DNA of 64,000 bases from Actinocorallia sp. API 0066 (GTDB lineage Bacteria > Actinomycetota > Actinomycetes > Streptosporangiales > Streptosporangiaceae), in contig NZ_JAJLQY010000014.1 of NCBI RefSeq assembly GCF_020991275.1, positions 62,001 through 126,000 on the forward strand, read 5' to 3'. Position numbers and translations under genes: made by a program. The notes beneath the pieces are model-generated. The model searched no databases and was not told the DNA's origin. It saw nothing but the letters and a program-made list of their open reading frames with translations. Shown here in pieces: positions 1 through 64,000 of this stretch. Positions within the stretch are counted from its first letter, which is position 1; every line of letters begins with the position of its first letter.

Positions 1-1061
1 TCGGCGACGCTGGTGCCGCCGACGACGCCGTCGTGGGTGCGGTCCTCGGGCACAAAGCCGAGCCCGGCGCGCAGCCTGGCGCGCGGTGTCATACCGGTCA
101 GCTCGGTGCCGTCGAGGGTGATGGACCCGTCGTCGGGCGTCAGGAGGCCGAGGACGGCCTGGGCCAGCTCGGTCTGGCCGTTGCCCTGGACCCCGGCGAC
201 GCCGAGGATCTCGCCGGGCCTGATGTCGAAGCTGAGCCCGTCCACGACGGCCTGGCCCGCCGCGTTGCGCACGGTCAGGTCACGGACGGAGAACGCGGGC
301 GCCGCGCCCGTCTCCCGCACCGGGTCCTTCTCGACCCGCAGCCGCACCTCGCGGCCGACCATCAGGGACGCCAGCTCGCTCTCGGACGCCGAAGGCTCGG
401 CCGTCCCGACGACCTTGCCGCGCCGGATCACGGTGATCCGGTCGGCGATCGCCTTGACTTCCTTCAACTTGTGCGTGATGAAGACGATGGCCGCGCCCGC
501 CTCGCGCAGCCTGCGCATGACGGTGAACAGCTCCTCGGTCTCCTGCGGGGTGAGGACGGCGGTGGGCTCGTCCAGGATCAGGAAGCGGGCGTCGCGGGTG
601 AGCGCCTTGATGATCTCGACCCGCTGCTGGACGCCGACCGGCAGGTCGCCGACGAGCGCGTCGGGGTCCACCGCGAGCCCGTACCGCTGGGAGATCTCCC
701 GGACGTGCTCGCGCGCCGCCTTCTTGTCCAGAAGGACGCGGTTCTTGGTGCGCTCGTCGCCCAGCATGACGTTGTCGGCGACGGTGAAGACCGGCACGAG
801 CATGAAGTGCTGGTGCACCATGCCGATCCCGGCGTTGATGGCCGAGCGCGGCCCGTCGAGCGCGAGGGGCGCGCCGTCCACCCGGATCTCGCCCTCGTCG
901 GGTTGATACAACCCGTAAAGGATGTTCATCAGGGTGGATTTGCCCGCTCCGTTCTCGCCGAGCAGGCAGTGGATCTCCCCCGGCGTGATGACGAGGTCGA
1001 TCGCGTCGTTGGCCACCAGGGAGCCGAAGCGTTTGGTGATGCCCCTGAGTTCAAGAGCCAC
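1..1061 (-). CDS. ABC transporter ATP-binding protein (nucleoside/BMP type), 3' end outside window
   Basis: This is the ATP-hydrolysing subunit of an importer fed by the BmpA lipoprotein encoded just upstream. The translated N-terminus begins VALELRGITKRFGSL, followed by Walker A GENGAGKST, a Q-loop in GMVHQHFMLV, a signature-like segment LPVGVQQRVEI and Walker B LILDEPT. A second ABC module begins near PGEILGVAGVQGNGQ. Two fused ABC modules are typical of sugar/nucleoside importers (RbsA/NupA class), which act at the inner face of the membrane. The GTG at 1061 is preferred because GGAAGAG sits about 9 bases upstream; the in-frame GTG at 1070 abuts that site. The gene runs off the left edge, so its C-terminus and the permease genes are not visible. 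Substrate is inferred from the salvage genes next door. Confidence 0.9.
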   Translation of the reverse strand, partial: MALELRGITKRFGSLVANDAIDLVITPGEIHCLLGENGAGKSTLMNILYGLYQPDEGEIRVDGAPLALDGPRSAINAGIGMVHQHFMLVPVFTVADNVMLGDERTKNRVLLDKKAAREHVREISQRYGLAVDPDALVGDLPVGVQQRVEIIKALTRDARFLILDEPTAVLTPQETEELFTVMRRLREAGAAIVFITHKLKEVKAIADRITVIRRGKVVGTAEPSASESELASLMVGREVRLRVEKDPVRETGAAPAFSVRDLTVRNAAGQAVVDGLSFDIRPGEILGVAGVQGNGQTELAQAVLGLLTPDDGSITLDGTELTGMTPRARLRAGLGFVPEDRTHDGVVGGTSVA

Positions 1062-1106
1062 CCTGGACACCTCTTCCGGAACTGAGGGGCTGGGACGGGG
1101 TCAGCA

Positions 1107-1140
1107 GCCCCGGAGCGGCGGTTTCGCGCCGCTCCGGGGC
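1107..1140 (-). terminator. Intercistronic GC-rich hairpin between bmpA and the ABC ATPase gene
   Basis: A perfect 13-bp inverted repeat (GCCCCGGAGCGGC and its complement) has an 8-base loop and lies between the bmpA stop and the ATPase start. It has no T-run. Such hairpins often end or stabilise the abundant binding-protein transcript relative to downstream transporter genes; that role is inferred here. Confidence 0.6.
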
Positions 1141-1149
1141 AGGTCGGGA

Positions 1150-2214
1150 TCAGCCCTTCGGCTGAGCCGCGGACTTGATGGTGATCGCGCCCGAGACGAT
1201 GTCGGCCTTGATCTTGTCAAGCTCGGCCTTCACGTCGGCCGGGACCTTGGCGTCGTACTGGTGGAACGGCGCCAGGCCGGTGCCGCCGTTCTCCAGGGTG
1301 CCGAGGTAGCCGCCGGTCAGGTCGCCCGCGCCGGCCTTGGTGATGGCCTCCTCGACGGCGCCCGCGACGTTCTTCAGCACCGAGGTGAGGAACACGTCGC
1401 AGTACTCGGCGACGGACTCGCAGCCGTCGGAGTCGACCCAGATGACCGAGACCTTGCCGCCGGACTCCTTGGCCGCCGCGGCCGCGCCGAGGCCGGTGCC
1501 GCCCGCGACCGGGAAGATCACGTCGGCGCCCTGCTCGATGAAGCCCTTGGAGATGGTCTTGCCCTTGGCCTGGTCGCCGAAGTCACCCGCGATGGAGCCG
1601 CTGTCGGGCTTGGCGGGGTCCCAGCCGATGACCTCGACCTTCTTGCCCTTCTTCTCGTTGAAGTACTGGACGCCCTCGTAGAAGCCGTCCATGAAGATCG
1701 TGACGGGCGGGATCGCCAGGCCGCCGAAGGTCGCGACCTTGCCGGTCTGCGACGTCGCCGCGGCGAGGTAGCCGGCCTGGAAGGAGCTCTGCGCGGTGTT
1801 GAACTGCATGCCGTAGACCTTCTGGCCCTCGACCGAGCCGGAGTCGACGATCGCGAACTGCTGGTTCGGGTTGTCCTTCGACGCCTGGGTGGTGGCGTCG
1901 CCCATCAGGCCGCCGACCGTGACGATGGTGTCGCAGCCCTTGTTGATGAGGTTGGTGATGTTCGGGATGTAGTCGTTCTCCGAGGTGGAGGCGACGTAGT
2001 CGGCCTTGCCGCTGGTGGCCTTGGCACCCGCCTGCATGCCCTTCCAGGCGGCGGCGTTGAACGAGCGGTCGTCGATGCCGCCGGTGTCGGTGACCATACA
2101 GGCGAGCGGGCCGGCGGCCTCGCTTCCCTTGTTCTCGTCAGGAGCCTCGCCGCAGGCCGCGACCAGCAACGCGAGCCCAGCCAGACCGGCTGCGAGCCGA
2201 ATCCCCTTGGACAC
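1150..2214 (-). CDS. bmpA: BMP-family substrate-binding lipoprotein (nucleoside ABC importer)
   Basis: Extracytoplasmic binding lipoprotein that would deliver nucleosides to the importer. The 354-residue product starts VSKGIRLAAGLAGLALLVAAC: a short positive n-region, a hydrophobic stretch and a lipobox with Cys21. The mature part has BMP/PnrA features, such as MVTDTGGIDDRSFNAAAWKG near the start and an internal MDGFYEGV segment. The GTG at 2214 is chosen because GGAGG lies 5 bases upstream and it gives a clean signal peptide; longer upstream starts would add a non-signal tail. The ABC ATPase gene follows 88 bp downstream. Divergent cdd, then deoA and add, point to nucleosides as substrate. 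Confidence 0.9.
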   Translation of the reverse strand: MSKGIRLAAGLAGLALLVAACGEAPDENKGSEAAGPLACMVTDTGGIDDRSFNAAAWKGMQAGAKATSGKADYVASTSENDYIPNITNLINKGCDTIVTVGGLMGDATTQASKDNPNQQFAIVDSGSVEGQKVYGMQFNTAQSSFQAGYLAAATSQTGKVATFGGLAIPPVTIFMDGFYEGVQYFNEKKGKKVEVIGWDPAKPDSGSIAGDFGDQAKGKTISKGFIEQGADVIFPVAGGTGLGAAAAAKESGGKVSVIWVDSDGCESVAEYCDVFLTSVLKNVAGAVEEAITKAGAGDLTGGYLGTLENGGTGLAPFHQYDAKVPADVKAELDKIKADIVSGAITIKSAAQPKG

Positions 2215-2364
2215 TTCTGCCTCCATAGAACGCCTGAGCCACGGCAACGGTTGCCTCGGCTTGTCGAATATCCACAGGTTCACCGTCCGTGGCCGTAACA
2301 GTCGACATGCCCCGTCAACTTGTGGGCATACCGTTACGGAACAGCCGCGGGCGGCTCACGTATA

Positions 2365-2382
2365 CCGTCATACGTGTGACGG
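2365..2382. promoter_or_regulatory. Near-palindromic operator in the bmpA/cdd intergenic region
   Basis: The 18-mer CCGTCATACGTGTGACGG is symmetric at 16 of 18 positions. Its 14-base core GTCATACGTGTGAC recurs exactly in front of deoA. The self-complementary GTATAC beside it (TATACC on the plus strand, TATACG on the minus strand) could supply a -10 element in either direction. It probably binds a dimeric regulator of nucleoside uptake and salvage; the regulator is not identified. Confidence 0.6.
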
Positions 2383-2473
2383 CAACTTTAACCGCGAATG
2401 TCCCATGGCGCGACCCCCCGGACACCCGCTGCTGACCTGCTGTTCACCCCCTCGGCGGGGTTAGGCTCCGGCC

Positions 2474-2887
2474 ATGGTTGAGATCGACTGGCCCGCCCTG
2501 CGGGCCGCGGCGAGGGCCGCAATGAGCCGTTCATACTCGCCCTACTCGGGCTTCCCGGTGGGTGCCGCGGCCCTGACGAGCGACGGCAGAATCGTCACGG
2601 GGAGTAATGTCGAGAACGCCTCGCTCGGCATGACGCTCTGTGCCGAATGCAGCCTGGTATCGGCTTTGTACGGTGCGGGCGCCCCCTCGGAGCTCACCTT
2701 CGCGGAGCCGCCCCGGTTGCTCGCCGTGAGCGTCGTCGACAGGGACGGCGGCCCGCTGACGCCCTGCGGGCGCTGCCGCCAACTCCTCCACGAACACGGC
2801 GGTCCGGCGCTCCAACTGGAGACGACAACGGGAGTCAGACCGCTCTCCGACTACCTTCCCGACGCCTTCGGCCCCGAATATCTGTAA
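2474..2887 (+). CDS. cdd: Cytidine deaminase
   Basis: Deaminates cytidine and deoxycytidine to uridine and deoxyuridine in pyrimidine salvage. The 137-residue product has the homotetrameric CDA layout: SYSPYSGFPVGAA near the N-terminus, the substrate-binding NVENASLG, the zinc/proton-transfer motif CAE (TLCAECS) and the second zinc motif PCGRCRQ. Its length is normal for the family. The ATG is preceded by a weak purine stretch. The gene is divergent from bmpA and lies 112 bp upstream of deoA, which has its own operator, so cdd may be transcribed separately or as the first gene of cdd-deoA-add. Confidence 0.95.
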   Translation: MVEIDWPALRAAARAAMSRSYSPYSGFPVGAAALTSDGRIVTGSNVENASLGMTLCAECSLVSALYGAGAPSELTFAEPPRLLAVSVVDRDGGPLTPCGRCRQLLHEHGGPALQLETTTGVRPLSDYLPDAFGPEYL

Positions 2888-2956
2888 CCCAAACTTAAAC
2901 AAGGGACGTCCGGCGCGAGCGGTCCCCGACGCCGCGCGCGACCAGGGGTGATCCGG

Positions 2957-2975
2957 ATATAGTCATACGTGTGAC
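2957..2975 (+). promoter_or_regulatory. deoA promoter -10 element overlapping the second copy of the nucleoside operator
   Basis: TATAGT (2957-2962) closely matches a -10 hexamer and its last bases run into GTCATACGTGTGAC (2962-2975), identical to the core found in the bmpA/cdd region. An operator placed over the -10 and start site suggests repression. No convincing -35 is visible. Confidence 0.6.
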
Positions 2976-2999
2976 CCACTGAAGAAGGAGACAGGCGCG

Positions 3000-4277
3000 A
3001 TGGACGTCATCGACGTGATCGTCACCAAGCGGGACGGTGGGGAACTCAGTACGGCCCAGATCGACTGGGTGATCGCGGGCTACACCTCCGGCGCTGTCGC
3101 CGACGAGCAGATGTCGGCGCTGAACATGGCGATCCTCCTCAACGGGATGAACCGCCGCGAGATCGGCGACTGGACCAAGGCCATGATCCGCAGCGGCGAA
3201 CGCATGGACTGGGCGGGCCTCGACCGTCCGACGACCGACAAGCACTCCACCGGCGGCGTCGGCGACAAGATCACACTGCCGCTCTCCCCCGCCGTCGCCG
3301 CCTGCGGCGCAGCCGTGCCGCAGCTCTCCGGGCGCGGCCTCGGGCACACCGGCGGCACCCTCGACAAGCTGGAGTCCATCCCCGGCTGGCGCGCCCAGCT
3401 CTCCGGCCCCGAGATGCTCGGTGTGCTGCGCGAGGCCGGAGCCGTCATCTGCGCCGCGGGCGAGGGCCTCGCGCCCGCCGACCGCAAGCTCTACGCGCTG
3501 CGCGACGTGACGGGCACCGTCGAGTCCATCCCGCTCATCGCCTCCTCGATCATGTCCAAGAAGATCGCCGAGGGCACGTCCGCGCTCGTCCTCGACGTCA
3601 AGTGCGGCTCCGGCGCGTTCATGAAGACCCCCGAGCGGGCCCGCGAGCTCGCCCGGACCATGGTCGAGCTCGGCCAGGACGCCGGGGTGCGCACCGTCGC
3701 GCTGCTCACCGCGATGGACCGGCCGCTCGGCCGGACGGCGGGCAACGCCCTTGAGGTCGCCGAATCCGTCGAGGTGCTCGCCGGGGGCGGGCCCGCCGAC
3801 GTCGTCGAGCTGACCGTCGCGCTCGGCCGCGAGATGCTCGCCGCCGCCGGCGTGCACGGCAAGGACCCGGCCGACGCGCTCCGCGACGGCACCGCGATGG
3901 ACCACTGGCGGCGCATGATCCGCGCCCAGGGCGGCGACCCGGACGCGGCGCTGCCCACCGCCCGCGAGACACACACCGTCACCGCGCCCGCCGCCGGGGT
4001 GCTCACCCGGCTCGACGCGCTGGCCGTCGGCGTCGCGGCGTGGCGGCTCGGCGCGGGACGCGCGCGCAAGGAGGATCCGGTGAGCGCCGGTGCCGGGGTC
4101 GTCTGGCACGCGGTGCCCGGCGACGTCGTCCGGGAGGGGCAGCCGCTGCTCACCCTGCACGCCGACGAGCCGCACCGGTTCGAGCGGGCGCTCCTGGCAC
4201 TGGAGGACGGCTTCGCCATCGAGCCCGGCGCGGACCCGCACCTCCTGCCCCTGATCATCGAGAGGATCGTCCCTTGA
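3000..4277 (+). CDS. deoA: Thymidine phosphorylase (pyrimidine-nucleoside phosphorylase)
   Basis: Phosphorolysis of thymidine or deoxyuridine to free base and deoxyribose-1-phosphate. The 425-residue protein starts [17 protein letters not shown] and contains the phosphate/substrate signature around [16 protein letters not shown] and the glycine-rich [20 protein letters not shown]. The C-terminal part carries the usual domain ending with [18 protein letters not shown] lies about 10 bases before the ATG. The stop overlaps the add start within TTGA, indicating translational coupling. Its products feed the same salvage pathway as cdd and add. Confidence 0.95.
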
Positions 4278-5353
4278 CGCCGAGCCCCGTCGTACTGCCG
4301 ACCCTTGACGAGATCCGGCGCGCCCCGAAGGTCCTCCTGCACGACCACCTCGACGGCGGCCTGCGCCCCGCGACGATCGTCGAGCTGGCCGACGCGCACG
4401 GCTACACCGGCCTGCCGGAGGCCGACCCCGAAAGGCTGCGCACCTGGTTCCGGGACGCCGCCGACAGCGGGTCCCTGGAGCGGTACCTGGAGACGTTCGA
4501 CCACACCGTCGCGGTGATGCAGACGGCCGACGCGCTCTACCGGGTCGCCTACGAGTGCGCGCAGGACCTCGCCTCAGACGGCGTCGTGTACGCGGAGGTC
4601 CGCTACGCACCGGAACAGCACCTCCTTGGAGGGCTCTCGCTCGACGCGGTGGTGGAGGCCGTCTCCGCAGGGTTCGCCGACGGCGGGCGGGACCACGGGA
4701 TCCGCGTGCTCTCCCTGCTGACGGCGATGCGGCACCAGGCGCGCAGCATGGAGATCGCCGAACTGGCCGTCCGGTACCGGGACCAGGGCGTCGCCGGGTT
4801 CGACATCGCGGGCGCGGAAGCCGGGAATCCGCCTACCCGGCACCTGGACGCGTTCGAGTACCTCCAGCGGGAGAACGCGCACTTCACGATCCACGCGGGC
4901 GAGGCGTTCGGCCTGCCGTCGATCTGGCAGGCGATCCAGTGGTGCGGGGCCGACCGGCTCGGCCACGGCGTCCGCATCATCGACGACATCACCGTCAACG
5001 GGGACAAGACCGACCTGGGGCGGCTCGCACACTACGTCCGGGACAAGCGGATACCGCTGGAGATGTGCCCGACGTCCAACATCCAGACCGGCGCGGCGCC
5101 TTCGATCGGCGAGCACCCGATCGGGCTGCTCAGCAGGCTCCGCTTCCGCGTGACGATCAACACGGACAACCGGCTCATGAGCGGCACGACCCTCTCCGAG
5201 GAGTTCGCCAAGCTCAGTGCCGCGTTCGGCTATGGCTGGGAGGACTTGCGGTGGTTCACCCTTAATGCCATGAAATCCGCGTTCATCGACTTCGACGGGC
5301 GGTTGGCGCTCATCAACGGGATCATCAAGCCCGGTTATCCCGATCTGCGCTAG
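4274..5353 (+). CDS. add: Adenosine deaminase
   Basis: Hydrolytic deamination of adenosine and deoxyadenosine to inosine forms. The protein (359 residues from the TTG) shows the metal-binding HDHLDGGLR near the N-terminus, the central [10 protein letters not shown] with the catalytic His/Glu region, LGHGVRI, and the late metal-binding Asp in [10 protein letters not shown]. The TTG at 4274 overlaps the deoA stop and has GAGAGG about 8 bases upstream. No ATG or GTG lies close enough to cover the conserved N-terminus, so the rare TTG start is well supported. It is the last gene of the salvage operon. A short inverted repeat, CTAGGT/ACCTAG at 5350-5368, spans its stop. Confidence 0.93.
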
Positions 5354-5400
5354 GTTGGGGCGACCTAGATCTTGATGTATCCCCCCGAGGTGAATCTCCC

Positions 5401-8055
5401 ATGCGACCCTTCGAACCCGGCGATCCTGGGCTCGTCGGCGGGCTCTGGCTGAGCGGGCGGCTCGGCGAAGGCCCCCGCGGCGTCGTCTTCCTCGGCCGCA
5501 GGCAGGACGGCGGAGAGATCGCCGTCAAACTCCTGCACGCGCATCTCACCGAGGACCCCGTCGTCTGGGAGGGCTACCAGCGCGCGATGGAGGCGGTCGT
5601 CGCCCTGCACGCGCCGCACACCGCCAAGGCGCACGCGACGGGCCTGGTGGGCGCCCGGCCCTACCTGATGTCGGACTACGTCGAGGGCACCCCGCTCGCC
5701 GAGGCCGCGCTCCCCCTGTCGGTCCCCGACGTGGAGCGCCTCGCCGCCGAGACGGCCACCGCCCTGGCGGCCCTGCACGCCGCCGGCGTCCCGCACGGCG
5801 CCCTCACCCCCGCGAACGTCTTCCTGACGGGCCGCGGCGCCGTCCTCACCGACTACGGCCTCGCCCCCGCCCCGTCCCCCACCTCCTTCGCCGACGACAT
5901 CCGGGCCTGGGCCGCCCTCGTCTCCTCGGCCGCCGGAACCCCAGAGGTCCTCCCCCCGCGCCTCTTCTCCCTGGTCGAGTCCTGCTCCTCCGCCACCCCA
6001 CCCCCCGCCGCCGCCCTCCTCACCTCCCTCACCCACCCAGCCCCACCCCCCACCTCCCCCGACCCGGCAACCCCCGCCTACGCCGCCGCCCCCGTCGAGA
6101 CCGAGCCGACCGCGCCCACCAGCGCGGCAACGGCCGACGACACGACACCAAGCAAGACCGTCACCCCGGACACCATCGCCTCCGAGCCCGCCGCAGCCGA
6201 TGGCGAAGCCGAGCAGACCCCCCTGCCGCACCGCTCCTCCGGCGGCACCTCGGTCGTCTCCGCCGCCGCCGCCCACCGCCCCCGGGGGGACGACGACCCC
6301 CTGGGCGTGTCCGCCTCCGGCGCCAACGCGACAGTCGTGGAGCCCCTCCACCGATTCGGCAGCTCCCACGACCCCCTGGGACAACCCACCCCCAACACCT
6401 CCACCCCCAACGCGACGATCGTCGAGCCCCTCCCCACCCCCTACGACACCAGCGTCGTCACCCCACTCCTACCTCCCTCCCCAACCCCCCCGCCCGCCTC
6501 ACACGCCTCCCTCACCGACCCCCTCTCCGCCACCACCCACGACCCGACCGAAGCCCCCGCCGCCCACCTCCTACCGCCTCTGGGCGCCGCCGGACTCCCC
6601 ACCGGAGACCCCGCCGCCCAGGCGCCACCACCCCTCAGCACAGCCGCACTCCCCGCCGAAGACCCCACGGCACTCGGCCCGCTCGCCGCCATCGGATTCC
6701 CGCCCCTCGGCCCGGCCGACCAGGCGCCACCGCCCCCCGGCCCGGCCGGACTCCCCGCCGAAGCCCCCGCGACGTTCAGCACCGCCGGACTCACCTCAGC
6801 GGACGCCACACACCAGGCCCTACCGGTACTCGGCACCGCCGGGCTTCCCCCGGCAGAGCCCGCAGACCAGGCGCTGCCGCCGCTCGGCGCGGCCGGGCGC
6901 CCCGCCGGAGACCCCGCGACGTTCGGCGCTGCCGGGCTTACCGCAACAGACACCACGCACCAGGCCCTACCGGTGCTCGGCGCTGCCGGGCTTCCCGCCG
7001 GAGACCACGCGGCGCTCACGCCGCTCGGTGCGGCCGGGCCTCCCTCTGCCGATGCCCCGGAACAGGCGTTGCCGCCGCTCGGCGCGGCAGGGGATTCTGC
7101 GGCGCTTGGCGCGGTCGGGCTGACGGTGGCGGACGGCGCGCATCAGGCGTCGCCGGAGCCTCGTGTGGAAGGGATGTCCGGCGGTGAGGCCGGGGCGGTC
7201 GTGGCGGCGGGGCAGGTGCCTTCGGGTGGGGTGCCGCTTGGGGGGGCGGGGATTCCGTCGGTCGGGGCGGTGCCGCCCGAGGGTGGCTGGGCCGGGCCCG
7301 GGACGCCGCCGCCGTGGGACGCCGGAGTGCTCGCGCCGACGCCGCCGAAGCGGCGGTCACGCGGGGCGCTGGTGGCGGTCGCCGCCTCCGTCACCGTGGT
7401 GCTGGCGCTGGCCGGCGTGTTCGCGCTGACCCGGCTCGGCGGCGACGCACCGGCGGACACGACCGTCGCCAAGCCCGGCGTGGCCGCCACCCAGACCCCG
7501 ACGGTCGAGGCGCCGCCGGTGCCCGCGACCCCCAGCCCGACGATCGACCCCGGCGAGGAGACCGAGAACGGCGGCTCCCCCGCGCCGAAACCGCCGCAGA
7601 CCACGGCGCAGCCACCCGCCGACACCCCTAAACCCAAGCCTAAACCCAAGTCCAAAAAGAACCTCGTCGCCAACGGCGGGTTCGAGACGGGCTTCGGCGC
7701 CTGGCTGCCGCGCGCCGTGGAGTTCCTCGGCCCGAAGAAGGCGCATTCGGGCGGCAAGGCCGTCCTGCTCAGGCCCGGTGAGGGCTATGACGCGGCGGTC
7801 GAGCTCGTCGTCACCGGGCTCAAGCCGCACACCCTGTACACCCTCACCGGCTGGGTCACCGCGAAGGGCGGCAGCACCTACATCGGCGTCATGGACTACG
7901 GCGGCCCGACCCGGGACTCAAGTTCGGCGCGCAAGGGCTGGACCCGGTTGAGCGTCATCTTCCAGACCGGCGACCAGACCACGGCGCGGATCTACTGCTG
8001 GCGGCAGCTGCCCGGCACCGGGGCCTGTGACGACATGGCGGTTCACCGGCGCTAG
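5401..8055 (+). CDS. Membrane pseudokinase with long Pro/Ala repeat linker and extracellular carbohydrate-binding-like domain
   Basis: The N-terminal ~200 residues look like a Ser/Thr protein kinase: Gly-rich loop GRLGEGPRGVVFLG (19-32), Lys43 in IAVKLL, a catalytic-loop remnant HGALTPAN (132-139) and DYG (151-153). The catalytic Asp of the HxD motif is replaced by Ala134 and the C-lobe is short, so catalysis is doubtful. A low-complexity Pro/Ala/Thr region follows (about 200-640). A basic stop-transfer sequence and one membrane helix lie near 655-677, then a Thr/Pro linker. The last ~130 residues (from NLVANGGFETGFGAW) resemble CBM4/9-type beta-sandwich domains. Topology suggests a cytosolic pseudokinase and an outside glycan-binding sensor. 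Its stop shares CTAG with the convergent amidohydrolase gene. Confidence 0.75.
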   Translation: MRPFEPGDPGLVGGLWLSGRLGEGPRGVVFLGRRQDGGEIAVKLLHAHLTEDPVVWEGYQRAMEAVVALHAPHTAKAHATGLVGARPYLMSDYVEGTPLAEAALPLSVPDVERLAAETATALAALHAAGVPHGALTPANVFLTGRGAVLTDYGLAPAPSPTSFADDIRAWAALVSSAAGTPEVLPPRLFSLVESCSSATPPPAAALLTSLTHPAPPPTSPDPATPAYAAAPVETEPTAPTSAATADDTTPSKTVTPDTIASEPAAADGEAEQTPLPHRSSGGTSVVSAAAAHRPRGDDDPLGVSASGANATVVEPLHRFGSSHDPLGQPTPNTSTPNATIVEPLPTPYDTSVVTPLLPPSPTPPPASHASLTDPLSATTHDPTEAPAAHLLPPLGAAGLPTGDPAAQAPPPLSTAALPAEDPTALGPLAAIGFPPLGPADQAPPPPGPAGLPAEAPATFSTAGLTSADATHQALPVLGTAGLPPAEPADQALPPLGAAGRPAGDPATFGAAGLTATDTTHQALPVLGAAGLPAGDHAALTPLGAAGPPSADAPEQALPPLGAAGDSAALGAVGLTVADGAHQASPEPRVEGMSGGEAGAVVAAGQVPSGGVPLGGAGIPSVGAVPPEGGWAGPGTPPPWDAGVLAPTPPKRRSRGALVAVAASVTVVLALAGVFALTRLGGDAPADTTVAKPGVAATQTPTVEAPPVPATPSPTIDPGEETENGGSPAPKPPQTTAQPPADTPKPKPKPKSKKNLVANGGFETGFGAWLPRAVEFLGPKKAHSGGKAVLLRPGEGYDAAVELVVTGLKPHTLYTLTGWVTAKGGSTYIGVMDYGGPTRDSSSARKGWTRLSVIFQTGDQTTARIYCWRQLPGTGACDDMAVHRR
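6570..7160 (+). repeat. Degenerate in-frame repeats encoding QALP(P/V)LGAAGLP units
   Basis: The linker of the pseudokinase repeats a motif of the form QALPPLGAAGLPAGD with spacing varying from about 18 to 34 residues. The copies differ in sequence, so this is an old or variable-length array, not a recent clean duplication. Confidence 0.6.
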
Positions 8056-9332
8056 GCGCCCGCCGACTCCAGATCGTCGGGGACGGCCGTCCTGGGCACG
8101 TCGCACAGGGCGGCGAGCGCCGTCGCGGCGAGGACACGGACCCCGACGGGAATGCAGTTCTCGTCCACGTCGAAGTCGCCCCGGTGCAGGTCGTACTCCG
8201 GCTGTCCAGGGGTCCGCACCCCGAGCCGCCCGTAGGCGCCGGGGACGGCTTCCACGTAGTAGCCGAAGTCGTCGCCTCCGAGGCTCTGCGGGGCCGTCAC
8301 GACCTTGTCGTGGCCGAGCACCGCCGAGCCCGCGTCGCGGAACATCTGGACGCTGGTCTGCTCGTTGACGGTCGGCGGCACGCCCCGCACGTACTCCAGG
8401 GACGCCTCGACGTCGTAGGCGCCCGCGACGGAGTCGAGCAGCGCCCGCATGAGGTCGGGCGCGCGGTGCCACGCCTCGTCGTCGAGGCAGCGCACGGTGC
8501 CCTCGGCGAGCCCCTGGTCGGGGATGGCGTTGGCGACCGAGCCGGCGTTCATCCGCCCCCACACCAGGCTGAGGCTGGAGCGCGGGTCCACCCGCCGGGA
8601 CAGGGCGGCGGGCAGCTCCGTGACGATCTTCGCGAGCGCGTACACGAGGTCGGCCGTCAGGTGCGGCCGTGCGGTGTGCCCGCCGGGCCCGGTGACCTTG
8701 ACGAACACCTTGTCGCACGCGGCGGTGATCGGCCCCTGCCGGACGCCGAGTTCACCGACCTCAAAGCGCGGCTCGCAGTGCAGGCCGAAGATCCGGTCCA
8801 CCCCGACGAGGCCGCCCGCGGCGATCACGTCGAGGGCGCCGCCCGGGTTCTCCTCGGCGGGCTGGAACAGCAGCCTGACCCGTCCGGGCAGCAGGCCCTG
8901 TTCGGCCTGCCGGGCCAGGAACAGCCCGGCGCCCAACACCACCGTCGTGTGCACGTCGTGGCCGCAGGCGTGGCTGACGCCCGGGATGGTCGACGCGTAG
9001 GGGACAGTCTTCTCGTCCGGCAGCGGCAGCGCGTCGATGTCGGCGCGCAACGCCACCGTCGGCCCGTCCTCGGGGCCGATGTCGCAGATCACACCGGTGC
9101 CCTTGGGCAGGACCCGCGGTTCGAGTCCCGCCTCCTTGAGCTGCTCGACCAGGCGCGCCGTGGTGCGGTACTCGGTGAAACCGAGTTCGGGGTGCATGTG
9201 CAGGTCGCGGCGGAAGGCGATCAGCCCCTCGGCGTACCGGTCGAGGAAGGCGTCGAGTCCCGCGGTCAGGTCGGCGCCCTCGGCGGCCGGTGGTTCCAGG
9301 GACGGGATCACCCCTGGATGAAGCTGCGTCAT
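8052..9332 (-). CDS. M20-family amidohydrolase / aminoacylase-like peptidase
   Basis: Metal-dependent hydrolase of N-acyl amino acids or related amides, cytosolic (no signal peptide). Motifs in order: RRDLHMHPELGFTE, the metal-binding ALRADIDALP, SHACGHDVHTT with the central His/Asp, and FQPAEENPGG with the catalytic Glu. A dimerisation domain and C-terminal GGDDFGYY follow. The 426-residue length is normal. ATG at 9332 is chosen because GAGGGGGAG lies just upstream; the in-frame ATG at 9350 has no comparable site. It follows the GCS2-type ligase gene by 61 bp on the same strand, so the two probably share a transcript. The exact substrate cannot be read from sequence. Confidence 0.85.
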   Translation of the reverse strand: MTQLHPGVIPSLEPPAAEGADLTAGLDAFLDRYAEGLIAFRRDLHMHPELGFTEYRTTARLVEQLKEAGLEPRVLPKGTGVICDIGPEDGPTVALRADIDALPLPDEKTVPYASTIPGVSHACGHDVHTTVVLGAGLFLARQAEQGLLPGRVRLLFQPAEENPGGALDVIAAGGLVGVDRIFGLHCEPRFEVGELGVRQGPITAACDKVFVKVTGPGGHTARPHLTADLVYALAKIVTELPAALSRRVDPRSSLSLVWGRMNAGSVANAIPDQGLAEGTVRCLDDEAWHRAPDLMRALLDSVAGAYDVEASLEYVRGVPPTVNEQTSVQMFRDAGSAVLGHDKVVTAPQSLGGDDFGYYVEAVPGAYGRLGVRTPGQPEYDLHRGDFDVDENCIPVGVRVLAATALAALCDVPRTAVPDDLESAGA

Positions 9333-9393
9333 GTGCTCCCCCTCAGGCATGACGGAGCCGACTGAGCCGTCGCCGGGCTCGGGGGGTTCGTCG

Positions 9394-10560
9394 TCAGGGC
9401 GCCCCTGCATGGACGACCTCCCGTGGCCCGACGAACCTGTTCTCGTCGAACTCCATGATCGTGGCTGTCACGACGTCCTCCAGGCTGCCGCCCTCGTCGC
9501 GGATCGCGCGTTGGCGCTCGTAGGAGGCGCCGTGTTCGAGGACATCGCCGACCACCTTCAGCTCTTCGGCGCACCCGAGGCGGTCGGCGACGGGTGCCAG
9601 CTCTGAGGCGAGTTCGTAGAGGTCGTCACGTAGCGGCGCGGTACGTCCGTAGTCATCAGTGATGATGATGGCGTCGAGCCCGTATCGGGTCGCTCGCCAT
9701 TTATTATCACGGACGACCCACGCCGCCGGGCGCGGAAGCGCATATCCGCGATCGATTTGCTGCTCGAAAAGCGTGACGAGCGACTGACACAGCGCCGTGA
9801 CCATCCCTACCTCCCGCATTGTCGGGATTCCGTCGAACATGCGGATCTCCACGGTGCCGAAGTCGGGATGAGGCCGGATATCCCACCAGACTTCCTTGAT
9901 CGACCGGATCGTCCCGGCGCGGAGGAGGGTGTCCATGTACTTCTCGAACTCCGGCCAGTCATCGAGCGAGTGCGGCGGGCCGCCCGTCGGCAGGTCCCCG
10001 AAGACGATCGAGCGGGCCGACGCCAGGCCCGTGTCGTCCCCGTTCCAGAACGGGGACGACGCGGCGAGCGCCAGGAAGTGCGGGAGATAGCGGGAGAGGG
10101 AGTTGATGATCGGGATCGCCTTGTCCTGGTCCGTCACCCCGACGTGCACGTGCACCCCGAACGTCTGGATGCGGCGGGCCAGCCACTGCATCTCCTCGAC
10201 GAGCTCGTGGTACCGCTGGACGGGCGCCATCACCGCGTCCCGCCAGTTGCTGATCGCGTGGCTTCCGGTGCAGGCCAGCTCGATCCCGCGCGGCTTGGCG
10301 ACGTCGCGGAGGCGCCCGATCGTGCGGTTCAGGTCGCCGGTGATCTCCTGGACGGTGAAGCACGGGTCCGTGACGACCTCGATCGTCGACTCCATCAGCT
10401 CGTGCCTGACCTTGGTGAACCGGCCCTCGCTCAGGTCGGGCAGCGCGGCGAGCACCTCACCCGCGTCCTGTCGCAGATGCCGCGACTCGCCGTCCACGAG
10501 CTGGAGCTCCCACTCCACCCCCAACGTCGCCCCCCGTGAGGGATTGAACCGTATGCCCAC
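9394..10560 (-). CDS. GCS2-type carboxylate-amine ligase (YbdK-like glutamate-cysteine ligase family)
   Basis: ATP-dependent ligase of the glutamate-cysteine ligase 2 family, which joins a carboxylate to an amine; YbdK members show weak gamma-glutamylcysteine activity. The N-terminus GIRFNPSRGATLGVEWELQLVD and the central FGVHVHVGV, SSPFWNGDDTG and VEIRMFDG segments are typical. The GTG at 10560 gives 388 residues and has GGAGG 4 bases upstream; longer GTG-initiated forms add a non-conserved arginine-rich leader. The gene precedes the M20 amidohydrolase on the same strand. Actinobacteria use mycothiol, so a role in glutathione synthesis is not assumed. Confidence 0.85.
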   Translation of the reverse strand: MGIRFNPSRGATLGVEWELQLVDGESRHLRQDAGEVLAALPDLSEGRFTKVRHELMESTIEVVTDPCFTVQEITGDLNRTIGRLRDVAKPRGIELACTGSHAISNWRDAVMAPVQRYHELVEEMQWLARRIQTFGVHVHVGVTDQDKAIPIINSLSRYLPHFLALAASSPFWNGDDTGLASARSIVFGDLPTGGPPHSLDDWPEFEKYMDTLLRAGTIRSIKEVWWDIRPHPDFGTVEIRMFDGIPTMREVGMVTALCQSLVTLFEQQIDRGYALPRPAAWVVRDNKWRATRYGLDAIIITDDYGRTAPLRDDLYELASELAPVADRLGCAEELKVVGDVLEHGASYERQRAIRDEGGSLEDVVTATIMEFDENRFVGPREVVHAGAP

Positions 10561-10746
10561 GACTCCTCCAGACTCGTGCCACACCGAGCCGGCACCCCGA
10601 CCCGTCCGCCCCCACGGTCTGCCCGCTATCCCCCTATTCCTACCCACTCCCCCCGGCGAGACGACCCTCACCCTCGGAAGCAGCTTCCCGTGCCGTGTTC
10701 GATTGGCCCGGAGGCGGGCGCCTGGCTTCCCCCGCCCCCGGGCCGG

Positions 10747-11358
10747 TCAGCCCTCGACCAGTTCCCTGAGGGCGCCGCCCAGCCGCCCGTTGTCGGCCCG
10801 CGACCGCCACTCGACGGCCCTGACCTGGACGTCACCGGGCACCGCCGCCCGGATCTCCCGCCGCTTCTCCGGCGTCAGCGGGATGCGGGAGACGACGAGC
10901 ACGGGCGCGCCCGCGTCCTCCTCGGGCACGTCCGGGGCCCGGTGCTCCGCCGACCCCTCGACGTCCAGGACCTGGACGAGCACGGTCACGTCCCTGATCA
11001 CGAGCCGCAGCTCGACGCCGGGCCGCCCGGTCAGCTCGGCCGCCCGCTCGAAGCTGTCCTCGAAGTCGATCAACAGCACGTGGTTGAGAGCGTGCTGGAC
11101 GGCGTGCAGGTACGTGTCCGGCTGCTCCCAGAAGGCCGTCCGGGACCGCCATCCGACCTCGGCCGCCGCCATCAGCAGCTCGCCGGGACGGAAGGGGACC
11201 CGCTGGTAGTCGTCGTAGTCGCCGTCCCCGTAGTCCACCGAGACGGCGACGAGCCGCTCGCGCCCCCTGCCGAAGGTCTCGATGACCACGCCGTCCCTGA
11301 TGCCGCGGCCGCAGGGCACGACGACCTGCTCCCCGGGCGTGAACGTCACCTTGGGCAT
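10747..11358 (-). CDS. Unknown protein paired with a HEPN-like protein
   Basis: No family is recognised. The 203-residue product begins PKVTFTPGEQVVVPCGRGIRDGVVIETFGRG, a beta-rich, glycine-containing stretch that could form a small barrel, followed by an acidic segment (DYGDGDYDD) and a more helical middle. There are no membrane helices or catalytic motifs. ATG at 11358 is favoured because AGGAG lies 4 bases before it; an in-frame GTG at 11373 overlaps the end of the upstream gene. It lies immediately downstream of, and nearly overlaps, the 188-residue HEPN-like gene, so the two are almost certainly co-expressed and may work as a pair. Confidence 0.65.
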   Translation of the reverse strand: MPKVTFTPGEQVVVPCGRGIRDGVVIETFGRGRERLVAVSVDYGDGDYDDYQRVPFRPGELLMAAAEVGWRSRTAFWEQPDTYLHAVQHALNHVLLIDFEDSFERAAELTGRPGVELRLVIRDVTVLVQVLDVEGSAEHRAPDVPEEDAGAPVLVVSRIPLTPEKRREIRAAVPGDVQVRAVEWRSRADNGRLGGALRELVEG

Positions 11359-11366
11359 CCCTCTCC

Positions 11367-11933
11367 TCACCACGGCTTGCTCCCCTTGAACATGGCCCCC
11401 AGCCGGGCGCCGACCTCATCGTCCATCTCCCCCGCGAGCGTGTCGAGCGAGTTTTGCCATGCCTTGATCCGCGCCTCGTCCAGCTCCCCCGCGACGAGGC
11501 GGGCCAGCTTCGGCTGGTCGTCGTGCACGATCGCGCTGCGCACGTCGATCATCTGCCGGAGCTGTCCGCGCTGCTCCCGCGAGTACGTGCTGTCAGCCGC
11601 GGGCCAGAGGGTGACGTCGATCCGCTTGAAGTCGCGCATGAGCGTGTCGGGGCCCGGGTTGTTGCGGTTGAGCGCCCGATCGGCGGACATGGCGTGGCAG
11701 TAGAGGATGACGAGGTCGGGGTCGTCGGGGGCGGCGGAGGCGGCCATGTAGGCGATCGCCTGGTCGTGGAGCTGCCGGGCGAAGCCCTGGAACTCGGCGG
11801 CGAGCTTGACGACGAGGACCTGCGCGATCTGCGCGCGGCGCGCCGGGTCGGTCTGGTCGTCGTAAACGGCCCAGAGGGCTTCGAGACGGGCTCGGCGCTT
11901 GTCGCGCCAGTCCGTCAGAACGGTTGATGTCAT
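11367..11933 (-). CDS. Helical protein with an R-x4-H motif (possible HEPN domain)
   Basis: An all-helical-looking protein of 188 residues, unknown by name. A segment near residues 128-139 reads MIDVRSAIVHDD, in which Arg132 and His137 form the R-x4-H pattern seen in HEPN ribonuclease and nucleic-acid-binding domains (compare the common RNxIVH). This is motif reading only. The start at 11933 (MTSTVLTDWRD) is chosen over an upstream start because the preceding residues look non-coding. The partner gene follows with nearly no gap. A candidate promoter lies at 11980-12009. HEPN proteins are frequent toxins or phage-defence effectors, but some are housekeeping; function here is not assigned. Confidence 0.6.
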   Translation of the reverse strand: MTSTVLTDWRDKRRARLEALWAVYDDQTDPARRAQIAQVLVVKLAAEFQGFARQLHDQAIAYMAASAAPDDPDLVILYCHAMSADRALNRNNPGPDTLMRDFKRIDVTLWPAADSTYSREQRGQLRQMIDVRSAIVHDDQPKLARLVAGELDEARIKAWQNSLDTLAGEMDDEVGARLGAMFKGSKPW

Positions 11934-11979
11934 GCGCGGAACGCTAGCGGAGATAACTGTGGGTACGGGGGAGAAAGTC

Positions 11980-12009
11980 GGACTACGCAAACAGGGCAAG
12001 TGTGGTCAA
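11980..12009 (-). promoter_or_regulatory. Candidate promoter for the HEPN-like gene pair
   Basis: On the minus strand TTGACC (12009-12004) is followed after 18 bases by TAGTCC (11985-11980). It lies in the 295-bp space 11934-12228 between meaB and this pair. That space also contains a 7-bp hairpin, TTCTCGG/CCGAGAA, at 12029-12046, and no convincing gene. Confidence 0.3.
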
Positions 12010-12228
12010 GTTAATTCGTCAGTCAACGTTCTCGGACTCCCGAGAAAGGCAGCTTCGACCGAATCCATCGCGCTGAGCTGCCCCAGGGGACAAAACGACC
12101 ACCCGACGACCCACCCGCCACACCCGACCCAGACCCAACCAGTGATCTACCTCACACTTTGCCCCGGCGGAAGCGACTTTCCCTGCCATACCCGCCCACG
12201 GCGTCGCCACGGGCCAGGGGCGCACGGG

Positions 12229-13203
12229 TCAGGAGGGGTCGGTGAAGGCTTCCAGGAGGAGGTCGGCGGCCTGGGCGGGGGTGAGGGAGCCGGAGGCGAC
12301 CTTGGATTCCAGGGTGGGGGCCAGGGACTGGACGGCGGGGTGGGTGCGGAGCGCGTGCAGGAGGCGGTCCTCGACCATGGTCCAGGTCCAGCGGACCTGC
12401 TGGGCGCGGCGGCGGCGGTCCAGCTCGCCGGACGCGCGCAGCTCCTCCTGGTGCGCGGTGACCTGCTCCCAGATCTCGGCGAGCCCGGCGCCTTCCAGGG
12501 CGCTACAGGTGAGGACGGGCACCACCCGGTCCGCGCCGCGCAGCAGCCGCAACGCGCCCGCGAGTTCCCGGGCCGCCTTCTTGGCCTCCAGCGCGTGCGG
12601 CCCGTCGGCCTTGTTGACGGCGATGACGTCCGCGAGTTCGAGCACGCCTTTTTTTATGCCCTGAAGCTGGTCGCCCGTCCGGGCGATCGTCAAAAACAGG
12701 AACGTGTCCGTCATTTCCGAAACGGCCGTCTCGGACTGCCCAACCCCGACCGTCTCCACAAGGACGACGTCGTAGCCCGCCGCCTCCATGATCACCATCG
12801 CCTCACGGGTGGCCTTCGCGACCCCGCCCAGAGTCCCCGCGGTGGGCGACGGACGGATGAAGGCCGACGCACTGGCGGAAAGCCGGACCATCCGCGTCTT
12901 GTCCCCGAGGATCGACCCGCCGTGCCGGGTGGACGAGGGGTCCACCGCGAGCACCGCCACCCGGTGCCCCCGCTCGATCAGGTGCATCCCGAGGGCGTCG
13001 ATGGTCGTGGACTTGCCCACCCCCGGCACCCCGGTGATCCCGACACGCCGGGCGTTCCCGGCGAACGGCGTGAGTTCCGCGAGCACGGACTGGGCGAGCG
13101 CGCGGTGATCGGGCCGGGTGGACTCCACGAGTGTGATCGCACGGGCGATCCACGCGCGTGAGCCCTCCCGGACCCCGGTCACGTAGTCCTTGACGTCAGG
13201 CAT
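12229..13203 (-). CDS. meaB: Methylmalonyl-CoA mutase-associated GTPase MeaB
   Basis: G-protein chaperone that protects methylmalonyl-CoA mutase and gates delivery of adenosylcobalamin. The product (about 324 residues) has Walker [10 protein letters not shown], the Mg-binding [29 protein letters not shown], the switch region [12 protein letters not shown] and NKAD for guanine specificity, followed by a helical C-terminal dimerisation arm. The ATG at 13203 overlaps the last 8 bases of mutB; a TTG two codons upstream is less likely. Its position last in mutA-mutB-meaB is the classical arrangement. Confidence 0.95.
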
Positions 13204-15373
13204 GGCCAAGGCGGCTGGACAGCTCCTTCAGCAGGTCGAGCGCCGCCTCGGCGAGGACGGTGCCCGGCGGGAAGATGGCCGACGCCCCGGCGGCGCGCAG
13301 CTCGTCGAAGTCCTGCGGCGGGATGACGCCGCCCACGACGATCATGATGTCGGGACGGTCCAGCTCCGCCAGCGCGGCCTTCAGCGCGGGCACCAGGGTG
13401 AGGTGTCCGGCGGCCAGGGAGTTGACGCCGACGATGTGCACGTCGGCCTCGACGGCCTGGCGGGCGACCTCCTCGGGCGTCTGGAACAGGGGGCCGACGT
13501 CCACGTCGAAGCCGAGGTCGGCGAAGCCGGAGGAGATCACCTTCTGGCCCCTGTCGTGCCCGTCCTGTCCCATCTTGGCGACGAGGATGCGGGGTCGGCG
13601 GCCCTCGGCCTCGGCGAACTCGTCGGTGGCCGCGCGGGCCGACTCGATCGCGGACACGGAGCCCGCCTCCTCCCGGTAGACGCCCGAAATGGTGCGGATG
13701 GTCGCTGAATGCCGACCGTACACCTTCTCCAGCGCGTCCGAGATCTCCCCGACCGTGGCCTTCGCCCGTGCCGCGTCGATCGCCAGCTTGAGGAGGTTGT
13801 GTTCGAGGTCGCCGACGGCGTCGGCCCCGGCCGCGGCGGTGAGCGCGTCCAGCGCCCGCCCGACGGCCTCGGGGTCGCGTTCGGCGCGCAGCCGCTCCAG
13901 CTTGGCGATCTGCTGCGCCCGGACCGAGGCGTTGTCCACCTTGAGGACGTCGATCATCTCGTCCACGTCGGGCCGGTACTTGTTGACGCCGATGACGGGC
14001 TGCCGTCCGGAGTCGATCCGGGCCTGGGTGCGGGCCGCGGCCTCCTCGATGCGGAGCTTGGGGAGCCCCTCGTCGATGGCCTTGGCCATGCCCCCGTACT
14101 TCTCGACCTCCTGGATGTGCTCCCAGGCACGTGCGGCCAGGTCGTGCGTAAGGCGCTCGACGTAGTAGGAGCCGCCCCAGGGGTCGATGACCCGTGTCGT
14201 CTCCGACTCCTGCTGGAGCAGGAGCTGGGTGTTGCGCGCGATGCGGGCGGAGAAGTCCGTGGGCAGAGCGAGCGCCTCGTCCAGCGCGTTGGTGTGCAGC
14301 GACTGGGTGTGGCCCTGGGTGGCCGCCATGGCCTCGACGCAGGTCCGCGCGACGTTGTTGAAGACGTCCTGCGCGGTCAGCGACCAGCCGGACGTCTGGG
14401 AGTGGGTGCGCAGCGAAAGCGACTTGTCGTTCTTCGGGTCGAAGTCCTTGACGAGCCTGGCCCAGAGCAGGCGCGCGGCCCGCAGCTTGGCGACCTCCAT
14501 GAAGAAGTTCATGCCGATCGCCCAGAAGAACGAGAGGCGGGGCGCGAAGGAGTCGATGTCCAGTCCCGCGTCCCGGCCCGCGCGGATGTACTCGACGCCG
14601 TCGGCGAGCGTGTAGGCCAGCTCCAGGTCGGCCGTCGCCCCGGCCTCCTGGATGTGGTAGCCGGAGATGGAGATCGAGTTGTACTTCGGCATCCGCTGCG
14701 AGGTGAACGCGAAGATGTCGGAGATGATCCGCATCGACGGCGAAGGCGGGTAGATGTAGGTGTTGCGGACCATGAACTCCTTGAGGATGTCGTTCTGGAT
14801 GGTCCCCGCGAGCTGCTCCGGCTTCACCCCCTGCTCCTCGGCCGCGACGACGTAGAGGGCGAGGACGGGCAGGACCGCGCCGTTCATGGTCATCGACACC
14901 GACATCCGGTCCAGCGGGATGCCGTCGAAGAGCTGCCGCATGTCGTAGATCGAGTCGATCGCCACCCCGGCCATGCCGACGTCGCCCGCGACGCGCGGGT
15001 GGTCGGAGTCGTAGCCGCGGTGGGTGGCGAGGTCGAACGCGACGGACAGGCCCTTCTGTCCGGCCGCGAGGTTGCGCCGGTAGAACGCGTTGGACTCCTC
15101 GGCGGTGGAGAAGCCCGCGTACTGGCGGATCGTCCAGGGCTGCGTCGCGTACATCGGGGCGTAGGGGCCGCGCAGGTACGGCTTGATGCCCGGGTAGGTG
15201 GCCAGGAAGTCGAGCCCGTCGAGGTCGGCGGCGTTGTACAGCGGCTTGACCGCGATGCCCTCGGGCGTCGCCCAGACCGGCCGTGGCCCTGCGGCCTTCC
15301 GCCACGCGTCCTCGGTGACGGACGGGGCCTCGGGTTCGCCCAGGTCGAGCTCGGAGAAGTCGGGGATGCTCAT
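13196..15373 (-). CDS. mutB: Methylmalonyl-CoA mutase, large (catalytic) subunit
   Basis: Adenosylcobalamin-dependent interconversion of methylmalonyl-CoA and succinyl-CoA, linking propionate and odd-chain or branched catabolism to the TCA cycle and providing methylmalonyl-CoA for polyketides. The 725-residue protein has the TIM-barrel substrate domain ([44 protein letters not shown]) and a C-terminal B12 domain with the base-off motif GQDGHDRG. The ATG at 15373 overlaps the mutA stop as ATGA, so translation is coupled and equal subunit amounts are expected. Both length and motifs are complete. Confidence 0.97.
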
Positions 15374-17115
15374 GCCGTCACTCCCAGGTCCCGGAGGGTC
15401 TCCTCCAGGACGTCGATCGCGTTGCATCCGGCGAAGACGTGCGCGTCCACACCGGCGTAGGAGCCCTTGCCCGCGAGCCAGACCTTGCGCGCGCCCCGCG
15501 CCCGCAGCTCACGCGCCGCGTCCTCGGCCTGTTCGGCGTACAGCTTGTCGCTGGAGCACAGCACGGCGACGCCGCCGGTGAACTCCTCGACGGTCCCCGT
15601 CTCGGTGGCGATGCCGCCCGCCTGGAACAGGTTGGCGGCGAAGGTGGCCCGCGCGGTGTGCACGGCGACGGGCCCGAGCGTGGCGAGGAAGACCCTGGGC
15701 CGGACGTCCTGGGCGTCGGAGAGGTCGCGCAGCGCCTCGAAGTCCTGCCCGTGGGTGTGCCGGGGCAGGCCGCCGCCGAGCGGCTCGGGCGCGGCCGGGC
15801 GCTGCGGCAGCTCCTCGGTGAGGTTCGGGAACTCGCTGAGGCCGGTGAGCGGCGCCTTGCGCCGGGCGACGTCGCGCCGCCGCCGCTCCCACGTCTCGGC
15901 CAGCGCGCCTTCGATCAAGCCTGATTCGAGGGCGGCGGCGAGCCCACCCGCCTTTTCTATCGACGTGAAAAAAGCCCAGGCGGCCTGGGCGATCTCCTCG
16001 GTGAGCGTCTCGACGTACCAGGAGCCGCCCGCGGGGTCCACGACGCGGGCCAGCGACGACTCCTCAAGCAGGAGCATCTGGTCGTTGCGGGCGATTCTGC
16101 GGGAGAACGCGTCGGGCAGGCCGAGCCTGACGTCGAACGGCTGCACGGTGACGGCGTCCGCGCCGCCCACGCCCGCCGCGAAGCACGCGAGGGTGGTGCG
16201 CAGCATGTTCACCCAGGGGTCGCGCCGCGTCATCATCGCGTTCGACGTGACGGCGTGGATCCGCGCCGTCGGGTCCGTGACGCCCGACAGGGTGGCGACC
16301 CGCGTCCACAGGCGGCGCGCGGCGCGCAGCTTCGCGATGGTCGCGAACTGCCCGGCGTGCGCGGCGTAGCGGAACTCCAGCTGCGCCGCCGCCTCGTCCA
16401 CGCTGAGGCCCGCCTCGGTCAGCTCGCGCAGGTAGGCGACGGCGGCGGCGAGCACCGCGCCGAGTTCCTGCGCGTCCGAGCCGCCCGCGTCGTGGTAGAC
16501 GGTGCCGTCGACCGTGAAGGTCCGGATGCCGGGGTACTCGGCGGCGACCCTCTGGGCGAGATCGACGGGCACGGGCACGAGGAAGCCGGTGCGGGCGGCC
16601 AGGCCCAGCGGGTCGGCGCCCAGATTGCCCCTGGTGTCCGGCTTGGCGATCTTGAGGAACGCCTCGGCGGCCTGCCTCGTCTGCGGCCCCGCGTCGATGA
16701 CGACGGGCGCCAGCTCGGTGTAGACGTCCTTGAGCACCTCGCCCAGGGCCGTCACCGGGATGCCCGCGGTGCCGACGGTCAGCCAGACGGAGGTGGCGCC
16801 GTTCTCGAGGTCGTCGAGGATCGCCGCCCTGGTGACCGCCGGGTCCGGGTCGTCGTGCCGCTGCCTGACGTCCCAGCCGAAGGGCGTCTCGTCGCCCTCG
16901 CGCGGCGCGGTCGGGAAGGGCCGCGCGGTGACCGGGTCGTCGGCCGTGTACAGCGGGCGGATCGGGACACCGTCGTACGACTGCCGGGTGAGCAGCCCCT
17001 CGACGGCGTCGAGTGGGGTTTCTTCGGTGGCGGCTCCGGACTTGCGGAGTACGCCCTTCAATAGCTCCCGCCAACGCTCGCGCTCTGCTGGGGGGAAGGC
17101 GGCTGCCAGCTCCAT
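15370..17115 (-). CDS. mutA: Methylmalonyl-CoA mutase, small (non-catalytic) subunit
   Basis: Structural partner of MutB in the heterodimer. The mutase fold is seen in [48 protein letters not shown] and a C-terminal Rossmann-like domain, but the GxDxHxxG cobalamin motif is absent, as expected for this subunit. The start is uncertain: ATG 17115 (MELAAAFPP) fits the conserved beginning and lies downstream of a possible promoter (TTGACA at 17166-17161, with a weak -10 near 17142). ATG 17148 would add 11 residues. Neither has a strong ribosome site. It is the first gene of mutA-mutB-meaB and is divergent from the carboxypeptidase gene. Confidence 0.93.
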
Positions 17116-17293
17116 GCCAGTGATGGTAGGCGAGTGCTTATCGGGCATCTGGGGTCGGGGTGTCAAGATGGGTTGTTCCACGCTTTCCACCACGTTCTTA
17201 TGACCAGCGCCAGCATCGGCGGGCGGACCGTCGAGATTTCACCCTCGCAGACTATGGGTCGGCCTCCCGTCCTCGGTTTAGGCTTCCCTCTTT

Positions 17294-18433
17294 ATGGGAC
17301 TTCCCTTGCCCGCGGCGTCCGCGCTCGCCGCCTTCTCGCTCGTCGCCCTGCTGACCCCCGGCGCCGCCGTCGCCGCGGCGCCCGCCGCGCCGCCCGCCGT
17401 CGCGGCCCCCAAGCCGGGCGAGCTGAAGAAGATCAAGGCGGGGTCGTGGCTCGTCGCCGACGCGACGACGGGTGAGGTGCTCGCCGCGAAGAACCCGCAC
17501 AGGCGGCTCCTGCCTGCGAGTACGCAGAAGGTGCTGACGGCCGTCACGCTGATCCCGCTGCTGGCGCCGGACGCCGCGATCAGGCCGACCGAGGAGACGT
17601 GCTGGCCTGAGGGCACCAAGGTCGGGATGACGCCGAAGCTCACCTACAAGGCCGCCGACCTGTTCCGGGCGCTGCTCATGGTGTCGGCGAACGACGCGGC
17701 GATGTCGCTGACCATTCCACAGGGCGGCATGGCGCAGACGCTCAAGCTCATGAACGCCGAAGCGGAGCGGATCGGCGCACGAGACACTCTCGCGGGGTCC
17801 CCCAACGGGCTCGATGTGGATCTCGGCCTCGACGTGACCACCCAGTACACCACGTCCTACGACCTCGCGGTGATCCTCCGGGAGGGCCTCAAGATGCCCG
17901 AGTTCGTGGAGTACGCGGCGACCGTGGACTCGACGTTCCCGGCGCTGCGGCCCGCCGAGAAGGACCCGGAGACGGGCAAGAAGACCAAGGCGAAGAAGTA
18001 CCGGATGCCGATCTACTCGCACATCCGGATGCTTCCGGCGCAGTCGCGGGAGTACCCCGGGTTCGTCGCCGGGAAGAACGGCTACACCAACGCGGCCAAG
18101 CAGACCTTCGTGGGGGCCGCCGAGCGGGACGGCCGTACCGTGATCATCGCGCTGATGGCCGCCGAGAGCCTGTGGGACAACGCGAAGCTCCTCTTCGACT
18201 GGGGCTTCGCGAACGCCGGGTCCGTCCCGCCGGTCGAGCGGCTGCCGGAGCCGCCGTCCGCCGACCCGACCGCCGTCGCCGCCCCCGGCGAGACCGCCGC
18301 CGCGGGCCCCGGCGGCCCGGCGAGCGGCTCGTCCGTCGACCTCCTGCTCGCCGGTGTCGGCGGCACCTTCATCGTCGCGGGCGTCGCCGTCCTCGTCGTC
18401 CGCCGCCGCCGCGCCCCCACCGACACCCTTTGA
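17294..18433 (+). CDS. D-alanyl-D-alanine carboxypeptidase (penicillin-binding protein, DacC/DacF type)
   Basis: Trims the terminal D-Ala from peptidoglycan stem peptides outside the membrane. The 379-residue product has an N-terminal signal sequence ending near AAVAAAPAA and active-site motifs STQK (Ser76-Lys79), SAN (131-133) and KNG (261-263) in place of the usual KTG. A single C-terminal membrane helix (VDLLLAGVGGTFIVAGVAVLVV) followed by RRRR would anchor it with the enzyme outside. No Shine-Dalgarno precedes the ATG. TAGGCT at 17279-17284 is placed as for a leaderless or very short-leader promoter. Divergent from mutA. Confidence 0.9.
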   Translation: MGLPLPAASALAAFSLVALLTPGAAVAAAPAAPPAVAAPKPGELKKIKAGSWLVADATTGEVLAAKNPHRRLLPASTQKVLTAVTLIPLLAPDAAIRPTEETCWPEGTKVGMTPKLTYKAADLFRALLMVSANDAAMSLTIPQGGMAQTLKLMNAEAERIGARDTLAGSPNGLDVDLGLDVTTQYTTSYDLAVILREGLKMPEFVEYAATVDSTFPALRPAEKDPETGKKTKAKKYRMPIYSHIRMLPAQSREYPGFVAGKNGYTNAAKQTFVGAAERDGRTVIIALMAAESLWDNAKLLFDWGFANAGSVPPVERLPEPPSADPTAVAAPGETAAAGPGGPASGSSVDLLLAGVGGTFIVAGVAVLVVRRRRAPTDTL

Positions 18434-18544
18434 CGCCAAGCCCAGATCCACCATGGAAACCGCACCCCGCACGATGTCCCCGCGCTGGCATTCCCCGGCT
18501 GCGTCCACCAAGGAGAGGCCGCCCGGTCAAGGCCCCCCACCACT

Positions 18545-18991
18545 TCACCGCCCCCGCGCCTCGTTGTCACCAGGGCTCAGATCCGGCACCTCGGTCACCG
18601 CCTTCACCCGAATGGGCGGCCCCCCAGGGCTGATCCGCACGGTGAGCGCCTTACCCGGATCAAGCCCCCGAGGCCACACGCAGAGCCCGCAGTCGGCGGG
18701 CATCGACCCCGACGGGCGGAACTCCAGCCGGAGCGCGCCCGTCCCGGCGGGTCCGACGTTCTCGACGGTGACCCGGCCGCGCACGACCGTCACCCGGACG
18801 TCGGTTCCGGCGGCGGGTTCCCGCACGACGGGCGGGGTGGGCCCGGTCAGGTCGCCGCCGCCGTCGGGCGCGCGTTCGGGCAGCGCCACGACGATCCCGC
18901 AGACGGCGGCGGCGGCCAGCGCGCCGAGCCCGAACGGCACGAGCGCGCCGAGCGGCGTCCTGGGCCGCTCCTCCTCCCCGTCGGTCACCAC
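18545..18991 (-). CDS. Hypothetical single-pass membrane protein
   Basis: Family not recognised. The 148-residue product has a short charged cytosolic start (VTDGEEERPRTP), one membrane helix near residues 14-36 and an outside part with a beta-rich fold: DVRVTVVRGRVTVENVGPAGTGALRLEF, then CGLCVWPRGLDPGKALTVRI. Two cysteines in a CGLC motif may form a disulphide. GTG at 18991 or 18988 is possible; AAGGGA lies upstream. It follows the MOP flippase gene on the same strand after a 21-bp gap, so both are probably co-transcribed. Confidence 0.65.
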   Translation of the reverse strand: MVTDGEEERPRTPLGALVPFGLGALAAAAVCGIVVALPERAPDGGGDLTGPTPPVVREPAAGTDVRVTVVRGRVTVENVGPAGTGALRLEFRPSGSMPADCGLCVWPRGLDPGKALTVRISPGGPPIRVKAVTEVPDLSPGDNEARGR

Positions 18992-19012
18992 ACGTCCCTT
19001 CGTAGCGCAATG

Positions 19013-20452
19013 TCACGAAGGTAGCGCGCTCCGCGTCCGCGCGGGGTGGTGACGAGCCAGGCGGCGCAGCGCGACCGCGAGCCAGAGTGTCGCCGCGAGG
19101 CACGAGAGCACGAGCGCCGTCTCCACCCGGACCAGCGGATCGCCGGGAACCAGGCAGACCAGGGCGAACACGGCGGCCGCGCCCGCCCAGCCGAGCGCGT
19201 TGGCCCGGTGCCCGCCGAGCGCGACGAGCCCGGCCTGGAAGACCTGCGCGACCATCGACAGCCCCGTCGCCACGGCCAGCACCACGAGGTGCCCGCGCCC
19301 GAGGTCGAACCCGGCCCCGAACAGCAGCCCCAGCGCGGCGGGCCCCGCGACCGCCGCCCCCGCGACACCGAGCGCCGCGACCCCGGCCGTCGCGGCGAGC
19401 ACCCCGCGCAGCCGTGCCGCGAACAGCCGCCCGTCCCCGACCGCCAGCGCCCCCGCCAGGCCGGGCAGCAGCACCGCCTGAACCCCCTGGAACAGGAACA
19501 AAGGCACCCTGACGACCACGAACGCGGCGAGGAACCGCCCGGCCGTCCCGTCCGCGCCGGTGAGCAGTTGCACCGCCACGGTCGGCGCGTGCGCGACGGC
19601 CTGCGCGGCGACCCCCGCGAGCAGCAGCCACCCGAGGTTCACCGACAGCTCCGACCAAGCGGCGGGCGGCCCCGGCGCGAAGGCCCCGCGCGCCCCCGGC
19701 AACGTCACCACGAGCGCCGCCAGCGGCGCCAACGCCAGCAGCCACAGATAAGGCCAAGCCGCCGCTACGCCCGCCGCGAGCAGCCCCCCGCACACAACGA
19801 TCCGCACCGCCCCCTCCACCCCGAGCTGCCGCGAATACCACTGGAACCGCCCGGCCCCGGCGAAGATCCCCCGCGTCACGTACCCGACCGCCATCACCCC
19901 CATCACCACCCCAAAAACCCCGATATGCACCCAGCTCCCACCGAACAACACATCCCCCAACACCACACCACCGAGCAGCCCCAGCAGCAGCACAACCCCG
20001 AGCACCGCCCCCGCCGCGACCGCCACCCTCGCCACCAACGGCCCCGTCCCGACCCCCCGAGCCCGCCGCCCCGCGAACGCCCGCCCCAACTCCTGCTCGA
20101 ACGGCAGAAACGCCCCGATCCCCATCGTGTACACCAACGTCCACAGCACCGAGAGCGCCCCGAACGCCTCCCCCTCCACCGCCCGCCCCGCCACCACCAG
20201 ATACACACTCGCCGAAACCCCGAGCAGCACCAACCCCCCGCCCATGGCCACCGTCCCCGCCCGAACCGTGGCCCCCGCCTCCGGCGTGAACCCGGCCTCG
20301 GCCGCGCCCAAAGCGGCGCTGCCGACCCCCACGCCGCGCGCGGCGCCCGACCCCGAAGGCGCCGCACCCGGCGTCGTCCCGAGCCGGGTGTCAGGCACGC
20401 CGTCGGGGCCCGGGCGCGCGGGCCGGGTGCCGGGCGGGTTCGGGGTCGTCAT
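19013..20452 (-). CDS. MOP-superfamily polysaccharide flippase-like membrane protein
   Basis: An integral membrane protein of 479 residues with roughly 12 hydrophobic helices after a Pro/Gly-rich cytosolic N-terminus of ~65 residues. Features such as GAFLPFEQELGRAFAGRRARG and GIFAGAGRFQWYSRQLGVEGAVRI resemble Wzx/oligosaccharide flippases of the MATE-like MOP superfamily, which move lipid-linked glycans across the membrane. There are no glycosyltransferase genes nearby, so its substrate cannot be inferred. The DNA is strongly GC- and Ala/Gly/Val-biased. It precedes the small membrane protein gene at 18545 on the same strand. Confidence 0.75.
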   Translation of the reverse strand: MTTPNPPGTRPARPGPDGVPDTRLGTTPGAAPSGSGAARGVGVGSAALGAAEAGFTPEAGATVRAGTVAMGGGLVLLGVSASVYLVVAGRAVEGEAFGALSVLWTLVYTMGIGAFLPFEQELGRAFAGRRARGVGTGPLVARVAVAAGAVLGVVLLLGLLGGVVLGDVLFGGSWVHIGVFGVVMGVMAVGYVTRGIFAGAGRFQWYSRQLGVEGAVRIVVCGGLLAAGVAAAWPYLWLLALAPLAALVVTLPGARGAFAPGPPAAWSELSVNLGWLLLAGVAAQAVAHAPTVAVQLLTGADGTAGRFLAAFVVVRVPLFLFQGVQAVLLPGLAGALAVGDGRLFAARLRGVLAATAGVAALGVAGAAVAGPAALGLLFGAGFDLGRGHLVVLAVATGLSMVAQVFQAGLVALGGHRANALGWAGAAAVFALVCLVPGDPLVRVETALVLSCLAATLWLAVALRRLARHHPARTRSALPS

Positions 20453-20540
20453 CGGTGGATGGTATGCGGCGGATGGGAGGGAAGGGGACTGTTACCTGTG
20501 GGTGATCAGTTGTCGGGTGGGGGTGGGTAGTGTCCGGGGG

Positions 20541-21734
20541 GTGAGGGCGACGATCTCGCGGGTGAAGGCGGCGGCGGAGCCCGACGTGTGGAAGGCGCGG
20601 CTGCGGCGGGCGCGGGCGGAGCGGCCGTGGGTCGATCACCTGGCGCGGACGTGGGAGTGCTACTCGGCGCGCGGCGGCGACGACATGGCGGCGGCCCTGG
20701 CGTTCTACTCGTTTCTCGCGTTCTTCCCGATGCTCGCCCTCGGGTACGCGCTGCTGGGGTACTCGCTGCACTTCAGCGCGACGTTCCAGTCCTGGCTGAT
20801 CACCTCGATCGACTCCTACCTGCCGGGCCTGGCCGACCGGCTCGACGTCCAGCGGATCGCGGGCGCAAGGGTCGGCGCGAGTGTCATCGCCCTCGTCGGC
20901 CTGACGTGGGCGGGCCTGGGCTGGGCCGGGAACCTGCGCAAGTCGATCCGGACGCTGTGGGGCCAGGACGAGCCGCAGCCACCAGGCAACTTCCTCGTCC
21001 TCAAGCTGCGCGATCTGGGCGTGTTGGCGTTCCTCGGTGTGATGCTGCTGCTGTCGGTCGCCGCGACGACCTTCGCCACCGCCCTGACGGGCGCCGCCCT
21101 CGACTTCACCGGGATCGGGGGCGTCTGGGCGAGCCTCACCCTGACGCCCGTGTCGATCGTCGTCGCGCTGGCCTGCAACACCGTGGTGTTCCTCGTCCTG
21201 TTCACCCGGCTGTCGGGCACCCGGGCGTCCTGGAAGCACGTGTTCAAGGGCGCGCTGCTGGCGTCGGTCTGCTTCGAGGTGCTCAAGACGTTCGCGGCCC
21301 TGCTCCTCGGGACGGTCACCAGCAACCCGATCTACGCCTCGTTCGCCGTCCTCGTGGGCGCGCTCGTCTGGATCAACGTCGTCGGCCGGATGACGTTCTT
21401 CGTCGTCGCGTGGACGTCCACCCGCAGGCCGGTGAGGCGCGCCGACCACCCGACCCGCGCCTCGCCCGACGCGGCCTTAGCGGGGCGCGTTCTCAGTGGT
21501 GGAAGCCCGGCTGGTGCGGGGCGTGCGTGCCGTCCGGCGGCATCCGCTTCACCGAGCGGGCGATGTCGTCGGCCAGCAGCGCGATCTCGTCGCGGCCGAC
21601 GCCGTGCCGCACCAGGACGCGCTGGATCACCGTGTCCTCCCGGTCGGGCGGCAGCGGGTAGGACGGCACCTGCCAGCCGCGCGTCCGCAACTGCTCGGTC
21701 AGGTCGTAGAGGGTCCAGCCGACGCCGTCCTTGA
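20541..21734 (+). CDS. YihY/UPF0761-family membrane protein, with an anomalous C-terminal extension
   Basis: A multi-helix inner-membrane protein once called RNase BN-like. The core starts with a basic segment, then GGDDMAAALAFYSFLAFFPMLALGYALLGY, typical of the family, and has about six hydrophobic segments ending at WINVVGRMTFFVVAWTST. GTG 20541 is the most likely start; GTG 20562 is an alternative and neither has a strong ribosome site. After about residue 310 the frame stays open for some 85 more codons of Arg/Ala/Ser-rich sequence, which is antisense to the gadB 3' end (21493-21734). The extension looks like shadow sequence, so a frameshift or sequencing error near 21435-21480 is possible: another frame has TAG at 21478-21480, twelve bases before gadB ends. 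Confidence 0.75.
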   Translation: MRATISRVKAAAEPDVWKARLRRARAERPWVDHLARTWECYSARGGDDMAAALAFYSFLAFFPMLALGYALLGYSLHFSATFQSWLITSIDSYLPGLADRLDVQRIAGARVGASVIALVGLTWAGLGWAGNLRKSIRTLWGQDEPQPPGNFLVLKLRDLGVLAFLGVMLLLSVAATTFATALTGAALDFTGIGGVWASLTLTPVSIVVALACNTVVFLVLFTRLSGTRASWKHVFKGALLASVCFEVLKTFAALLLGTVTSNPIYASFAVLVGALVWINVVGRMTFFVVAWTSTRRPVRRADHPTRASPDAALAGRVLSGGSPAGAGRACRPAASASPSGRCRRPAARSRRGRRRAAPGRAGSPCPPGRAAAGRTAPASRASATARSGRRGSSRRRP

Positions 21735-22860
21735 GCGTGTACGAGACCGCCGGGAGCGCCCCCTGGCCGTCGTAGAGGAGCCGGAACGGGCCCATCGCGG
21801 CGATCCGTTCGGCGAGGTACCGCGCGGTCTCCTCGTTGGCCCTGGCGATCTTCCGGTACCCCTCCTTGCCGAGCCGGACCAGCTCGTAGTACTGCGCGAC
21901 GATCGCGCCGCCCGGACGGGAGAAGTTCAGCGCGAACGTGGGCATGTCGCCGCCGAGGTAGTTCACCTTGAAGATCAGTTCCTCCGGCAGCATCTCGGCC
22001 GAGGCCCAGACGGCCCAGCCGCAGCCGAGCGGCGCCATCCCGTACTTGTGGCCGGAGCTGTTGATCGACGCGACCCGGTTGACCCGGAAGTCCCACACGA
22101 GGTTCGGCTGGAGGAACGGGGCGACGAACCCGCCGCTGGCCGCGTCCACGTGGATCGGCACGTCGAGGCCGGTCTGCGCCTGGATCCGGTCGAGTTCGGC
22201 GGCGATCTCCGCGACGGGCTCGTAGTCGCACGTGTAGGTGACGCCGAGGATCGCGACGACGCCGATCGTGTTCTCGTCCACGTAGTCCTTGAGCTGGTGC
22301 GGGCGCAGACCCGTCGCGCCGGGCTCCAGCGGCACCTGGCGCAACTCCACGTCGAAGTACCTGCAGAACTTCTCCCAGCAGACCTGGACGGGCCCCGCCA
22401 CGAGGTTCGGCCTGTCGGCGGCCTTGCCCTCCTGCTGCATCCGCTTGCGCCACCGCCACTTGAGGGCGAGCCCGCCCAGCATCGCCGCCTCGCTCGACCC
22501 GGTGGTGGAGCAGCCGATCGTGTCGTCGGCGGAGCAGTTCCACAGTTCGGCCAGCATCTGGACGCAGCGCGACTCGATGTCGGCGGTCTGCGGGTACTCG
22601 TCCTTGTCGATCAGGTTCTTGTCGAGGCACCGCGCCATGAGCTTGCGCGCCTCCTCGCTGTTCCACGTGGTGCAGAACGTGGCGAGGTTCTGCGCGGAGT
22701 TCCCGTCGAGGAGCAGTTCGGTGGTGATCGCCTCGTAGGCCGCCCGCGCGTCGCTCTCGGCGTCCGGCATCCGCCGCTTCGGCAACACCTGCTCCGCCAA
22801 CGGCGTGCTGAACACGTCGTCCAACGGATCGGTCTTCACCCTCACCCGATGCAGTCCCAT
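21493..22860 (-). CDS. gadB: Glutamate decarboxylase
   Basis: PLP-dependent decarboxylation of glutamate to GABA, used in acid tolerance or GABA metabolism. The 455-residue product has the group II decarboxylase core: NLATFCTTWNSEEARKLM, GCSTTGSSEAAMLGGLA, HVDAASGGFVAPF with the cofactor Asp, and the Schiff-base lysine in INSSGHKYG (Lys272). The C-terminal part (DREDTVIQRVLVRHGVGRDE, ending PPDGTHAPHQPGFHH) matches long Gad proteins with a His-containing tail. ATG at 22860 gives the expected length. No antiporter gene adjoins it. The 3' end overlaps the open frame of the convergent YihY gene. Confidence 0.95.
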   Translation of the reverse strand: MGLHRVRVKTDPLDDVFSTPLAEQVLPKRRMPDAESDARAAYEAITTELLLDGNSAQNLATFCTTWNSEEARKLMARCLDKNLIDKDEYPQTADIESRCVQMLAELWNCSADDTIGCSTTGSSEAAMLGGLALKWRWRKRMQQEGKAADRPNLVAGPVQVCWEKFCRYFDVELRQVPLEPGATGLRPHQLKDYVDENTIGVVAILGVTYTCDYEPVAEIAAELDRIQAQTGLDVPIHVDAASGGFVAPFLQPNLVWDFRVNRVASINSSGHKYGMAPLGCGWAVWASAEMLPEELIFKVNYLGGDMPTFALNFSRPGGAIVAQYYELVRLGKEGYRKIARANEETARYLAERIAAMGPFRLLYDGQGALPAVSYTLKDGVGWTLYDLTEQLRTRGWQVPSYPLPPDREDTVIQRVLVRHGVGRDEIALLADDIARSVKRMPPDGTHAPHQPGFHH

Positions 22861-22931
22861 ACCGCCCGCATACCCCGCCCCGAACCCCGCCCCCCACCCG
22901 TTGACCAGGACTTTGCGCCCCCGGCGCGCGG

Positions 22932-24011
22932 TCAGGAGAGGCGGTGGGCGCCGGGGGCGGCGGTGGCTTCCAGGTAGGTGGGGGGGTGCCAGCCGGTGGT
23001 GGTGAAGCGGGCGGTGACGGCCTCGCGGACGGCCGGGAGGGCGTCGCGGTGGGCGAGCACGATGACGGACCCGCCGAAGCCGCCGCCGACCATGCGGCCG
23101 CCGCGCGCGCCCGCGTTCGCGGCGACGGCCACGGCGGCGTCGGCCTCGGGCCAGGACACCTGGTAGTCGTCGCGCAGCGACAGGTGGCTCGCGGTCAGCA
23201 GCGCGCCGACCTCGGCGACCGCCCCGGCCCGCAGCAGCCCGACCGTCGCCTCGACCCTGTGGTTCTCGGTGACGACGTGTTTGACGCGCCGCCGCAGCAC
23301 CGGGTCCTTCAGCCGGGTGAGCGCCTCGGCGAGGTTCCTGACGTCCCGCAGCGACGGCACCCCGAGCTTCCGGGCCGCCTCCTCGCAGGACGCGCGCCGC
23401 GCCGCGTACTGCCCGTCGCCCAGCGAGTGCCGGGCATGCGTGTCGATGACCAGAACGCGGTAATCGCCCAGCTCAAGGGGGATCTGCGAGGAGAGCCCGG
23501 ACCGCACGTCGAGGAGCAGCGCGTGCCCCTCCTCGCACAGCAGCGAAGCCGACTGATCCAGGACGCCCGTAGGCACCCCCGCGTAAGCGTTCTCCGCCCG
23601 CTGCGCGACGGGCACCAGCTCCTTAGCCGTCAGCCCGAGCCCGTAAAGATCATTCAGCGCGACCGCCGTGGCGCACTCCAACGCCGCCGAAGACGAAAGC
23701 CCAGAACCGGCGGGCAGATCGGAGGTGAACCGCAGCGTCGCCCCGCCGACCGGGTGCCCGGCCTCCAGCAGCGCGCCCGCCACCCCGGCGACGTAAGCCG
23801 CCCAGCCCGTCACCGCGCCCGGCACGAGCCCGGCCAGCGGGACGCGCGCGTGCCGCCCGCCGGACTCCAGGTCGAGCACACCGTCGGCACGCCGGGCCGC
23901 CGCGACGGTGATCCCCTGCGGCAGCGCGAACGGCAGCACAAGCCCGTCGTTGTAGTCGGTGTGCTCGCCGATCAGGTTGACCCGGCCGGGCGCGTGCCAC
24001 ACCCCGCTCAT
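22932..24011 (-). CDS. galK: Galactokinase
   Basis: Phosphorylates galactose to galactose-1-phosphate in the Leloir pathway. GHMP kinase motifs are [14 protein letters not shown] near the N-terminus, [13 protein letters not shown] for ATP binding and [13 protein letters not shown] at the C-terminus. The ATG at 24011 overlaps the galE stop as ATGA, which fixes the start and couples translation. The N-terminus is about 20 residues shorter than in E. coli GalK, so the product (359 residues) is compact but keeps all three motifs. No galT is seen in the window; galE lies directly upstream. Confidence 0.95.
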
Positions 24012-24955
24012 CGGACGAACTCCCAGGCGTCGGCGACCATCGCCCGCAGGTCGCGTACCGGCTTCCACCCCAGCTCGGCCCTGATCTTCTCCGACGAGGC
24101 GACGAGGACCGCCGGGTCGCCGGGACGGCGCGGCCCGACGACGGCCGGGATCGGATGGCCCGTCACCGCGCGGCACACGTCGATCACCTCCTGGACGGAG
24201 TAGCCGCTCCCGCTGCCCAGGTTGTAGATCCGGTGTGTGCCGGGCGCGGCGGCGTCCAGCGCGAGCAGGTGCGCCACCCCGAGGTCGACCACGTGGATGT
24301 AGTCGCGGACGCAGGTGCCGTCGGGCGTCGGGTAGTCGTCGCCGAACACGTCGACGTGCGGCACCGCCCCGGACGGCACCTCCAGCACGTTCGGGATCAG
24401 GTGCGTCTCGGGCTCGTGCCGCTCCCCGTACCGCCCGTACGCCCCCGCGACGTTGAAGTACCGCAGCGAGACCGCGCCGAACCCGTACAGCCGCGCGAAC
24501 TCGGTGAGCACCCCGTCGATCGCGAGTTTGGTCTGGCCGTAGGGGTTGGTGGGCCGGGCCGGCGCGTCCTCCCGGATCGGGACGGACTCGGGCTCGCCGT
24601 ACGTCGCCGCCGTCGAGGAGAAGACGATCCTGGACACGCCGTGCACCCGCATCGCGTCGAACAGCGCGAGCGACTCACCGAGGTTGCGGTCCCAGTACAT
24701 CGCGGGCTCCCGCACCGACTCGCCGACCTGCGACTTCGCGGCGAAGTGCAGCACCGCGCCGAACCCGCCCTCGCCCAGCACGGACGCGGCGGCCGAACGC
24801 AGCGTGCCCCGGACGAACCGGGCGCCGTCCGGCACCGCGTCGGCGTGCCCGACCGACAGGTCGTCGAGCACCACCACCTCGTGTCCCGCCTCGACCAGCA
24901 GTGCGGCGACGACACTCCCGATGTATCCGGCACCACCCGTGACCAGCAGCTTCAC
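24008..24955 (-). CDS. galE: UDP-glucose 4-epimerase
   Basis: NAD-dependent interconversion of UDP-galactose and UDP-glucose, in galactose use and cell-envelope precursor supply. The extended SDR layout is clear: [13 protein letters not shown] at the N-terminus, DDLSVGH after strand two, [11 protein letters not shown] with the catalytic Ser/Thr, and [11 protein letters not shown] holding YxxxK. The 315-residue form starts at GTG 24955, with AAGGG about 9 bases upstream; the extra upstream residues read as non-coding. It is the promoter-proximal gene of galE-galK and is divergent from trpS. Confidence 0.95.
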
Positions 24956-25159
24956 CGTTGAGAACCCTTCATCGCCGCGAGCGGGCGCAGTAGATTGGCT
25001 GTGCAGAAGCCTAGCCACACCCGGCCCCGCTCCCGCACCGCGTCAACACCGTCCGTACCGCGACCGCACCGGGCGGCGTCGTTTACCGCGCACGTCACCG
25101 GGAGATCACGCAGTCTGGGAGAATCGGAGCGGCAGGGATACGGCGGAGGAAGAAGAGAG

Positions 25160-26194
25160 ATGACCATGAACACGCGCCCGCGGGTCCTGTCCGGGATCCA
25201 GCCGACCGCCGAGTCCTTCCACCTCGGCAACTTCCTCGGCGCGGTGCGGCAGTGGATCCCGCTCCAGGACACCCACGAGGCGTTCTACTTCCTCGCGGAC
25301 CTGCACGCGATCACCGTCGAGTACGACCCGGAGGTGCTGCGGCGGCGCACCCGCGCGTCCGCGGCGCAGTTGTTCGCGATCGGCCTCGACCCCGAGCGCT
25401 CCACGGTGTTCGCGCAGAGCCAGGTTTTTGAGCACGCCGAACTCCAGTGGATCCTGAGCTGCCTGACGGGCTTCGGCGAGGCGTCCCGGATGACCCAGTT
25501 CAAGGACAAGTCGGCCAAGCAGGGCACCGCGGCGGCGAGCGTCGGGCTGTTCACCTACCCGATCCTGCAGGCCGCCGACATCCTGCTGTACACGCCGCAC
25601 ATCGGCGAGAAGGACTTCCAGGTCCCCGTCGGCGAGGACCAGCGCCAGCACCTGGAGCTGACCAGGACGCTCGCGGGCCGGTTCAACCACCGGTTCGGCC
25701 CCGTGTTCGTCGAGCCGAACGCCTACATCCTCAAGGCCACCGCGAAGATCCTCGATCTGCAGGAGCCGACGAAGAAGATGTCCAAGTCGTCGTCCTCGCC
25801 GCAGGGCATCATCAACGTGCTGGACGAGCCGAACGTGCTGCGCAAGAAGATCATGCGCGCGGTCACCGACACCGGCGCGGAGATCAAGTACGACCCGGAC
25901 GGCAAGCCCGGCGTGTCCAACCTGCTGACGATCATGTCGGCGCTCACCGGCACGCCGATCATCGAGCTGGAGTCGCACTTCCAGGGCCAGGGCTACGGCC
26001 AGCTCAAGAAGGAACTCGCCGAGACGGCGCTCGGCTACTTCGGCCCGATCCGCGAGCGGACCCTGGAGCTGCTCGCCGACCCGGCCGAGCTGGACCGGAT
26101 CCTGGAGAAGGGCGCCGACCGCGCCGCCGAGGTCGCGGCCGGCACGATGGGCACCGTGCGCGACCGTGTGGGGCTGCTCAGGCGTGGAGCCTGA
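25160..26194 (+). CDS. trpS: Tryptophanyl-tRNA synthetase
   Basis: Charges tRNA-Trp. This class I synthetase of 344 residues has [17 protein letters not shown] with the HxGN signature, [22 protein letters not shown] and [14 protein letters not shown], and the KMSKSS loop ([12 protein letters not shown]). ATG 25160 has GGAGGA 9 bases upstream; an in-frame ATG at 25166 is possible. The 2H phosphoesterase gene starts inside its 3' end, suggesting co-translation. Many actinomycetes carry a second trpS linked to indolmycin resistance; nothing here distinguishes the two forms. Confidence 0.95.
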
Positions 26195-26729
26195 GACCGT
26201 CATCGGGGTCTCGATCGAGGTCCCCGAACCCTACGCCGCCGTGTTGCGCGGGGCGAGAGAGTCCTTCGGGGACCCGCTCGCCCTGCGGGTGCCGCCGCAC
26301 ATCACCCTGGTGCCGCCGACCCCGGTGGCGCCCGCCGAACTGCCCGCGATCATCGACCACCTGGCCCGCGCCGCGACCATGGTCGACCCGTTCCGGGTGC
26401 GGCTGCGCGGCACCGGCACCTTCCGGCCGGTGACGCCCGTGGTGTTCCTCCAGGTCGCCGAAGGCATCGGGCCCTGCTCCCTGCTGGAGGAGAAGGTACG
26501 GCGCGCCCCGCTGGAACGTGAGCTGTTCTTCCCCTACCACCCGCACGTGACGGTCGCGCACAACCTCGACGACGCGGCGCTCGACCACGCGTTCAAGGAA
26601 CTCGCCGACTTCCACGCGGTGTTCGAGTGCGCCGACTTCACACTGTCCGCGCACGGCCCCGACGAGGTGTGGCACACCGTCCGGGACTTCCCGCTCGGGC
26701 CGCGCGTCACTGCTCCACCAGCGCGCTAG
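26184..26729 (+). CDS. 2H phosphoesterase / 2'-5' RNA ligase-like protein
   Basis: Member of the 2H superfamily, which acts on 2',3'-cyclic phosphates or related bonds. The two signature motifs are PHITLVPP (His39-Thr41) and PHVTVAHN (His121-Thr123) in a 181-residue protein. GTG 26184 is preferred because it gives the short N-terminus usual for the family; it overlaps trpS by 11 bases, so the pair is translationally coupled. The 3' end overlaps the dnaE 3' end by 23 bases on the other strand. Physiological substrate is unknown for bacterial members. Confidence 0.85.
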
Positions 26730-29700
26730 GCCCGAGCAGCACCTTGAGGTCGCCCGCGAACGCGCCGTACTCCAGCGTCACCTCGTAGTCCGGCAGGTTG
26801 ATCATGAGGACCCTGCGGTTGAGCATCTCCAGCCGCAGATGGACCGGGGTGTCACCGGGGTGCGCCTTGAGGATGCGCTTGAGCTCCTCGACGAGGTCGC
26901 GGTTGACCCGCTCCTCTCTCAGCGAGATCACGAGCGGCGACTTGCCGTCCGCGCGGACGGCCGACACGTCGAGGAACTCGATGCCGGTCGCGGTGAACGA
27001 GACCGTCGCGTCCTCGCCGGTGTCGCGGGTCTTGATCCGGCCCGTCACCGAGACCACGAGGTCGGGCGCGAGGTTCGGCCCGTACAGCTGGTACGTCTGC
27101 GGGAAGCACGGCACCTCGATGGACGCGTCGTGGTCCTCGATCTTGAGGATCGCCCAGACGTTGCCCTGTTTTGTCACCTTCTTGTCGACGCCGGAGATGA
27201 TCCCGGCGATCCGGAACTCGCCGCGCTGGTCGACCTGGCCGTCCAGGATGTGCGCGATCGTGTAGTCCCGGTTGCGCTCCAGGATGCGTTCCGCCCCGTT
27301 GAGCGGGTGGTCGGAGACGTAGAGGCCGAGCATCTCCCGTTCGAAGGCCAGCTTGGTCTTCTTGTCCCACTCGACGTCCGGCACGGTGACGGTGAAGGCG
27401 TCGGCGGACCCGTCGTCGGCGTCCTCGAACGCGCCGAACAGGGAGTCCTGCCCCATCGCCTCCTTCTTCTTGACGTCGATGACGGAGTCGATCGCGGTGT
27501 CGTGCACCTGGATCAGGCCGAACCGGGGGTGGCCGAGGTCGTCGAACGACCCGGCCTTGATCAGCGACTCGATCGTCCTCTTGTTGCAGACGCTCTGCGG
27601 GACCTTCTTCAGGAAGTCGTTGAAATCAGAGAACTTGCCCTGTTCGGCGCGCGCGTTGATGATCCCGTTGATCGCGTTCTCACCGACGTTCTGCACCGCG
27701 CCCAGGCCGAACCTGACGTCCTCGCCCACGGCCGCGAACCTGAGCAGCGACTCATTGACGTCCGGAGGCAGCACCTTCACCTTCATCCGGCGGCACTCGG
27801 CCAGATAGACGGCCATCCTGTCCTTGTTCGTGCCGACGGACGTGAGCAGCGCCGCCATGTACTCGGCCGGGAAGTTCGCCTTCAGGTACGCCGTCCAGTA
27901 GGAGACGAGCCCGTACCCGGCGGTGTGCGACTTGTTGAACCCGTAGGAGGAGAACGGCTCAAGCACGTCCCAGACGGCCTGCGCGGCCTCCTTGGAGTAG
28001 CCCTTCTCCATCATGCCGGAGGAGAAGGTGGCCCACTGCTTGTCCATCTCCTCCTTCTTCTTCTTGCCCATCGCGCGCCGCAGGATGTCCGCGCCGCCCA
28101 GCGTGTACCCGGCGAGCTGCTGCGCGATCGCCATGACCTGCTCCTGGTAGACGACCAGGTGGTACGTCGTCCCGAGGATCGGCTCCAGCGCGTCCTTCAG
28201 CTCCGGGTGGATCGGCGTGATCTCCTGCTGCCCCGCCTTGCGCAACGCGTAGTTGACGTGCGCGTTCGCGCCCATCGGGCCCGGACGGCCCAGCGCCAGC
28301 ACCGACGAGATGTCCTCGAACCGGGCGGGCGCGATCAGCTTCGTCAGGTCCCGCATCATCGACGAGTCGAGCTGGAACACGCCCAGCGTCTCGCCGCGCG
28401 ACAGCAGCTCGTACGCCTTGGTGTCGTCCAGCGGCAGGCCCAGCATGTCGATGTCGACACCGCGGTTCTTCTTGACGTTCTCGACCGCGTCGCCCAGCAC
28501 CGTCAGGTTCCGCAGGCCCAGGAAGTCCATCTTGAGCGCGCCCATCGACTCGCTCGACGGGCCGTCGAACCCGGTGATGCGGGCGCCGTCGTCGGGCCGC
28601 TGGATGATCGGCATGACGTCGATGAGCGGCTGCGACGAGATGATCACCCCGGCCGCGTGCACGCCCGTCGTCCTGGTCAGGCCCTCAAGGCCGAGCGCGG
28701 TGTCCACCACGCGCTTGACGTCGGGGTCCTCCTCGTACAGGGTGCGCAGCTCCGACGCCTCGGCGTACCTGCCGTGCTTGGGGTCGAAGACGCCGTCGAG
28801 CGGGATCTCCTTGCCCATCACCGCGGGCGGGAACGCCTTCGTGATCTTCTCGCCGACGGCGAAGGGGTAGCCGAGCACACGGGCGGCGTCCTTCACGGCC
28901 TGCTTGGACTTGATCGTCATGAACGTCGCGATGAGGGCGACGTTCTCCTCGCCGTACTTCTCCGTGACGTACCGGATCATGTCGCCGCGCCGACGCTCGT
29001 CGAAGTCCAGGTCGACGTCGGGGGGCGAGATGCGCTCGGGGTTCAGGAACCGCTCGAACAGCAGCGAGTGCTCGATCGGGTCCAGCTCGGTGATCCGCGT
29101 CACGTAGGCGACCATCGAACCCGTCGCCGAACCACGCCCCGGACCCACCCAGATGCCGTTCTCCCGGGCGTACCGGCAGATGTCGGCGACCACGAGGAAG
29201 TAGCCGGGGAACCCCATGTTCTCGATGACGGCGAGCTCGTACTCGATCCGCTCGGTGATGTGCGCCGGGACCGGCGCGCCGTACCGCTCGGCCGCGCCCC
29301 GATGCGACTCCTTGCGCAGCCAGCTCATCTCGGTCTCCCCCTCGGGGACCGGGAACTTCGCGTACAGGTCGCGGTGGTCGAACACCTCGTCATAGGACTC
29401 GACACGATCGGCCACCAGCAGCGTGTTCTTACAGCCCTCAAGCCACAGGTCGGACGTCGGGTTCAACGAGCGCATCTCGTCAGCCGACCGCACGTAGTAC
29501 CCGGCCCCGGAGAACCGGAAACGGTCCGGGCTGCTGATCTGCGAGTTCGTGCCGACGCACAGCAGCGCGTCATGCGCCGTCGCCTGATCCTCGGTGACGT
29601 AGTGCGAGTCGTTCGTCACCAGCGGCCGGATCCCCAACTCCTTGCCGATCCTGAGCAGATCCTCCCGAACCCCCATCTCAATGGGGATACCGCCATGGTC

Positions 29701-30297
29701 CATCAACTCAAGGAAGTAGTTCTCCCTGCCAAAGATGTCCTGATATTTGGCCGCATGCTCTTTGGCCTTCTCGTACTGCCCAAGCCGCAACCGCGTCTGC
29801 ACCGCCCCCGACGGACACCCCGTCGTCGCGATGATCCCCTCGTGGTACAGGTCGAACAGCTCGTCGTCCATCCGGGGGTACTTCCGCATCCGCCCCTCAA
29901 GCGACGCCAACGAACTGATCCGGAACAGGTTCCGCAGCCCCTGCGCCGTGTACGCCCACATCGTCTTGTGCAGGTACGTCCCGGTCGCCGACACGTCCCC
30001 GCCCAGCCCCGTCTGCTCGTTCGACTTCCGCTGGTGCGGCTCCCCCCAGAACACCGGCTGCTTGTGAAACCGGGACTCAGGGCTCACATACCCCTCAATC
30101 CCAATAATCGGCTTAACCCCCGACCCCTTCGCCTTCTTGTGAAACTCATAAGCCCCATGCAAGTTCCCATGATCACTCATAGCGATCGCCGGCATCCCAA
30201 GCTCCGCCGCCCGATCCGTAAGCTTCCCCACCTTCGCCGCCCCATCAAGCATCGAGTACTCGGTGTGAACATGCAGGTGAACAAACGAATCAGCCAT
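26707..30297 (-). CDS. dnaE: DNA polymerase III subunit alpha
   Basis: Replicative polymerase catalytic subunit, about 1196 residues. The PHP domain starts [19 protein letters not shown] and has [13 protein letters not shown]. The polymerase core is marked by [16 protein letters not shown] and the acidic catalytic motif [12 protein letters not shown]. Further on are [10 protein letters not shown], the finger/thumb regions, [27 protein letters not shown] (which forms family motifs) and a C-terminal OB-fold. This arrangement is DnaE1, not the shorter DnaE2/ImuA-linked type. ATG 30297 is preferred over the TTG two codons upstream. The gene is flanked by unrelated genes and converges on the 2H phosphoesterase gene. 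Confidence 0.97.
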   Translation of the reverse strand: [1196 protein letters not shown]

Positions 30298-30462
30298 GCT
30301 CAACAGACCTTTCGCGACGGACGGACGGGGACCGTCTCACCCTATCGACCCCCCACCCCACCCCGCCCCCACAAGCCCCAACCCGATCCCCCCCACCCGC
30401 CCCAGCCCACAAAGACCGAACAACCCCGCAGAAACAACAACGACTCCCCCGCCCAGCACCCG

Positions 30463-32544
30463 TCAGTCAGGAACACCGTAGAGATCCTTGAGCCGCTCAA
30501 CAAACGACTCCAGAGCTTGCGTCGTGGGGTGTCCGGAGCCAAGCCCAGCCAACGCACACCGATGAGCCCCAACAGCCGCCGCCACCGCCTCCGAAGCCCG
30601 CCCGAGGTCACGGTAAGTGGCAGCCAGATTCCCCAACCTGATGGCGACGGTGGGGTGGTCATCACCCAGCGCAGCACGGGTGATCTCCAACGCCCGCTGC
30701 TCCAACGGCAACGCTTCCGACGCACGCCCCAGGTCACAATAAATGACAGCCAGATTCCCCAACCTGATAGCGACGTCAGGGTGGTCATCACCCAGCGCAG
30801 CACGGGTGATCTCCAACGCCCGCTCGAACAGGGGCAACGCTTTCGACGCATGCCCCAGGACGCTGAAAGTGCCAGCCAGATTCTCCAACCTGATGGCGAC
30901 GCGAGGGTGGTCATCACCCAGCACAACACGGGTGATCTCCAACGCCCGCTGCTCCAACGGCAACGCTTCCCACGCACGCCCCAGGTCACAATAAGTGACA
31001 GCCAGATTCCCCAAACAGGTGGCGACGTCAGGGTGGTCATCACCCAGCACAACACGGGTGATCTCCAACGCCCGCTCGAACAGGGGCAACGCTTCCGACG
31101 CACGCCCCAGGCCGCTGTAAGTGACAGCCAGATTCCCCAGCCAGGTGGCGACGTCAGGGTGGTCGTCGTTCAGGGTGGTGTGGGTGATGGCGGTGGTGAG
31201 GAGGGTGTGGGCTTGTTGGTGTTGGCCTTGGGTGTTGTGGAAGATGCTGGTTTGGTTGAGGAGGGTGCCGAGTTCGGGGGGGTGTGGGGTGGTGGGGTAG
31301 TGGGTGGTGAGGTGGTGGATGTGGGGGAGGAGGGCGCGCCATTGGGGCCAGCCGTTGACGTTGTTTTGGGGGTCGTCGGGGGTGGTGTGGAGGAGCCAGG
31401 TGAGGGCGGTGTGGTGGGGTTGATGGTGGGTGGGGGTGGTGTGGAGGATGACGGCTTGGGTGAGGCGGTGGAGGCTGATGGTGTGGTCGGTGAGGGTGAT
31501 GATGTTGTGGGAGGCGAGGGTGCCGAGGGCGTCGTCGGTGGTGAAGGGGTCGGTGCCGGGTGGGGTGGTGAGGGCGCGGGGGATGGCGTCCGGGGCGTAG
31601 CAGGCGAGGGTTTGCAGCAAGGGGATGCTGTCGGGGGCGTCTTGAGCTAGGGCTTGGAGGGTGATGTCCCACAGGCGGGCGATGGTGGCCTGTGCTTTGT
31701 CTCCGTTGGCGGCGCTCTCATAGACGCGGGCGGGTTGTTCGCGGAGTGCGGTCAGGTAGCGGGCGAGGGGGATGCGCTTTTGCCGGATGTAGGCGGCGGC
31801 CTGGTCCAAGGCCAGGGGCAGGTAGCCGAGTTCTTCGGCGATCTGTGCTGCTGTGTCGCGTTCGGCTGGTTGGGTGTGGCCGCTGACCTCCATCAGCAGG
31901 CGGATGGCGGCGTCCGGGTCGAGCAGGCCGAGGCGGATGGTGCTGGTGGTTCCGGGCCAGCGCACGTCGCGGCGGCTGGTGACCAGCACGCTCCCGCCCT
32001 CCAGGACGGCTAGCCATGGCTCCAGGTGGGTGGGTTCGTTGACGTTGTCGAGGATCAGCAGCCATCCGGGATGGGCCGCCAGCCAGCCCACCGCCCAGCG
32101 GGCCGCTTCCTCATCGGATGCCTCTCGCGCTGCTTCGGGAACCAGAGAGCGCGTGAGATCGGCCAGCCCGGACAGGATCTGCTCGGGGCCTTCAGCGGCG
32201 ACCCACCACACCGTCCGCGAGCGGGCGCGCTGTTCGTGGGCGTACTGCAACGCCAGCTCCGACTTGCCCACCCCACCCAGCCCGGTCAACGCCTGGGTGA
32301 CCACCACCTCCCCACCCGCCGACAACGCCTCGGCCAGCCGCTCGTAGTCGGCGTCCCGGCCCACGAACACCTTCGTCGCGGGCCGGGGCACCTGCCACAG
32401 TCCGCCCTCGGCGACGACGTCGGCGGGCGGGGGCAACAGCACAGCCTCACGAATGACGTCGCCCACGTGGGCGGACGAATTTATGATGTCCCCCAAAGCG
32501 GCGAAGGAACCGGCGCCGAACGCCGTGACCCGCTCGCCTGTCAC
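30463..32544 (-). CDS. STAND NTPase: NB-ARC plus tetratricopeptide repeats, with N-terminal Gly/Ala motif
   Basis: A 693-residue signalling ATPase of the NLR-like STAND class. Order: an N-terminal motif VTAFGAGSFAALGDI (residues 6-20), a linker, the FVGRDADYERL lead-in, Walker A TGLGGVGKSE (87-96), Walker B WLLILDNV (161-168), TSRR sensor, GYLPLALDQAAAYI, a winged-helix-like region and C-terminal kinesin-light-chain-type TPRs (about 490-660). GTG 32544 overlaps the stop of the upstream membrane-protein gene as GTGA. That upstream protein carries two versions of the same N-terminal motif, suggesting homotypic contact. STAND proteins of this type act as ligand-triggered switches in immunity or development; the trigger here is unknown. 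Confidence 0.8.
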   Translation of the reverse strand: MTGERVTAFGAGSFAALGDIINSSAHVGDVIREAVLLPPPADVVAEGGLWQVPRPATKVFVGRDADYERLAEALSAGGEVVVTQALTGLGGVGKSELALQYAHEQRARSRTVWWVAAEGPEQILSGLADLTRSLVPEAAREASDEEAARWAVGWLAAHPGWLLILDNVNEPTHLEPWLAVLEGGSVLVTSRRDVRWPGTTSTIRLGLLDPDAAIRLLMEVSGHTQPAERDTAAQIAEELGYLPLALDQAAAYIRQKRIPLARYLTALREQPARVYESAANGDKAQATIARLWDITLQALAQDAPDSIPLLQTLACYAPDAIPRALTTPPGTDPFTTDDALGTLASHNIITLTDHTISLHRLTQAVILHTTPTHHQPHHTALTWLLHTTPDDPQNNVNGWPQWRALLPHIHHLTTHYPTTPHPPELGTLLNQTSIFHNTQGQHQQAHTLLTTAITHTTLNDDHPDVATWLGNLAVTYSGLGRASEALPLFERALEITRVVLGDDHPDVATCLGNLAVTYCDLGRAWEALPLEQRALEITRVVLGDDHPRVAIRLENLAGTFSVLGHASKALPLFERALEITRAALGDDHPDVAIRLGNLAVIYCDLGRASEALPLEQRALEITRAALGDDHPTVAIRLGNLAATYRDLGRASEAVAAAVGAHRCALAGLGSGHPTTQALESFVERLKDLYGVPD
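30592..31170 (-). repeat. Tandem 126-bp repeats encoding 42-residue TPR units
   Basis: The block GTGGTC(A/G)TC recurs at 30655, 30781, 30907, 31033 and 31159, exactly 126 bp apart. Each unit encodes 42 residues of the form LGNLAVTYxxLGRASEALPL. The copies are nearly identical at DNA level, indicating recent expansion or ongoing exchange. Confidence 0.9.
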
Positions 32545-33011
32545 GGGGTACCGCTTCCCTCGTCGGTGACTTCGATCCGCACCCCGTCGATGTCGCCGCC
32601 CGCCGCGGCCGCGCCGAGCCCGTATGCCGAGATCCCCTCCGGCGCCGGCGCCGGCGCGTCCGGCGGAGAGCCCGCGCCCGCCGCGCTGTGGCGGGTCACG
32701 CGCGTTGAGGAGTTCCGCACCGACCCCTTCGCCGCGAACGTGCCGGCCCCCAACGCCGACACCCTCGGTTCCTCGGACGCGGGCGCGGGCTCCGGTCCCG
32801 GTGCGGGAGGAGTCACGGCCAGCGCTCGGCGGGCCAGCACCACCGACCACCCCGACACCACCAGCCCCAGCAGCGAGACGAACGCCCCCATCACGCTCGC
32901 CGCCTTGTCCGCATCGTCCAAGCCCAGCTTCACGAACCACGCCCCCAGCCCGGCCACCGCCAGCCCCCCGGCCACAGCAGCCCCCGCCCACACCACCCGA
33001 GACGTCGTCAT
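32541..33011 (-). CDS. Small two-helix membrane protein with two Gly/Ala motifs shared with the adjacent STAND protein
   Basis: Family not recognised. The 156-residue product has two membrane helices (about 8-28 and 40-62) and a Pro-rich tail likely to be cytosolic. The tail contains VSALGAGTFAAKGSV (84-98) and ISAYGLGAAAAGGDI (127-141), both of which line up with VTAFGAGSFAALGDI of the STAND protein encoded immediately downstream. The shared motif and the 4-base GTGA overlap argue that the two work together. This resembles the layout of bacterial NLR/partner pairs that signal through matching short amyloid-like motifs, but that is inference. The start at 33011 (MTTSRVVW) puts the first helix near the N-terminus. 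Confidence 0.65.
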   Translation of the reverse strand: MTTSRVVWAGAAVAGGLAVAGLGAWFVKLGLDDADKAASVMGAFVSLLGLVVSGWSVVLARRALAVTPPAPGPEPAPASEEPRVSALGAGTFAAKGSVRNSSTRVTRHSAAGAGSPPDAPAPAPEGISAYGLGAAAAGGDIDGVRIEVTDEGSGTP

Positions 33012-33126
33012 ACCCACATTCTCAACTACAACGACAAGATCACACAGCAAAGCCGCGTCACCCCCAAAGAACCCACCTGGCCGTTCCCGGCCACCCCACC
33101 CGCCCCCGAACAGCGCCACCCCCGCC

Positions 33127-33270
33127 CTACCCGGACGAATCAGCCATCCTCGACAAACCTCCCCACGCGAAGGGGGGCTGGAGGAAGACGGCGTCGTGGA
33201 TGTGGCGGATGGTGCTGAACCAGTCCGGAGGGAGCCTGGCGTTCTCGGATTCCAGGGTGATCTCGTTCAT
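33127..33270 (-). CDS. Short ORF (47 residues) overlapping the end of the NB-ARC gene
   Basis: The ATG at 33270 overlaps the stop of the 702-residue NB-ARC gene as ATGA, the usual sign of translational coupling. The product is 47 residues, starts MNEITLESENARLPPDWFST, continues IRHIHDAVFLQPPFAWG and ends in ADSSG. It has mixed charged and aromatic content and does not look like random high-GC frame. It may be a real small protein, or the surviving N-terminus of a longer gene that has lost its remainder. No family is recognised. Confidence 0.5.
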   Translation of the reverse strand: MNEITLESENARLPPDWFSTIRHIHDAVFLQPPFAWGGLSRMADSSG

Positions 33271-35375
33271 GCGGTGTCGGCGGCTTTGGTGTTCAGGGCG
33301 TTGCTCAGGGTTTGTTCTCCGAGGTGTTCGTAGAGTTCGGCGGCGCGCGACCAGTGCGCCCGTGCGGCCGGGGCGTCGCCGAGTGCGTGCCGGACGTCTC
33401 CGAGGACGGCCAGCGCCATCGCCTGGCTCCGGCCGTCCTTGAACCGGTCGAACGTCCGGACTGCCCGTGCCAGCGGTTCGAGGGCCTCGTCGTGGCGGCC
33501 GAGTGCCACGAGTGCTCGCGCGAGCGGCAGCGCCCCCCAGGCGACGCTCCAGTCGTCCCCCAGGTCGGTGAAGATCCGGACGGCTTCCGCGCCGAACGCC
33601 ACGGCTTCGTGGAAGCGCCCCTGGACGGCCTCGTGCTCGCCGAGGCTGAGCAGCGCCATCCCCTCACCCCGGAGCACCCTTCCGGCGCGGAAGACGTCCA
33701 GGGCGGCGCGGAAGTGCCGCTCGGCCTCCGGGAAGTTCCCCGTCGCCTCCCGGATCAGCCCCAGCCCCCTCAAGGAGAAGCCGGTAAGCCAGGCGTCGCC
33801 GCTCTCCCTGGCGTAGGAGATGGCGCTCTCATAGTTGGCTATCGCGCTGTCCGTCCGGCCGCCTCGCCAGTCCGCGTCGCCGAGCGCGAAGAGGTTCGAC
33901 GCCTCGCCCAGCCGGTCGCCGAGTATCCGGGCGGCCTCGGTTCCGACGCGGTGGATCTCTTCCCACTCGGCCCAGAAGGAGTGGAGTTCGAAGAAGCCGT
34001 CCGCCGCGACGGGCAGCTTCCACGCGATGTCGTACTGGCCGGTCTCCATCGCCCGCGTCAGCGCGGACAGCACGTTCAGCCGCTCGACCTCGAACCAGCT
34101 CATGGCCGTCTCGGCGTCGGGGAACTCCGGTAGCGGAAGCCGCCCCTTCGGAACGAGCGGCACCTCGTGCGAGTAGGGGAGGATCGCCCTACGGCCGGCG
34201 TCGGTCGCCAGGAGGTACCAGCTCAGGACGCGGCGGGTCGCCCGTGCCTGGTCCTGGGGGCTGGTCTCGTCTCCCAGACGTTCCTTCGCATAGGTCCTGA
34301 GCAGGTCGTGCAAGCGGTACCGGTTCCCTGACGTCCGCTCCAGAAGGTGCGTCGTTGTGAGGCCGTCGAGGAGCCGCCGCGAGGCGTGGTGGTCGGCGGA
34401 GTCGAGGATCGCCATCGCGGCCTCGGTGCTGAACTCCCGGCCGGGGTGGAGGCCGAGCAGCCGGAACGCGCGCCGTGTCTCCGGTGACAGCGCGTGGTAC
34501 GACCACGAGAACGCCGCGCGCACGTCACTGAGTTCGTCCTCGCCGGAAGCGAGGGAATCCAGCCTGTGCTGTTCCTCTTCGAGTTCGAAGACGAGATCCG
34601 ACAGCAGGAGTCCGGGGCGGTTCACCGCGCGTTCCGCGACGACGCGCAACGCCAGCGGAAGACGGCCGCACAATTCGGCGACGCGGGCGGCGGCGTCCGG
34701 CTCGGCCGCGACACGCGCGGAGCCGACGGCCAGGCCGAGAAGCTCGACCGCGTCAGAAGGAGCAAGTACGTCCAGGGTCACACGAGCAGCCCCTTCCCTC
34801 GCCACCAACCCTGACAGGGTACTTCTGCTCGTGACCAGCACAAAGCATCCGCTCGACGCCGGGAGGAGCGGTCTCACCGTGGCGGTGTCGGCCGCGTTGT
34901 CGAGGATCACGAGCATCCGTCGCTCATTGGTCAGCGACCGGAACAGCGCGGAGCGCTCCTCGACGCTCGCGGGAATGGCCTCCTTGGGCACGTTCAGCGC
35001 CCGGAGGAAACCGTCGAGCGCCTGACCCGCGCTCAACGGGTTGCTCGGCCCATAACCTCCGAGGTCGATGTACAGATCTCCGTCTCGGAACCGGTCCCGT
35101 ACCCGATGCGCCCAATGGACGACGAGCGCGGTCTTGCCCACGCCGGGGGCTCCGGCGACGGCGGAGACCACGCCCGTGCCGCTTTCCGCCGCCAGAAGAC
35201 GATCGAGGGCGTCCTGTGTCTCGGCTCGGTTGACGAAGCCGCCTGCCGGAAGAGGAAGCTGTCTCGGTCGCGGCATGGCGTGCGCGGTGGCGGCCAGATT
35301 GATCGATCCGTGCAGGGTGTTGATTTGGACGACGGTGTCGGAATCGCCGGTGAACTCGTTGGGTGAGCCCTGCAT
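33267..35375 (-). CDS. NB-ARC/TPR STAND regulator (AfsR-like without SARP domain)
   Basis: A 702-residue signalling ATPase. The N-terminus contains TVVQINTLHGSINL (14-27), a short motif of the kind found in front of many actinobacterial STAND proteins. Then come the FVNRAETQDALDRLL lead-in, Walker A AGAPGVGKTAL (74-84), RRMLVILDNAAD (Walker B), TSRSTLSGL, CGRLPLALRVVAERA and a winged-helix region. C-terminal TPRs follow (about 480-690). It matches the NB-ARC plus TPR part of AfsR-type regulators but lacks the DNA-binding and bacterial transcriptional-activator domains, so it is not a SARP. It lies 20 bp after the DUF6879 gene and is coupled to the 47-residue ORF. Confidence 0.85.
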   Translation of the reverse strand: MQGSPNEFTGDSDTVVQINTLHGSINLAATAHAMPRPRQLPLPAGGFVNRAETQDALDRLLAAESGTGVVSAVAGAPGVGKTALVVHWAHRVRDRFRDGDLYIDLGGYGPSNPLSAGQALDGFLRALNVPKEAIPASVEERSALFRSLTNERRMLVILDNAADTATVRPLLPASSGCFVLVTSRSTLSGLVAREGAARVTLDVLAPSDAVELLGLAVGSARVAAEPDAAARVAELCGRLPLALRVVAERAVNRPGLLLSDLVFELEEEQHRLDSLASGEDELSDVRAAFSWSYHALSPETRRAFRLLGLHPGREFSTEAAMAILDSADHHASRRLLDGLTTTHLLERTSGNRYRLHDLLRTYAKERLGDETSPQDQARATRRVLSWYLLATDAGRRAILPYSHEVPLVPKGRLPLPEFPDAETAMSWFEVERLNVLSALTRAMETGQYDIAWKLPVAADGFFELHSFWAEWEEIHRVGTEAARILGDRLGEASNLFALGDADWRGGRTDSAIANYESAISYARESGDAWLTGFSLRGLGLIREATGNFPEAERHFRAALDVFRAGRVLRGEGMALLSLGEHEAVQGRFHEAVAFGAEAVRIFTDLGDDWSVAWGALPLARALVALGRHDEALEPLARAVRTFDRFKDGRSQAMALAVLGDVRHALGDAPAARAHWSRAAELYEHLGEQTLSNALNTKAADTA

Positions 35376-35395
35376 TCTTGTCAGCCCGTCGTGGC

Positions 35396-35953
35396 TTAGA
35401 AAAGGCCGCCGTGTCTTGCTGTGAAGGCGTCGAACGGGAGGGAACGGGCGACTGCCAGGTCTCGCCAGTAGTTCGCCTGAACGATCGTCTCCGGGTCGTC
35501 CACGACCTCCGCGGCCTCGAACTCGCCGTCGTCCTTGTAATGCATGGTGACGAGGGCGGACGAGTCGAACAGCCAGTAGTCATAACGCGGAAGGCCCTCG
35601 GGGAACTCGCCCGGCGCGACGGGGATGAGTCGCACTTCCTCACCCGCGGGCACGGTGTGCACGTAGGCCCAGGCGCACTCGAACCTCACGTAGTCGGACA
35701 GCGGCTCCTCGACCACGTGGACGCGGTGCAGGCGCTTGCCGGCCTGTGTCGCGGGACGGACGGTCCCCTCGATCCAGTTCGCGATCCCGGGGAACTCGCC
35801 GCGCTGCTGCCCGCTCAGGAAGAGGTCGAACTCGGCCTTCTCGTAATCGACGCCGTAGCGCTGCAACGACTCCAGCCGGTACGCGGTGAAGCGGAATTCG
35901 CGGAAGAATCGGTTGAACTCCGGATCGTCGAGAGAGTGGAAAACCCGACCCAC
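35396..35953 (-). CDS. DUF6879 family protein
   Basis: A cytosolic 185-residue protein of the actinobacterial DUF6879 type, recognised by its N-terminal FHSLDDPEFNRFFREFRFTAYRLESLQRY, the central VRFECAWAYVHTVPAGEEVRLIP and the late YDYWLFDSSALVTMHY. Biochemical function is not established. The GTG at 35953 directly follows the TAA of the 74-residue gene, with no gap. Genes of this family are usually found beside small proteins, XRE regulators and DUF397 proteins, as here. The NB-ARC gene downstream is probably in the same transcript. Confidence 0.8.
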   Translation of the reverse strand: MGRVFHSLDDPEFNRFFREFRFTAYRLESLQRYGVDYEKAEFDLFLSGQQRGEFPGIANWIEGTVRPATQAGKRLHRVHVVEEPLSDYVRFECAWAYVHTVPAGEEVRLIPVAPGEFPEGLPRYDYWLFDSSALVTMHYKDDGEFEAAEVVDDPETIVQANYWRDLAVARSLPFDAFTARHGGLF

Positions 35954-36178
35954 TTAACGGTCCCCGCCCTTGGCCCGCAACCGCTCCACAGCGCCCAGCA
36001 GCACCTCGGGCGCTATCTGTAGCGCGATCTCCCCGGGCAGGACGTTGACCAGATTCGAGAAGGTGTCCTGATCCACAGCGGACCCCTGGACCACGATCTG
36101 ACCATTTTCGGCCAGGTAGATCGCTGGACAGCCGTTGCCACCCGAGTTCTGGTCCTTATAGAGCATCTCAAGGCGCAT
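35954..36178 (-). CDS. Small conserved partner of DUF6879
   Basis: A 74-residue protein starting MRLEMLYKDQNSGGNGCPAI, with AENGQIVVQG and a C-terminal helix (APEVLLGAVERLRAK). No catalytic motif or membrane helix. It abuts the DUF6879 gene (TAA then GTG), and such pairs recur in actinobacteria, so the two probably form a functional unit. It is the first gene of the minus-strand block that runs to 30463. The 281-bp space upstream (36179-36459) holds the terminator of the XRE/DUF397 operon and no other gene. Confidence 0.75.
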   Translation of the reverse strand: MRLEMLYKDQNSGGNGCPAIYLAENGQIVVQGSAVDQDTFSNLVNVLPGEIALQIAPEVLLGAVERLRAKGGDR

Positions 36179-36422
36179 CGCATTACTCCCTCATGGCGGC
36201 CCGCAAACCGGCGCCAACTTACCTCAGGAGTCTTTATACGTCAATCACCGACCAACCCCGTCCCCGATGCAAACAAAGCCTTCACCATTACCCACTTCTA
36301 CCCCAAAAGTGTTGACGCGCCCACTTTGTGCGAAACGGCGACGGCAAAGCGACAGACCGAAACCGCGAACGGGCGGCGTTCTCGGGAGGTTTCCTTGTGG
36401 GGTGTTGGGGGTGTTGGGGTGG

Positions 36423-36452
36423 GCCCCCGGCCGGGGTGAGCCGGCCGGGGGC
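36423..36452 (-). terminator. Rho-independent-like hairpin after the XRE-DUF397 operon
   Basis: A perfect 12-bp GC stem (GCCCCCGGCCGG and its complement) has a 6-base loop and sits 8 bases beyond the stop of the last DUF397 gene. There is no strong T-run on this strand. Confidence 0.7.
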
Positions 36453-36459
36453 TTTCGGG

Positions 36460-36660
36460 TTAGGGGTTTGGGTGGGTTGTTTTGGTTTGGGTTAGGAGGT
36501 GGCGGAAGGAGGAGGGGGCTAGTTCCAGGTGGCCGAGTTCGGGGGTTTTGCTGTCGCGGATGCCCACTGTGTGGCCGGACTTGGCTAGTTCTACGCACTC
36601 CTGGTCGGCGTTGCTGTGGGTGCTTTTGCGCCAGGTTGCGGTGGTGAAGTCGGGAACCAT
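36460..36660 (-). CDS. DUF397 domain protein (second of tandem pair)
   Basis: A 66-residue DUF397 protein with the family pattern FTTATWRKSTHSNADQECVE followed by VGIRDSKTPELGHLELAPSS. DUF397 proteins are typically encoded with XRE/DUF5753 regulators and act as small antagonist-like partners in whiJ-type developmental clusters. It differs from the upstream copy at few positions and is therefore a recent tandem duplicate. The C-terminal tail (LLTQTKTTHPNP) is where the two differ most. It lies 30 bp after the first copy. Confidence 0.9.
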   Translation of the reverse strand: MVPDFTTATWRKSTHSNADQECVELAKSGHTVGIRDSKTPELGHLELAPSSFRHLLTQTKTTHPNP

Positions 36661-36690
36661 GTCAACCTCCTGTGGGAAGGGGGAACCCTT

Positions 36691-36897
36691 TTAGAGTTCC
36701 AGGGGGTTCGCCTTCGTCTTCACGTGGGTGAGGAACTGGCCGAAGGAGGACGGGGCCAGTTCCAGGTGGCCGCGCTCGGGGGTCTTGCTGTCGCGGACGC
36801 CCACCGTGCGGCCGGACTTGGCTAGCTCCACGCACTCCTGGTCGGCGTTGCTGCGGGTGCTCTTGCGCCAGGTCGCGGCGGTGAAGTCGGTGCTCAT
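36691..36897 (-). CDS. DUF397 domain protein (first of tandem pair)
   Basis: A 68-residue DUF397 protein (STDFTAATWRKSTRSNADQE, then VGVRDSKTPERGHLELAPSS). ATG 36897 overlaps the XRE stop as ATGA, so its translation is coupled to the regulator. It probably binds or modulates the XRE protein, as proposed for related WhiJ clusters. An almost identical gene follows at 36460-36660. Confidence 0.9.
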   Translation of the reverse strand: MSTDFTAATWRKSTRSNADQECVELAKSGRTVGVRDSKTPERGHLELAPSSFGQFLTHVKTKANPLEL

Positions 36898-37781
36898 CTT
36901 TCCTTGATCTCCCTTGCTATCTGCTGGAACAACGCCGTGCTGTCCGCCTCGGACAGGGCCTCGTCCCACATGACCGCGAACGCCTCGGCGTAGCGGTGGA
37001 TCTCGTGTGCCTTGTCCAGGTAGAGGGCCCCGGTGAAGCCCTGGACGTACACGGTAGGGGGCTCGTGGTCGCGCCCGTCACCGGTGGTCGGGAACCGCAG
37101 CAGGATGAACTGGCCCGTGTTGAACCCCTGGTGCGCGCCCTGCTCGAACGGCGACACCCGGATGTGGACGTGCGGCAGCTCGTTCAGCTCGGCGAGCCGG
37201 TGGAGCTGGGCCGCCATGACGTCGGGGCCGCCGACCTGACGCCGGAGGACCGCCTCGTTGAGGATCAGGTGGAGCGTCGGCGGTGCGGTCGCGCGGGTGA
37301 TGAGCACCTGCCGCTGCGCCCGAAGCAGCACCTTCCGCTCGATCTCGTCCGCGTTCAGTTCGGGCCGGGTCCTGTTGAGCAGCGCGCGGTAGTAGTCCGA
37401 CGTCTGGAGCAGGCCGGGGACCAACTCGGGCGAATACTGCTCCAGGGTCTCGGCGGCTTCCTCCAATCCCATGTAGAGGTCGAAGCCGTCCGGGATGATG
37501 TCGCCGTAGGCGTGCCACCAGCCTTTCGTCTTGGTCTCGCGGGCGAGCGCCATGAGCGCTTTCCGCATGTCGGCGGGCGCGCCGTAGATCCGGCACATCG
37601 CTTCGACGTCCAGGGAACGCAGCGACGTGTGGCCCGTCTCGATCCGCCACATCTTCGCCTCGGACCATTCGAGCGCGAGGGCGGCCGCCCGTACGGTCAT
37701 GCGCGCGTCCGTCCGGAGCTTGCGCAGGTACCGGCCGAGCTCCCGTCGCGGGACGGTCGAGCCTGTCGCGGTTTCTGACAT
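36894..37781 (-). CDS. XRE-family regulator with DUF5753 domain (WhiJ-like)
   Basis: A 295-residue DNA-binding protein. The N-terminal helix-turn-helix (about 14-65) includes LGRYLRKLRTDARMTVRAAA and WSEAKMWRIETGHTSLR. The C-terminal DUF5753 ligand/partner domain includes QYSPELVPGLLQTSDYYRALL, LRRQVGGPDVMAAQLHRLAEL and VYVQGFTGALYLDK. ATG 37781 is selected because GGAGG lies 8 bases upstream; ATG 37787 is too close to it. The two DUF397 genes follow, the first overlapping by 4 bases, and DUF6907 is divergent. This cluster type is common in sporulating actinomycetes. Confidence 0.92.
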   Translation of the reverse strand: MSETATGSTVPRRELGRYLRKLRTDARMTVRAAALALEWSEAKMWRIETGHTSLRSLDVEAMCRIYGAPADMRKALMALARETKTKGWWHAYGDIIPDGFDLYMGLEEAAETLEQYSPELVPGLLQTSDYYRALLNRTRPELNADEIERKVLLRAQRQVLITRATAPPTLHLILNEAVLRRQVGGPDVMAAQLHRLAELNELPHVHIRVSPFEQGAHQGFNTGQFILLRFPTTGDGRDHEPPTVYVQGFTGALYLDKAHEIHRYAEAFAVMWDEALSEADSTALFQQIAREIKER

Positions 37782-37812
37782 CCGCATCACCTCCCTTTCA
37801 TCACGGGGCCGC

Positions 37813-37831
37813 CTTTCACTCGAAATGAAAG
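37813..37831. promoter_or_regulatory. Inverted repeat upstream of the XRE gene (possible operator)
   Basis: CTTTCA (37813-37818) and TGAAAG (37826-37831) form a 6-bp inverted repeat with a 7-base spacer in the AT-richer XRE/DUF6907 intergenic region. Another CTTTCA occurs just upstream of the XRE ribosome site. It is a candidate autoregulatory site. Confidence 0.35.
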
Positions 37832-38046
37832 CACTTGCCCCCACGATTAGCAATGGGCCCCTGAGCTGGGGAAATACCTTCGGTGAATCCCCCGGATTCC
37901 CTTGCCGAGCGGTTTCCATCCTGCTGTACTCGAACCCAAGACGGAGGCGATTCGGAACTATATGTAACTTCGGAACATAGGCCCCGTAATGCCCCAATTC
38001 ATACCAAACGCGGCCATGTCCCCAACCTGAGCGGAGTGTGCAGCAG

Positions 38047-38553
38047 ATGACCGAGAACACGTCCAGAGCGACCGCCCGGACGGCGGAGGACGACGCCGCC
38101 GAGATCACCGAGACGATCTCCGACCACCTCCACCACCCGGCCGCGCCCCCCGCCGACGCGACGCCGGGCGCGCCGGAGGAGGCCACCGCCGTCAAGCAGC
38201 CCGGCGACGGCGAGGACAAGGAGACCGCCGCCGTGGAGGAGGACGACGACTACGACGTCCCGATGGCGCGCTCCTGCCCGGAGTGGTGCCTGGACCCGCA
38301 CTACGAGAACGAGCCGCACTTCGGGCCCTGCGCCGACGTCAAAGTCCACGGCGTGAAGGGCACCCCGCTGCTCGTCTCCATCGACTGCGACCACAACGGC
38401 GAGGACATCGTCGCCCTCGGCATGAAGACGCCCGGATGGCGCATCCACGTCACCGAGCCCGTCATCTTCACGCTCGACCAGGCCGCCCAGATCCGCGACG
38501 TCCTCGACGAGTTCCTCACCCTCACCAACCACCCCGCCGCGAAAGCGTCCTGA
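38047..38553 (+). CDS. DUF6907 family protein
   Basis: A 168-residue protein with a disordered acidic Ala/Glu/Asp-rich N-terminus (about 75 residues) and a C-terminal DUF6907-type domain beginning ARSCPEWCLDPHYENEPHFGPC. Its cysteines and histidines could bind metal. It ends with a helix VIFTLDQAAQIRDVLDEFL. ATG 38047 has GGAG 10 bases upstream. It is divergent from the XRE/DUF397 operon, where this family is commonly found, and probably shares the intergenic control region. Function unknown. Confidence 0.75.
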   Translation: MTENTSRATARTAEDDAAEITETISDHLHHPAAPPADATPGAPEEATAVKQPGDGEDKETAAVEEDDDYDVPMARSCPEWCLDPHYENEPHFGPCADVKVHGVKGTPLLVSIDCDHNGEDIVALGMKTPGWRIHVTEPVIFTLDQAAQIRDVLDEFLTLTNHPAAKAS

Positions 38554-38690
38554 CCCCACCCGCCCCCACCCCCGCCAGCGGACGACAAGGGCCCCCACCC
38601 GGCCCCTGCCGTCCGCCCCAGGCCCACCCAGACCACCGGCCTCCCCGCCGAGTTCTCGAACTCAGCGAGGAGCGCCGGGCGAAGCGCCGG

Positions 38691-39890
38691 TCAGCGGGTG
38701 ATGAGGAGTTGGATTTTTGAGGTGTTGTTCTTCTTGCCTGGGTCGAGGATGTTCGGGGTTTGGAGGCCGAGGTTCACGACGGGCTTCTGGCCTGCCTTGA
38801 ACTGCTTGGTGACGGTTACCCAGACTTTGAAGGAGACGGTCTTTTTCTTGGGGAGGGTCTTCCAGGTGCACTTGAGGCCGTAGGAAGCCTTCACGCAGTT
38901 CTTCGGGACGGAGCGGACCTTCAGCTTTTTGGCCGGGAACTTCACGTAGACGCGGGTCGTGCCGGACTCGTCGGGGCCGGAGTTGGTGACCTGGACGCGG
39001 AACGACGCCTTCTTGCCGATCCGGTACTTGCCGAGCTTCGTGACCTTGACGCCGACGTTCGCGACCGGCTTGTCGGCCTTCTGGGCGAAGGCCCTGAGCT
39101 GCTTCAACGTGCCGGGGAAAAGATTCTGGTCGCCGGGGAAAAGCGGCTTGTCGTTGCCGTTCCAGAACTGCCAGAAGGTGTACTTGGCGAAACCGCCCGG
39201 CATCGCGGGCTCGGGGTTCCGCACCGGGTCCTTGTAGTTCGCGACCCACAGCGGGTTCGTCAGGTTGAAGGCGGCGGTGCCGGTCGGTTCGGCCGGGGAG
39301 CTCGTGCAGTTCCGCCACCAGCTCTGGTTGCTGTAGATCATCGGGTAGCGGCCGGTGCGCTTGAAGTACGTGTTCGAGAAGTCCCGGATCCACGCGATCA
39401 TCTGCTGCGGCGTCAGGTTGTAACAGTCCACCCGGACGCCCGGCTTCTTCGGCAGCGTCGAATACGGGTCGCTCTCCATGTCCAGCGCGCCCGGCAGCGA
39501 GAGGCCGTCGCGCTGCCAGCCGCCGCCGTTGTCGACGAAGAAGTTCGCCTGGGTCGCGCCCGACGACTTGTCCGGGCCCGCGAAGTGGTACGCGCCCTGC
39601 AGGATGCCGTACTTGCGGGCTTCCGCCGCGTTCCTGGCGAAGTACGGGTCGACGTACGGGGTCGCGTTGTCCGCGGTGGACGTGCCCCGCGTCGCCCGGA
39701 TGATGGCGAACTTGGCGCCGTTGTCCGCGATCTTCTGCCAGTCGACGTTCGGGCCCTGCCAGTAGCTCACGTCCAGCCCCGGCACGGTGTTCGGCGGCGC
39801 GACGGGCGCGGCGCTCGCGGCCGACCCGGTGAGGACGGTGCCCGCGACGACGGCGGTGGCGACCAGGATGCTTCCGGCGATGCGCGGCAC
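38691..39890 (-). CDS. Secreted GH25 muramidase with C-terminal DUF11-like domain
   Basis: A cell-wall hydrolase cleaving the MurNAc-GlcNAc bond. The 399-residue product has a signal peptide (PRIAGSILVATAVVAGTVLTG to ASAA). The GH25 domain follows, with GLDVSYWQG (Asp40) and LDMES (Asp137, Glu139) as active-site residues, and WQFWNG near its end. From about residue 275 a beta-sandwich domain of the DUF11/CARDB kind follows (VTNSGPDESGTTRVYV, CVKASYGLKCTWKTL). GTG 39890 has AGGGAG upstream. The DUF11-like protein encoded 87 bp upstream has similar domains, so the pair may act together at the wall. Confidence 0.88.
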   Translation of the reverse strand: MPRIAGSILVATAVVAGTVLTGSAASAAPVAPPNTVPGLDVSYWQGPNVDWQKIADNGAKFAIIRATRGTSTADNATPYVDPYFARNAAEARKYGILQGAYHFAGPDKSSGATQANFFVDNGGGWQRDGLSLPGALDMESDPYSTLPKKPGVRVDCYNLTPQQMIAWIRDFSNTYFKRTGRYPMIYSNQSWWRNCTSSPAEPTGTAAFNLTNPLWVANYKDPVRNPEPAMPGGFAKYTFWQFWNGNDKPLFPGDQNLFPGTLKQLRAFAQKADKPVANVGVKVTKLGKYRIGKKASFRVQVTNSGPDESGTTRVYVKFPAKKLKVRSVPKNCVKASYGLKCTWKTLPKKKTVSFKVWVTVTKQFKAGQKPVVNLGLQTPNILDPGKKNNTSKIQLLITR

Positions 39891-39977
39891 AGCGGGGCTC
39901 CCTGTTGGGTGGAGGGTGGAGTCCCAGCACCCTAGCGCAGGATCTTGGTAGGAATCCGTGAGAAACCTCTAATCCGC

Positions 39978-40751
39978 CTAGAACCGGACGACTGGGACGG
40001 AACCAAAAGCGCCGTTGTCCTCCGGAAACGTCTCGCCGGTCCGTTGTGCCGCGACCGTCGCGAACACGTCCACGGCCCGCGTGCCCGCCGGACGGACCCG
40101 GAACGTCCACCGGACCATCGCGCCCGGCTCCAACGCCGCCGCGTTACAGGTGACGCGCCGTGCGCGCGCGGTGCACCCCTTCGGCACCTTGACAAGGCGG
40201 GCGTTCCTTACGGCGACGGTGAGGGTCACCTTGCGGGCTGTCTTCTTGCCCTTGTTGAGCACGCGCGCGGTGACGCGGAAGGGGCGGCGTCCGTCGGTGC
40301 CCTGCGGCGTGCGCAGGCGGACCGCGAGATCCGTGCCGGGAGCGATCTTCACCGTCGCGCGCGCGCTCGCGTCGCCGACCTGGGCGACGGCCGTCTGCGC
40401 GCCCTTGGCTGTCGGCTTGACGATGCCCGAGACGGTCACCTTGCGGACGGCGTGGCCGGAAAGGCTCCCGACGCCGCAACGCACGACACCCTTGGCTTCA
40501 CGACAGCCGTCCGGGAGCCCGATCACCTCGATAGCGCGCGGCACGCTCACGTCGAGTCGAAGGTTCTTCTTCGTGGCGCCCGTGTGGTTCGTGACGGTGA
40601 CGAGGTAGTCCAGCAGGCCGCCGGGCCTCGCGTCGCCCCACGCCTCGATGCCCACCGACAGGTGTGTCGCGCCCGTCGCCGTCGCGGGCGCCGCGCCGAC
40701 CAGCACCCCGCCCGCCAACACCAGCGCCCCGCTCCAAGTGACCGCCCGCAT
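39978..40751 (-). CDS. Secreted protein with two DUF11-like beta-sandwich domains
   Basis: A 257-residue exported protein: signal peptide RAVTWSGALVLAGGVLVGAAPATA, then two related beta-rich repeats. The first has TVTNHTGATKKNLRLDVSVP and GCREAKGVVRCGVGSL; the second has VLNKGKKTARKVTLTVAV and GCTARARRVTCNAAAL. Each carries the paired-cysteine pattern C-x(6-8)-C seen in DUF11-type domains and in the GH25 protein next door. ATG 40751 has GGAGGAGG about 7 bases upstream. No catalytic motif; a structural or adhesive envelope role is likely. Confidence 0.7.
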   Translation of the reverse strand: MRAVTWSGALVLAGGVLVGAAPATATGATHLSVGIEAWGDARPGGLLDYLVTVTNHTGATKKNLRLDVSVPRAIEVIGLPDGCREAKGVVRCGVGSLSGHAVRKVTVSGIVKPTAKGAQTAVAQVGDASARATVKIAPGTDLAVRLRTPQGTDGRRPFRVTARVLNKGKKTARKVTLTVAVRNARLVKVPKGCTARARRVTCNAAALEPGAMVRWTFRVRPAGTRAVDVFATVAAQRTGETFPEDNGAFGSVPVVRF

Positions 40752-40882
40752 CCGCAACCTCCTCCGGCGCCCGGAACGGCGCGCGCGGCAGACTACCGGC
40801 GCGGCGGGCGGCCCGCACGGGGACACGCTTCGTTGCCGTCCCTTGGGCGTACACGCGGCCGTCGGGACGGTAAGAAGGGGGG

Positions 40883-42031
40883 ATGGAGGAGATCGACCCG
40901 CTCGTCCCGTGGATCGCCGACGGGCCCCTCGCGCCGCCGTCCGAGGGCCCGCTCGCCGGGCTGCGCCTCGCCGTGAAAGACAACCTCGACGTCGCCGGGT
41001 GGCCGACGGGCGCCGGGAACCCCGTCTGGCTCGCCGAACACGCGCTCCCGTCGCGGGACGCCGAGGTGGTGGCGCGGCTGCGCCGGGCGGGCGCGCTCGT
41101 CGTCGGCAAGGCCCACATGGACGAACTCGCTTACAGCCTCGCAGGCACGAACATCCACTACGGCTCGCCCCGGAACCCCTTGGCGCCCGGCCACTACACG
41201 GGCGGCTCCTCCAGCGGGTGCGCCTCGGCCGTCGCGGGGGACGTGGCCGACATCGGCCTGGGGACGGACACCGCAGGATCCATCCGGGTGCCCGCCGCCT
41301 TCACCGGCCTGTACGCGCTGCGCCCTTCGCACGCCCGGATGCCCTCTGAAGGAATGCTGCCTCTGGCCCCCACCTTCGATGTTCCGGGCTTGATGGCCCG
41401 TGACCCCGCCACCCTGGAACGCGCTGCTCTCGCCGTCCTGGATCCCCCGGCCCAGGAGACGGCGCCTCTCGAATGGCTGCTGGTCCCGGACGACCTGTGG
41501 TCGGAAGTCCCCGCCGCGCTGCGCGAGGCTTACGCCCCCGTCCTCTCCGCCCTCCGCTCGCTGCTCAAGGCCGACCGCACGCCGCTCTTCAAACGCCCGT
41601 CCCACTGGCACGACGCCGTGGCGGCCTTCACCACCGTCCAGGCCGGTGAAGCCTGGCGTCTCCTGGGCCCCTGGATCGCCTCCACCACCCCCGCCTTCGC
41701 CCCCTCGATAGCCGCCCGCTTCACCCGAGCCTCACACCTGACGCCCCACGACCTCACCCCCGCCTACGAGAAGACCACCCACGCCGGCGCCACTCTCCGC
41801 ACCCGCCTACGAGCCAGCGTCCTGGCCATCCCCACCTCCCCCTTCCCCCCGCCCCTCCTCACCGAGGACTTCCCCAGAACCCGCCTCCTCCGCTACACCA
41901 CCCTCGCCCCCCTGGCCTCCGCCCCCGCCATCACCCTCCCCATCCCGCACGACCCCCCACTGAGCCTCACCCTCATAACCCAACCCTCCACCGACGAACC
42001 CCTCCTCGCCCTGGCCCGCTCCCTCCCCTAA
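40883..42031 (+). CDS. Amidase-signature family hydrolase
   Basis: Hydrolyses amide bonds with a Ser-cisSer-Lys triad: Lys32 (LAVKDNLD), Ser109 in GGSSSGCAS and Ser133 in DTAGSIRVP. The domain is otherwise typical (AGALVVGKAHMDELAYSLAG, YGSPRNPLAPGHYTGGSSSG). At 382 residues it is shorter than most members (about 450-500), mainly through a compact C-terminal half. No signal peptide. The substrate cannot be predicted; GatA is unlikely because of length and lack of gatC/gatB. The stop overlaps the convergent antiporter gene by 4 bases. Confidence 0.85.
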   Translation: MEEIDPLVPWIADGPLAPPSEGPLAGLRLAVKDNLDVAGWPTGAGNPVWLAEHALPSRDAEVVARLRRAGALVVGKAHMDELAYSLAGTNIHYGSPRNPLAPGHYTGGSSSGCASAVAGDVADIGLGTDTAGSIRVPAAFTGLYALRPSHARMPSEGMLPLAPTFDVPGLMARDPATLERAALAVLDPPAQETAPLEWLLVPDDLWSEVPAALREAYAPVLSALRSLLKADRTPLFKRPSHWHDAVAAFTTVQAGEAWRLLGPWIASTTPAFAPSIAARFTRASHLTPHDLTPAYEKTTHAGATLRTRLRASVLAIPTSPFPPPLLTEDFPRTRLLRYTTLAPLASAPAITLPIPHDPPLSLTLITQPSTDEPLLALARSLP

Positions 42032-43281
42032 CCCACCTCGTCGAGGTGGCCGTCGCGGAACTCCGCACCGCCACCCCACCCGCACGCGCCCGCTGACGTC
42101 CCGGAGCCCGCGACCGGCCACGCGGGATCGTCGCGGCCGTCCTCGGGCGGGGATCCGCGGCGGGGCGTGAGAAGGCTCGCCAGGCGCGTGTGGATCCGGT
42201 CGGACCCGGCCAGGGCGTGCAGGACGTTGACGGTCAGGAGAGCGGGCGCGACAACGCCGACCACCTCGGGGAAGGCCGGTTGGAGGACGAGCGCCAGGAC
42301 GATCGCGGTGATGCCGTTCTGCTGGGCGAGCGCCAGTCCCGCGCGGTCCCCGGGTGGTCGCCCCCTGGTGAGGATCAGGCCGACGACCACCTGTGCGAAG
42401 TAGGCGGCCAGGCCCAGGACGACCCCCGCCAACGGATCGACGCCGACCGCGAGAACGAAGCCCATCACCAGGAGCGCGCAGCCGAAGGCACCGGCGACGA
42501 GGCGGTCGAGCGCGCCGTCCCAGCGGGCGCGGGCGCGTTCGGTCCGCAGCAGCTCGCCGGGACGCAGGAAGAGGCCGACGAGCGCGGCGAGCAGCATCCA
42601 GAACTGGGTGACGGCGACGACGCCGACCCCGGCCAGCAGCGCCAGCGCGAGCCCCCCGCGCCACCGCCCGCCCAGCCGTCGCAGCGCGAGCGCCAGCAGC
42701 AGCACGCCGACCGCGAGCAGGAGCGTCAGCCCGAGGGTTCCGGCGAACGACGCGAACCCAGCCCCGCCCAGCTCCGCTGTCGCGCCGAGGCCGTAGACGT
42801 CGATGGCGACCGCCGCCAGGACGAGCGTGAGCACCGTCGTCACGGGGTCGTCGAAGGAGGACCAGACGAGCAGCAGGTTCTGACCCCGCGCGCTGAGCCG
42901 TGTCGAGTCCTGGAGGGCGCGTACCGAGAGCGGGTCTATCTGTGCGACGGCGATACCGGCCACCAGCGCGAGCGGCCCCGGCCAGAAGAGGAACATGACG
43001 CCGCTGATGAGCGCCGCCTTGGCCACGACGCCGACGGTGACCGCCGCCACCGCCGTCCGCAGGTCCTGTTTCAGGAGGGTTCTGTCGATGCCGTGAGCAC
43101 TGGCGTACAGGCCGACCGCGAGCAGCGCCGATATCGCCGTGAAGTATCCGGAACTGGTGACGGTGTTCGCCACCGTGTCCGCCCCGGCCGCGAGTCCGAC
43201 GGCCCAACCGACCGCCGTGACCGAGAGCAGGATCACCAGCCGCCCACCGGGTGTGCCCGCCACGCGCACGAGTGGGATCAC
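42028..43281 (-). CDS. Cation/proton antiporter (CPA family)
   Basis: An integral membrane exchanger of 417 residues with about 11-12 helices. Family-type segments include VAQIDPLSVRALQDSTRLSA, WSSFDDPVTTVLTLV and RAGLALAQQNGITAIVLAL, which resemble the ion-path regions of Na+/H+ or K+/H+ antiporters. The C-terminal tail is short and hydrophilic with no RCK domain. GTG 43281 begins the protein close to the first helix. The 241-bp region upstream (43282-43522) is comparatively AT-rich and probably carries its promoter and that of the divergent cluster. Confidence 0.8.
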   Translation of the reverse strand: MIPLVRVAGTPGGRLVILLSVTAVGWAVGLAAGADTVANTVTSSGYFTAISALLAVGLYASAHGIDRTLLKQDLRTAVAAVTVGVVAKAALISGVMFLFWPGPLALVAGIAVAQIDPLSVRALQDSTRLSARGQNLLLVWSSFDDPVTTVLTLVLAAVAIDVYGLGATAELGGAGFASFAGTLGLTLLLAVGVLLLALALRRLGGRWRGGLALALLAGVGVVAVTQFWMLLAALVGLFLRPGELLRTERARARWDGALDRLVAGAFGCALLVMGFVLAVGVDPLAGVVLGLAAYFAQVVVGLILTRGRPPGDRAGLALAQQNGITAIVLALVLQPAFPEVVGVVAPALLTVNVLHALAGSDRIHTRLASLLTPRRGSPPEDGRDDPAWPVAGSGTSAGACGWGGGAEFRDGHLDEVG

Positions 43282-43385
43282 GGTAAACCGCCTCAGGCCG
43301 ATTGCACGGACACCGTCTTTACCGGGCGCTACCAGCGTAGGGGATCGCGGCGAAGGCGACTATGGCACACCACACAATCATCACC

Positions 43386-43406
43386 GAACGGCTTATACGG
43401 CCGTTC
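43386..43406. promoter_or_regulatory. 7-bp inverted repeat in the 43.3-43.5 kb intergenic region
   Basis: GAACGGC and GCCGTTC flank TTATACG. The site lies between the antiporter gene and the plus-strand ATPase operon. The TATAC in its loop could be part of a promoter, so a repressor site is plausible. Nothing else recognisable is seen in this intergenic stretch. Confidence 0.35.
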
Positions 43407-43522
43407 CCAAACATTGTTTCCGGCCATCATTATCCGAAACATCCGAGAAGTCCTTGTCACCGATTTTCACCGGGTGATATCGCTACGTCGTCGGATATGT
43501 ACTACCTGAGGGCGGATGCCTG

Positions 43523-44356
43523 GTGGATCAACGCTTTCCGAGCGCGCTTCTGCTCCTCACGGTATGCGTCCCCCTCGCCCTGCTCCGGGCCGGTCCGGCG
43601 GTGGCGGACGAGAATGACGACCTCGCCGCCGTCTACTGCCTCGCCGAAAGCCGCGGCGCGGAGTTCAACGAGGCCGCCGTCGCCCTGGGCGCCGCCTATC
43701 CCGACCCGACCCGCCCCGGCGGGATGTCCCTCACCGTCGCGGGAACGGCACCGGTGAGCGCGGCGGAACTGCGCGAGCACGACCCCGGAAAGTTCAAGCG
43801 GATCTGCGGCGCCGTCATGCGCGCCAACGCCGAGTCCCCCTCCCCCAAGGAGAAAGAGGGACTCCTCAAGGACCCCTTTGTGCTCGGCGTGACGAGCGTC
43901 CTGCTGTCCAGCGTGTCCGCCGTCGTCACGACCCTCGGCATCCAGTCCCTGGAGCGGCGCCGGGCGCGCCGCGACCGGCTCCCCGACGTGATCGACGCGT
44001 TCTACGCGGCCGCGAACTCCTACCTCGATCGTTGGGCGGACATGGTCAGCAACAGCGCCGACTACGCCGCCGTGGAAAGGGCGCGTGCCGACCTCGTGGC
44101 CACACTCTCGCGCCGGCCCACGTGGCGTGCCCGCCTCGCGCGGCGACTCGGGCTGCCCTCCGCGCGGAGCCGCCTGGACGCGGCGGTGCGGAGCCTGCCG
44201 CTGGGCGAGCCGCTGCCGTCCGGACCCGGACGCAACGACAGGCAGACGCGGGCGAGCCAGGAACGCGACCGACTACGCGAGAGCCGCCGCGCCGTCGAGG
44301 GGACCGCGCTGGGTGGACCGGCGGCCCCCGCTCCCGCCGCCGACCAGGAGGGTTGA
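43523..44356 (+). CDS. Membrane-anchored protein of unknown function, first gene of the ATPase operon
   Basis: Not recognised. The 277-residue product has an N-terminal signal or anchor (residues 6-28), an outside part of about 90 residues with two cysteines (Cys39, Cys95) that may pair, a membrane helix near 119-141, and a basic, helical cytosolic domain beginning QSLERRRARRDRLPDVIDAFY. The tail is Arg/Ala/Pro-rich. GTG 43523 has GAGGG upstream. The stop shares TGATG with the next gene. It could sense an outside signal and couple it to the two cytosolic ATPases, but this is inference from topology and order only. Confidence 0.65.
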   Translation: MDQRFPSALLLLTVCVPLALLRAGPAVADENDDLAAVYCLAESRGAEFNEAAVALGAAYPDPTRPGGMSLTVAGTAPVSAAELREHDPGKFKRICGAVMRANAESPSPKEKEGLLKDPFVLGVTSVLLSSVSAVVTTLGIQSLERRRARRDRLPDVIDAFYAAANSYLDRWADMVSNSADYAAVERARADLVATLSRRPTWRARLARRLGLPSARSRLDAAVRSLPLGEPLPSGPGRNDRQTRASQERDRLRESRRAVEGTALGGPAAPAPAADQEG

Positions 44357-45384
44357 TGACGGAGAACACCTTCGCCATACCGCTGCCGGGCCACGGCAGT
44401 ACCAGAGTCGGCGGGTCCGACACGTATCTCGACCCGCACGGGACTCCGGACCACGCGAAGCTCTACGCCGATCTCGATCACATGGGGATCCAGATCAGGA
44501 AGTTCAAGGAAAAGGTCGGGACCGGCCGGGGCACGACCGACGAGAGCCGGATCCAGGGTTATCTCGTCCTCGTCGGCGGCGCCGACGGCTCTGGCCGGAG
44601 CTCGCTGATCCACTGCTGCCTCGCGCATCTCGCCGAGAATCTTCCGCCGGCCGGAAACCTGAGTCCCACGATCGTCAATCTCAGCACGCGCTGGGGGGAA
44701 TACGACCAGATCCCCAGACTCACCGCCGACCAGTCCATGGCCGAAGCGATCATGAGCGGCGTGATCTCCTCCCTTCCCAAGCCCGAGAACGACACGATCC
44801 AGACCAGCTTCGACAGCCTCGGCCTCGGAAACATCAGCGACCGGGAAGAGGCTCCCTCAACTCGTTTCCACAACCTCAACGAATACCTGAAGATGAATGA
44901 CTCCTACCTTTTCCTGCTGACTCCGAAGCCACCGGAGAGCACCCGGGGACAGGCTTTCAACAGGCTTCTCAAGATTCTTTCGAACATGCGCGCCCATTCC
45001 CGCATCTCGGTGTTCATGGAAGTGACGCAGGACGAACTCGAGGAGGCCCAGCGGGTCCGCGAGGTCGCCGGGCGGCCGGGTTCGATCTTCCTGCGCATCG
45101 GCGCGCTCGCCGAGGACGACTGCCATGCCTTCGCCCGGAGAAGGACGGAGGCGGGTGTATGGGACAACCCATTGCGAGTGGACCTCTCCTCACTCTGCGG
45201 CATGGGGCCCGATGTCCGCTTTCGGACAGTCCGGGAGCTTCAGGAGGTCTTCCATGGCGCCGCGGACCTGCTCCTGTCCGGTCAGGGAAGGGTCGACGCC
45301 GGGGAGCCTCCCGTGCTTCGCGGCGCTGACGTCGTCACCTTCATCCAGCAGCGAAACCTGAGTGACGACCTGGAATACGGGTGA
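44356..45384 (+). CDS. P-loop NTPase of unknown family
   Basis: A 342-residue protein. Its Walker A reads GADGSGRSS (75-83), with Arg81 where Lys is usual, so nucleotide hydrolysis may be weak or altered. A beta-strand ISVFMEVTQDE could hold the Walker B or sensor region. The N-terminus TENTFAIPLPGHGSTRVGG is extended and probably flexible. ATG 44356 has AGGAGGG just upstream and overlaps the previous stop. The next gene overlaps by 4 bases (GTGA). No known fold match beyond the P-loop was recognised; the operon suggests a complex with the 773-residue ATPase. Confidence 0.65.
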   Translation: MTENTFAIPLPGHGSTRVGGSDTYLDPHGTPDHAKLYADLDHMGIQIRKFKEKVGTGRGTTDESRIQGYLVLVGGADGSGRSSLIHCCLAHLAENLPPAGNLSPTIVNLSTRWGEYDQIPRLTADQSMAEAIMSGVISSLPKPENDTIQTSFDSLGLGNISDREEAPSTRFHNLNEYLKMNDSYLFLLTPKPPESTRGQAFNRLLKILSNMRAHSRISVFMEVTQDELEEAQRVREVAGRPGSIFLRIGALAEDDCHAFARRRTEAGVWDNPLRVDLSSLCGMGPDVRFRTVRELQEVFHGAADLLLSGQGRVDAGEPPVLRGADVVTFIQQRNLSDDLEYG

Positions 45385-47702
45385 ACGAGAACGCGGTACC
45401 GGAATACCATGGCAAGACGGAACGGGATGGGAAAAATATGACAGAAAATACCGCCGTCCCCGAAGAAGGGGAGTATTCCCCAGATCTCAACCCCTTCCCC
45501 AGCAACCCCGCCGAATCCATCCGCACCGACCAGCGCGACCACGAGCGTGGGCTCAGAGCGCGGTGGGACGTTCCCATCTACCCCGATTCCACGCTGCGCA
45601 TGCACGTCATGCACCATCTGCACCCTCCCGCCAAACCACGGCGAGGCCGGGTGATCGCCCTCGTCGGCGCCCGTGGCGTCGGCAAGAGCCACCTGCTCAA
45701 CAGCCTGATCGAGGAGATCCGGACCGACCAGGCGGAACGCACCCTCCTGTGGAGCCTTGAGGCGCCGCCCGACCTGCTGGACACCTTCCGCAGCCAGGTG
45801 ACGGCGCTGCGCGCGGACCGGGAACTCACCCAGCGCTTCGAGCGCCTCATCGAGCGGTTCCAGGGAAAGGTCCTCGCCGGCATGCTCCGCGAAGGCGAGA
45901 CGCGCGGAACCCGGGCGGAACGCGTCCGCACCGCCGAGGCGCTGGAAGCGGGCCGGGCCGACCCCGAGAAGGTCCGCGACCGCTTCGGCATCAGCCGCGA
46001 GTCCGCCTACCTCCGGACCCGCCGGGACCTCGCCCGCGCCAGCGACCGCAGACTCGACACCCACGCCTCCATGGCGCTCCTCTCCCAGGGCGACCGCCGA
46101 CCCGAGATCTGGGACTGGCTGGCCGGGGAACCACCGGCCCAGGCGCTCGTCGACCGGGGAGTCCGCGAGCAGATCAGTACCAACGCCCACGTCTGTGAGG
46201 TGCTGGAAGCACTCGCCCAACTCCACGGAGCGCTCGGCCGCCACTGCGTCCTGGTGCTCGACTCCTTCGAACGCGCGCTCCAACGGCCGGAGAGCGAACG
46301 CGCCGAGTTCACCGGCGCGTTCGAACGGCTCGTCGACGGTTTCATCGACGCGGGCGGGCTGATCGTCTTCACGCTCCAACCCGAACTGCTGGGAGCGCTG
46401 AGCCCCAGCCTCCGGGAGCGCGTCACCCAGGTGTGGACGGCGCCGTTCACCGAGCAGGAGACCCGGGAACTCGTCCGCCGGAGGCTGTCGGACGAGCACG
46501 GGAACCCGCCGGACGGCACGGGGGCGTTCGATCCCAGTGCGATCGCCGAGATCCACAGCCTCGGCGACGGCCTGCCCAGACGGGTGCTGCGCACCTGTCA
46601 CGTCGCGTGGAGGCTGGCCGCCCAGGACCCGGACCAGCCGGGCGCCCGGCCGGGGGCGAAGCCGGAACACGTCAGCATCTCCCACGTCTGGGAGGCGGTG
46701 CGGGAGATCGAGGAGCGGACACCCGAGCGGGAGGCCCTCGACATGGTCGAACGGGCCCTCCGGCTGGAGGGCTGGCCGGTGCGGCGGCTCGTCGTCGGCG
46801 ACGCCTCCGGCCCGTCGCGGGGCGACGTGGCGTTCGAGGTCCAACTCCCCCAGGCGACCATCCGCGTCGGGGTCTTCCCCTCGGTCGTCAAGAACGACGA
46901 CATGCAACAGATCACCGCCACCGTGAGCCGGGAGTCGACGGCGCCGCTGATCGTCATCATCAACGGCTTCCTCGCCCGGCCGCAGCGGGACGCCATCGTC
47001 GGGCTGACCGGGCTGCCACCCCTCGTCCTCGGCTTCGGGCCGGAGTTCGGCGACCTGCTCAACGCGGCGCTGCGGCGCACCCAGCGGAACCTGGAGCGGA
47101 ACGCCGAACTCGCCAGGGAACGCGACCGGGACACGCTGCTCGACAAGCTCCGCCTGCTGGACCGGATCACCGTCGACGTCCAGGAGACGCACGAACTGCT
47201 CGACACGCTCCCCTACCGGCTCCGGCCGTCCGGGCGGACCGGCGCCCCCGACGGCATCAGGAGACGCCGGCGCCTGCGCGGCCTGACGACCCTGGAGGCG
47301 GCGGAGCGGTCACGGGAGACCGAGACCCTGTTCGACGAGGCCGCCAAGACCCTCGCGGACGCCGCGCCCGACTTCTCCTGGCGGCTCCACCTCGAAGGCG
47401 GAGACGGCCTGTTCCGTCCCCGCCGGGTCGAGCTGACCCACAAGCACATCCGCTCGCTCGGTCTGATCGCCGCCCTGACCACGCTGCTGGAGCAACTGCG
47501 CGAGGAGGTGGCGGAGGTCACGGCACAGGAGCGGGGCGGCGAAGCCCTGCGCGCCGTGTGCCGCTCCTTCGAGATCAGCGCCGAACGGCTCCCCTACGAA
47601 CTGCTCGACCCGGCGCCACGGCAGCGGGTCCTGCGGATCGTGGACCAACTGCCCCGCCGGGTGCTCGCCACCCTCAACCCGCGCTCAGAAAAGCGCCCCT
47701 GA
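45381..47702 (+). CDS. Large AAA/STAND-like ATPase with uncharacterised C-terminal region
   Basis: A 773-residue protein. Walker A is GARGVGKSHL (96-105) and Walker B CVLVLDSFE (about 287-295), followed by ALSPSLRERVTQVWTAPFTEQETRELVRRRL and LGDGLPRRVLRTCHVAW, an arrangement like Orc/STAND-type AAA modules with a winged helix. The C-terminal ~300 residues (from EREALDMVERAL) are unrecognised; RGDVAFEVQL might belong to a nuclease-like fold but this is weak. GTG 45381 is coupled to the previous stop. ATG 45438 (MTENTAVPEEG) resembles the previous gene's MTENT start and could be the true one. It overlaps the convergent 47685 gene by 18 bases. Confidence 0.7.
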   Translation: MNENAVPEYHGKTERDGKNMTENTAVPEEGEYSPDLNPFPSNPAESIRTDQRDHERGLRARWDVPIYPDSTLRMHVMHHLHPPAKPRRGRVIALVGARGVGKSHLLNSLIEEIRTDQAERTLLWSLEAPPDLLDTFRSQVTALRADRELTQRFERLIERFQGKVLAGMLREGETRGTRAERVRTAEALEAGRADPEKVRDRFGISRESAYLRTRRDLARASDRRLDTHASMALLSQGDRRPEIWDWLAGEPPAQALVDRGVREQISTNAHVCEVLEALAQLHGALGRHCVLVLDSFERALQRPESERAEFTGAFERLVDGFIDAGGLIVFTLQPELLGALSPSLRERVTQVWTAPFTEQETRELVRRRLSDEHGNPPDGTGAFDPSAIAEIHSLGDGLPRRVLRTCHVAWRLAAQDPDQPGARPGAKPEHVSISHVWEAVREIEERTPEREALDMVERALRLEGWPVRRLVVGDASGPSRGDVAFEVQLPQATIRVGVFPSVVKNDDMQQITATVSRESTAPLIVIINGFLARPQRDAIVGLTGLPPLVLGFGPEFGDLLNAALRRTQRNLERNAELARERDRDTLLDKLRLLDRITVDVQETHELLDTLPYRLRPSGRTGAPDGIRRRRRLRGLTTLEAAERSRETETLFDEAAKTLADAAPDFSWRLHLEGGDGLFRPRRVELTHKHIRSLGLIAALTTLLEQLREEVAEVTAQERGGEALRAVCRSFEISAERLPYELLDPAPRQRVLRIVDQLPRRVLATLNPRSEKRP

Positions 47703-48725
47703 CTCGGTGAGCTGGACGCGCAGCCGCCGCAGCCGCTCCCCCGCCTCGTCCACCCTGTCCTGGTTGAGGGTCGCGCCCACAAGGAGATCACCGGGCGCCG
47801 ACGTGCCGTCCACGAAGTACGCGCCGTCCTGCACGTCGAGGATGAGGCGCTGGAGCCGTCCCGGGTCCGTCGGCTCCGTCGGCCAGTCACCTCCCAGCCG
47901 CTCCCGGATGTCCTTGTCCTGCCACGGGCGGCGCAGGTGGTACGGCAGGTCCTCCAACGGGCGGCGCAGCGTGCGCAGGAGGGAGTCCCAGCCCCGGCGG
48001 AGGGAGGCCGGTGCCGTGTTGCGGGCGAAGAAGTAGCGTTCGGGGAGGCCGTCCAGGTTGTCGGCGGCACAGATCTGGGACCAGTTCCGGTGGTAGGCCA
48101 CGTACTGGAGGTCCTCGGGGTGGAGGTTCTCGGTGAACGGCGCGCTCCAGAAGAGCTCCGCGACGTCGCGATGCGCGAAGACCTCCTTGCCGGTCCGCTC
48201 CGGCGGGGGCAGCTCACCGGCCCTGCCGACACCGACGGGTTCGGCCGGACGGTGCAGCAGATGGACGCGGATCCGGTTCAGCAGCCCGCCCATCGCGGCG
48301 TCCAGGTCCGCGGTGGAGCGCGCGCCGTCCCCCGGATAGGTGGAGGCGGCGAGATAGTGGCCGGGTTTGATCCTGGCGGCGTAGTGGCCCTTGGTCTCGT
48401 ACTCGACCACCACCCGCAGGAGGTCGCCGGTGTCGAGCGGCGCCATCTCCCGCTCCCTGGCCCGCGTCCACTCCACCAGCGCCGCGCCGGGCGAGGCCAT
48501 CCGCTCCGCGAACGCGCCGTCGCTCCGGCCGTCGGACGGGTCGGCCGGCTCGCGACCGAGCACGAGCAGGTCGGGCCCGCCGACGGAGTAGTGCCCGATC
48601 TCGGCGATCGACGGGTGCCCGTCCAGCACCCGCTCGCATTCGGCGATCAGGTCCCCGAAACTCGCGTCACTCTCGTCGTAGTGCCAACTCCACCTCGGCG
48701 ACCGTTCGCGTGACGGCTCTGTCAT
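47685..48725 (-). CDS. Unknown protein downstream of the FxsT-like gene
   Basis: A 346-residue cytosolic protein with no recognised family. The middle contains EVFAHRDVAELFWSAPFTE, then LQYVAYHRNWSQICAADNL and GLPERYFFARNTAPAS; the C-terminus is helical (DEAGERLRRLRVQLTESGALF). No membrane helix, P-loop or zinc motif. It follows the 1306-residue FxsT-like gene by 22 bp on the same strand and is probably the last gene of that operon. Its 3' end meets the plus-strand ATPase operon tail to tail. Confidence 0.6.
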   Translation of the reverse strand: MTEPSRERSPRWSWHYDESDASFGDLIAECERVLDGHPSIAEIGHYSVGGPDLLVLGREPADPSDGRSDGAFAERMASPGAALVEWTRAREREMAPLDTGDLLRVVVEYETKGHYAARIKPGHYLAASTYPGDGARSTADLDAAMGGLLNRIRVHLLHRPAEPVGVGRAGELPPPERTGKEVFAHRDVAELFWSAPFTENLHPEDLQYVAYHRNWSQICAADNLDGLPERYFFARNTAPASLRRGWDSLLRTLRRPLEDLPYHLRRPWQDKDIRERLGGDWPTEPTDPGRLQRLILDVQDGAYFVDGTSAPGDLLVGATLNQDRVDEAGERLRRLRVQLTESGALF

Positions 48726-48747
48726 GGTGCCCAGCCCTTCGCCGGCC

Positions 48748-51700
48748 TCAGATTCCGATCAGCTCGATGTCGAGTTCCCGCCGCTCCCGGTGGTCACCGG
48801 TGTCGTCGCCCTCCAGCGCGGCCCGCGTCAGCGCCATGTTCCGCTCGATCCTGACGATGTGCGGATGCCCGGCCGGATACAGGACACGGTAGGTCTCCAA
48901 CGCCTCACCCTCCAACAGCCGCGCCTTGTCCAGGGACTCCGGGGAACCCCCGGCGGCGAGGGCGTTGGCGAGACACACCCGCGCCGCCGCAATCCACGTG
49001 TTGCGTGGCGGCAGGGCACGGACCAACGCCTCCAGCGCGAGCCGCGCCTCCGACCGGGCCCGCTCGGTCTCCCCGATCCCACGGCGGGCGGCGGCCCGAT
49101 GCAGCCGGGGCAACTGGACCACATGATGCGACGTGCTGAACCTCAGGTGTTCCGCCGTCCACTCGGCCTGTTCGAGCGCCTCCTCGTAGCGGCCGAGCTC
49201 CAGGAGGTCGGCGGTGATGTTCGCGCTGGAACTCAGCTTGTGGAACGCGTCGGCGCCACGCCGCGCCACCCGCTCGTCGAACAGTTCCCGGTCACGCTCC
49301 AGCGCCTCCTCCGGCCTGCCCTCGCGGCGCTCGGTGATGGCGATCCCCGACTCGGCCTGGCGCAGGAACGGCAGCGCGGACCGAGGCCATGACGACACGG
49401 CGTACCGCATCTCCTTGAGCAGGCTCGCCGAAGCACCGTGGCGGCCCATCTCCCGGTGGATCGCCGCGAGCATCAGCGTGAACCGCAGCGTCTGGGGGTC
49501 GTCGCCGCGCCGGGTGGCGAGCAGGAAGGCACGGCGCGGCAGGACGATGTCCAGCGCCTCCTGCGGGTAGCCGGAAACCAGCTCGCCCAGCGCGTGGTTG
49601 TGCTCGCACTGGACGGTCACCGGATGGTCGGGCCCGAGGAGTTCACCCAGGCGCCGCATGACGTCGGCGGAGATCGTGCGCGACCTCCGCAGATCCCCGT
49701 TGAGGCGCAGGGCCCGAGCGTAGAAACCCGCGCTCAACAGCGTCCGGGGGGTGTCCCTGCCGAACCAGCGCCGCTGCTCGTGATAGGCCGTCAGCGCGCT
49801 GCTGAGATCCTCGCGGTCCCCCAGCACGCGGTGCGCCTGAGCCATGTGGTTCAGCAGCCGCAGGTACTCCGGGAGCGGCCGCGCGCCCGGTTTCGGCTTC
49901 CACTCGTCCGCGAGCAGCCCCCCCAGGCGCAGCGCGCTGCGCGCGGACACCTCGTCGTCGGCGTGCGCCAGCTCGTAGATCCGCTCCAACAGCCAGCCAC
50001 GGGTCCAGGCGGACTTCTTGTCCTCCCACATCCGCAGGCTCCAGATCCGCGCGAGGACCTCGGCGGGCGGAGCCTGGCCCGCGCGGACGACGGGCGTGGG
50101 GTTCCCGACCGCCCTGCCGAGCAGCTCGCGCAGCCGGTTGAGCCGGGACTCCTTCATCTCGGCCATCACCTTCGCGCGGACGGCCGGGTGAACGCGGATC
50201 GGCAGGGCGTCGTCACGTCGATGGCCGCCCTCGCTCCGGTCGGCCTCCTTCAGCTGTCCGGTCTCCACCTTGAGCAGGCCGTACCGGGCGAACAGCCAGA
50301 CCACCGCGTCCACCACCAGCGGGTCACTGAGGAAGATCTGGTCCTCGCCCAGAACATCCTCCCGCTCACGCGACGCCGCGCCGAGATCGAGGGACTCCAG
50401 GGGGTTGAGGGAATCCAGCGGCGAGAAGGGCCGCCCGCTGCGGAAGCTCCGCGACTCCCTGACGTCGGTCCCCTCCCTGATGTCGCGGACCAGGACACGC
50501 TGGAACTCGGGGGCCCGCAGCAGAGCCGTCGTGACGCCCCCCGACCCTCCCAGCAGGACGCAGAACTCAAGCAGTTGGAACGGGTTCGTCCACCCCGTAC
50601 CGCGCAGCCAGGGGATCAGGTCCGGATGGTTGGGCAGGTTCTCCCAGATGAGGGTGAGCAGCGTCTGCAGGAGCGGCTGCTCACGGCCCGAGACATCCCC
50701 CTTGCGGACACCGAAATCGCGGACAAAACGGCGCACCGCGGCGCCGTCGACAAAGGAGCGCGCCGCAGTGCCAGCGGCGCGCTTCGGAGAGTCCTGGTGC
50801 TGCGGAACCCCGAGCTTCTCCTTGAGGGTCTCCTCACGCAGATAGGAGATGGCGAAACTGAGGGCCAGCGGCATGTTGTCCACGACCTCGGCGACCTGGA
50901 CGGCCTCCCGCTCCGACAGCGTGGGCAGCCCGCCGCGCACGAAGGCGGCCGCGTCCCGCGTGGGCAGCGCCCCCAGGGCGATCCGGGGCAGGGGCGGCGC
51001 CGGTTCCTCCGCCGTGGTGACGAGGACGAGCCCGTCCCCCTGCCTCAGCGCCCTCGTCACGAGATGCGCCCGCTCCTCGCCGTCCGGCACGGGCACGCAG
51101 TCAAGCCCGTCCAGGACCATCAGCCAGCGCCTGCCGTCCTCGTCGGCCCCGCCCATCTCCCGGCACACCGCGCCGAGCAGCCTGACGACGTCGTCGAAGG
51201 TCCCGTCGTCACCCTGCGACAGACGCCTGACGATGTGCTCCCCCGTGTTCGACCGGTTGGGCGCGGCCACCGGGCCGGGCGTCCCGTCGTCGCCGTCGCC
51301 GGCCCGCAACCGCTGGTGGAACCGGACCAGGCCCTGGAGCAGCGAGCCTGTCTCCACGGCGTCCACCCACCAGACGCCCCGGTAGCCGCCGCCGTACCGG
51401 TGGCAGTACTCGGCGGCGACACCGCTCTTGCCGCAGCCGCGCGGCCCGGTGAGCGCCACCGAGCCTTCGGCGAGCGCCTGGTCCAGGTCCTCCAGCAGCT
51501 CGTCGCGGCCGGTGAAGTAGGGGTCGCGGTCCGGCAGGAACCCGCCGTCCGGCGGCCGTGGCGGCGGCGGGGTGTCCGGCGCCTCCGCGACCGCCGAAGC
51601 GCCCAACGCCGCCTTGATCCTGACGACGGCGTCCTGCGGATCCAGGCCGATGAGGTCGACCGTCGTCAGATGGGCGAGTGCCGCCGGAACCACCGGATCG

Positions 51701-52668
51701 TCGACCAGGAACAGCAGGGACGCGGCGGGCAGCCCGGCGAACGACAGGCCCGGCGCCCGTCCCGGCGCCAACACCACGACCCGGTGCGCGGTGCCGGGAT
51801 GCGACCGGACGTAGCCGTCCATGTCATAGAGCGTGGCCGGGCAGTCGGTGTACCCGAGGACGTCCCTGATCCACTCGGCCCACAGCCGGTGCCTCGGCCC
51901 GTGGACGAGGTGGACGACGGAAGCGGACGGCCCCGAAGGCCGGAGCGCGTCGGCGAGTTCCTCGTAATGCCCGGTCAACAGGAGGAAGGACGAGCCCACC
52001 CGCAAACCCAACTCGGGCACGAACGGTATTTGCAGCACCCGCGAAACCCGTGTTCCGCCGTTCCGGAAATCGGATTCGGACACGCGCGCGGCACGGAGCG
52101 CGCGCCGGGTGTTCTCGATCGCCGCCTGAAGATCGTGCGCGCCCAACGGTTCGATACCCGTCCACACCGCGACCACGGCGACGTTTCCGGCCGCCCGCTC
52201 CGCCGCTTCGGCGGCTTCCCGCAGGAGGCCGAAGGCCGTTTCCCACGGTTTAAGGATCGAGCACACCGCGAGCGTGTCGGCCCACTCCAGGAAATCATCG
52301 AGAACCCTCAGGTCATAAACGGGCGGCGCGTCAATGAGAATGTGCCCGTAGCGTCGCCGCCACCCGTCGAGAGAGGCGGGCACGGACCCCGCCGGGACCA
52401 CCACACGGCGGAGCGTCGCCCGGCCCCCCGGCGCGCTCCACAGCGCCAGCTCGGCCACGTCCACGGGGCCCTCGACGTCGAAGAGGGCCGCCACGTCGGC
52501 GCCCGGCTCCAGCTCCCCGCCCCGCCCGGCCATCTGCACGATGAGCACGTCCGTCTCGGTCGACCGGGCGAGACGCGCGGCGGCGCCCGCCAGCGACGTC
52601 GTGCGGCCGACACCCTTGACCTCCGCGCAGAAGACCGTCACCCGGCCCGCACCCGCTCTGTCAGCCAT
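48748..52668 (-). CDS. fxsT: FxsT-like protein: ParA-like P-loop, TIR-like, NB-ARC and TPR regions
   Basis: A 1306-residue multi-domain NTPase resembling the tetratricopeptide protein of FXSXX systems. The N-terminus RVTVFCAEVKGVGRTTSLAG (9-28) is a SIMIBI/ParA-like P-loop with one Gly missing and Arg in place of the usual Lys, so it may be degenerate. Around 255-365 a TIR-like segment starts VVHLVHGPRHRLWAEWIRDVLG. The NB-ARC module has Walker A TGPRGCGKSG (about 403-412) and WLMVLDGLD, and the C-terminal third is TPR-like (ALTAYHEQRRWFG, ETERARSEARLALEAL). ATG 52668 has GGAG 5 bases upstream. It lies between the fxsA-like gene and the 346-residue gene on one strand. Confidence 0.75.
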   Translation of the reverse strand: MADRAGAGRVTVFCAEVKGVGRTTSLAGAAARLARSTETDVLIVQMAGRGGELEPGADVAALFDVEGPVDVAELALWSAPGGRATLRRVVVPAGSVPASLDGWRRRYGHILIDAPPVYDLRVLDDFLEWADTLAVCSILKPWETAFGLLREAAEAAERAAGNVAVVAVWTGIEPLGAHDLQAAIENTRRALRAARVSESDFRNGGTRVSRVLQIPFVPELGLRVGSSFLLLTGHYEELADALRPSGPSASVVHLVHGPRHRLWAEWIRDVLGYTDCPATLYDMDGYVRSHPGTAHRVVVLAPGRAPGLSFAGLPAASLLFLVDDPVVPAALAHLTTVDLIGLDPQDAVVRIKAALGASAVAEAPDTPPPPRPPDGGFLPDRDPYFTGRDELLEDLDQALAEGSVALTGPRGCGKSGVAAEYCHRYGGGYRGVWWVDAVETGSLLQGLVRFHQRLRAGDGDDGTPGPVAAPNRSNTGEHIVRRLSQGDDGTFDDVVRLLGAVCREMGGADEDGRRWLMVLDGLDCVPVPDGEERAHLVTRALRQGDGLVLVTTAEEPAPPLPRIALGALPTRDAAAFVRGGLPTLSEREAVQVAEVVDNMPLALSFAISYLREETLKEKLGVPQHQDSPKRAAGTAARSFVDGAAVRRFVRDFGVRKGDVSGREQPLLQTLLTLIWENLPNHPDLIPWLRGTGWTNPFQLLEFCVLLGGSGGVTTALLRAPEFQRVLVRDIREGTDVRESRSFRSGRPFSPLDSLNPLESLDLGAASREREDVLGEDQIFLSDPLVVDAVVWLFARYGLLKVETGQLKEADRSEGGHRRDDALPIRVHPAVRAKVMAEMKESRLNRLRELLGRAVGNPTPVVRAGQAPPAEVLARIWSLRMWEDKKSAWTRGWLLERIYELAHADDEVSARSALRLGGLLADEWKPKPGARPLPEYLRLLNHMAQAHRVLGDREDLSSALTAYHEQRRWFGRDTPRTLLSAGFYARALRLNGDLRRSRTISADVMRRLGELLGPDHPVTVQCEHNHALGELVSGYPQEALDIVLPRRAFLLATRRGDDPQTLRFTLMLAAIHREMGRHGASASLLKEMRYAVSSWPRSALPFLRQAESGIAITERREGRPEEALERDRELFDERVARRGADAFHKLSSSANITADLLELGRYEEALEQAEWTAEHLRFSTSHHVVQLPRLHRAAARRGIGETERARSEARLALEALVRALPPRNTWIAAARVCLANALAAGGSPESLDKARLLEGEALETYRVLYPAGHPHIVRIERNMALTRAALEGDDTGDHRERRELDIELIGI

Positions 52669-52750
52669 GCAGACTCCGCTTCGACCGCCCGGCACGTCGG
52701 CACCAGCATATAACCGCGCGGCGGCGCCCGCCCGTCCTCGGCCGGACCTT

Positions 52751-52906
52751 TCAGTTGGCAGTGTCATCGAAAGAGATGAAGGACTCTGTTTCGGTGTCGT
52801 CAAGGCCCGCGAGAATCGCCCGCACCAGATGGCCGAGCACATTACCCGGAAGCCGGTCGGCGGCCGCTGGATGGACACCCGAGATATCAACCAGGGGCTG
52901 GGACAT
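52751..52906 (-). CDS. fxsA: FxsA-like precursor peptide with non-terminal FxS motif
   Basis: A 51-residue precursor: MSQPLVDISGVHPAAADRLP, then GNVLGHLVRAILAGLDDTET and ESFISFDDTAN. The leader (PLVDISGV followed by an amphipathic helix NVLGHLVRAIL) matches the usual FxsA leader, and the radical SAM gene fxsB is divergent 197 bp away. In classical FxsA the peptide ends at FxSxx; here F43-I-S45-F-D is followed by four more residues (DTAN), so the core is shifted inward. ATG 52906 has no clear ribosome site; an upstream in-frame GTG at 52954 is less likely. A candidate promoter lies at 52956-52985. Probably co-transcribed with fxsT. Confidence 0.75.
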   Translation of the reverse strand: MSQPLVDISGVHPAAADRLPGNVLGHLVRAILAGLDDTETESFISFDDTAN

Positions 52907-52955
52907 GCATTGAGCATACCGGGGAGGGAAGGCCGAAGACGTGTCCGGTGGCACA

Positions 52956-52985
52956 GGATAATCGGCCGACGGCGGCCCTCAGCAA
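52956..52985 (-). promoter_or_regulatory. Candidate promoter for fxsA
   Basis: On the minus strand TTGCTG (52985-52980) and TTATCC (52961-52956) are separated by 18 bases. A start about 7 bases downstream would give a leader of roughly 40 bases. Confidence 0.3.
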
Positions 52986-53003
52986 TTCCGGCGCCGCGTT
53001 CTC

Positions 53004-53032
53004 TTGACCCGTTTTCCGAGGCGGACGATACT
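53004..53032 (+). promoter_or_regulatory. Candidate promoter for fxsB
   Basis: TTGACC (53004-53009) and GATACT (53027-53032) are separated by 17 bases, a good fit to a housekeeping promoter. The fxsB ATG lies 72 bases beyond. The promoter sits back to back with the candidate fxsA promoter. Confidence 0.45.
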
Positions 53033-53103
53033 CACGTTGAGCGGGCGACACGCCGACGGCGCCACCGTCGGGGAATCCGCCTCTCCGGGGGGAGGCCGCG
53101 GCG

Positions 53104-54300
53104 ATGGAACCGATGTGGCCCTACGGGCTCGACGTCGCCGCGCTGACCGCGTCCGGGTGGCGGCCGAGCCCGCTGCGCACCTTCGTCTACAAGATCCACA
53201 GCCGGTGTGATCTGGCCTGCGCCTACTGCTACATGTATGAGAGCGTCGACCAGAGCTGGCGTGACCAGCCGCCGCGGATGGACTCCGAGACGATCGACCG
53301 GGCGGCGCGACGCGTCGGCGAGCACGCCCGGCGGCACCGCCTGGACCAGGTGGGGGTCATCTTCCACGGTGGTGAACCGCTGCTGGCCGGGCTCGACCTC
53401 ATCGGCGAGGCGGTCGCGAGCGTGCGGCGCGAGGTCGGGCCGGGGGTCCTCACCCGGTTCGGCGTCCAGACCAACGGGCGGATGCTCACCGCCGCCATGA
53501 CGGCCGGGCTCGCCGGACTCGGCGTGCGGGTGGGCGTCAGCGTCGACGGCACCGCCGAAGCGCACGACAGGCACCGCAGGGGCAAGGACGGCGGGGGCAG
53601 CCACGCGGTCGTCCGGCGGAACCTGCTCCGGCTGCGCGACGGCGAGCACGCCGCGATCTTCAACGGCGTCCTGTGCACCGTCGATCTCCGCAACGACCCG
53701 CTCGAAACCTACGAGGCGCTGCTGGAGTTCGCGCCGCCGTCGGTGGACTTCCTGCTCCCGCACGCGAACTGGTCGGCGCCGCCGCCGGGCGCCGGCCCCG
53801 GCACCCCGTACGCGGACTGGCTGCTGCGCGTCTTCGCGCGGTGGTACGACGCGCCCGTCCGGGAGACCCGGGTGCGCTCGTTCGAGGAGATCCTGCGGCT
53901 CCTCCTGGGCCGTCCGGCCCGGCTGGAGAGCCTCGGCTCCGCCCCGCTGCGCTACCTGGTGATCGAGACGGACGGCTCCTTCCGCCAGAGCGACGCCCTC
54001 AAGACCGCCTACGCGGGCGCCGCCGACCTGGTGGGCAACGTCCACACCCATCCGATCGACGCCGCGCTGGCCCAGCCCCCCATGGTGGCCCGCCAACTCG
54101 GCGTCACCGGCCTAGCCCCAGAATGCCGCCACTGCCCCGTCGTGTCCGTCTGCGGCGGCGGCCACTACGCCCACCGCTACCACCCCGACACCGGCTTCCT
54201 CAACCCAACGGTCTACTGCCGCGACCTCTACGCCCTCATCCAGGGAATCCGCCTCCGCCTCGAAGCCGACGTCTCCGCCCTACGCGACACAGCCTCCTGA
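53104..54300 (+). CDS. fxsB: FxsB-type radical SAM/SPASM peptide maturase
   Basis: A 398-residue radical SAM enzyme. The cluster-binding motif CDLACAYC (Cys35, Cys39, Cys42, the CxxxCxxC spacing) follows LRTFVYKIHSR; GGEPLL and GVQTNG mark the SAM-binding barrel. The C-terminal SPASM-like part has CRHCPVVSVCGGGHYAHRY (Cys341, Cys344, Cys350) and NPTVYCRDL. This C-terminus is close to the FxsB pattern, whose members modify FxsA peptides; related enzymes form strained side-chain cross-links. ATG 53104 has GGGAGG 8 bases upstream. The divergent FxsA-like precursor is its likely substrate. All cluster ligands are intact. Confidence 0.88.
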   Translation: MEPMWPYGLDVAALTASGWRPSPLRTFVYKIHSRCDLACAYCYMYESVDQSWRDQPPRMDSETIDRAARRVGEHARRHRLDQVGVIFHGGEPLLAGLDLIGEAVASVRREVGPGVLTRFGVQTNGRMLTAAMTAGLAGLGVRVGVSVDGTAEAHDRHRRGKDGGGSHAVVRRNLLRLRDGEHAAIFNGVLCTVDLRNDPLETYEALLEFAPPSVDFLLPHANWSAPPPGAGPGTPYADWLLRVFARWYDAPVRETRVRSFEEILRLLLGRPARLESLGSAPLRYLVIETDGSFRQSDALKTAYAGAADLVGNVHTHPIDAALAQPPMVARQLGVTGLAPECRHCPVVSVCGGGHYAHRYHPDTGFLNPTVYCRDLYALIQGIRLRLEADVSALRDTAS

Positions 54301-54538
54301 CAACAGGCCGGGACCGCGCTCGGGGGTGGCCCGATGGGGACGGGGGCGTGCGGGGGGTGGGGGTTGTCCTTTATGTTGCGGATTGTCGGGTGAGAGGGCG
54401 CTTACCTGTTATGGAATTCTCGGACGTGGGGGCGGGGGACGTGCGAATCTGCTGGTGGCGCCCTGGAGAGTGGGCGGGAAGAGCGCGCGGCGTCCGGACG
54501 GGCGGGGGCGCAGGGTCGGCAGGAAGGAGGGCGCTGCC

Positions 54539-54943
54539 GTGAGCGGTGCCGTGTTCCAGGAACCCCAATTTGGTGAGGCAGTTAGAGCGGTGCTTGAAGG
54601 GGAGGCGCCTTACGTCGTGTTCCGGGTGGAGGAGGGTGAGGGCCACGTGGTCGTCAGGGTGGACCCGCCCGAGGTGGAGGAGGCTGCCTTCCTCGCGCGC
54701 TTCCCCTACAGCGTCTGCCGGTACGCCCTGTACGCGCTGGACATCAGGGACGAACCCACGCCCGTCCTGGTCCGCTGGACGCCCCCGGCCGCCCCGCGCA
54801 CCGAACAGCTCCGCTACGCCCGCCACGAACCCGCCGTCCACCGCGCCCTGGGCCCCTCCGTCACGCACACCCTCAGCGCCACCCACCACGCCGACCTCGG
54901 CGAACCCCTCCCCCGCCCCAGAACCCACCCCGCCCCCGGCTGA
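54539..54943 (+). CDS. Unknown small protein downstream of fxsB
   Basis: A 134-residue protein with no recognised family: SGAVFQEPQFGEAVRAVLEG, then YVVFRVEEGEGHVVVRVDPPEVEEAAF and YSVCRYALYALDI, ending in a basic Pro/His-rich tail. The first half looks like a compact alpha/beta domain. The GTG at 54539 is well supported by AGGAAGGAGG 8 bases upstream. A 238-bp space separates it from fxsB; it contains no other gene I can support and may hold a promoter. It may or may not belong to the Fxs locus. Confidence 0.6.
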   Translation: MSGAVFQEPQFGEAVRAVLEGEAPYVVFRVEEGEGHVVVRVDPPEVEEAAFLARFPYSVCRYALYALDIRDEPTPVLVRWTPPAAPRTEQLRYARHEPAVHRALGPSVTHTLSATHHADLGEPLPRPRTHPAPG

Positions 54944-54974
54944 CGCCCCGAGCCACACACCGCCCGGCGCGGCT

Positions 54975-55412
54975 CTAGGAGTCGAGGTAGGGGTCGGTGA
55001 TGGGGCGGAGGCGGGTGAGGGCGTCCCGGAGGGCGGTGTAGCGGCGCGGGCCCAGGTGGGCCAGCCATTCGGCCTCGACGGCTGCGGTGGCGGCGTCCGC
55101 GACGGGGCGGGCCGCCTCGGCGCGCGCGGTGAAGCGGACCAGGCGGGCGCGCGCGTCGGTCGGGTCCAGGACGCGTTCGACGTAGCCCGCGCGCTCCAGT
55201 TGGTCCACGAGGTACCCGGCGGTCTGCTTGGTGATCTGGGCGGATTCGGCCAGGTCGGTGACGCGCGACCCGTCGTCGGCGATCCGCGCGAGCAGCCGGG
55301 CCTGCGCGGGCGTCAGCTCGTGTCCGGCTTCGGCCAGCGCGGCGAACACACGCCGCTCCATCTCCCGGTACGGGACGAACAGCAGCACCCCGAGGCCGAT
55401 CTCGTCCGGCAC
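54975..55412 (-). CDS. MarR-family transcriptional regulator
   Basis: A winged-helix repressor of about 145 residues: PDEIGLGVLLFVPYREMERRVF, then LTPAQARLLARIADDGSRVTDLAESAQITKQTAGYLVDQLERAGYVERV, which holds the recognition helix and wing, and a C-terminal dimerisation helix. GTG 55412 is preferred for the conserved PDEIGLG start; GTG 55424 is possible. It is divergent from the DinB-like gene, with a 21-bp palindrome between them (55446-55466), so autorepression and control of that gene are expected. The ligand is unknown. Confidence 0.9.
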   Translation of the reverse strand: MPDEIGLGVLLFVPYREMERRVFAALAEAGHELTPAQARLLARIADDGSRVTDLAESAQITKQTAGYLVDQLERAGYVERVLDPTDARARLVRFTARAEAARPVADAATAAVEAEWLAHLGPRRYTALRDALTRLRPITDPYLDS

Positions 55413-55445
55413 GGCACACCCCACAGGCTTGACGATAGTAAGAAC

Positions 55446-55466
55446 CTCTGCCTAATTTAGACAGAG
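55446..55466. promoter_or_regulatory. 21-bp palindromic operator between marR and the DinB-like gene
   Basis: CTCTGCCTAA and TTAGACAGAG flank a central T; the arms match at all but one pair (position 6 against 16). Its size and place between divergent genes fit a MarR dimer site. Confidence 0.75.
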
Positions 55467-55499
55467 ACACTCACTGATTCTAGCCGTGGAGGAAGGCCC

Positions 55500-56132
55500 G
55501 TGCGACTCACCGAAGCCGAACAGTGGAAGGTGATCGACGGGGAGCGCGCCTCCCTCGCCGTCCTCCTGGCCACCCTCACGCCGGCGCAGTGGGCCGCGCC
55601 GTCGCTGTGCGCGGGCTGGACCGTCCGCGAGGTCGCCGCGCACCTGGGCGCCGGGCCCACCGCGCGCCTGCCCCGGGTGCTCCTCGACGTCGCCAGGGCG
55701 CGCGGGAACTTCAACAGGTTCGTCGACGCCACCGCCCGCCGCGACGCGCGCAGGCCACCGCACGAACTCGTGGCGACGCTCCGGGGCGCCGTCGGATCGC
55801 GACGGCTCGCCCCAGGCCAGAAGCTCTCTTACGCCCTCCTCGACGTCCTCATCCACGGCCAGGACATAGCCCTCCCCCTGGGCCTCGACAGGCCGATGCC
55901 GCTGGCAGCCGCCCGCCAGTCCGCCGAAGTCATCTACCGGATGGGCTCCCCCTTCCACGCCCGCAAACACCTCACAGGGCTCCGCCTCCAGGCCACCGAC
56001 ATCAAGTGGAGCGCAGGCGAGGGCGCCTTGGTCGAAGGTCCTATCGCGGCCCTCCTCCTGCTCGTCTCCGGCCGCCCCGCCGCCCTGCCCCGCCTCACCG
56101 GCCCCGGCGTCACCACCCTCGCCGTCCGCTGA
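55500..56132 (+). CDS. DinB/maleylpyruvate isomerase-family protein (mycothiol-dependent type)
   Basis: A 210-residue four-helix protein of the MDMPI_N/DinB-like class, which includes mycothiol-dependent isomerases and S-transferases typical of actinobacteria. Motifs: LCAGWTVREVAAHLGA (with a putative metal His48) and LLDVLIHGQDIALPLG (further metal/His-Asp pair). The start GTG 55500 has GGAGGA upstream. It is divergent from marR and probably regulated by it, suggesting a detoxification role. The C-terminus includes LVSGRPAALPRLTGPGV, common in this family. Confidence 0.8.
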   Translation: MRLTEAEQWKVIDGERASLAVLLATLTPAQWAAPSLCAGWTVREVAAHLGAGPTARLPRVLLDVARARGNFNRFVDATARRDARRPPHELVATLRGAVGSRRLAPGQKLSYALLDVLIHGQDIALPLGLDRPMPLAAARQSAEVIYRMGSPFHARKHLTGLRLQATDIKWSAGEGALVEGPIAALLLLVSGRPAALPRLTGPGVTTLAVR

Positions 56133-56255
56133 ACCCGCGCCCGTCCCGCGACGGGGGTCCGGGACGGGCGCGCGGGATTTGCCACACGTTGGTCACCGTG
56201 CGCGTTTTCGGGTGGCCGGGTGGGGTGAGCACTCTCCTGACAGGGAGGGGTGCCG

Positions 56256-57029
56256 GTGACCGGTAGCGGACGGGTGCTGGACGGCCGGGCAGGGCTCATC
56301 ACCGGGGCGGCGCGCGGCATCGGACGGGCCATGGCGCTCGCGTTCGCGGCGGCCGGGGGCAAGGTCGTCGTCGGCGACATCGACGACCACGAGGGGCGCC
56401 GCACCGTCGCGCTCATCCACGAGGCCGGAGGCACCGCCGTGTTCGTCGCCGCCGACGCCGCCGTGGACGAGGACGTGCACCTGCTCGTCGCCGCCGTCGT
56501 CGACCACTACGGGCGGCTGGACTGGGCCGTCAACAACGCGGGCCTCGGCTCGCCCGCGCAGCCGGGACAGGAGTGCGGCCCCGACCGCTGGAACCAGGTC
56601 ATGGGCGTCGGCCTTGAGGGCGTCAGGTCGGCGCTCGCGCACGAGATCGAGCAGATGCGCAAGCAGGGCGACGGAGGCGCGATCGTCAACACCGCCGCCT
56701 CGCCCAGGCTCAACGTGCAAGGCGGCCTGTCGCCTTGGGTCGCCGCCAAGTCCGGCGTCCTCGGCCTCACCATGGCGGCCGCGCTCAGGTACGCGCAGGA
56801 CGGCATCCGCGTCAACGCGCTCAGCCCCGGCCGCACGCTCACCCCCGCCGTCGAGCGGCAGATGGCCGAAGACCCGGCGGCCGCCCGCGCGCTTATCGAA
56901 CGCATCCCCCTACGCCGTCTCGCCACCCCCGAGGAGCAGGCACAGGCCGCGCTCTGGCTCTGCTCGCCGCTCGCCTCGTACGTGACGGGTGTCGCCCTGA
57001 ACGTCGACGGCGGCGCCTCGATCGCCTGA
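56256..57029 (+). CDS. SDR-family oxidoreductase with Trp in place of the catalytic Tyr
   Basis: A Rossmann-fold protein of 257 residues. The cofactor motif TGAARGIG (16-23), VGDIDD for cofactor choice, NNAG and the C-terminal GVALNVDGG are typical of classical SDRs. The active site is unusual: YxxxK reads WVAAK (Trp161, Lys165), and the upstream Ser region is TAASP. It may therefore be inactive, use another mechanism, or be structural. GTG 56256 is preferred over GTG 56250 because GGGAGG is 7 bases upstream. The sugar transporter gene follows 17 bp later, suggesting a joint role in polyol or sugar use. Confidence 0.85.
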   Translation: MTGSGRVLDGRAGLITGAARGIGRAMALAFAAAGGKVVVGDIDDHEGRRTVALIHEAGGTAVFVAADAAVDEDVHLLVAAVVDHYGRLDWAVNNAGLGSPAQPGQECGPDRWNQVMGVGLEGVRSALAHEIEQMRKQGDGGAIVNTAASPRLNVQGGLSPWVAAKSGVLGLTMAAALRYAQDGIRVNALSPGRTLTPAVERQMAEDPAAARALIERIPLRRLATPEEQAQAALWLCSPLASYVTGVALNVDGGASIA

Positions 57030-57046
57030 CGTCCGAAGGGGACCCC

Positions 57047-58420
57047 ATGCACGACGCCCGCCTGGCCCGGGTGACGGCCTACGCGGCAGCCGCCGCGATG
57101 GGCGGCTTCCTGTTCGGCTACGACAGCGCCGTCATCAACGGCGCGATAGCAGGTATCGAGCACAGGTTCCCGTCGAGCCCCGGCATGACCGGGTTCGTCG
57201 TGGCAGCCGACTTGCCTGGCGCGGCCATAGGCGCGGCCATCGCGGGTGCGACAGCCGACCGGCTCGGACGGCTCGGCGCGATGCGCGTCGCGGGTGTGCT
57301 GTTCGCCATCACCGCGATCGCCTCGGCCGTGCCGTTCAGCATCTGGGACCTCGCGTTCTGGCGGCTCATGGGCGGCGTCGCGATCGGCATGGCGTCCGTC
57401 ATCGCGCCGACCTACATCGGCGAGATCGCGCCCGCCGCCTTCCGGGGCCGCCTCGCCTCGCTCCAACAGCTCGCCGTCGTGCTCGGCATCGTCATGTCGC
57501 AGCTCGTCAACTACGCGCTGGCGATGGCGGGCGGCGGCTCCGCCGGGCACCTCGGGCCGCTCCAGACGTGGCAGTGGATGTTCCTCGTGAACCTGCTGCC
57601 CGCCGCCCTCTACCTGTGGCTCAGCACCGTCATGCCCGAATCGCCCCGGTACCTGGTGCGGGTCGGCCGGGACGACGCCGCCCGGAGCGTCTTCGCCAAG
57701 ACCGAGGGCGGCGACCCGGCCGAACACGTCGCGGACACCCGCAGGGCGCTCGGCGGCGAGGTGACGTCGAAGCTGGGCGACCTGCGCGGCCCGCACCTGC
57801 TCCTCCCGATCGTCTGGACGGGCATCGGCCTGTGCGCGCTCCAGCAGCTGTGCGGCATCAACGTGATCTTCTACTACTCCGCGACGCTCTGGGAGTCCGT
57901 CGGCGTCGAGGAGAGCTCCTCGCTGCTGCTGAGCCTCTTCACCTCGGTGATCAACCTGATCGGCACGTTCATCGCGATCTCCCTGGTGGACAAACTCGGC
58001 CGCCGCCCCCTCCTCATGACGGGCTCCGCAGGGATGGCCGTCGCCTTGGCGGTGACGGCTTACGCGTTCTCCCATCAGGCCGACGGGGGTGTGCTGCCCT
58101 TCGGCTGGGGCCTTGTCGCACTCGTGGGCGCCAGCTTCTTCGTCCTCTTCTTCGCGCTGTCGTGGGGCGCGGTCGTCTGGGTGCTGCTGGGCGAGATGTT
58201 CCCGTTGAGCATCAGGGCCGCCGCCATGAGCGTCGCCACCGCGACCCAGTGGCTGACGAACTGGCTGGTGACGCTCACCTTCCCGACGCTCAGCGCGTGG
58301 AGCCTTCCGGCGACGTACCTGATCTACGCGGCTTTCGCCGCGCTGTCCTTCTTCTTCGTCCGCCGCAGGGTGGCCGAGACGAAGGGCAGGTCGCTGGAGG
58401 CCATCTCGGAGGCGTCCTAG
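57047..58420 (+). CDS. MFS sugar porter
   Basis: A 457-residue major facilitator of the sugar porter family with 12 helices. Signature segments: FLFGYDSAVINGAI in helix 1, ADRLGRLG in loop 2-3, IAPTYIGEIAPAAFRGRLASLQQL, PESPRYLV, ALQQLCGINVIFYYSATLW in helix 7 and DKLGRRPLL in loop 8-9. It should take up a sugar or polyol with protons. ATG 57047 has AAGGGG 5-6 bases upstream. It is cotranscribed with the SDR gene. A strong hairpin at 58452-58485 ends the unit and separates it from mdh. Confidence 0.92.
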   Translation: MHDARLARVTAYAAAAAMGGFLFGYDSAVINGAIAGIEHRFPSSPGMTGFVVAADLPGAAIGAAIAGATADRLGRLGAMRVAGVLFAITAIASAVPFSIWDLAFWRLMGGVAIGMASVIAPTYIGEIAPAAFRGRLASLQQLAVVLGIVMSQLVNYALAMAGGGSAGHLGPLQTWQWMFLVNLLPAALYLWLSTVMPESPRYLVRVGRDDAARSVFAKTEGGDPAEHVADTRRALGGEVTSKLGDLRGPHLLLPIVWTGIGLCALQQLCGINVIFYYSATLWESVGVEESSSLLLSLFTSVINLIGTFIAISLVDKLGRRPLLMTGSAGMAVALAVTAYAFSHQADGGVLPFGWGLVALVGASFFVLFFALSWGAVVWVLLGEMFPLSIRAAAMSVATATQWLTNWLVTLTFPTLSAWSLPATYLIYAAFAALSFFFVRRRVAETKGRSLEAISEAS

Positions 58421-58451
58421 CCCATCCGGGCGCCAGGGCCGTCGCATGAAG

Positions 58452-58485
58452 GCGGGCCCCGGTCCACGAGGGAACCGGGGCCCGC
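58452..58485. terminator. Bidirectional terminator between the sugar porter and mdh
   Basis: A perfect 12-bp inverted repeat (GCGGGCCCCGGT and its complement) has a 10-base loop between convergent genes. No T-run is evident, as usual in high-GC actinomycetes. Confidence 0.85.
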
Positions 58486-58499
58486 GGCCGACCTCAGCG

Positions 58500-59567
<1,068 letters not shown>

Positions 59568-59669
59568 TCAAGGCCGCGCACCCCCGGTGAGGTGCACGAC
59601 CTTGGACATACGACGGGCGCGGCCCCGAGGATCGCCCGGAGCCCGCGCCCAAGAGGTTCCCGGTGCGGA

Positions 59670-59692
59670 CCGCCCTCCCGTGCCGAGGGCGG
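59670..59692 (-). terminator. Terminator-like hairpin downstream of icd
   Basis: CCGCCCTC (59670-59677) and GAGGGCGG (59685-59692) form an 8-bp stem with a 7-base loop 15 bases past the icd stop. A second GC stem (GGGCGCGG/CCGCGCCC, 59615-59650) lies further on. Confidence 0.7.
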
Positions 59693-59707
59693 GCCCACCG
59701 AGGGGAG

Positions 59708-60925
59708 TTACTGCGCGATCTTCTTCTGGAGGTTGACGTCCAGGGCGTGCAGGAACTCCTCGGTCGTCAGCCACGGGGTGTCGCCGCCGACCAGGAGAGC
59801 CAGGTCCTTGGTCATCTGTCCGGATTCGACCGTTTCGATGCAGACCTCTTCGAGCTTGGTCGCGAACTCGGTGACGGCCGGGGTGCCGTCGAGCTTGCCC
59901 CGGTGGGCGAGGCCACGGGTCCACGCGAAGATCGACGCGATCGGGTTCGTCGAGGTCGGCTTGCCCGCCTGGTGCTGGCGGTAGTGCCGGGTGACGGTGC
60001 CGTGCGCGGCCTCGGCCTCGACGGTCCTCCCGTCCGGCGTCATCAGGACCGACGTCATCAGGCCCAGCGAGCCGAAGCCCTGCGCCACGATGTCGGACTG
60101 GACGTCGCCGTCGTAGTTCTTGGTGGCCCAGACAAAACCGCCCTCCCACTTGAGCGCGGCGGCGACCATGTCGTCGATGAGCCGGTGCTCGTAGGTGATG
60201 CCCGCGGCGTCGAACTCGGCCTTGAACTCGGCCTCGAAGATCTCCTGGAACAGGTCCTTGAAGCGGCCGTCGTACGCCTTCAGGATCGTGTTCTTCGTCG
60301 ACATGTACAGCGGGAACTTCCGGTCGAGCGCGTACCGCATGGTCGCGCGCGCGAAGTCCCGGATCGAGTCGTCGAAGTTGTACATGCCCATGGCGACGCC
60401 GCCGCCGGGGAACTTGGCGACCTCGAGCTCGATCGGCTGGGAGCCGTCCTCGGGCACGTAGGAGATCGTCACGGTGCCGGGGCCGGGGACGACGAAGTCG
60501 GTGGCGCGGTACTGGTCGCCGTGCGCGTGCCGGCCGATGATGATCGGCTGGGTCCAGCCGGGCACCAGCCGCGGAATCGTCTGCACGACGATCGGCTCGC
60601 GGAACACCACACCGCCGAGAATGTTGCGGATCGTTCCATTGGGGGAACGCCACATCTTCTTGAGGCCGAACTCCTCGACGCGCGCCTCGTCGGGGGTGAT
60701 GGTGGCGCACTTGACGCCGACGCCGTACTGCTTGATGGCGTTGGCGGCGTCGATGGTGACCTGGTCGTCCGTGGCGTCGCGGTGCTCGATACCGAGGTCG
60801 TAGTACTTCAGGTCGACATCGAGGTAAGGCAGGATCAGGCTGTCCTTGATGAACTGCCAGATGATCCGGGTCATCTCGTCGCCGTCGAGTTCAACGACGG
60901 GACCTTCTACTTTGATCTTGGGCAT
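59708..60925 (-). CDS. icd: NADP-dependent isocitrate dehydrogenase (eukaryote-like type)
   Basis: Oxidative decarboxylation of isocitrate to 2-oxoglutarate. The 405-residue protein is the homodimeric type II form: [20 protein letters not shown], the substrate-binding [31 protein letters not shown] and [16 protein letters not shown] for the cofactor. The ATG at 60925 starts the conserved sequence [17 protein letters not shown]. It lies upstream of mdh on the same strand but has its own terminator, so the two may be separate transcripts. The 235-bp region 60926-61160 on its other side carries the tnpB upstream region. Confidence 0.97.
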
Positions 60926-61160
60926 GGCTGGTGGCTTTCCCTTTCCTCGCCCCTGCGGTCCCTTGTAAGGCTCACTGGCGAGCGTATCCGAGCCCCCTCA
61001 CAGGTCTAGACCGCCACCCCCGGTTTTCTTTACTTGACAAAACCTCCAACGCTGGAGGGCTTCCTGGGACCCGCCGCGTGCTCCCGAACTCCCACGGCGA
61101 AGCCGCCGCCAATCCTTCCAGCAAGTCACCAAACATGCACCAGATGTTAGATTCACGCGT

Positions 61161-62192
61161 GTGCAGTTGCGCTACAGCTTCAGGCTCTATCCGACGCCCG
61201 GCCAGCAGTCCGCCTTGGCCAAGGCGTTCGGATGCGCACGCGTGGTGTTCAACGACGGCCTGCGTGCACGGCAGGAGGCCCGCAAGGCCGGTCTGCCGTA
61301 CATCAAGGTCGCTCCGCCCCGGTATCGGTCGCGCAAGGCCAGCCGTCAGGCGATCCGGCTGACGCGCAACGGGTTCCTGATCCGGCCGGACGGCCGCCTG
61401 TACGTGGCCAAGATCGGCGACATCGAGGTCCGCTGGTCACGGGCTCTCCCCTCGCCGCCGTCGTCGGTCACCGTCATCAGGGACGCTTCCGGCCGCTACC
61501 ACGCCTCATTCGTCGTCCAGTGCCCGGGCACCCCAGCGTCCCCCGTGGACGCGGAGATCGGAATCGACCTGGGGCTGGCGTCGTTCGCCGTCTGCTCGGA
61601 CGGCACGGTCATCGACAATCCGCGCCTGCTGCGGCGAGCCGAACGGCGGCTCGTGAAAGCACAGAAAGCCCTGTCACGCAAAGCCAAGGGAAGCAGGAAC
61701 CGGGCCAAGGCACGGGTGCGGGTATCAAAGATCCACGCGAGGGTGGCGGACCTCCGCCGAGACCACGCGCATCAGCTCTCCACACGCCTCATCCGCGAGA
61801 ACCAAGCGGTGTACGTGGAAGACCTGTGCGTCACGGGTCTGGCCCGAACCCGGCTCGCCAAGTCCGTGTACGACGCGGGCTGGTCTCAGTTCCTTCGGAT
61901 GCTCGAGTACAAGGCCGCACGCCATGGTCGGTACTTCGCGCGAGTCGGCAGATTCACCCCCACTTCGCAGACCTGCTCCTCATGCGGCGTGAAAGACGGA
62001 CCCAAGCCTTTGCGCGTCCGGGAATGGACCTGTGGGAACTGCGGATCGACCCATGACCGTGACATGAACGCGGCGAAGAACATCCTGGCCGCCGGGCGGG
62101 CGGACAGACTCAACGCCTGTGGAGCACCGATAAGACCGGGCCACGGCCCGGCGCGGCGCTATGAAGCAGGAACCCACCGGAGCATCGCATGA
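61161..62192 (+). CDS. tnpB: TnpB RNA-guided nuclease (IS605 OrfB family), internally shortened
   Basis: A 343-residue TnpB. RuvC catalytic residues are present: Asp136 (GIDLGLASF), Glu220 (VYVEDL) and Asp301 (DRDMNAAKNI). The zinc ribbon has CSSC (272-275) and CGNC (291-294). The N-terminus RYSFRLYPTPGQQSALAKAFG is normal, but after RKAGLPYIKV (to residue 50) the sequence jumps to APPRYRSRKASRQAIR. About 50 residues normally found there (part of the REC/WED region) are missing, although the frame is kept. GTG 61161 begins the conserved MQLRYSF. Cleavage competence is uncertain. Confidence 0.85.
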   Translation: MQLRYSFRLYPTPGQQSALAKAFGCARVVFNDGLRARQEARKAGLPYIKVAPPRYRSRKASRQAIRLTRNGFLIRPDGRLYVAKIGDIEVRWSRALPSPPSSVTVIRDASGRYHASFVVQCPGTPASPVDAEIGIDLGLASFAVCSDGTVIDNPRLLRRAERRLVKAQKALSRKAKGSRNRAKARVRVSKIHARVADLRRDHAHQLSTRLIRENQAVYVEDLCVTGLARTRLAKSVYDAGWSQFLRMLEYKAARHGRYFARVGRFTPTSQTCSSCGVKDGPKPLRVREWTCGNCGSTHDRDMNAAKNILAAGRADRLNACGAPIRPGHGPARRYEAGTHRSIA

Positions 62193-62227
62193 GCGATGTG
62201 GGAGGAGTTCCGGCCTTCCCGCCGGGA
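62100..62227 (+). ncRNA. Putative omegaRNA at the tnpB 3' end
   Basis: Hairpin CATCGC-ATGA-GCGATG (62183-62198) spans the tnpB stop codon, and TTCCGGC-CTTCCC-GCCGGGA (62208-62227, with one G-U pair) lies just after. Structured RNA overlapping the tnpB 3' end and stopping at the element's right end is the known arrangement of omegaRNAs. The 5' limit is a guess. Confidence 0.4.
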
Positions 62228-62261
62228 CGGACGCCAAAAGAACCTCACCTCTTGGTTCGGG

Positions 62262-62624
62262 CTAGGTGGCGGCTCTGGGGGCCAGGAAGGCGAGGATCGC
62301 CAGGCCCGTGCCCAGGGCGACCAGGGTGAGGACGTCTGTGGGCTTCTTGCGGGTGACGAGGAAGCCCAGGCGGTCGGAGGGGAGGGTGAGGCGCAGGGCG
62401 GCTCCGAGGAGGAGGGCGGCGGCCATCACGTAGGCGCCCGCGCGGAAGTTCTGCCAGGCCGTCGCCAGGCCCAGGAGCACGCCCCCCGCGACGACGAGGT
62501 AGGCGCCCTGCGCCCGGAGTGCCGCGCCGAGGGAGGGCCGGTCCTTCGCCTTGGGGGCCGTGCGACGGCGTCGCCCGCCCCCCGTGCGGCTCGCGGCCCG
62601 GGGCTCGCGGCGTTCGCCTGACAT
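62262..62624 (-). CDS. DUF3017 membrane protein
   Basis: A 120-residue protein with a basic, Arg-rich N-terminus (RRRRTAPKAKDRPSLG) and three hydrophobic helices (AQGAYLVVAGGVLLGLATAW, AYVMAAALLLGAALRLTL, DVLTLVALGTGLAILAFLAP). It matches the small DUF3017 family, which in many actinobacteria adjoins folD; here an FHA gene lies between. ATG 62624 is preferred to GTG 62627. Function unknown. The upstream region is shared with the divergent FHA gene. Confidence 0.8.
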   Translation of the reverse strand: MSGERREPRAASRTGGGRRRRTAPKAKDRPSLGAALRAQGAYLVVAGGVLLGLATAWQNFRAGAYVMAAALLLGAALRLTLPSDRLGFLVTRKKPTDVLTLVALGTGLAILAFLAPRAAT

Positions 62625-62758
62625 CACCCACTGATTTTAGCCGCCGCCACGGCAAACCCCGCTCCGGCCAAAGTGCTACCCACGAGTAGGTCGTGTGACC
62701 CACCCGACGCCGGGTAACCCCGACGACAGGGGTCGCTAACTGAGTGGGAGGAACCACA

Positions 62759-63436
62759 GTGGAGGGGCCGTTCATACGCATCGAGGAGAGCGGCGCGGTA
62801 GTGCCGCTTCGCCCCGACGTCACGACGGTCGGCAGAGGAAGGGGGGTGGACATCCGCCTGGACGATCCGAGCGTGGCACGGCTGCACGCGGAGATCATCC
62901 GGCGCGGGCCCTACGTCTACGTGGTGGACATGGGCCTGTCGCGCACCGGAACCAGGGTCAACGGACGTCCCATCGCTCGCAGGGTCCTCGAAGACGGAGA
63001 CGTGATCAGCTTCGGCACCGCCCGAGGCAGACTGGGGGGCATCCCCCGAGAGGAGGTCGATCCGGAGACCGAACTGCGCAGGGCGCCAGCCCCTGAGCTC
63101 ACCCGGAGGGAACTCGACGTGCTGACGGCGCTGTGCCGTCCCGCGCTGTCGGACGAGGCGTTCGTCGCCCCGGCCGCGGCCAAGGACATCGCGCTGGAAC
63201 TCGTCGTGACGGAGGCGGCGGTCAAGCAGCACCTGCTGCGCCTGTACCAGAAGTTCCGCATCCCCGAGGGCATCAACCGCCGCACCCGCCTCGCCAACGA
63301 GGTCATCGCCATGGGCCTGGTGCGCCCGCTGCCGACGGTCCAGATACCGCCGCAGCGGCAGCCCCTGCCCGTCCCCCCGGAGCCGCGCCGACCGGGCATC
63401 GCCGCGCGGACCCCCGTCACCCGTCGGGCCAGCTGA
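62759..63436 (+). CDS. FHA-domain protein with C-terminal helix-turn-helix
   Basis: A 225-residue phosphothreonine-binding protein. The FHA domain (about 22-88) has VGRGRGVDIRLDDPSVARLHAEI with the conserved GR, Ser39 and His43, and TRVNGRP with Asn68-Gly69. The C-terminal half contains a LuxR/GerE-like helix-turn-helix: LTRRELDVLTALCRP, AAAKDIALELVVTEAAVKQHL, LYQKFRIPEGINRRTRLANEV. It may link Ser/Thr kinase signals to DNA binding. GTG 62759 is chosen because GGGAGG lies 7 bases upstream. It is convergent with folD, with two hairpins between them. Confidence 0.85.
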   Translation: MEGPFIRIEESGAVVPLRPDVTTVGRGRGVDIRLDDPSVARLHAEIIRRGPYVYVVDMGLSRTGTRVNGRPIARRVLEDGDVISFGTARGRLGGIPREEVDPETELRRAPAPELTRRELDVLTALCRPALSDEAFVAPAAAKDIALELVVTEAAVKQHLLRLYQKFRIPEGINRRTRLANEVIAMGLVRPLPTVQIPPQRQPLPVPPEPRRPGIAARTPVTRRAS

Positions 63437-63442
63437 GGGAGG

Positions 63443-63460
63443 CCCGCGCGCGAGCGCGGG
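63443..63460 (+). terminator. Hairpin after the FHA gene
   Basis: CCCGCGC and GCGCGGG form a 7-bp stem with a 4-base loop 6 bases past the FHA stop. Confidence 0.65.
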
Positions 63461-63485
63461 ACAGCTGACCGGAACCGGACGCGTG

Positions 63486-63511
63486 CCCAGCCGACAGCGG
63501 GGTCGGCTGGG
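63486..63511. terminator. Terminator hairpin between FHA and folD
   Basis: CCCAGCCGAC and GTCGGCTGGG form a perfect 10-bp stem with a 6-base loop, 14 bases from the folD stop; likely serves folD on the minus strand. Confidence 0.75.
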
Positions 63512-63524
63512 CTGCCGCGACGGC

Positions 63525-64000
63525 CTAGCGCGCCGCGGCCTCGGCGGACTCCACGACGTTCGCCAGCAGCATCGCGCGGGTCATCGGGCCGACACCGCCG
63601 GGGTTGGGCGCGACCCATCCGGCGACCTCGGAGACGGCGAACGACACGTCGCCGGCGAGCTTGCCGTCGACGCGGGACACGCCGACGTCGAGGACGGCCG
63701 CGCCGGGCTTCACCATGTCCGCGGTGATGAGCCCGGGGACGCCGGCGGCGGCGACGATGATGTCGGCGCGCCGGGTGTGCCGGACGAGGTCGCGGGTGCC
63801 GGTGTGGCAGAGCGTGACCGTCGCGTTCTCGCTGCGCCGGGTCAGCAGCAGGCCGAGCGGCCTGCCGACGGTGAGGCCGCGCCCGATGACGACGACCTCG
63901 GCGCCGTTCAGCGGCACGTCGAAGCGGCGCAGCAGCGCCACGATGCCCTTCGGCGTGCACGGCAGCGGCGCGTCCTTCAGCATGACGAGCCGGCCCAGGT
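63525..64000 (-). CDS. folD: Bifunctional methylenetetrahydrofolate dehydrogenase/cyclohydrolase, 5' end outside window
   Basis: Interconverts 5,10-methylene-, methenyl- and 10-formyl-tetrahydrofolate. The visible C-terminal part reads [20 protein letters not shown], then [20 protein letters not shown] (the cofactor-binding GRSxxVGxP motif, with Gly-Leu in place of the usual Ser-x), [43 protein letters not shown] and [13 protein letters not shown]. The frame continues to the right edge without a start, so the N-terminal catalytic Lys region is not visible. The gene is minus strand and converges on the FHA gene. Confidence 0.95.

Follow-up and report, generated by a model that had tools for sequence, protein, structure and literature searches.

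The window, the whole 64,000-nucleotide stretch of DNA analysed here, carries what is on balance a fast-diverging FxsA/FxsB RiPP locus in an accessory segment, whose precursor peptide would receive one crosslink, most likely between F46 and D48, and would end in an ordinary extension. The whole locus covers about 43.5-54.3 kb, more than the 52751-54300 considered in the original prediction. Its features and immediate surroundings are the following:

42026..54980, no strand: accessory segment carrying the whole locus, about 13 kb, with flanks that align to the genome G001.
43523..44356 (+): 277-residue protein, possibly part of the locus; weak homologue in locus L202 (27.9% identity, E 1.4e-7).
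44356..45384 (+): P-loop (AAA_16-like) protein, possibly part of the locus; AAA_16 at E 4.2e-4, below the cut-off.
45381..47702 (+): AAA/NACHT-like ATPase of 773 residues, a conserved partner with homologues in all five of the loci L198-L202.
47685..48725 (-): P0004, 346 residues, without a family, a conserved locus partner found beside FxsT in all five of L198-L202.
48748..52668 (-): FxsT-type protein of 1306 residues, P-loop ATPase plus TPRs; NF040586 (FxSxx_TPR) at 319.4 bits, cut-off 300.
52751..52906 (-): fxsA-like precursor of 51 residues, with its ATG at 52906, its stop at 52751 and a leader from LVDISGV onward.
53104..54300 (+): fxsB, radical SAM/SPASM peptide maturase of 398 residues; TIGR04269 at 438.7 bits, cut-off 370.
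54539..54943 (+): cofilin/ADF-like ORF of 134 residues, PF00241 at E 2e-9; at most a candidate member of the locus.

The sequence, length and gene order of the precursor are all as originally described: a peptide of 51 residues (MSQPLVDISGVHPAAADRLPGNVLGHLVRAILAGLDDTETESFISFDDTAN) that ends in SFISFDDTAN and is encoded head to head with an intact, divergently oriented fxsB. Two candidate cores lie at its C-terminus, F46-D47-D48 and F43-I44-S45. The claim of an FxsA-type leader holds as well. With a profile of TIGR04268 matches from other loci, built without the window, the precursor frame ranks first among all window ORFs of at least 25 codons (E 3.9e-7; the next is at 0.23), and such a value in an independent profile makes the FxsA relationship more than chance. 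The alignment spans the leader and the helix only and leaves the core region without profile support. When the profile is built from six nearer relatives instead, the precursor is still the top match, but at E 0.33 only. The pairing of FxsA with FxsB is backed by this leader homology together with the gene order, and the fxsA product is presumably the substrate of the adjoining FxsB.

The peptide gives no match to TIGR04268 (cut-off 28 bits), to any NCBIfam model at E≤1 or to Pfam at E≤0.1, and it ends in FISFDDTAN rather than with FxSxx as its last five residues. Direct searches retrieve nothing but the peptide: within its own genome (the next match is at E 0.49), in one of three genomes of the genus and in one of 345 genomes across the order, with no relative among them. 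Because it is too short and too diverged for direct search, its relatives were sought through FxsB neighbourhoods. Altogether, it looks like a divergent FxsA outside the curated TIGR04268, within a known kind of system. The GC3 of its gene is 0.69, against 0.94 for fxsB. The FxsT frame is open straight through fxsA in another frame (48748-52917 (-), 1389 codons, with an upstream ATG), an annotation trap.

The CxxxCxxC motif of FxsB is intact, and the protein keeps all six cysteines (C35, C39, C42, C341, C344 and C350) that at least 95% of a set of 65 FxsB sequences share. The second-best NCBIfam model, NF041707 (YhhB), remains under its cut-off; the nearest solved relative by sequence is the radical SAM domain of ChlB (PDB 9gm3, E 1.5e-77). 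We take IPR026335 to be the FxsB entry, and MscB, listed under it, to belong to the FxsB family. Viperin was considered because of a PADLOC pVip match to FxsB (E 4e-10), which we attribute to the shared radical SAM fold. Four FxsB genes of the source genome score over the TIGR04269 cut-off.

In a maximum-likelihood tree of the 65 FxsB sequences, the window protein falls with those of G215, G216, G220 and G221, which belong to a single genus (support 96/89); its branch is long (0.96), and the tree program flags the placement as unsure. The protein deviates in 9 out of 119 columns that are strongly conserved, and only L011 deviates more. The long branch of unsure placement and these departures make an altered FxsB specificity, or decay, possible. 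A search of 341 genomes with the four clade FxsB sequences gave 763-804 bits for the clade and at most 654 for all others, a gap to be read with caution since the same four sequences built the query. When the search for this clade was extended class-wide, to 345 genomes from the larger group, 7 genomes matched at E≤1e-180, all of one family; besides the source genome, none is nearer than the relatives already found. FxsB genes also occur in head-to-head pairs, about 250 bp apart in G313 (C1:2994166-2996781), G301 and G195 and about 730 bp apart in G194. In each pair, one gene is part of a reading frame that stays open for about 840-870 codons, pointing to a fusion of FxsB to another domain such as HExxH.

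The peptide had been thought an unusual variant because residues follow its FxSxx, a view that the family at large does not bear out. We searched 200 out of 341 genomes belonging to the same GTDB family with TIGR04268, and 58 have matches over the cut-off. We read the 64 matches over the cut-off and six below it; one with an identical end was dropped, leaving 63 distinct members, whose core residue was located by the preceding pattern or, in 22, by hand. That residue is Phe in 60 members and His in three. It is followed by exactly four residues in 35, by more in 27 and by fewer in one: 28 of the 63 accepted members do not place four residues past the core, as a terminal FxSxx would. The acceptor is Ser in 38 and another residue in 25, among them Asp in two. 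In the source genome itself, the only TIGR04268 match over the cut-off belongs to another locus, on contig C3, and ends in AAFNAALPPSR; two weaker candidates on contig C2 end in AYFDNRMRRREPRD (recruited by an iterated profile) and GGFDNKMAQ (E 0.66 only). The 27 extended members and these extended peptides of the same genome make residues beyond FxSxx an ordinary trait of the family.

Nor is the DTAN tail conserved, the point on which the original prediction had proposed a check. Nearest-clade precursors, again head to head with fxsB, end in LFSNDYIESPPAPS, PISNDYAESPPAL and AFSTDYERTHPADYEREADPPPAQ; two almost identical copies share the last of these ends. FxSxx is terminal in none of them and DTAN occurs in none, one has no core Phe and all are extended; it is from such unrelated tails (FSNDYIESPPAPS, ISNDYAESPPAL and FSTDYERTHPADYEREADPPPAQ) that the lack of conservation follows. 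The precursor at L199 (L046, in G220), beside an FxsB of the window clade, ends in PSPISNDYAESPPAL; its last 25 residues contain no Phe, and the locus also lacks the HExxH gene.

A profile search for precursors near FxsB, about 4 kb to each side, found none at 46 of 63 loci, at least in part because the stretches were too short: in roughly a dozen of these genomes a TIGR04268 match lies just outside. A filter for FxS within the last 14 residues misses most precursors near FxsB, and screening by eye found two; they were finally collected by profile search combined with TIGR04268. In the genomes sampled, then, the name FxSxx-COOH fits only part of the family, and searches that require a terminal FxSxx, like the TIGR04268 cut-off, overlook such precursors beside a good FxsB gene. 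The window clade offers a compact test set for the tolerance of FxsB to changes of core and tail.

Judged by alignment to relatives, the core appears distinctly more likely to be F46-D47-D48 than F43-I44-S45. The core residue of the relative falls on F46 in 34 of 69 pairwise alignments, on F43 in 16, and elsewhere or on no residue in 19; for the best 20 alignments the counts are 15, 4 and 1. In the MAFFT alignment, F46 shares a column with the core residue of five out of six relatives. A side remark in the original prediction, that F46 might be the site, fits these alignments better than the F43-x-S45 it put forward. With the core at F46, one residue would follow the five-residue core and the acceptor would be Asp, rare in the family with two of 63, instead of Ser. 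A Phe three residues before the core, as F43 would be to F46, is seen in three of 63 members (FAGF, FVGF and FLGH). Neither register resembles a normal core well: a PSSM around the core gives -6.7 for F43 and -6.3 for F46, where true cores, each left out in turn, score between -5.0 and 20 and other Phe between -21 and -0.6.

In the mechanism we propose, FxsB would recognise the N-terminal leader (LVDISGV and the helix) and form one three-residue C-C crosslink near the C-terminus, from the ring of a Phe to the β carbon two residues on. The Phe would most likely be F46 and the acceptor D48, in a core F46-D47-D48-T49-A50 followed by N51; F43 with S45 would be the less likely pair. The residues behind the core would be an extension of the ordinary kind that many relatives have, and crosslinking would not require their trimming. 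The product might serve as a signal or a toxin coupled to the ATPase/TPR protein, as the literature proposes.

It is possible, though rather unlikely, that the core is instead F43-I44-S45-F46-D47, FxsB accepting an internal FxSxx and DTAN being kept or removed by an enzyme encoded elsewhere. The acceptor would then be Ser, as in 38 of 63 members, and a Phe three residues past the core, as in FDSFIS (L122), FDSFVD (L130) and FGAFNQ (L134), would suit F43. The spacing from the leader Asp to the Phe leans the same way, being 36 (F43) in 11 of 64 sequences and 39 (F46) in 7 of 64, and 16 of the 69 alignments choose this register. However, the residues before F43 are TES, unlike the V-A-G or V-A-A that mostly precede cores of the family, and the alignments prefer F46 by 34 to 16. 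As for removal of the tail, PosC, an HExxH relative, cuts off a C-terminal tetrapeptide according to a section of PMC12636437, whereas beside the window fxsB neither an HExxH gene nor a remnant of one is present (best E 0.055).

Two neighbouring crosslinks, F43-S45 and F46-D48, within the contiguous FISFDD seem less probable again. Both triplets have the form aromatic-x-acceptor, and ChlB, the structure nearest to FxsB, is called a multiple cyclophane synthase in the title of a cited reference. The same three members, L122, L130 and L134, show F-x-x-F-x-x from the core onward, but the other 60 of 63 have no such tandem, so that a single core is the rule.

A further reading starts from the clade, whose precursors carry FSNDY, FSTDY, ISNDY (with no core Phe) and, in the window, FISFDD. 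Somewhat doubtfully, the FxsB enzymes of this clade may have left Phe-x-Ser behind and form Phe-Asp, tandem or Tyr bonds, the window doing so without a hydroxylase; three of the four remaining clade genomes have a hydroxylase gene after fxsB.

The surroundings of the pair are conserved. The order ATPase (+), P0004 (-), FxsT (-), fxsA (-), fxsB (+) is common to all five relatives compared (L198-L202, that is, the four clade genomes and G025), with FxsT downstream of fxsA on the same strand. In Pfam, FxsT matches TPR_12 over the cut-off and AAA_16 just under it, and the 773-residue ATPase matches NACHT (29.9 bits) and AAA_22 (29.7 bits), both over the cut-off. P0004 has no match in NCBIfam or Pfam, and the protein at 44356..45384 no homologue across 12 compared loci. 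PADLOC returned nothing for FxsT and P0004 and only weak P-loop matches for the ATPase. FxsT, P0004 and the ATPase are about 25-31% identical to their counterparts in the five relatives; among three genomes of the other genus the values are about 49-62%.

An HExxH gene lies after fxsB in four of the five relatives and is absent from L199. TIGR04267, to which we assume IPR026337 corresponds, finds three HExxH genes in the source genome, on C3 and C1 only, one of them beside the FxsB of C3. The two others (G000 C1:32429-32935 and C1:253724-254116) are on a contig without an FxsB match. Among the 65 FxsB occurrences, 12 show no HExxH match within the fetched stretch of about 4 kb or more around, and three of these (L053, L063 and L073) have precursors of canonical length. 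Removal of DTAN by a protease had been suggested; the HExxH gene, the usual neighbour of fxsB and the candidate for such a role, is absent here, which argues against local trimming, though an enzyme encoded elsewhere might act.

The same absence could be taken as a sign of drift towards loss, the core having degenerated and the partner hydroxylase having gone, and the off-profile core and long FxsB branch would agree, as would the relative at L199 (L046), which has neither a core Phe nor an HExxH gene. We think this improbable. The genes have uninterrupted frames and are about as long as in the relatives, the conserved cysteines are kept, and the 12 FxsB occurrences without an HExxH match include the three with canonical-length precursors. 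Moreover, FxsT, P0004 and the ATPase are about equally divergent (28-30% identity to L198), so that the whole locus probably split off long ago, rather than FxsB alone decaying.

The locus is accessory: neither of the two congeners compared has it at the corresponding position. Window positions 38691-42025 and 54981-58407 both align to G001, of the same genus, where 5.4 kb of other DNA separates the two. In G002 the alignment of the left flank stops about 100 bases away from the gene for malate dehydrogenase, and the content of window 42.0-58.5 kb is absent there. Four stretches taken from the matching place gave no match at E≤1e-4 to FxsB, FxsT, P0004, the ATPase, the products of the two genes that precede it, HExxH or the cofilin-like protein. 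Window 30366-38690 is likewise missing from the syntenic place in G001, where 30365 and 38691 are 27 bases apart; it holds two STAND/TPR-like ORFs, 30463-32991 (-), with repeated TPR-like units, and 33267-35375 (-).

The FxSxx family was reportedly first described as such by Haft and Basu in 2011. With the FxSxx-COOH/FxsB system (TIGR04268, TIGR04269) the window locus shares an FxsB-family enzyme, an FxsA-type leader and an FxsT-type ATPase/TPR neighbour. It differs in a peptide that does not reach the TIGR04268 cut-off and is not FxSxx-ended, in having no HExxH (zincin-like) gene, and in the extra ATPase and P0004 genes. Literature searches linking the FxSxx peptides to cyclophanes, the maturase to radical SAM chemistry, or FxsA to FxsB brought up nothing relevant. 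Passages of an eLife paper of 2020 (PMC7159879) describe a peptide-processing system of the FxSxx type that is coupled to an AP-ATPase/TPR protein, as well as standalone systems in which the AP-ATPase has an extra inactive MinD/ParA-like domain; there, HExxH proteins are taken for peptidases and the metallopeptidase-like gene is called a core part.

Triceptide enzymes (MscB, XncB, OscB, YxdB and YhhB) resemble the present one in their SPASM radical SAM architecture and an aromatic-x-acceptor core, as outlined in parts of PMC11002830; the crosslink here is predicted. By the same parts, MscB joins Phe C4 to Ser Cβ, OscB links Trp with Asn or Asp, and YxdB links Tyr with Asp; Phe-to-Asp is not among the bonds that these parts describe. 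In the sections of PMC12636437 that treat HExxH proteins, these carry out α-ketoglutarate-dependent β-hydroxylation after cyclophane formation, and two of them remove a C-terminal tetrapeptide. The same sections present ChlB-type proteins, fusions of a radical SAM and an α-ketoglutarate HExxH domain (PDB 9gm3); among solved structures, their radical SAM domain comes closest to FxsB in sequence, whereas the window has neither an HExxH domain nor such a neighbour.

The cofilin-like ORF sits directly after fxsB, where most compared relatives carry the HExxH gene. A literature search on bacterial ADF homology found nothing. Structure prediction without an alignment gave the protein a mean pLDDT of 43.1, too low to be informative; against the PDB it matches actophorin (7sog_A, E 2.7e-7) and several cofilins. 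PF00241 occurs in two of 100 family genomes, the source and G039 (best E 8.8e-20), and in none of 14 controls. A family of actin-binding fold in such a bacterium is surprising and merits separate attention.
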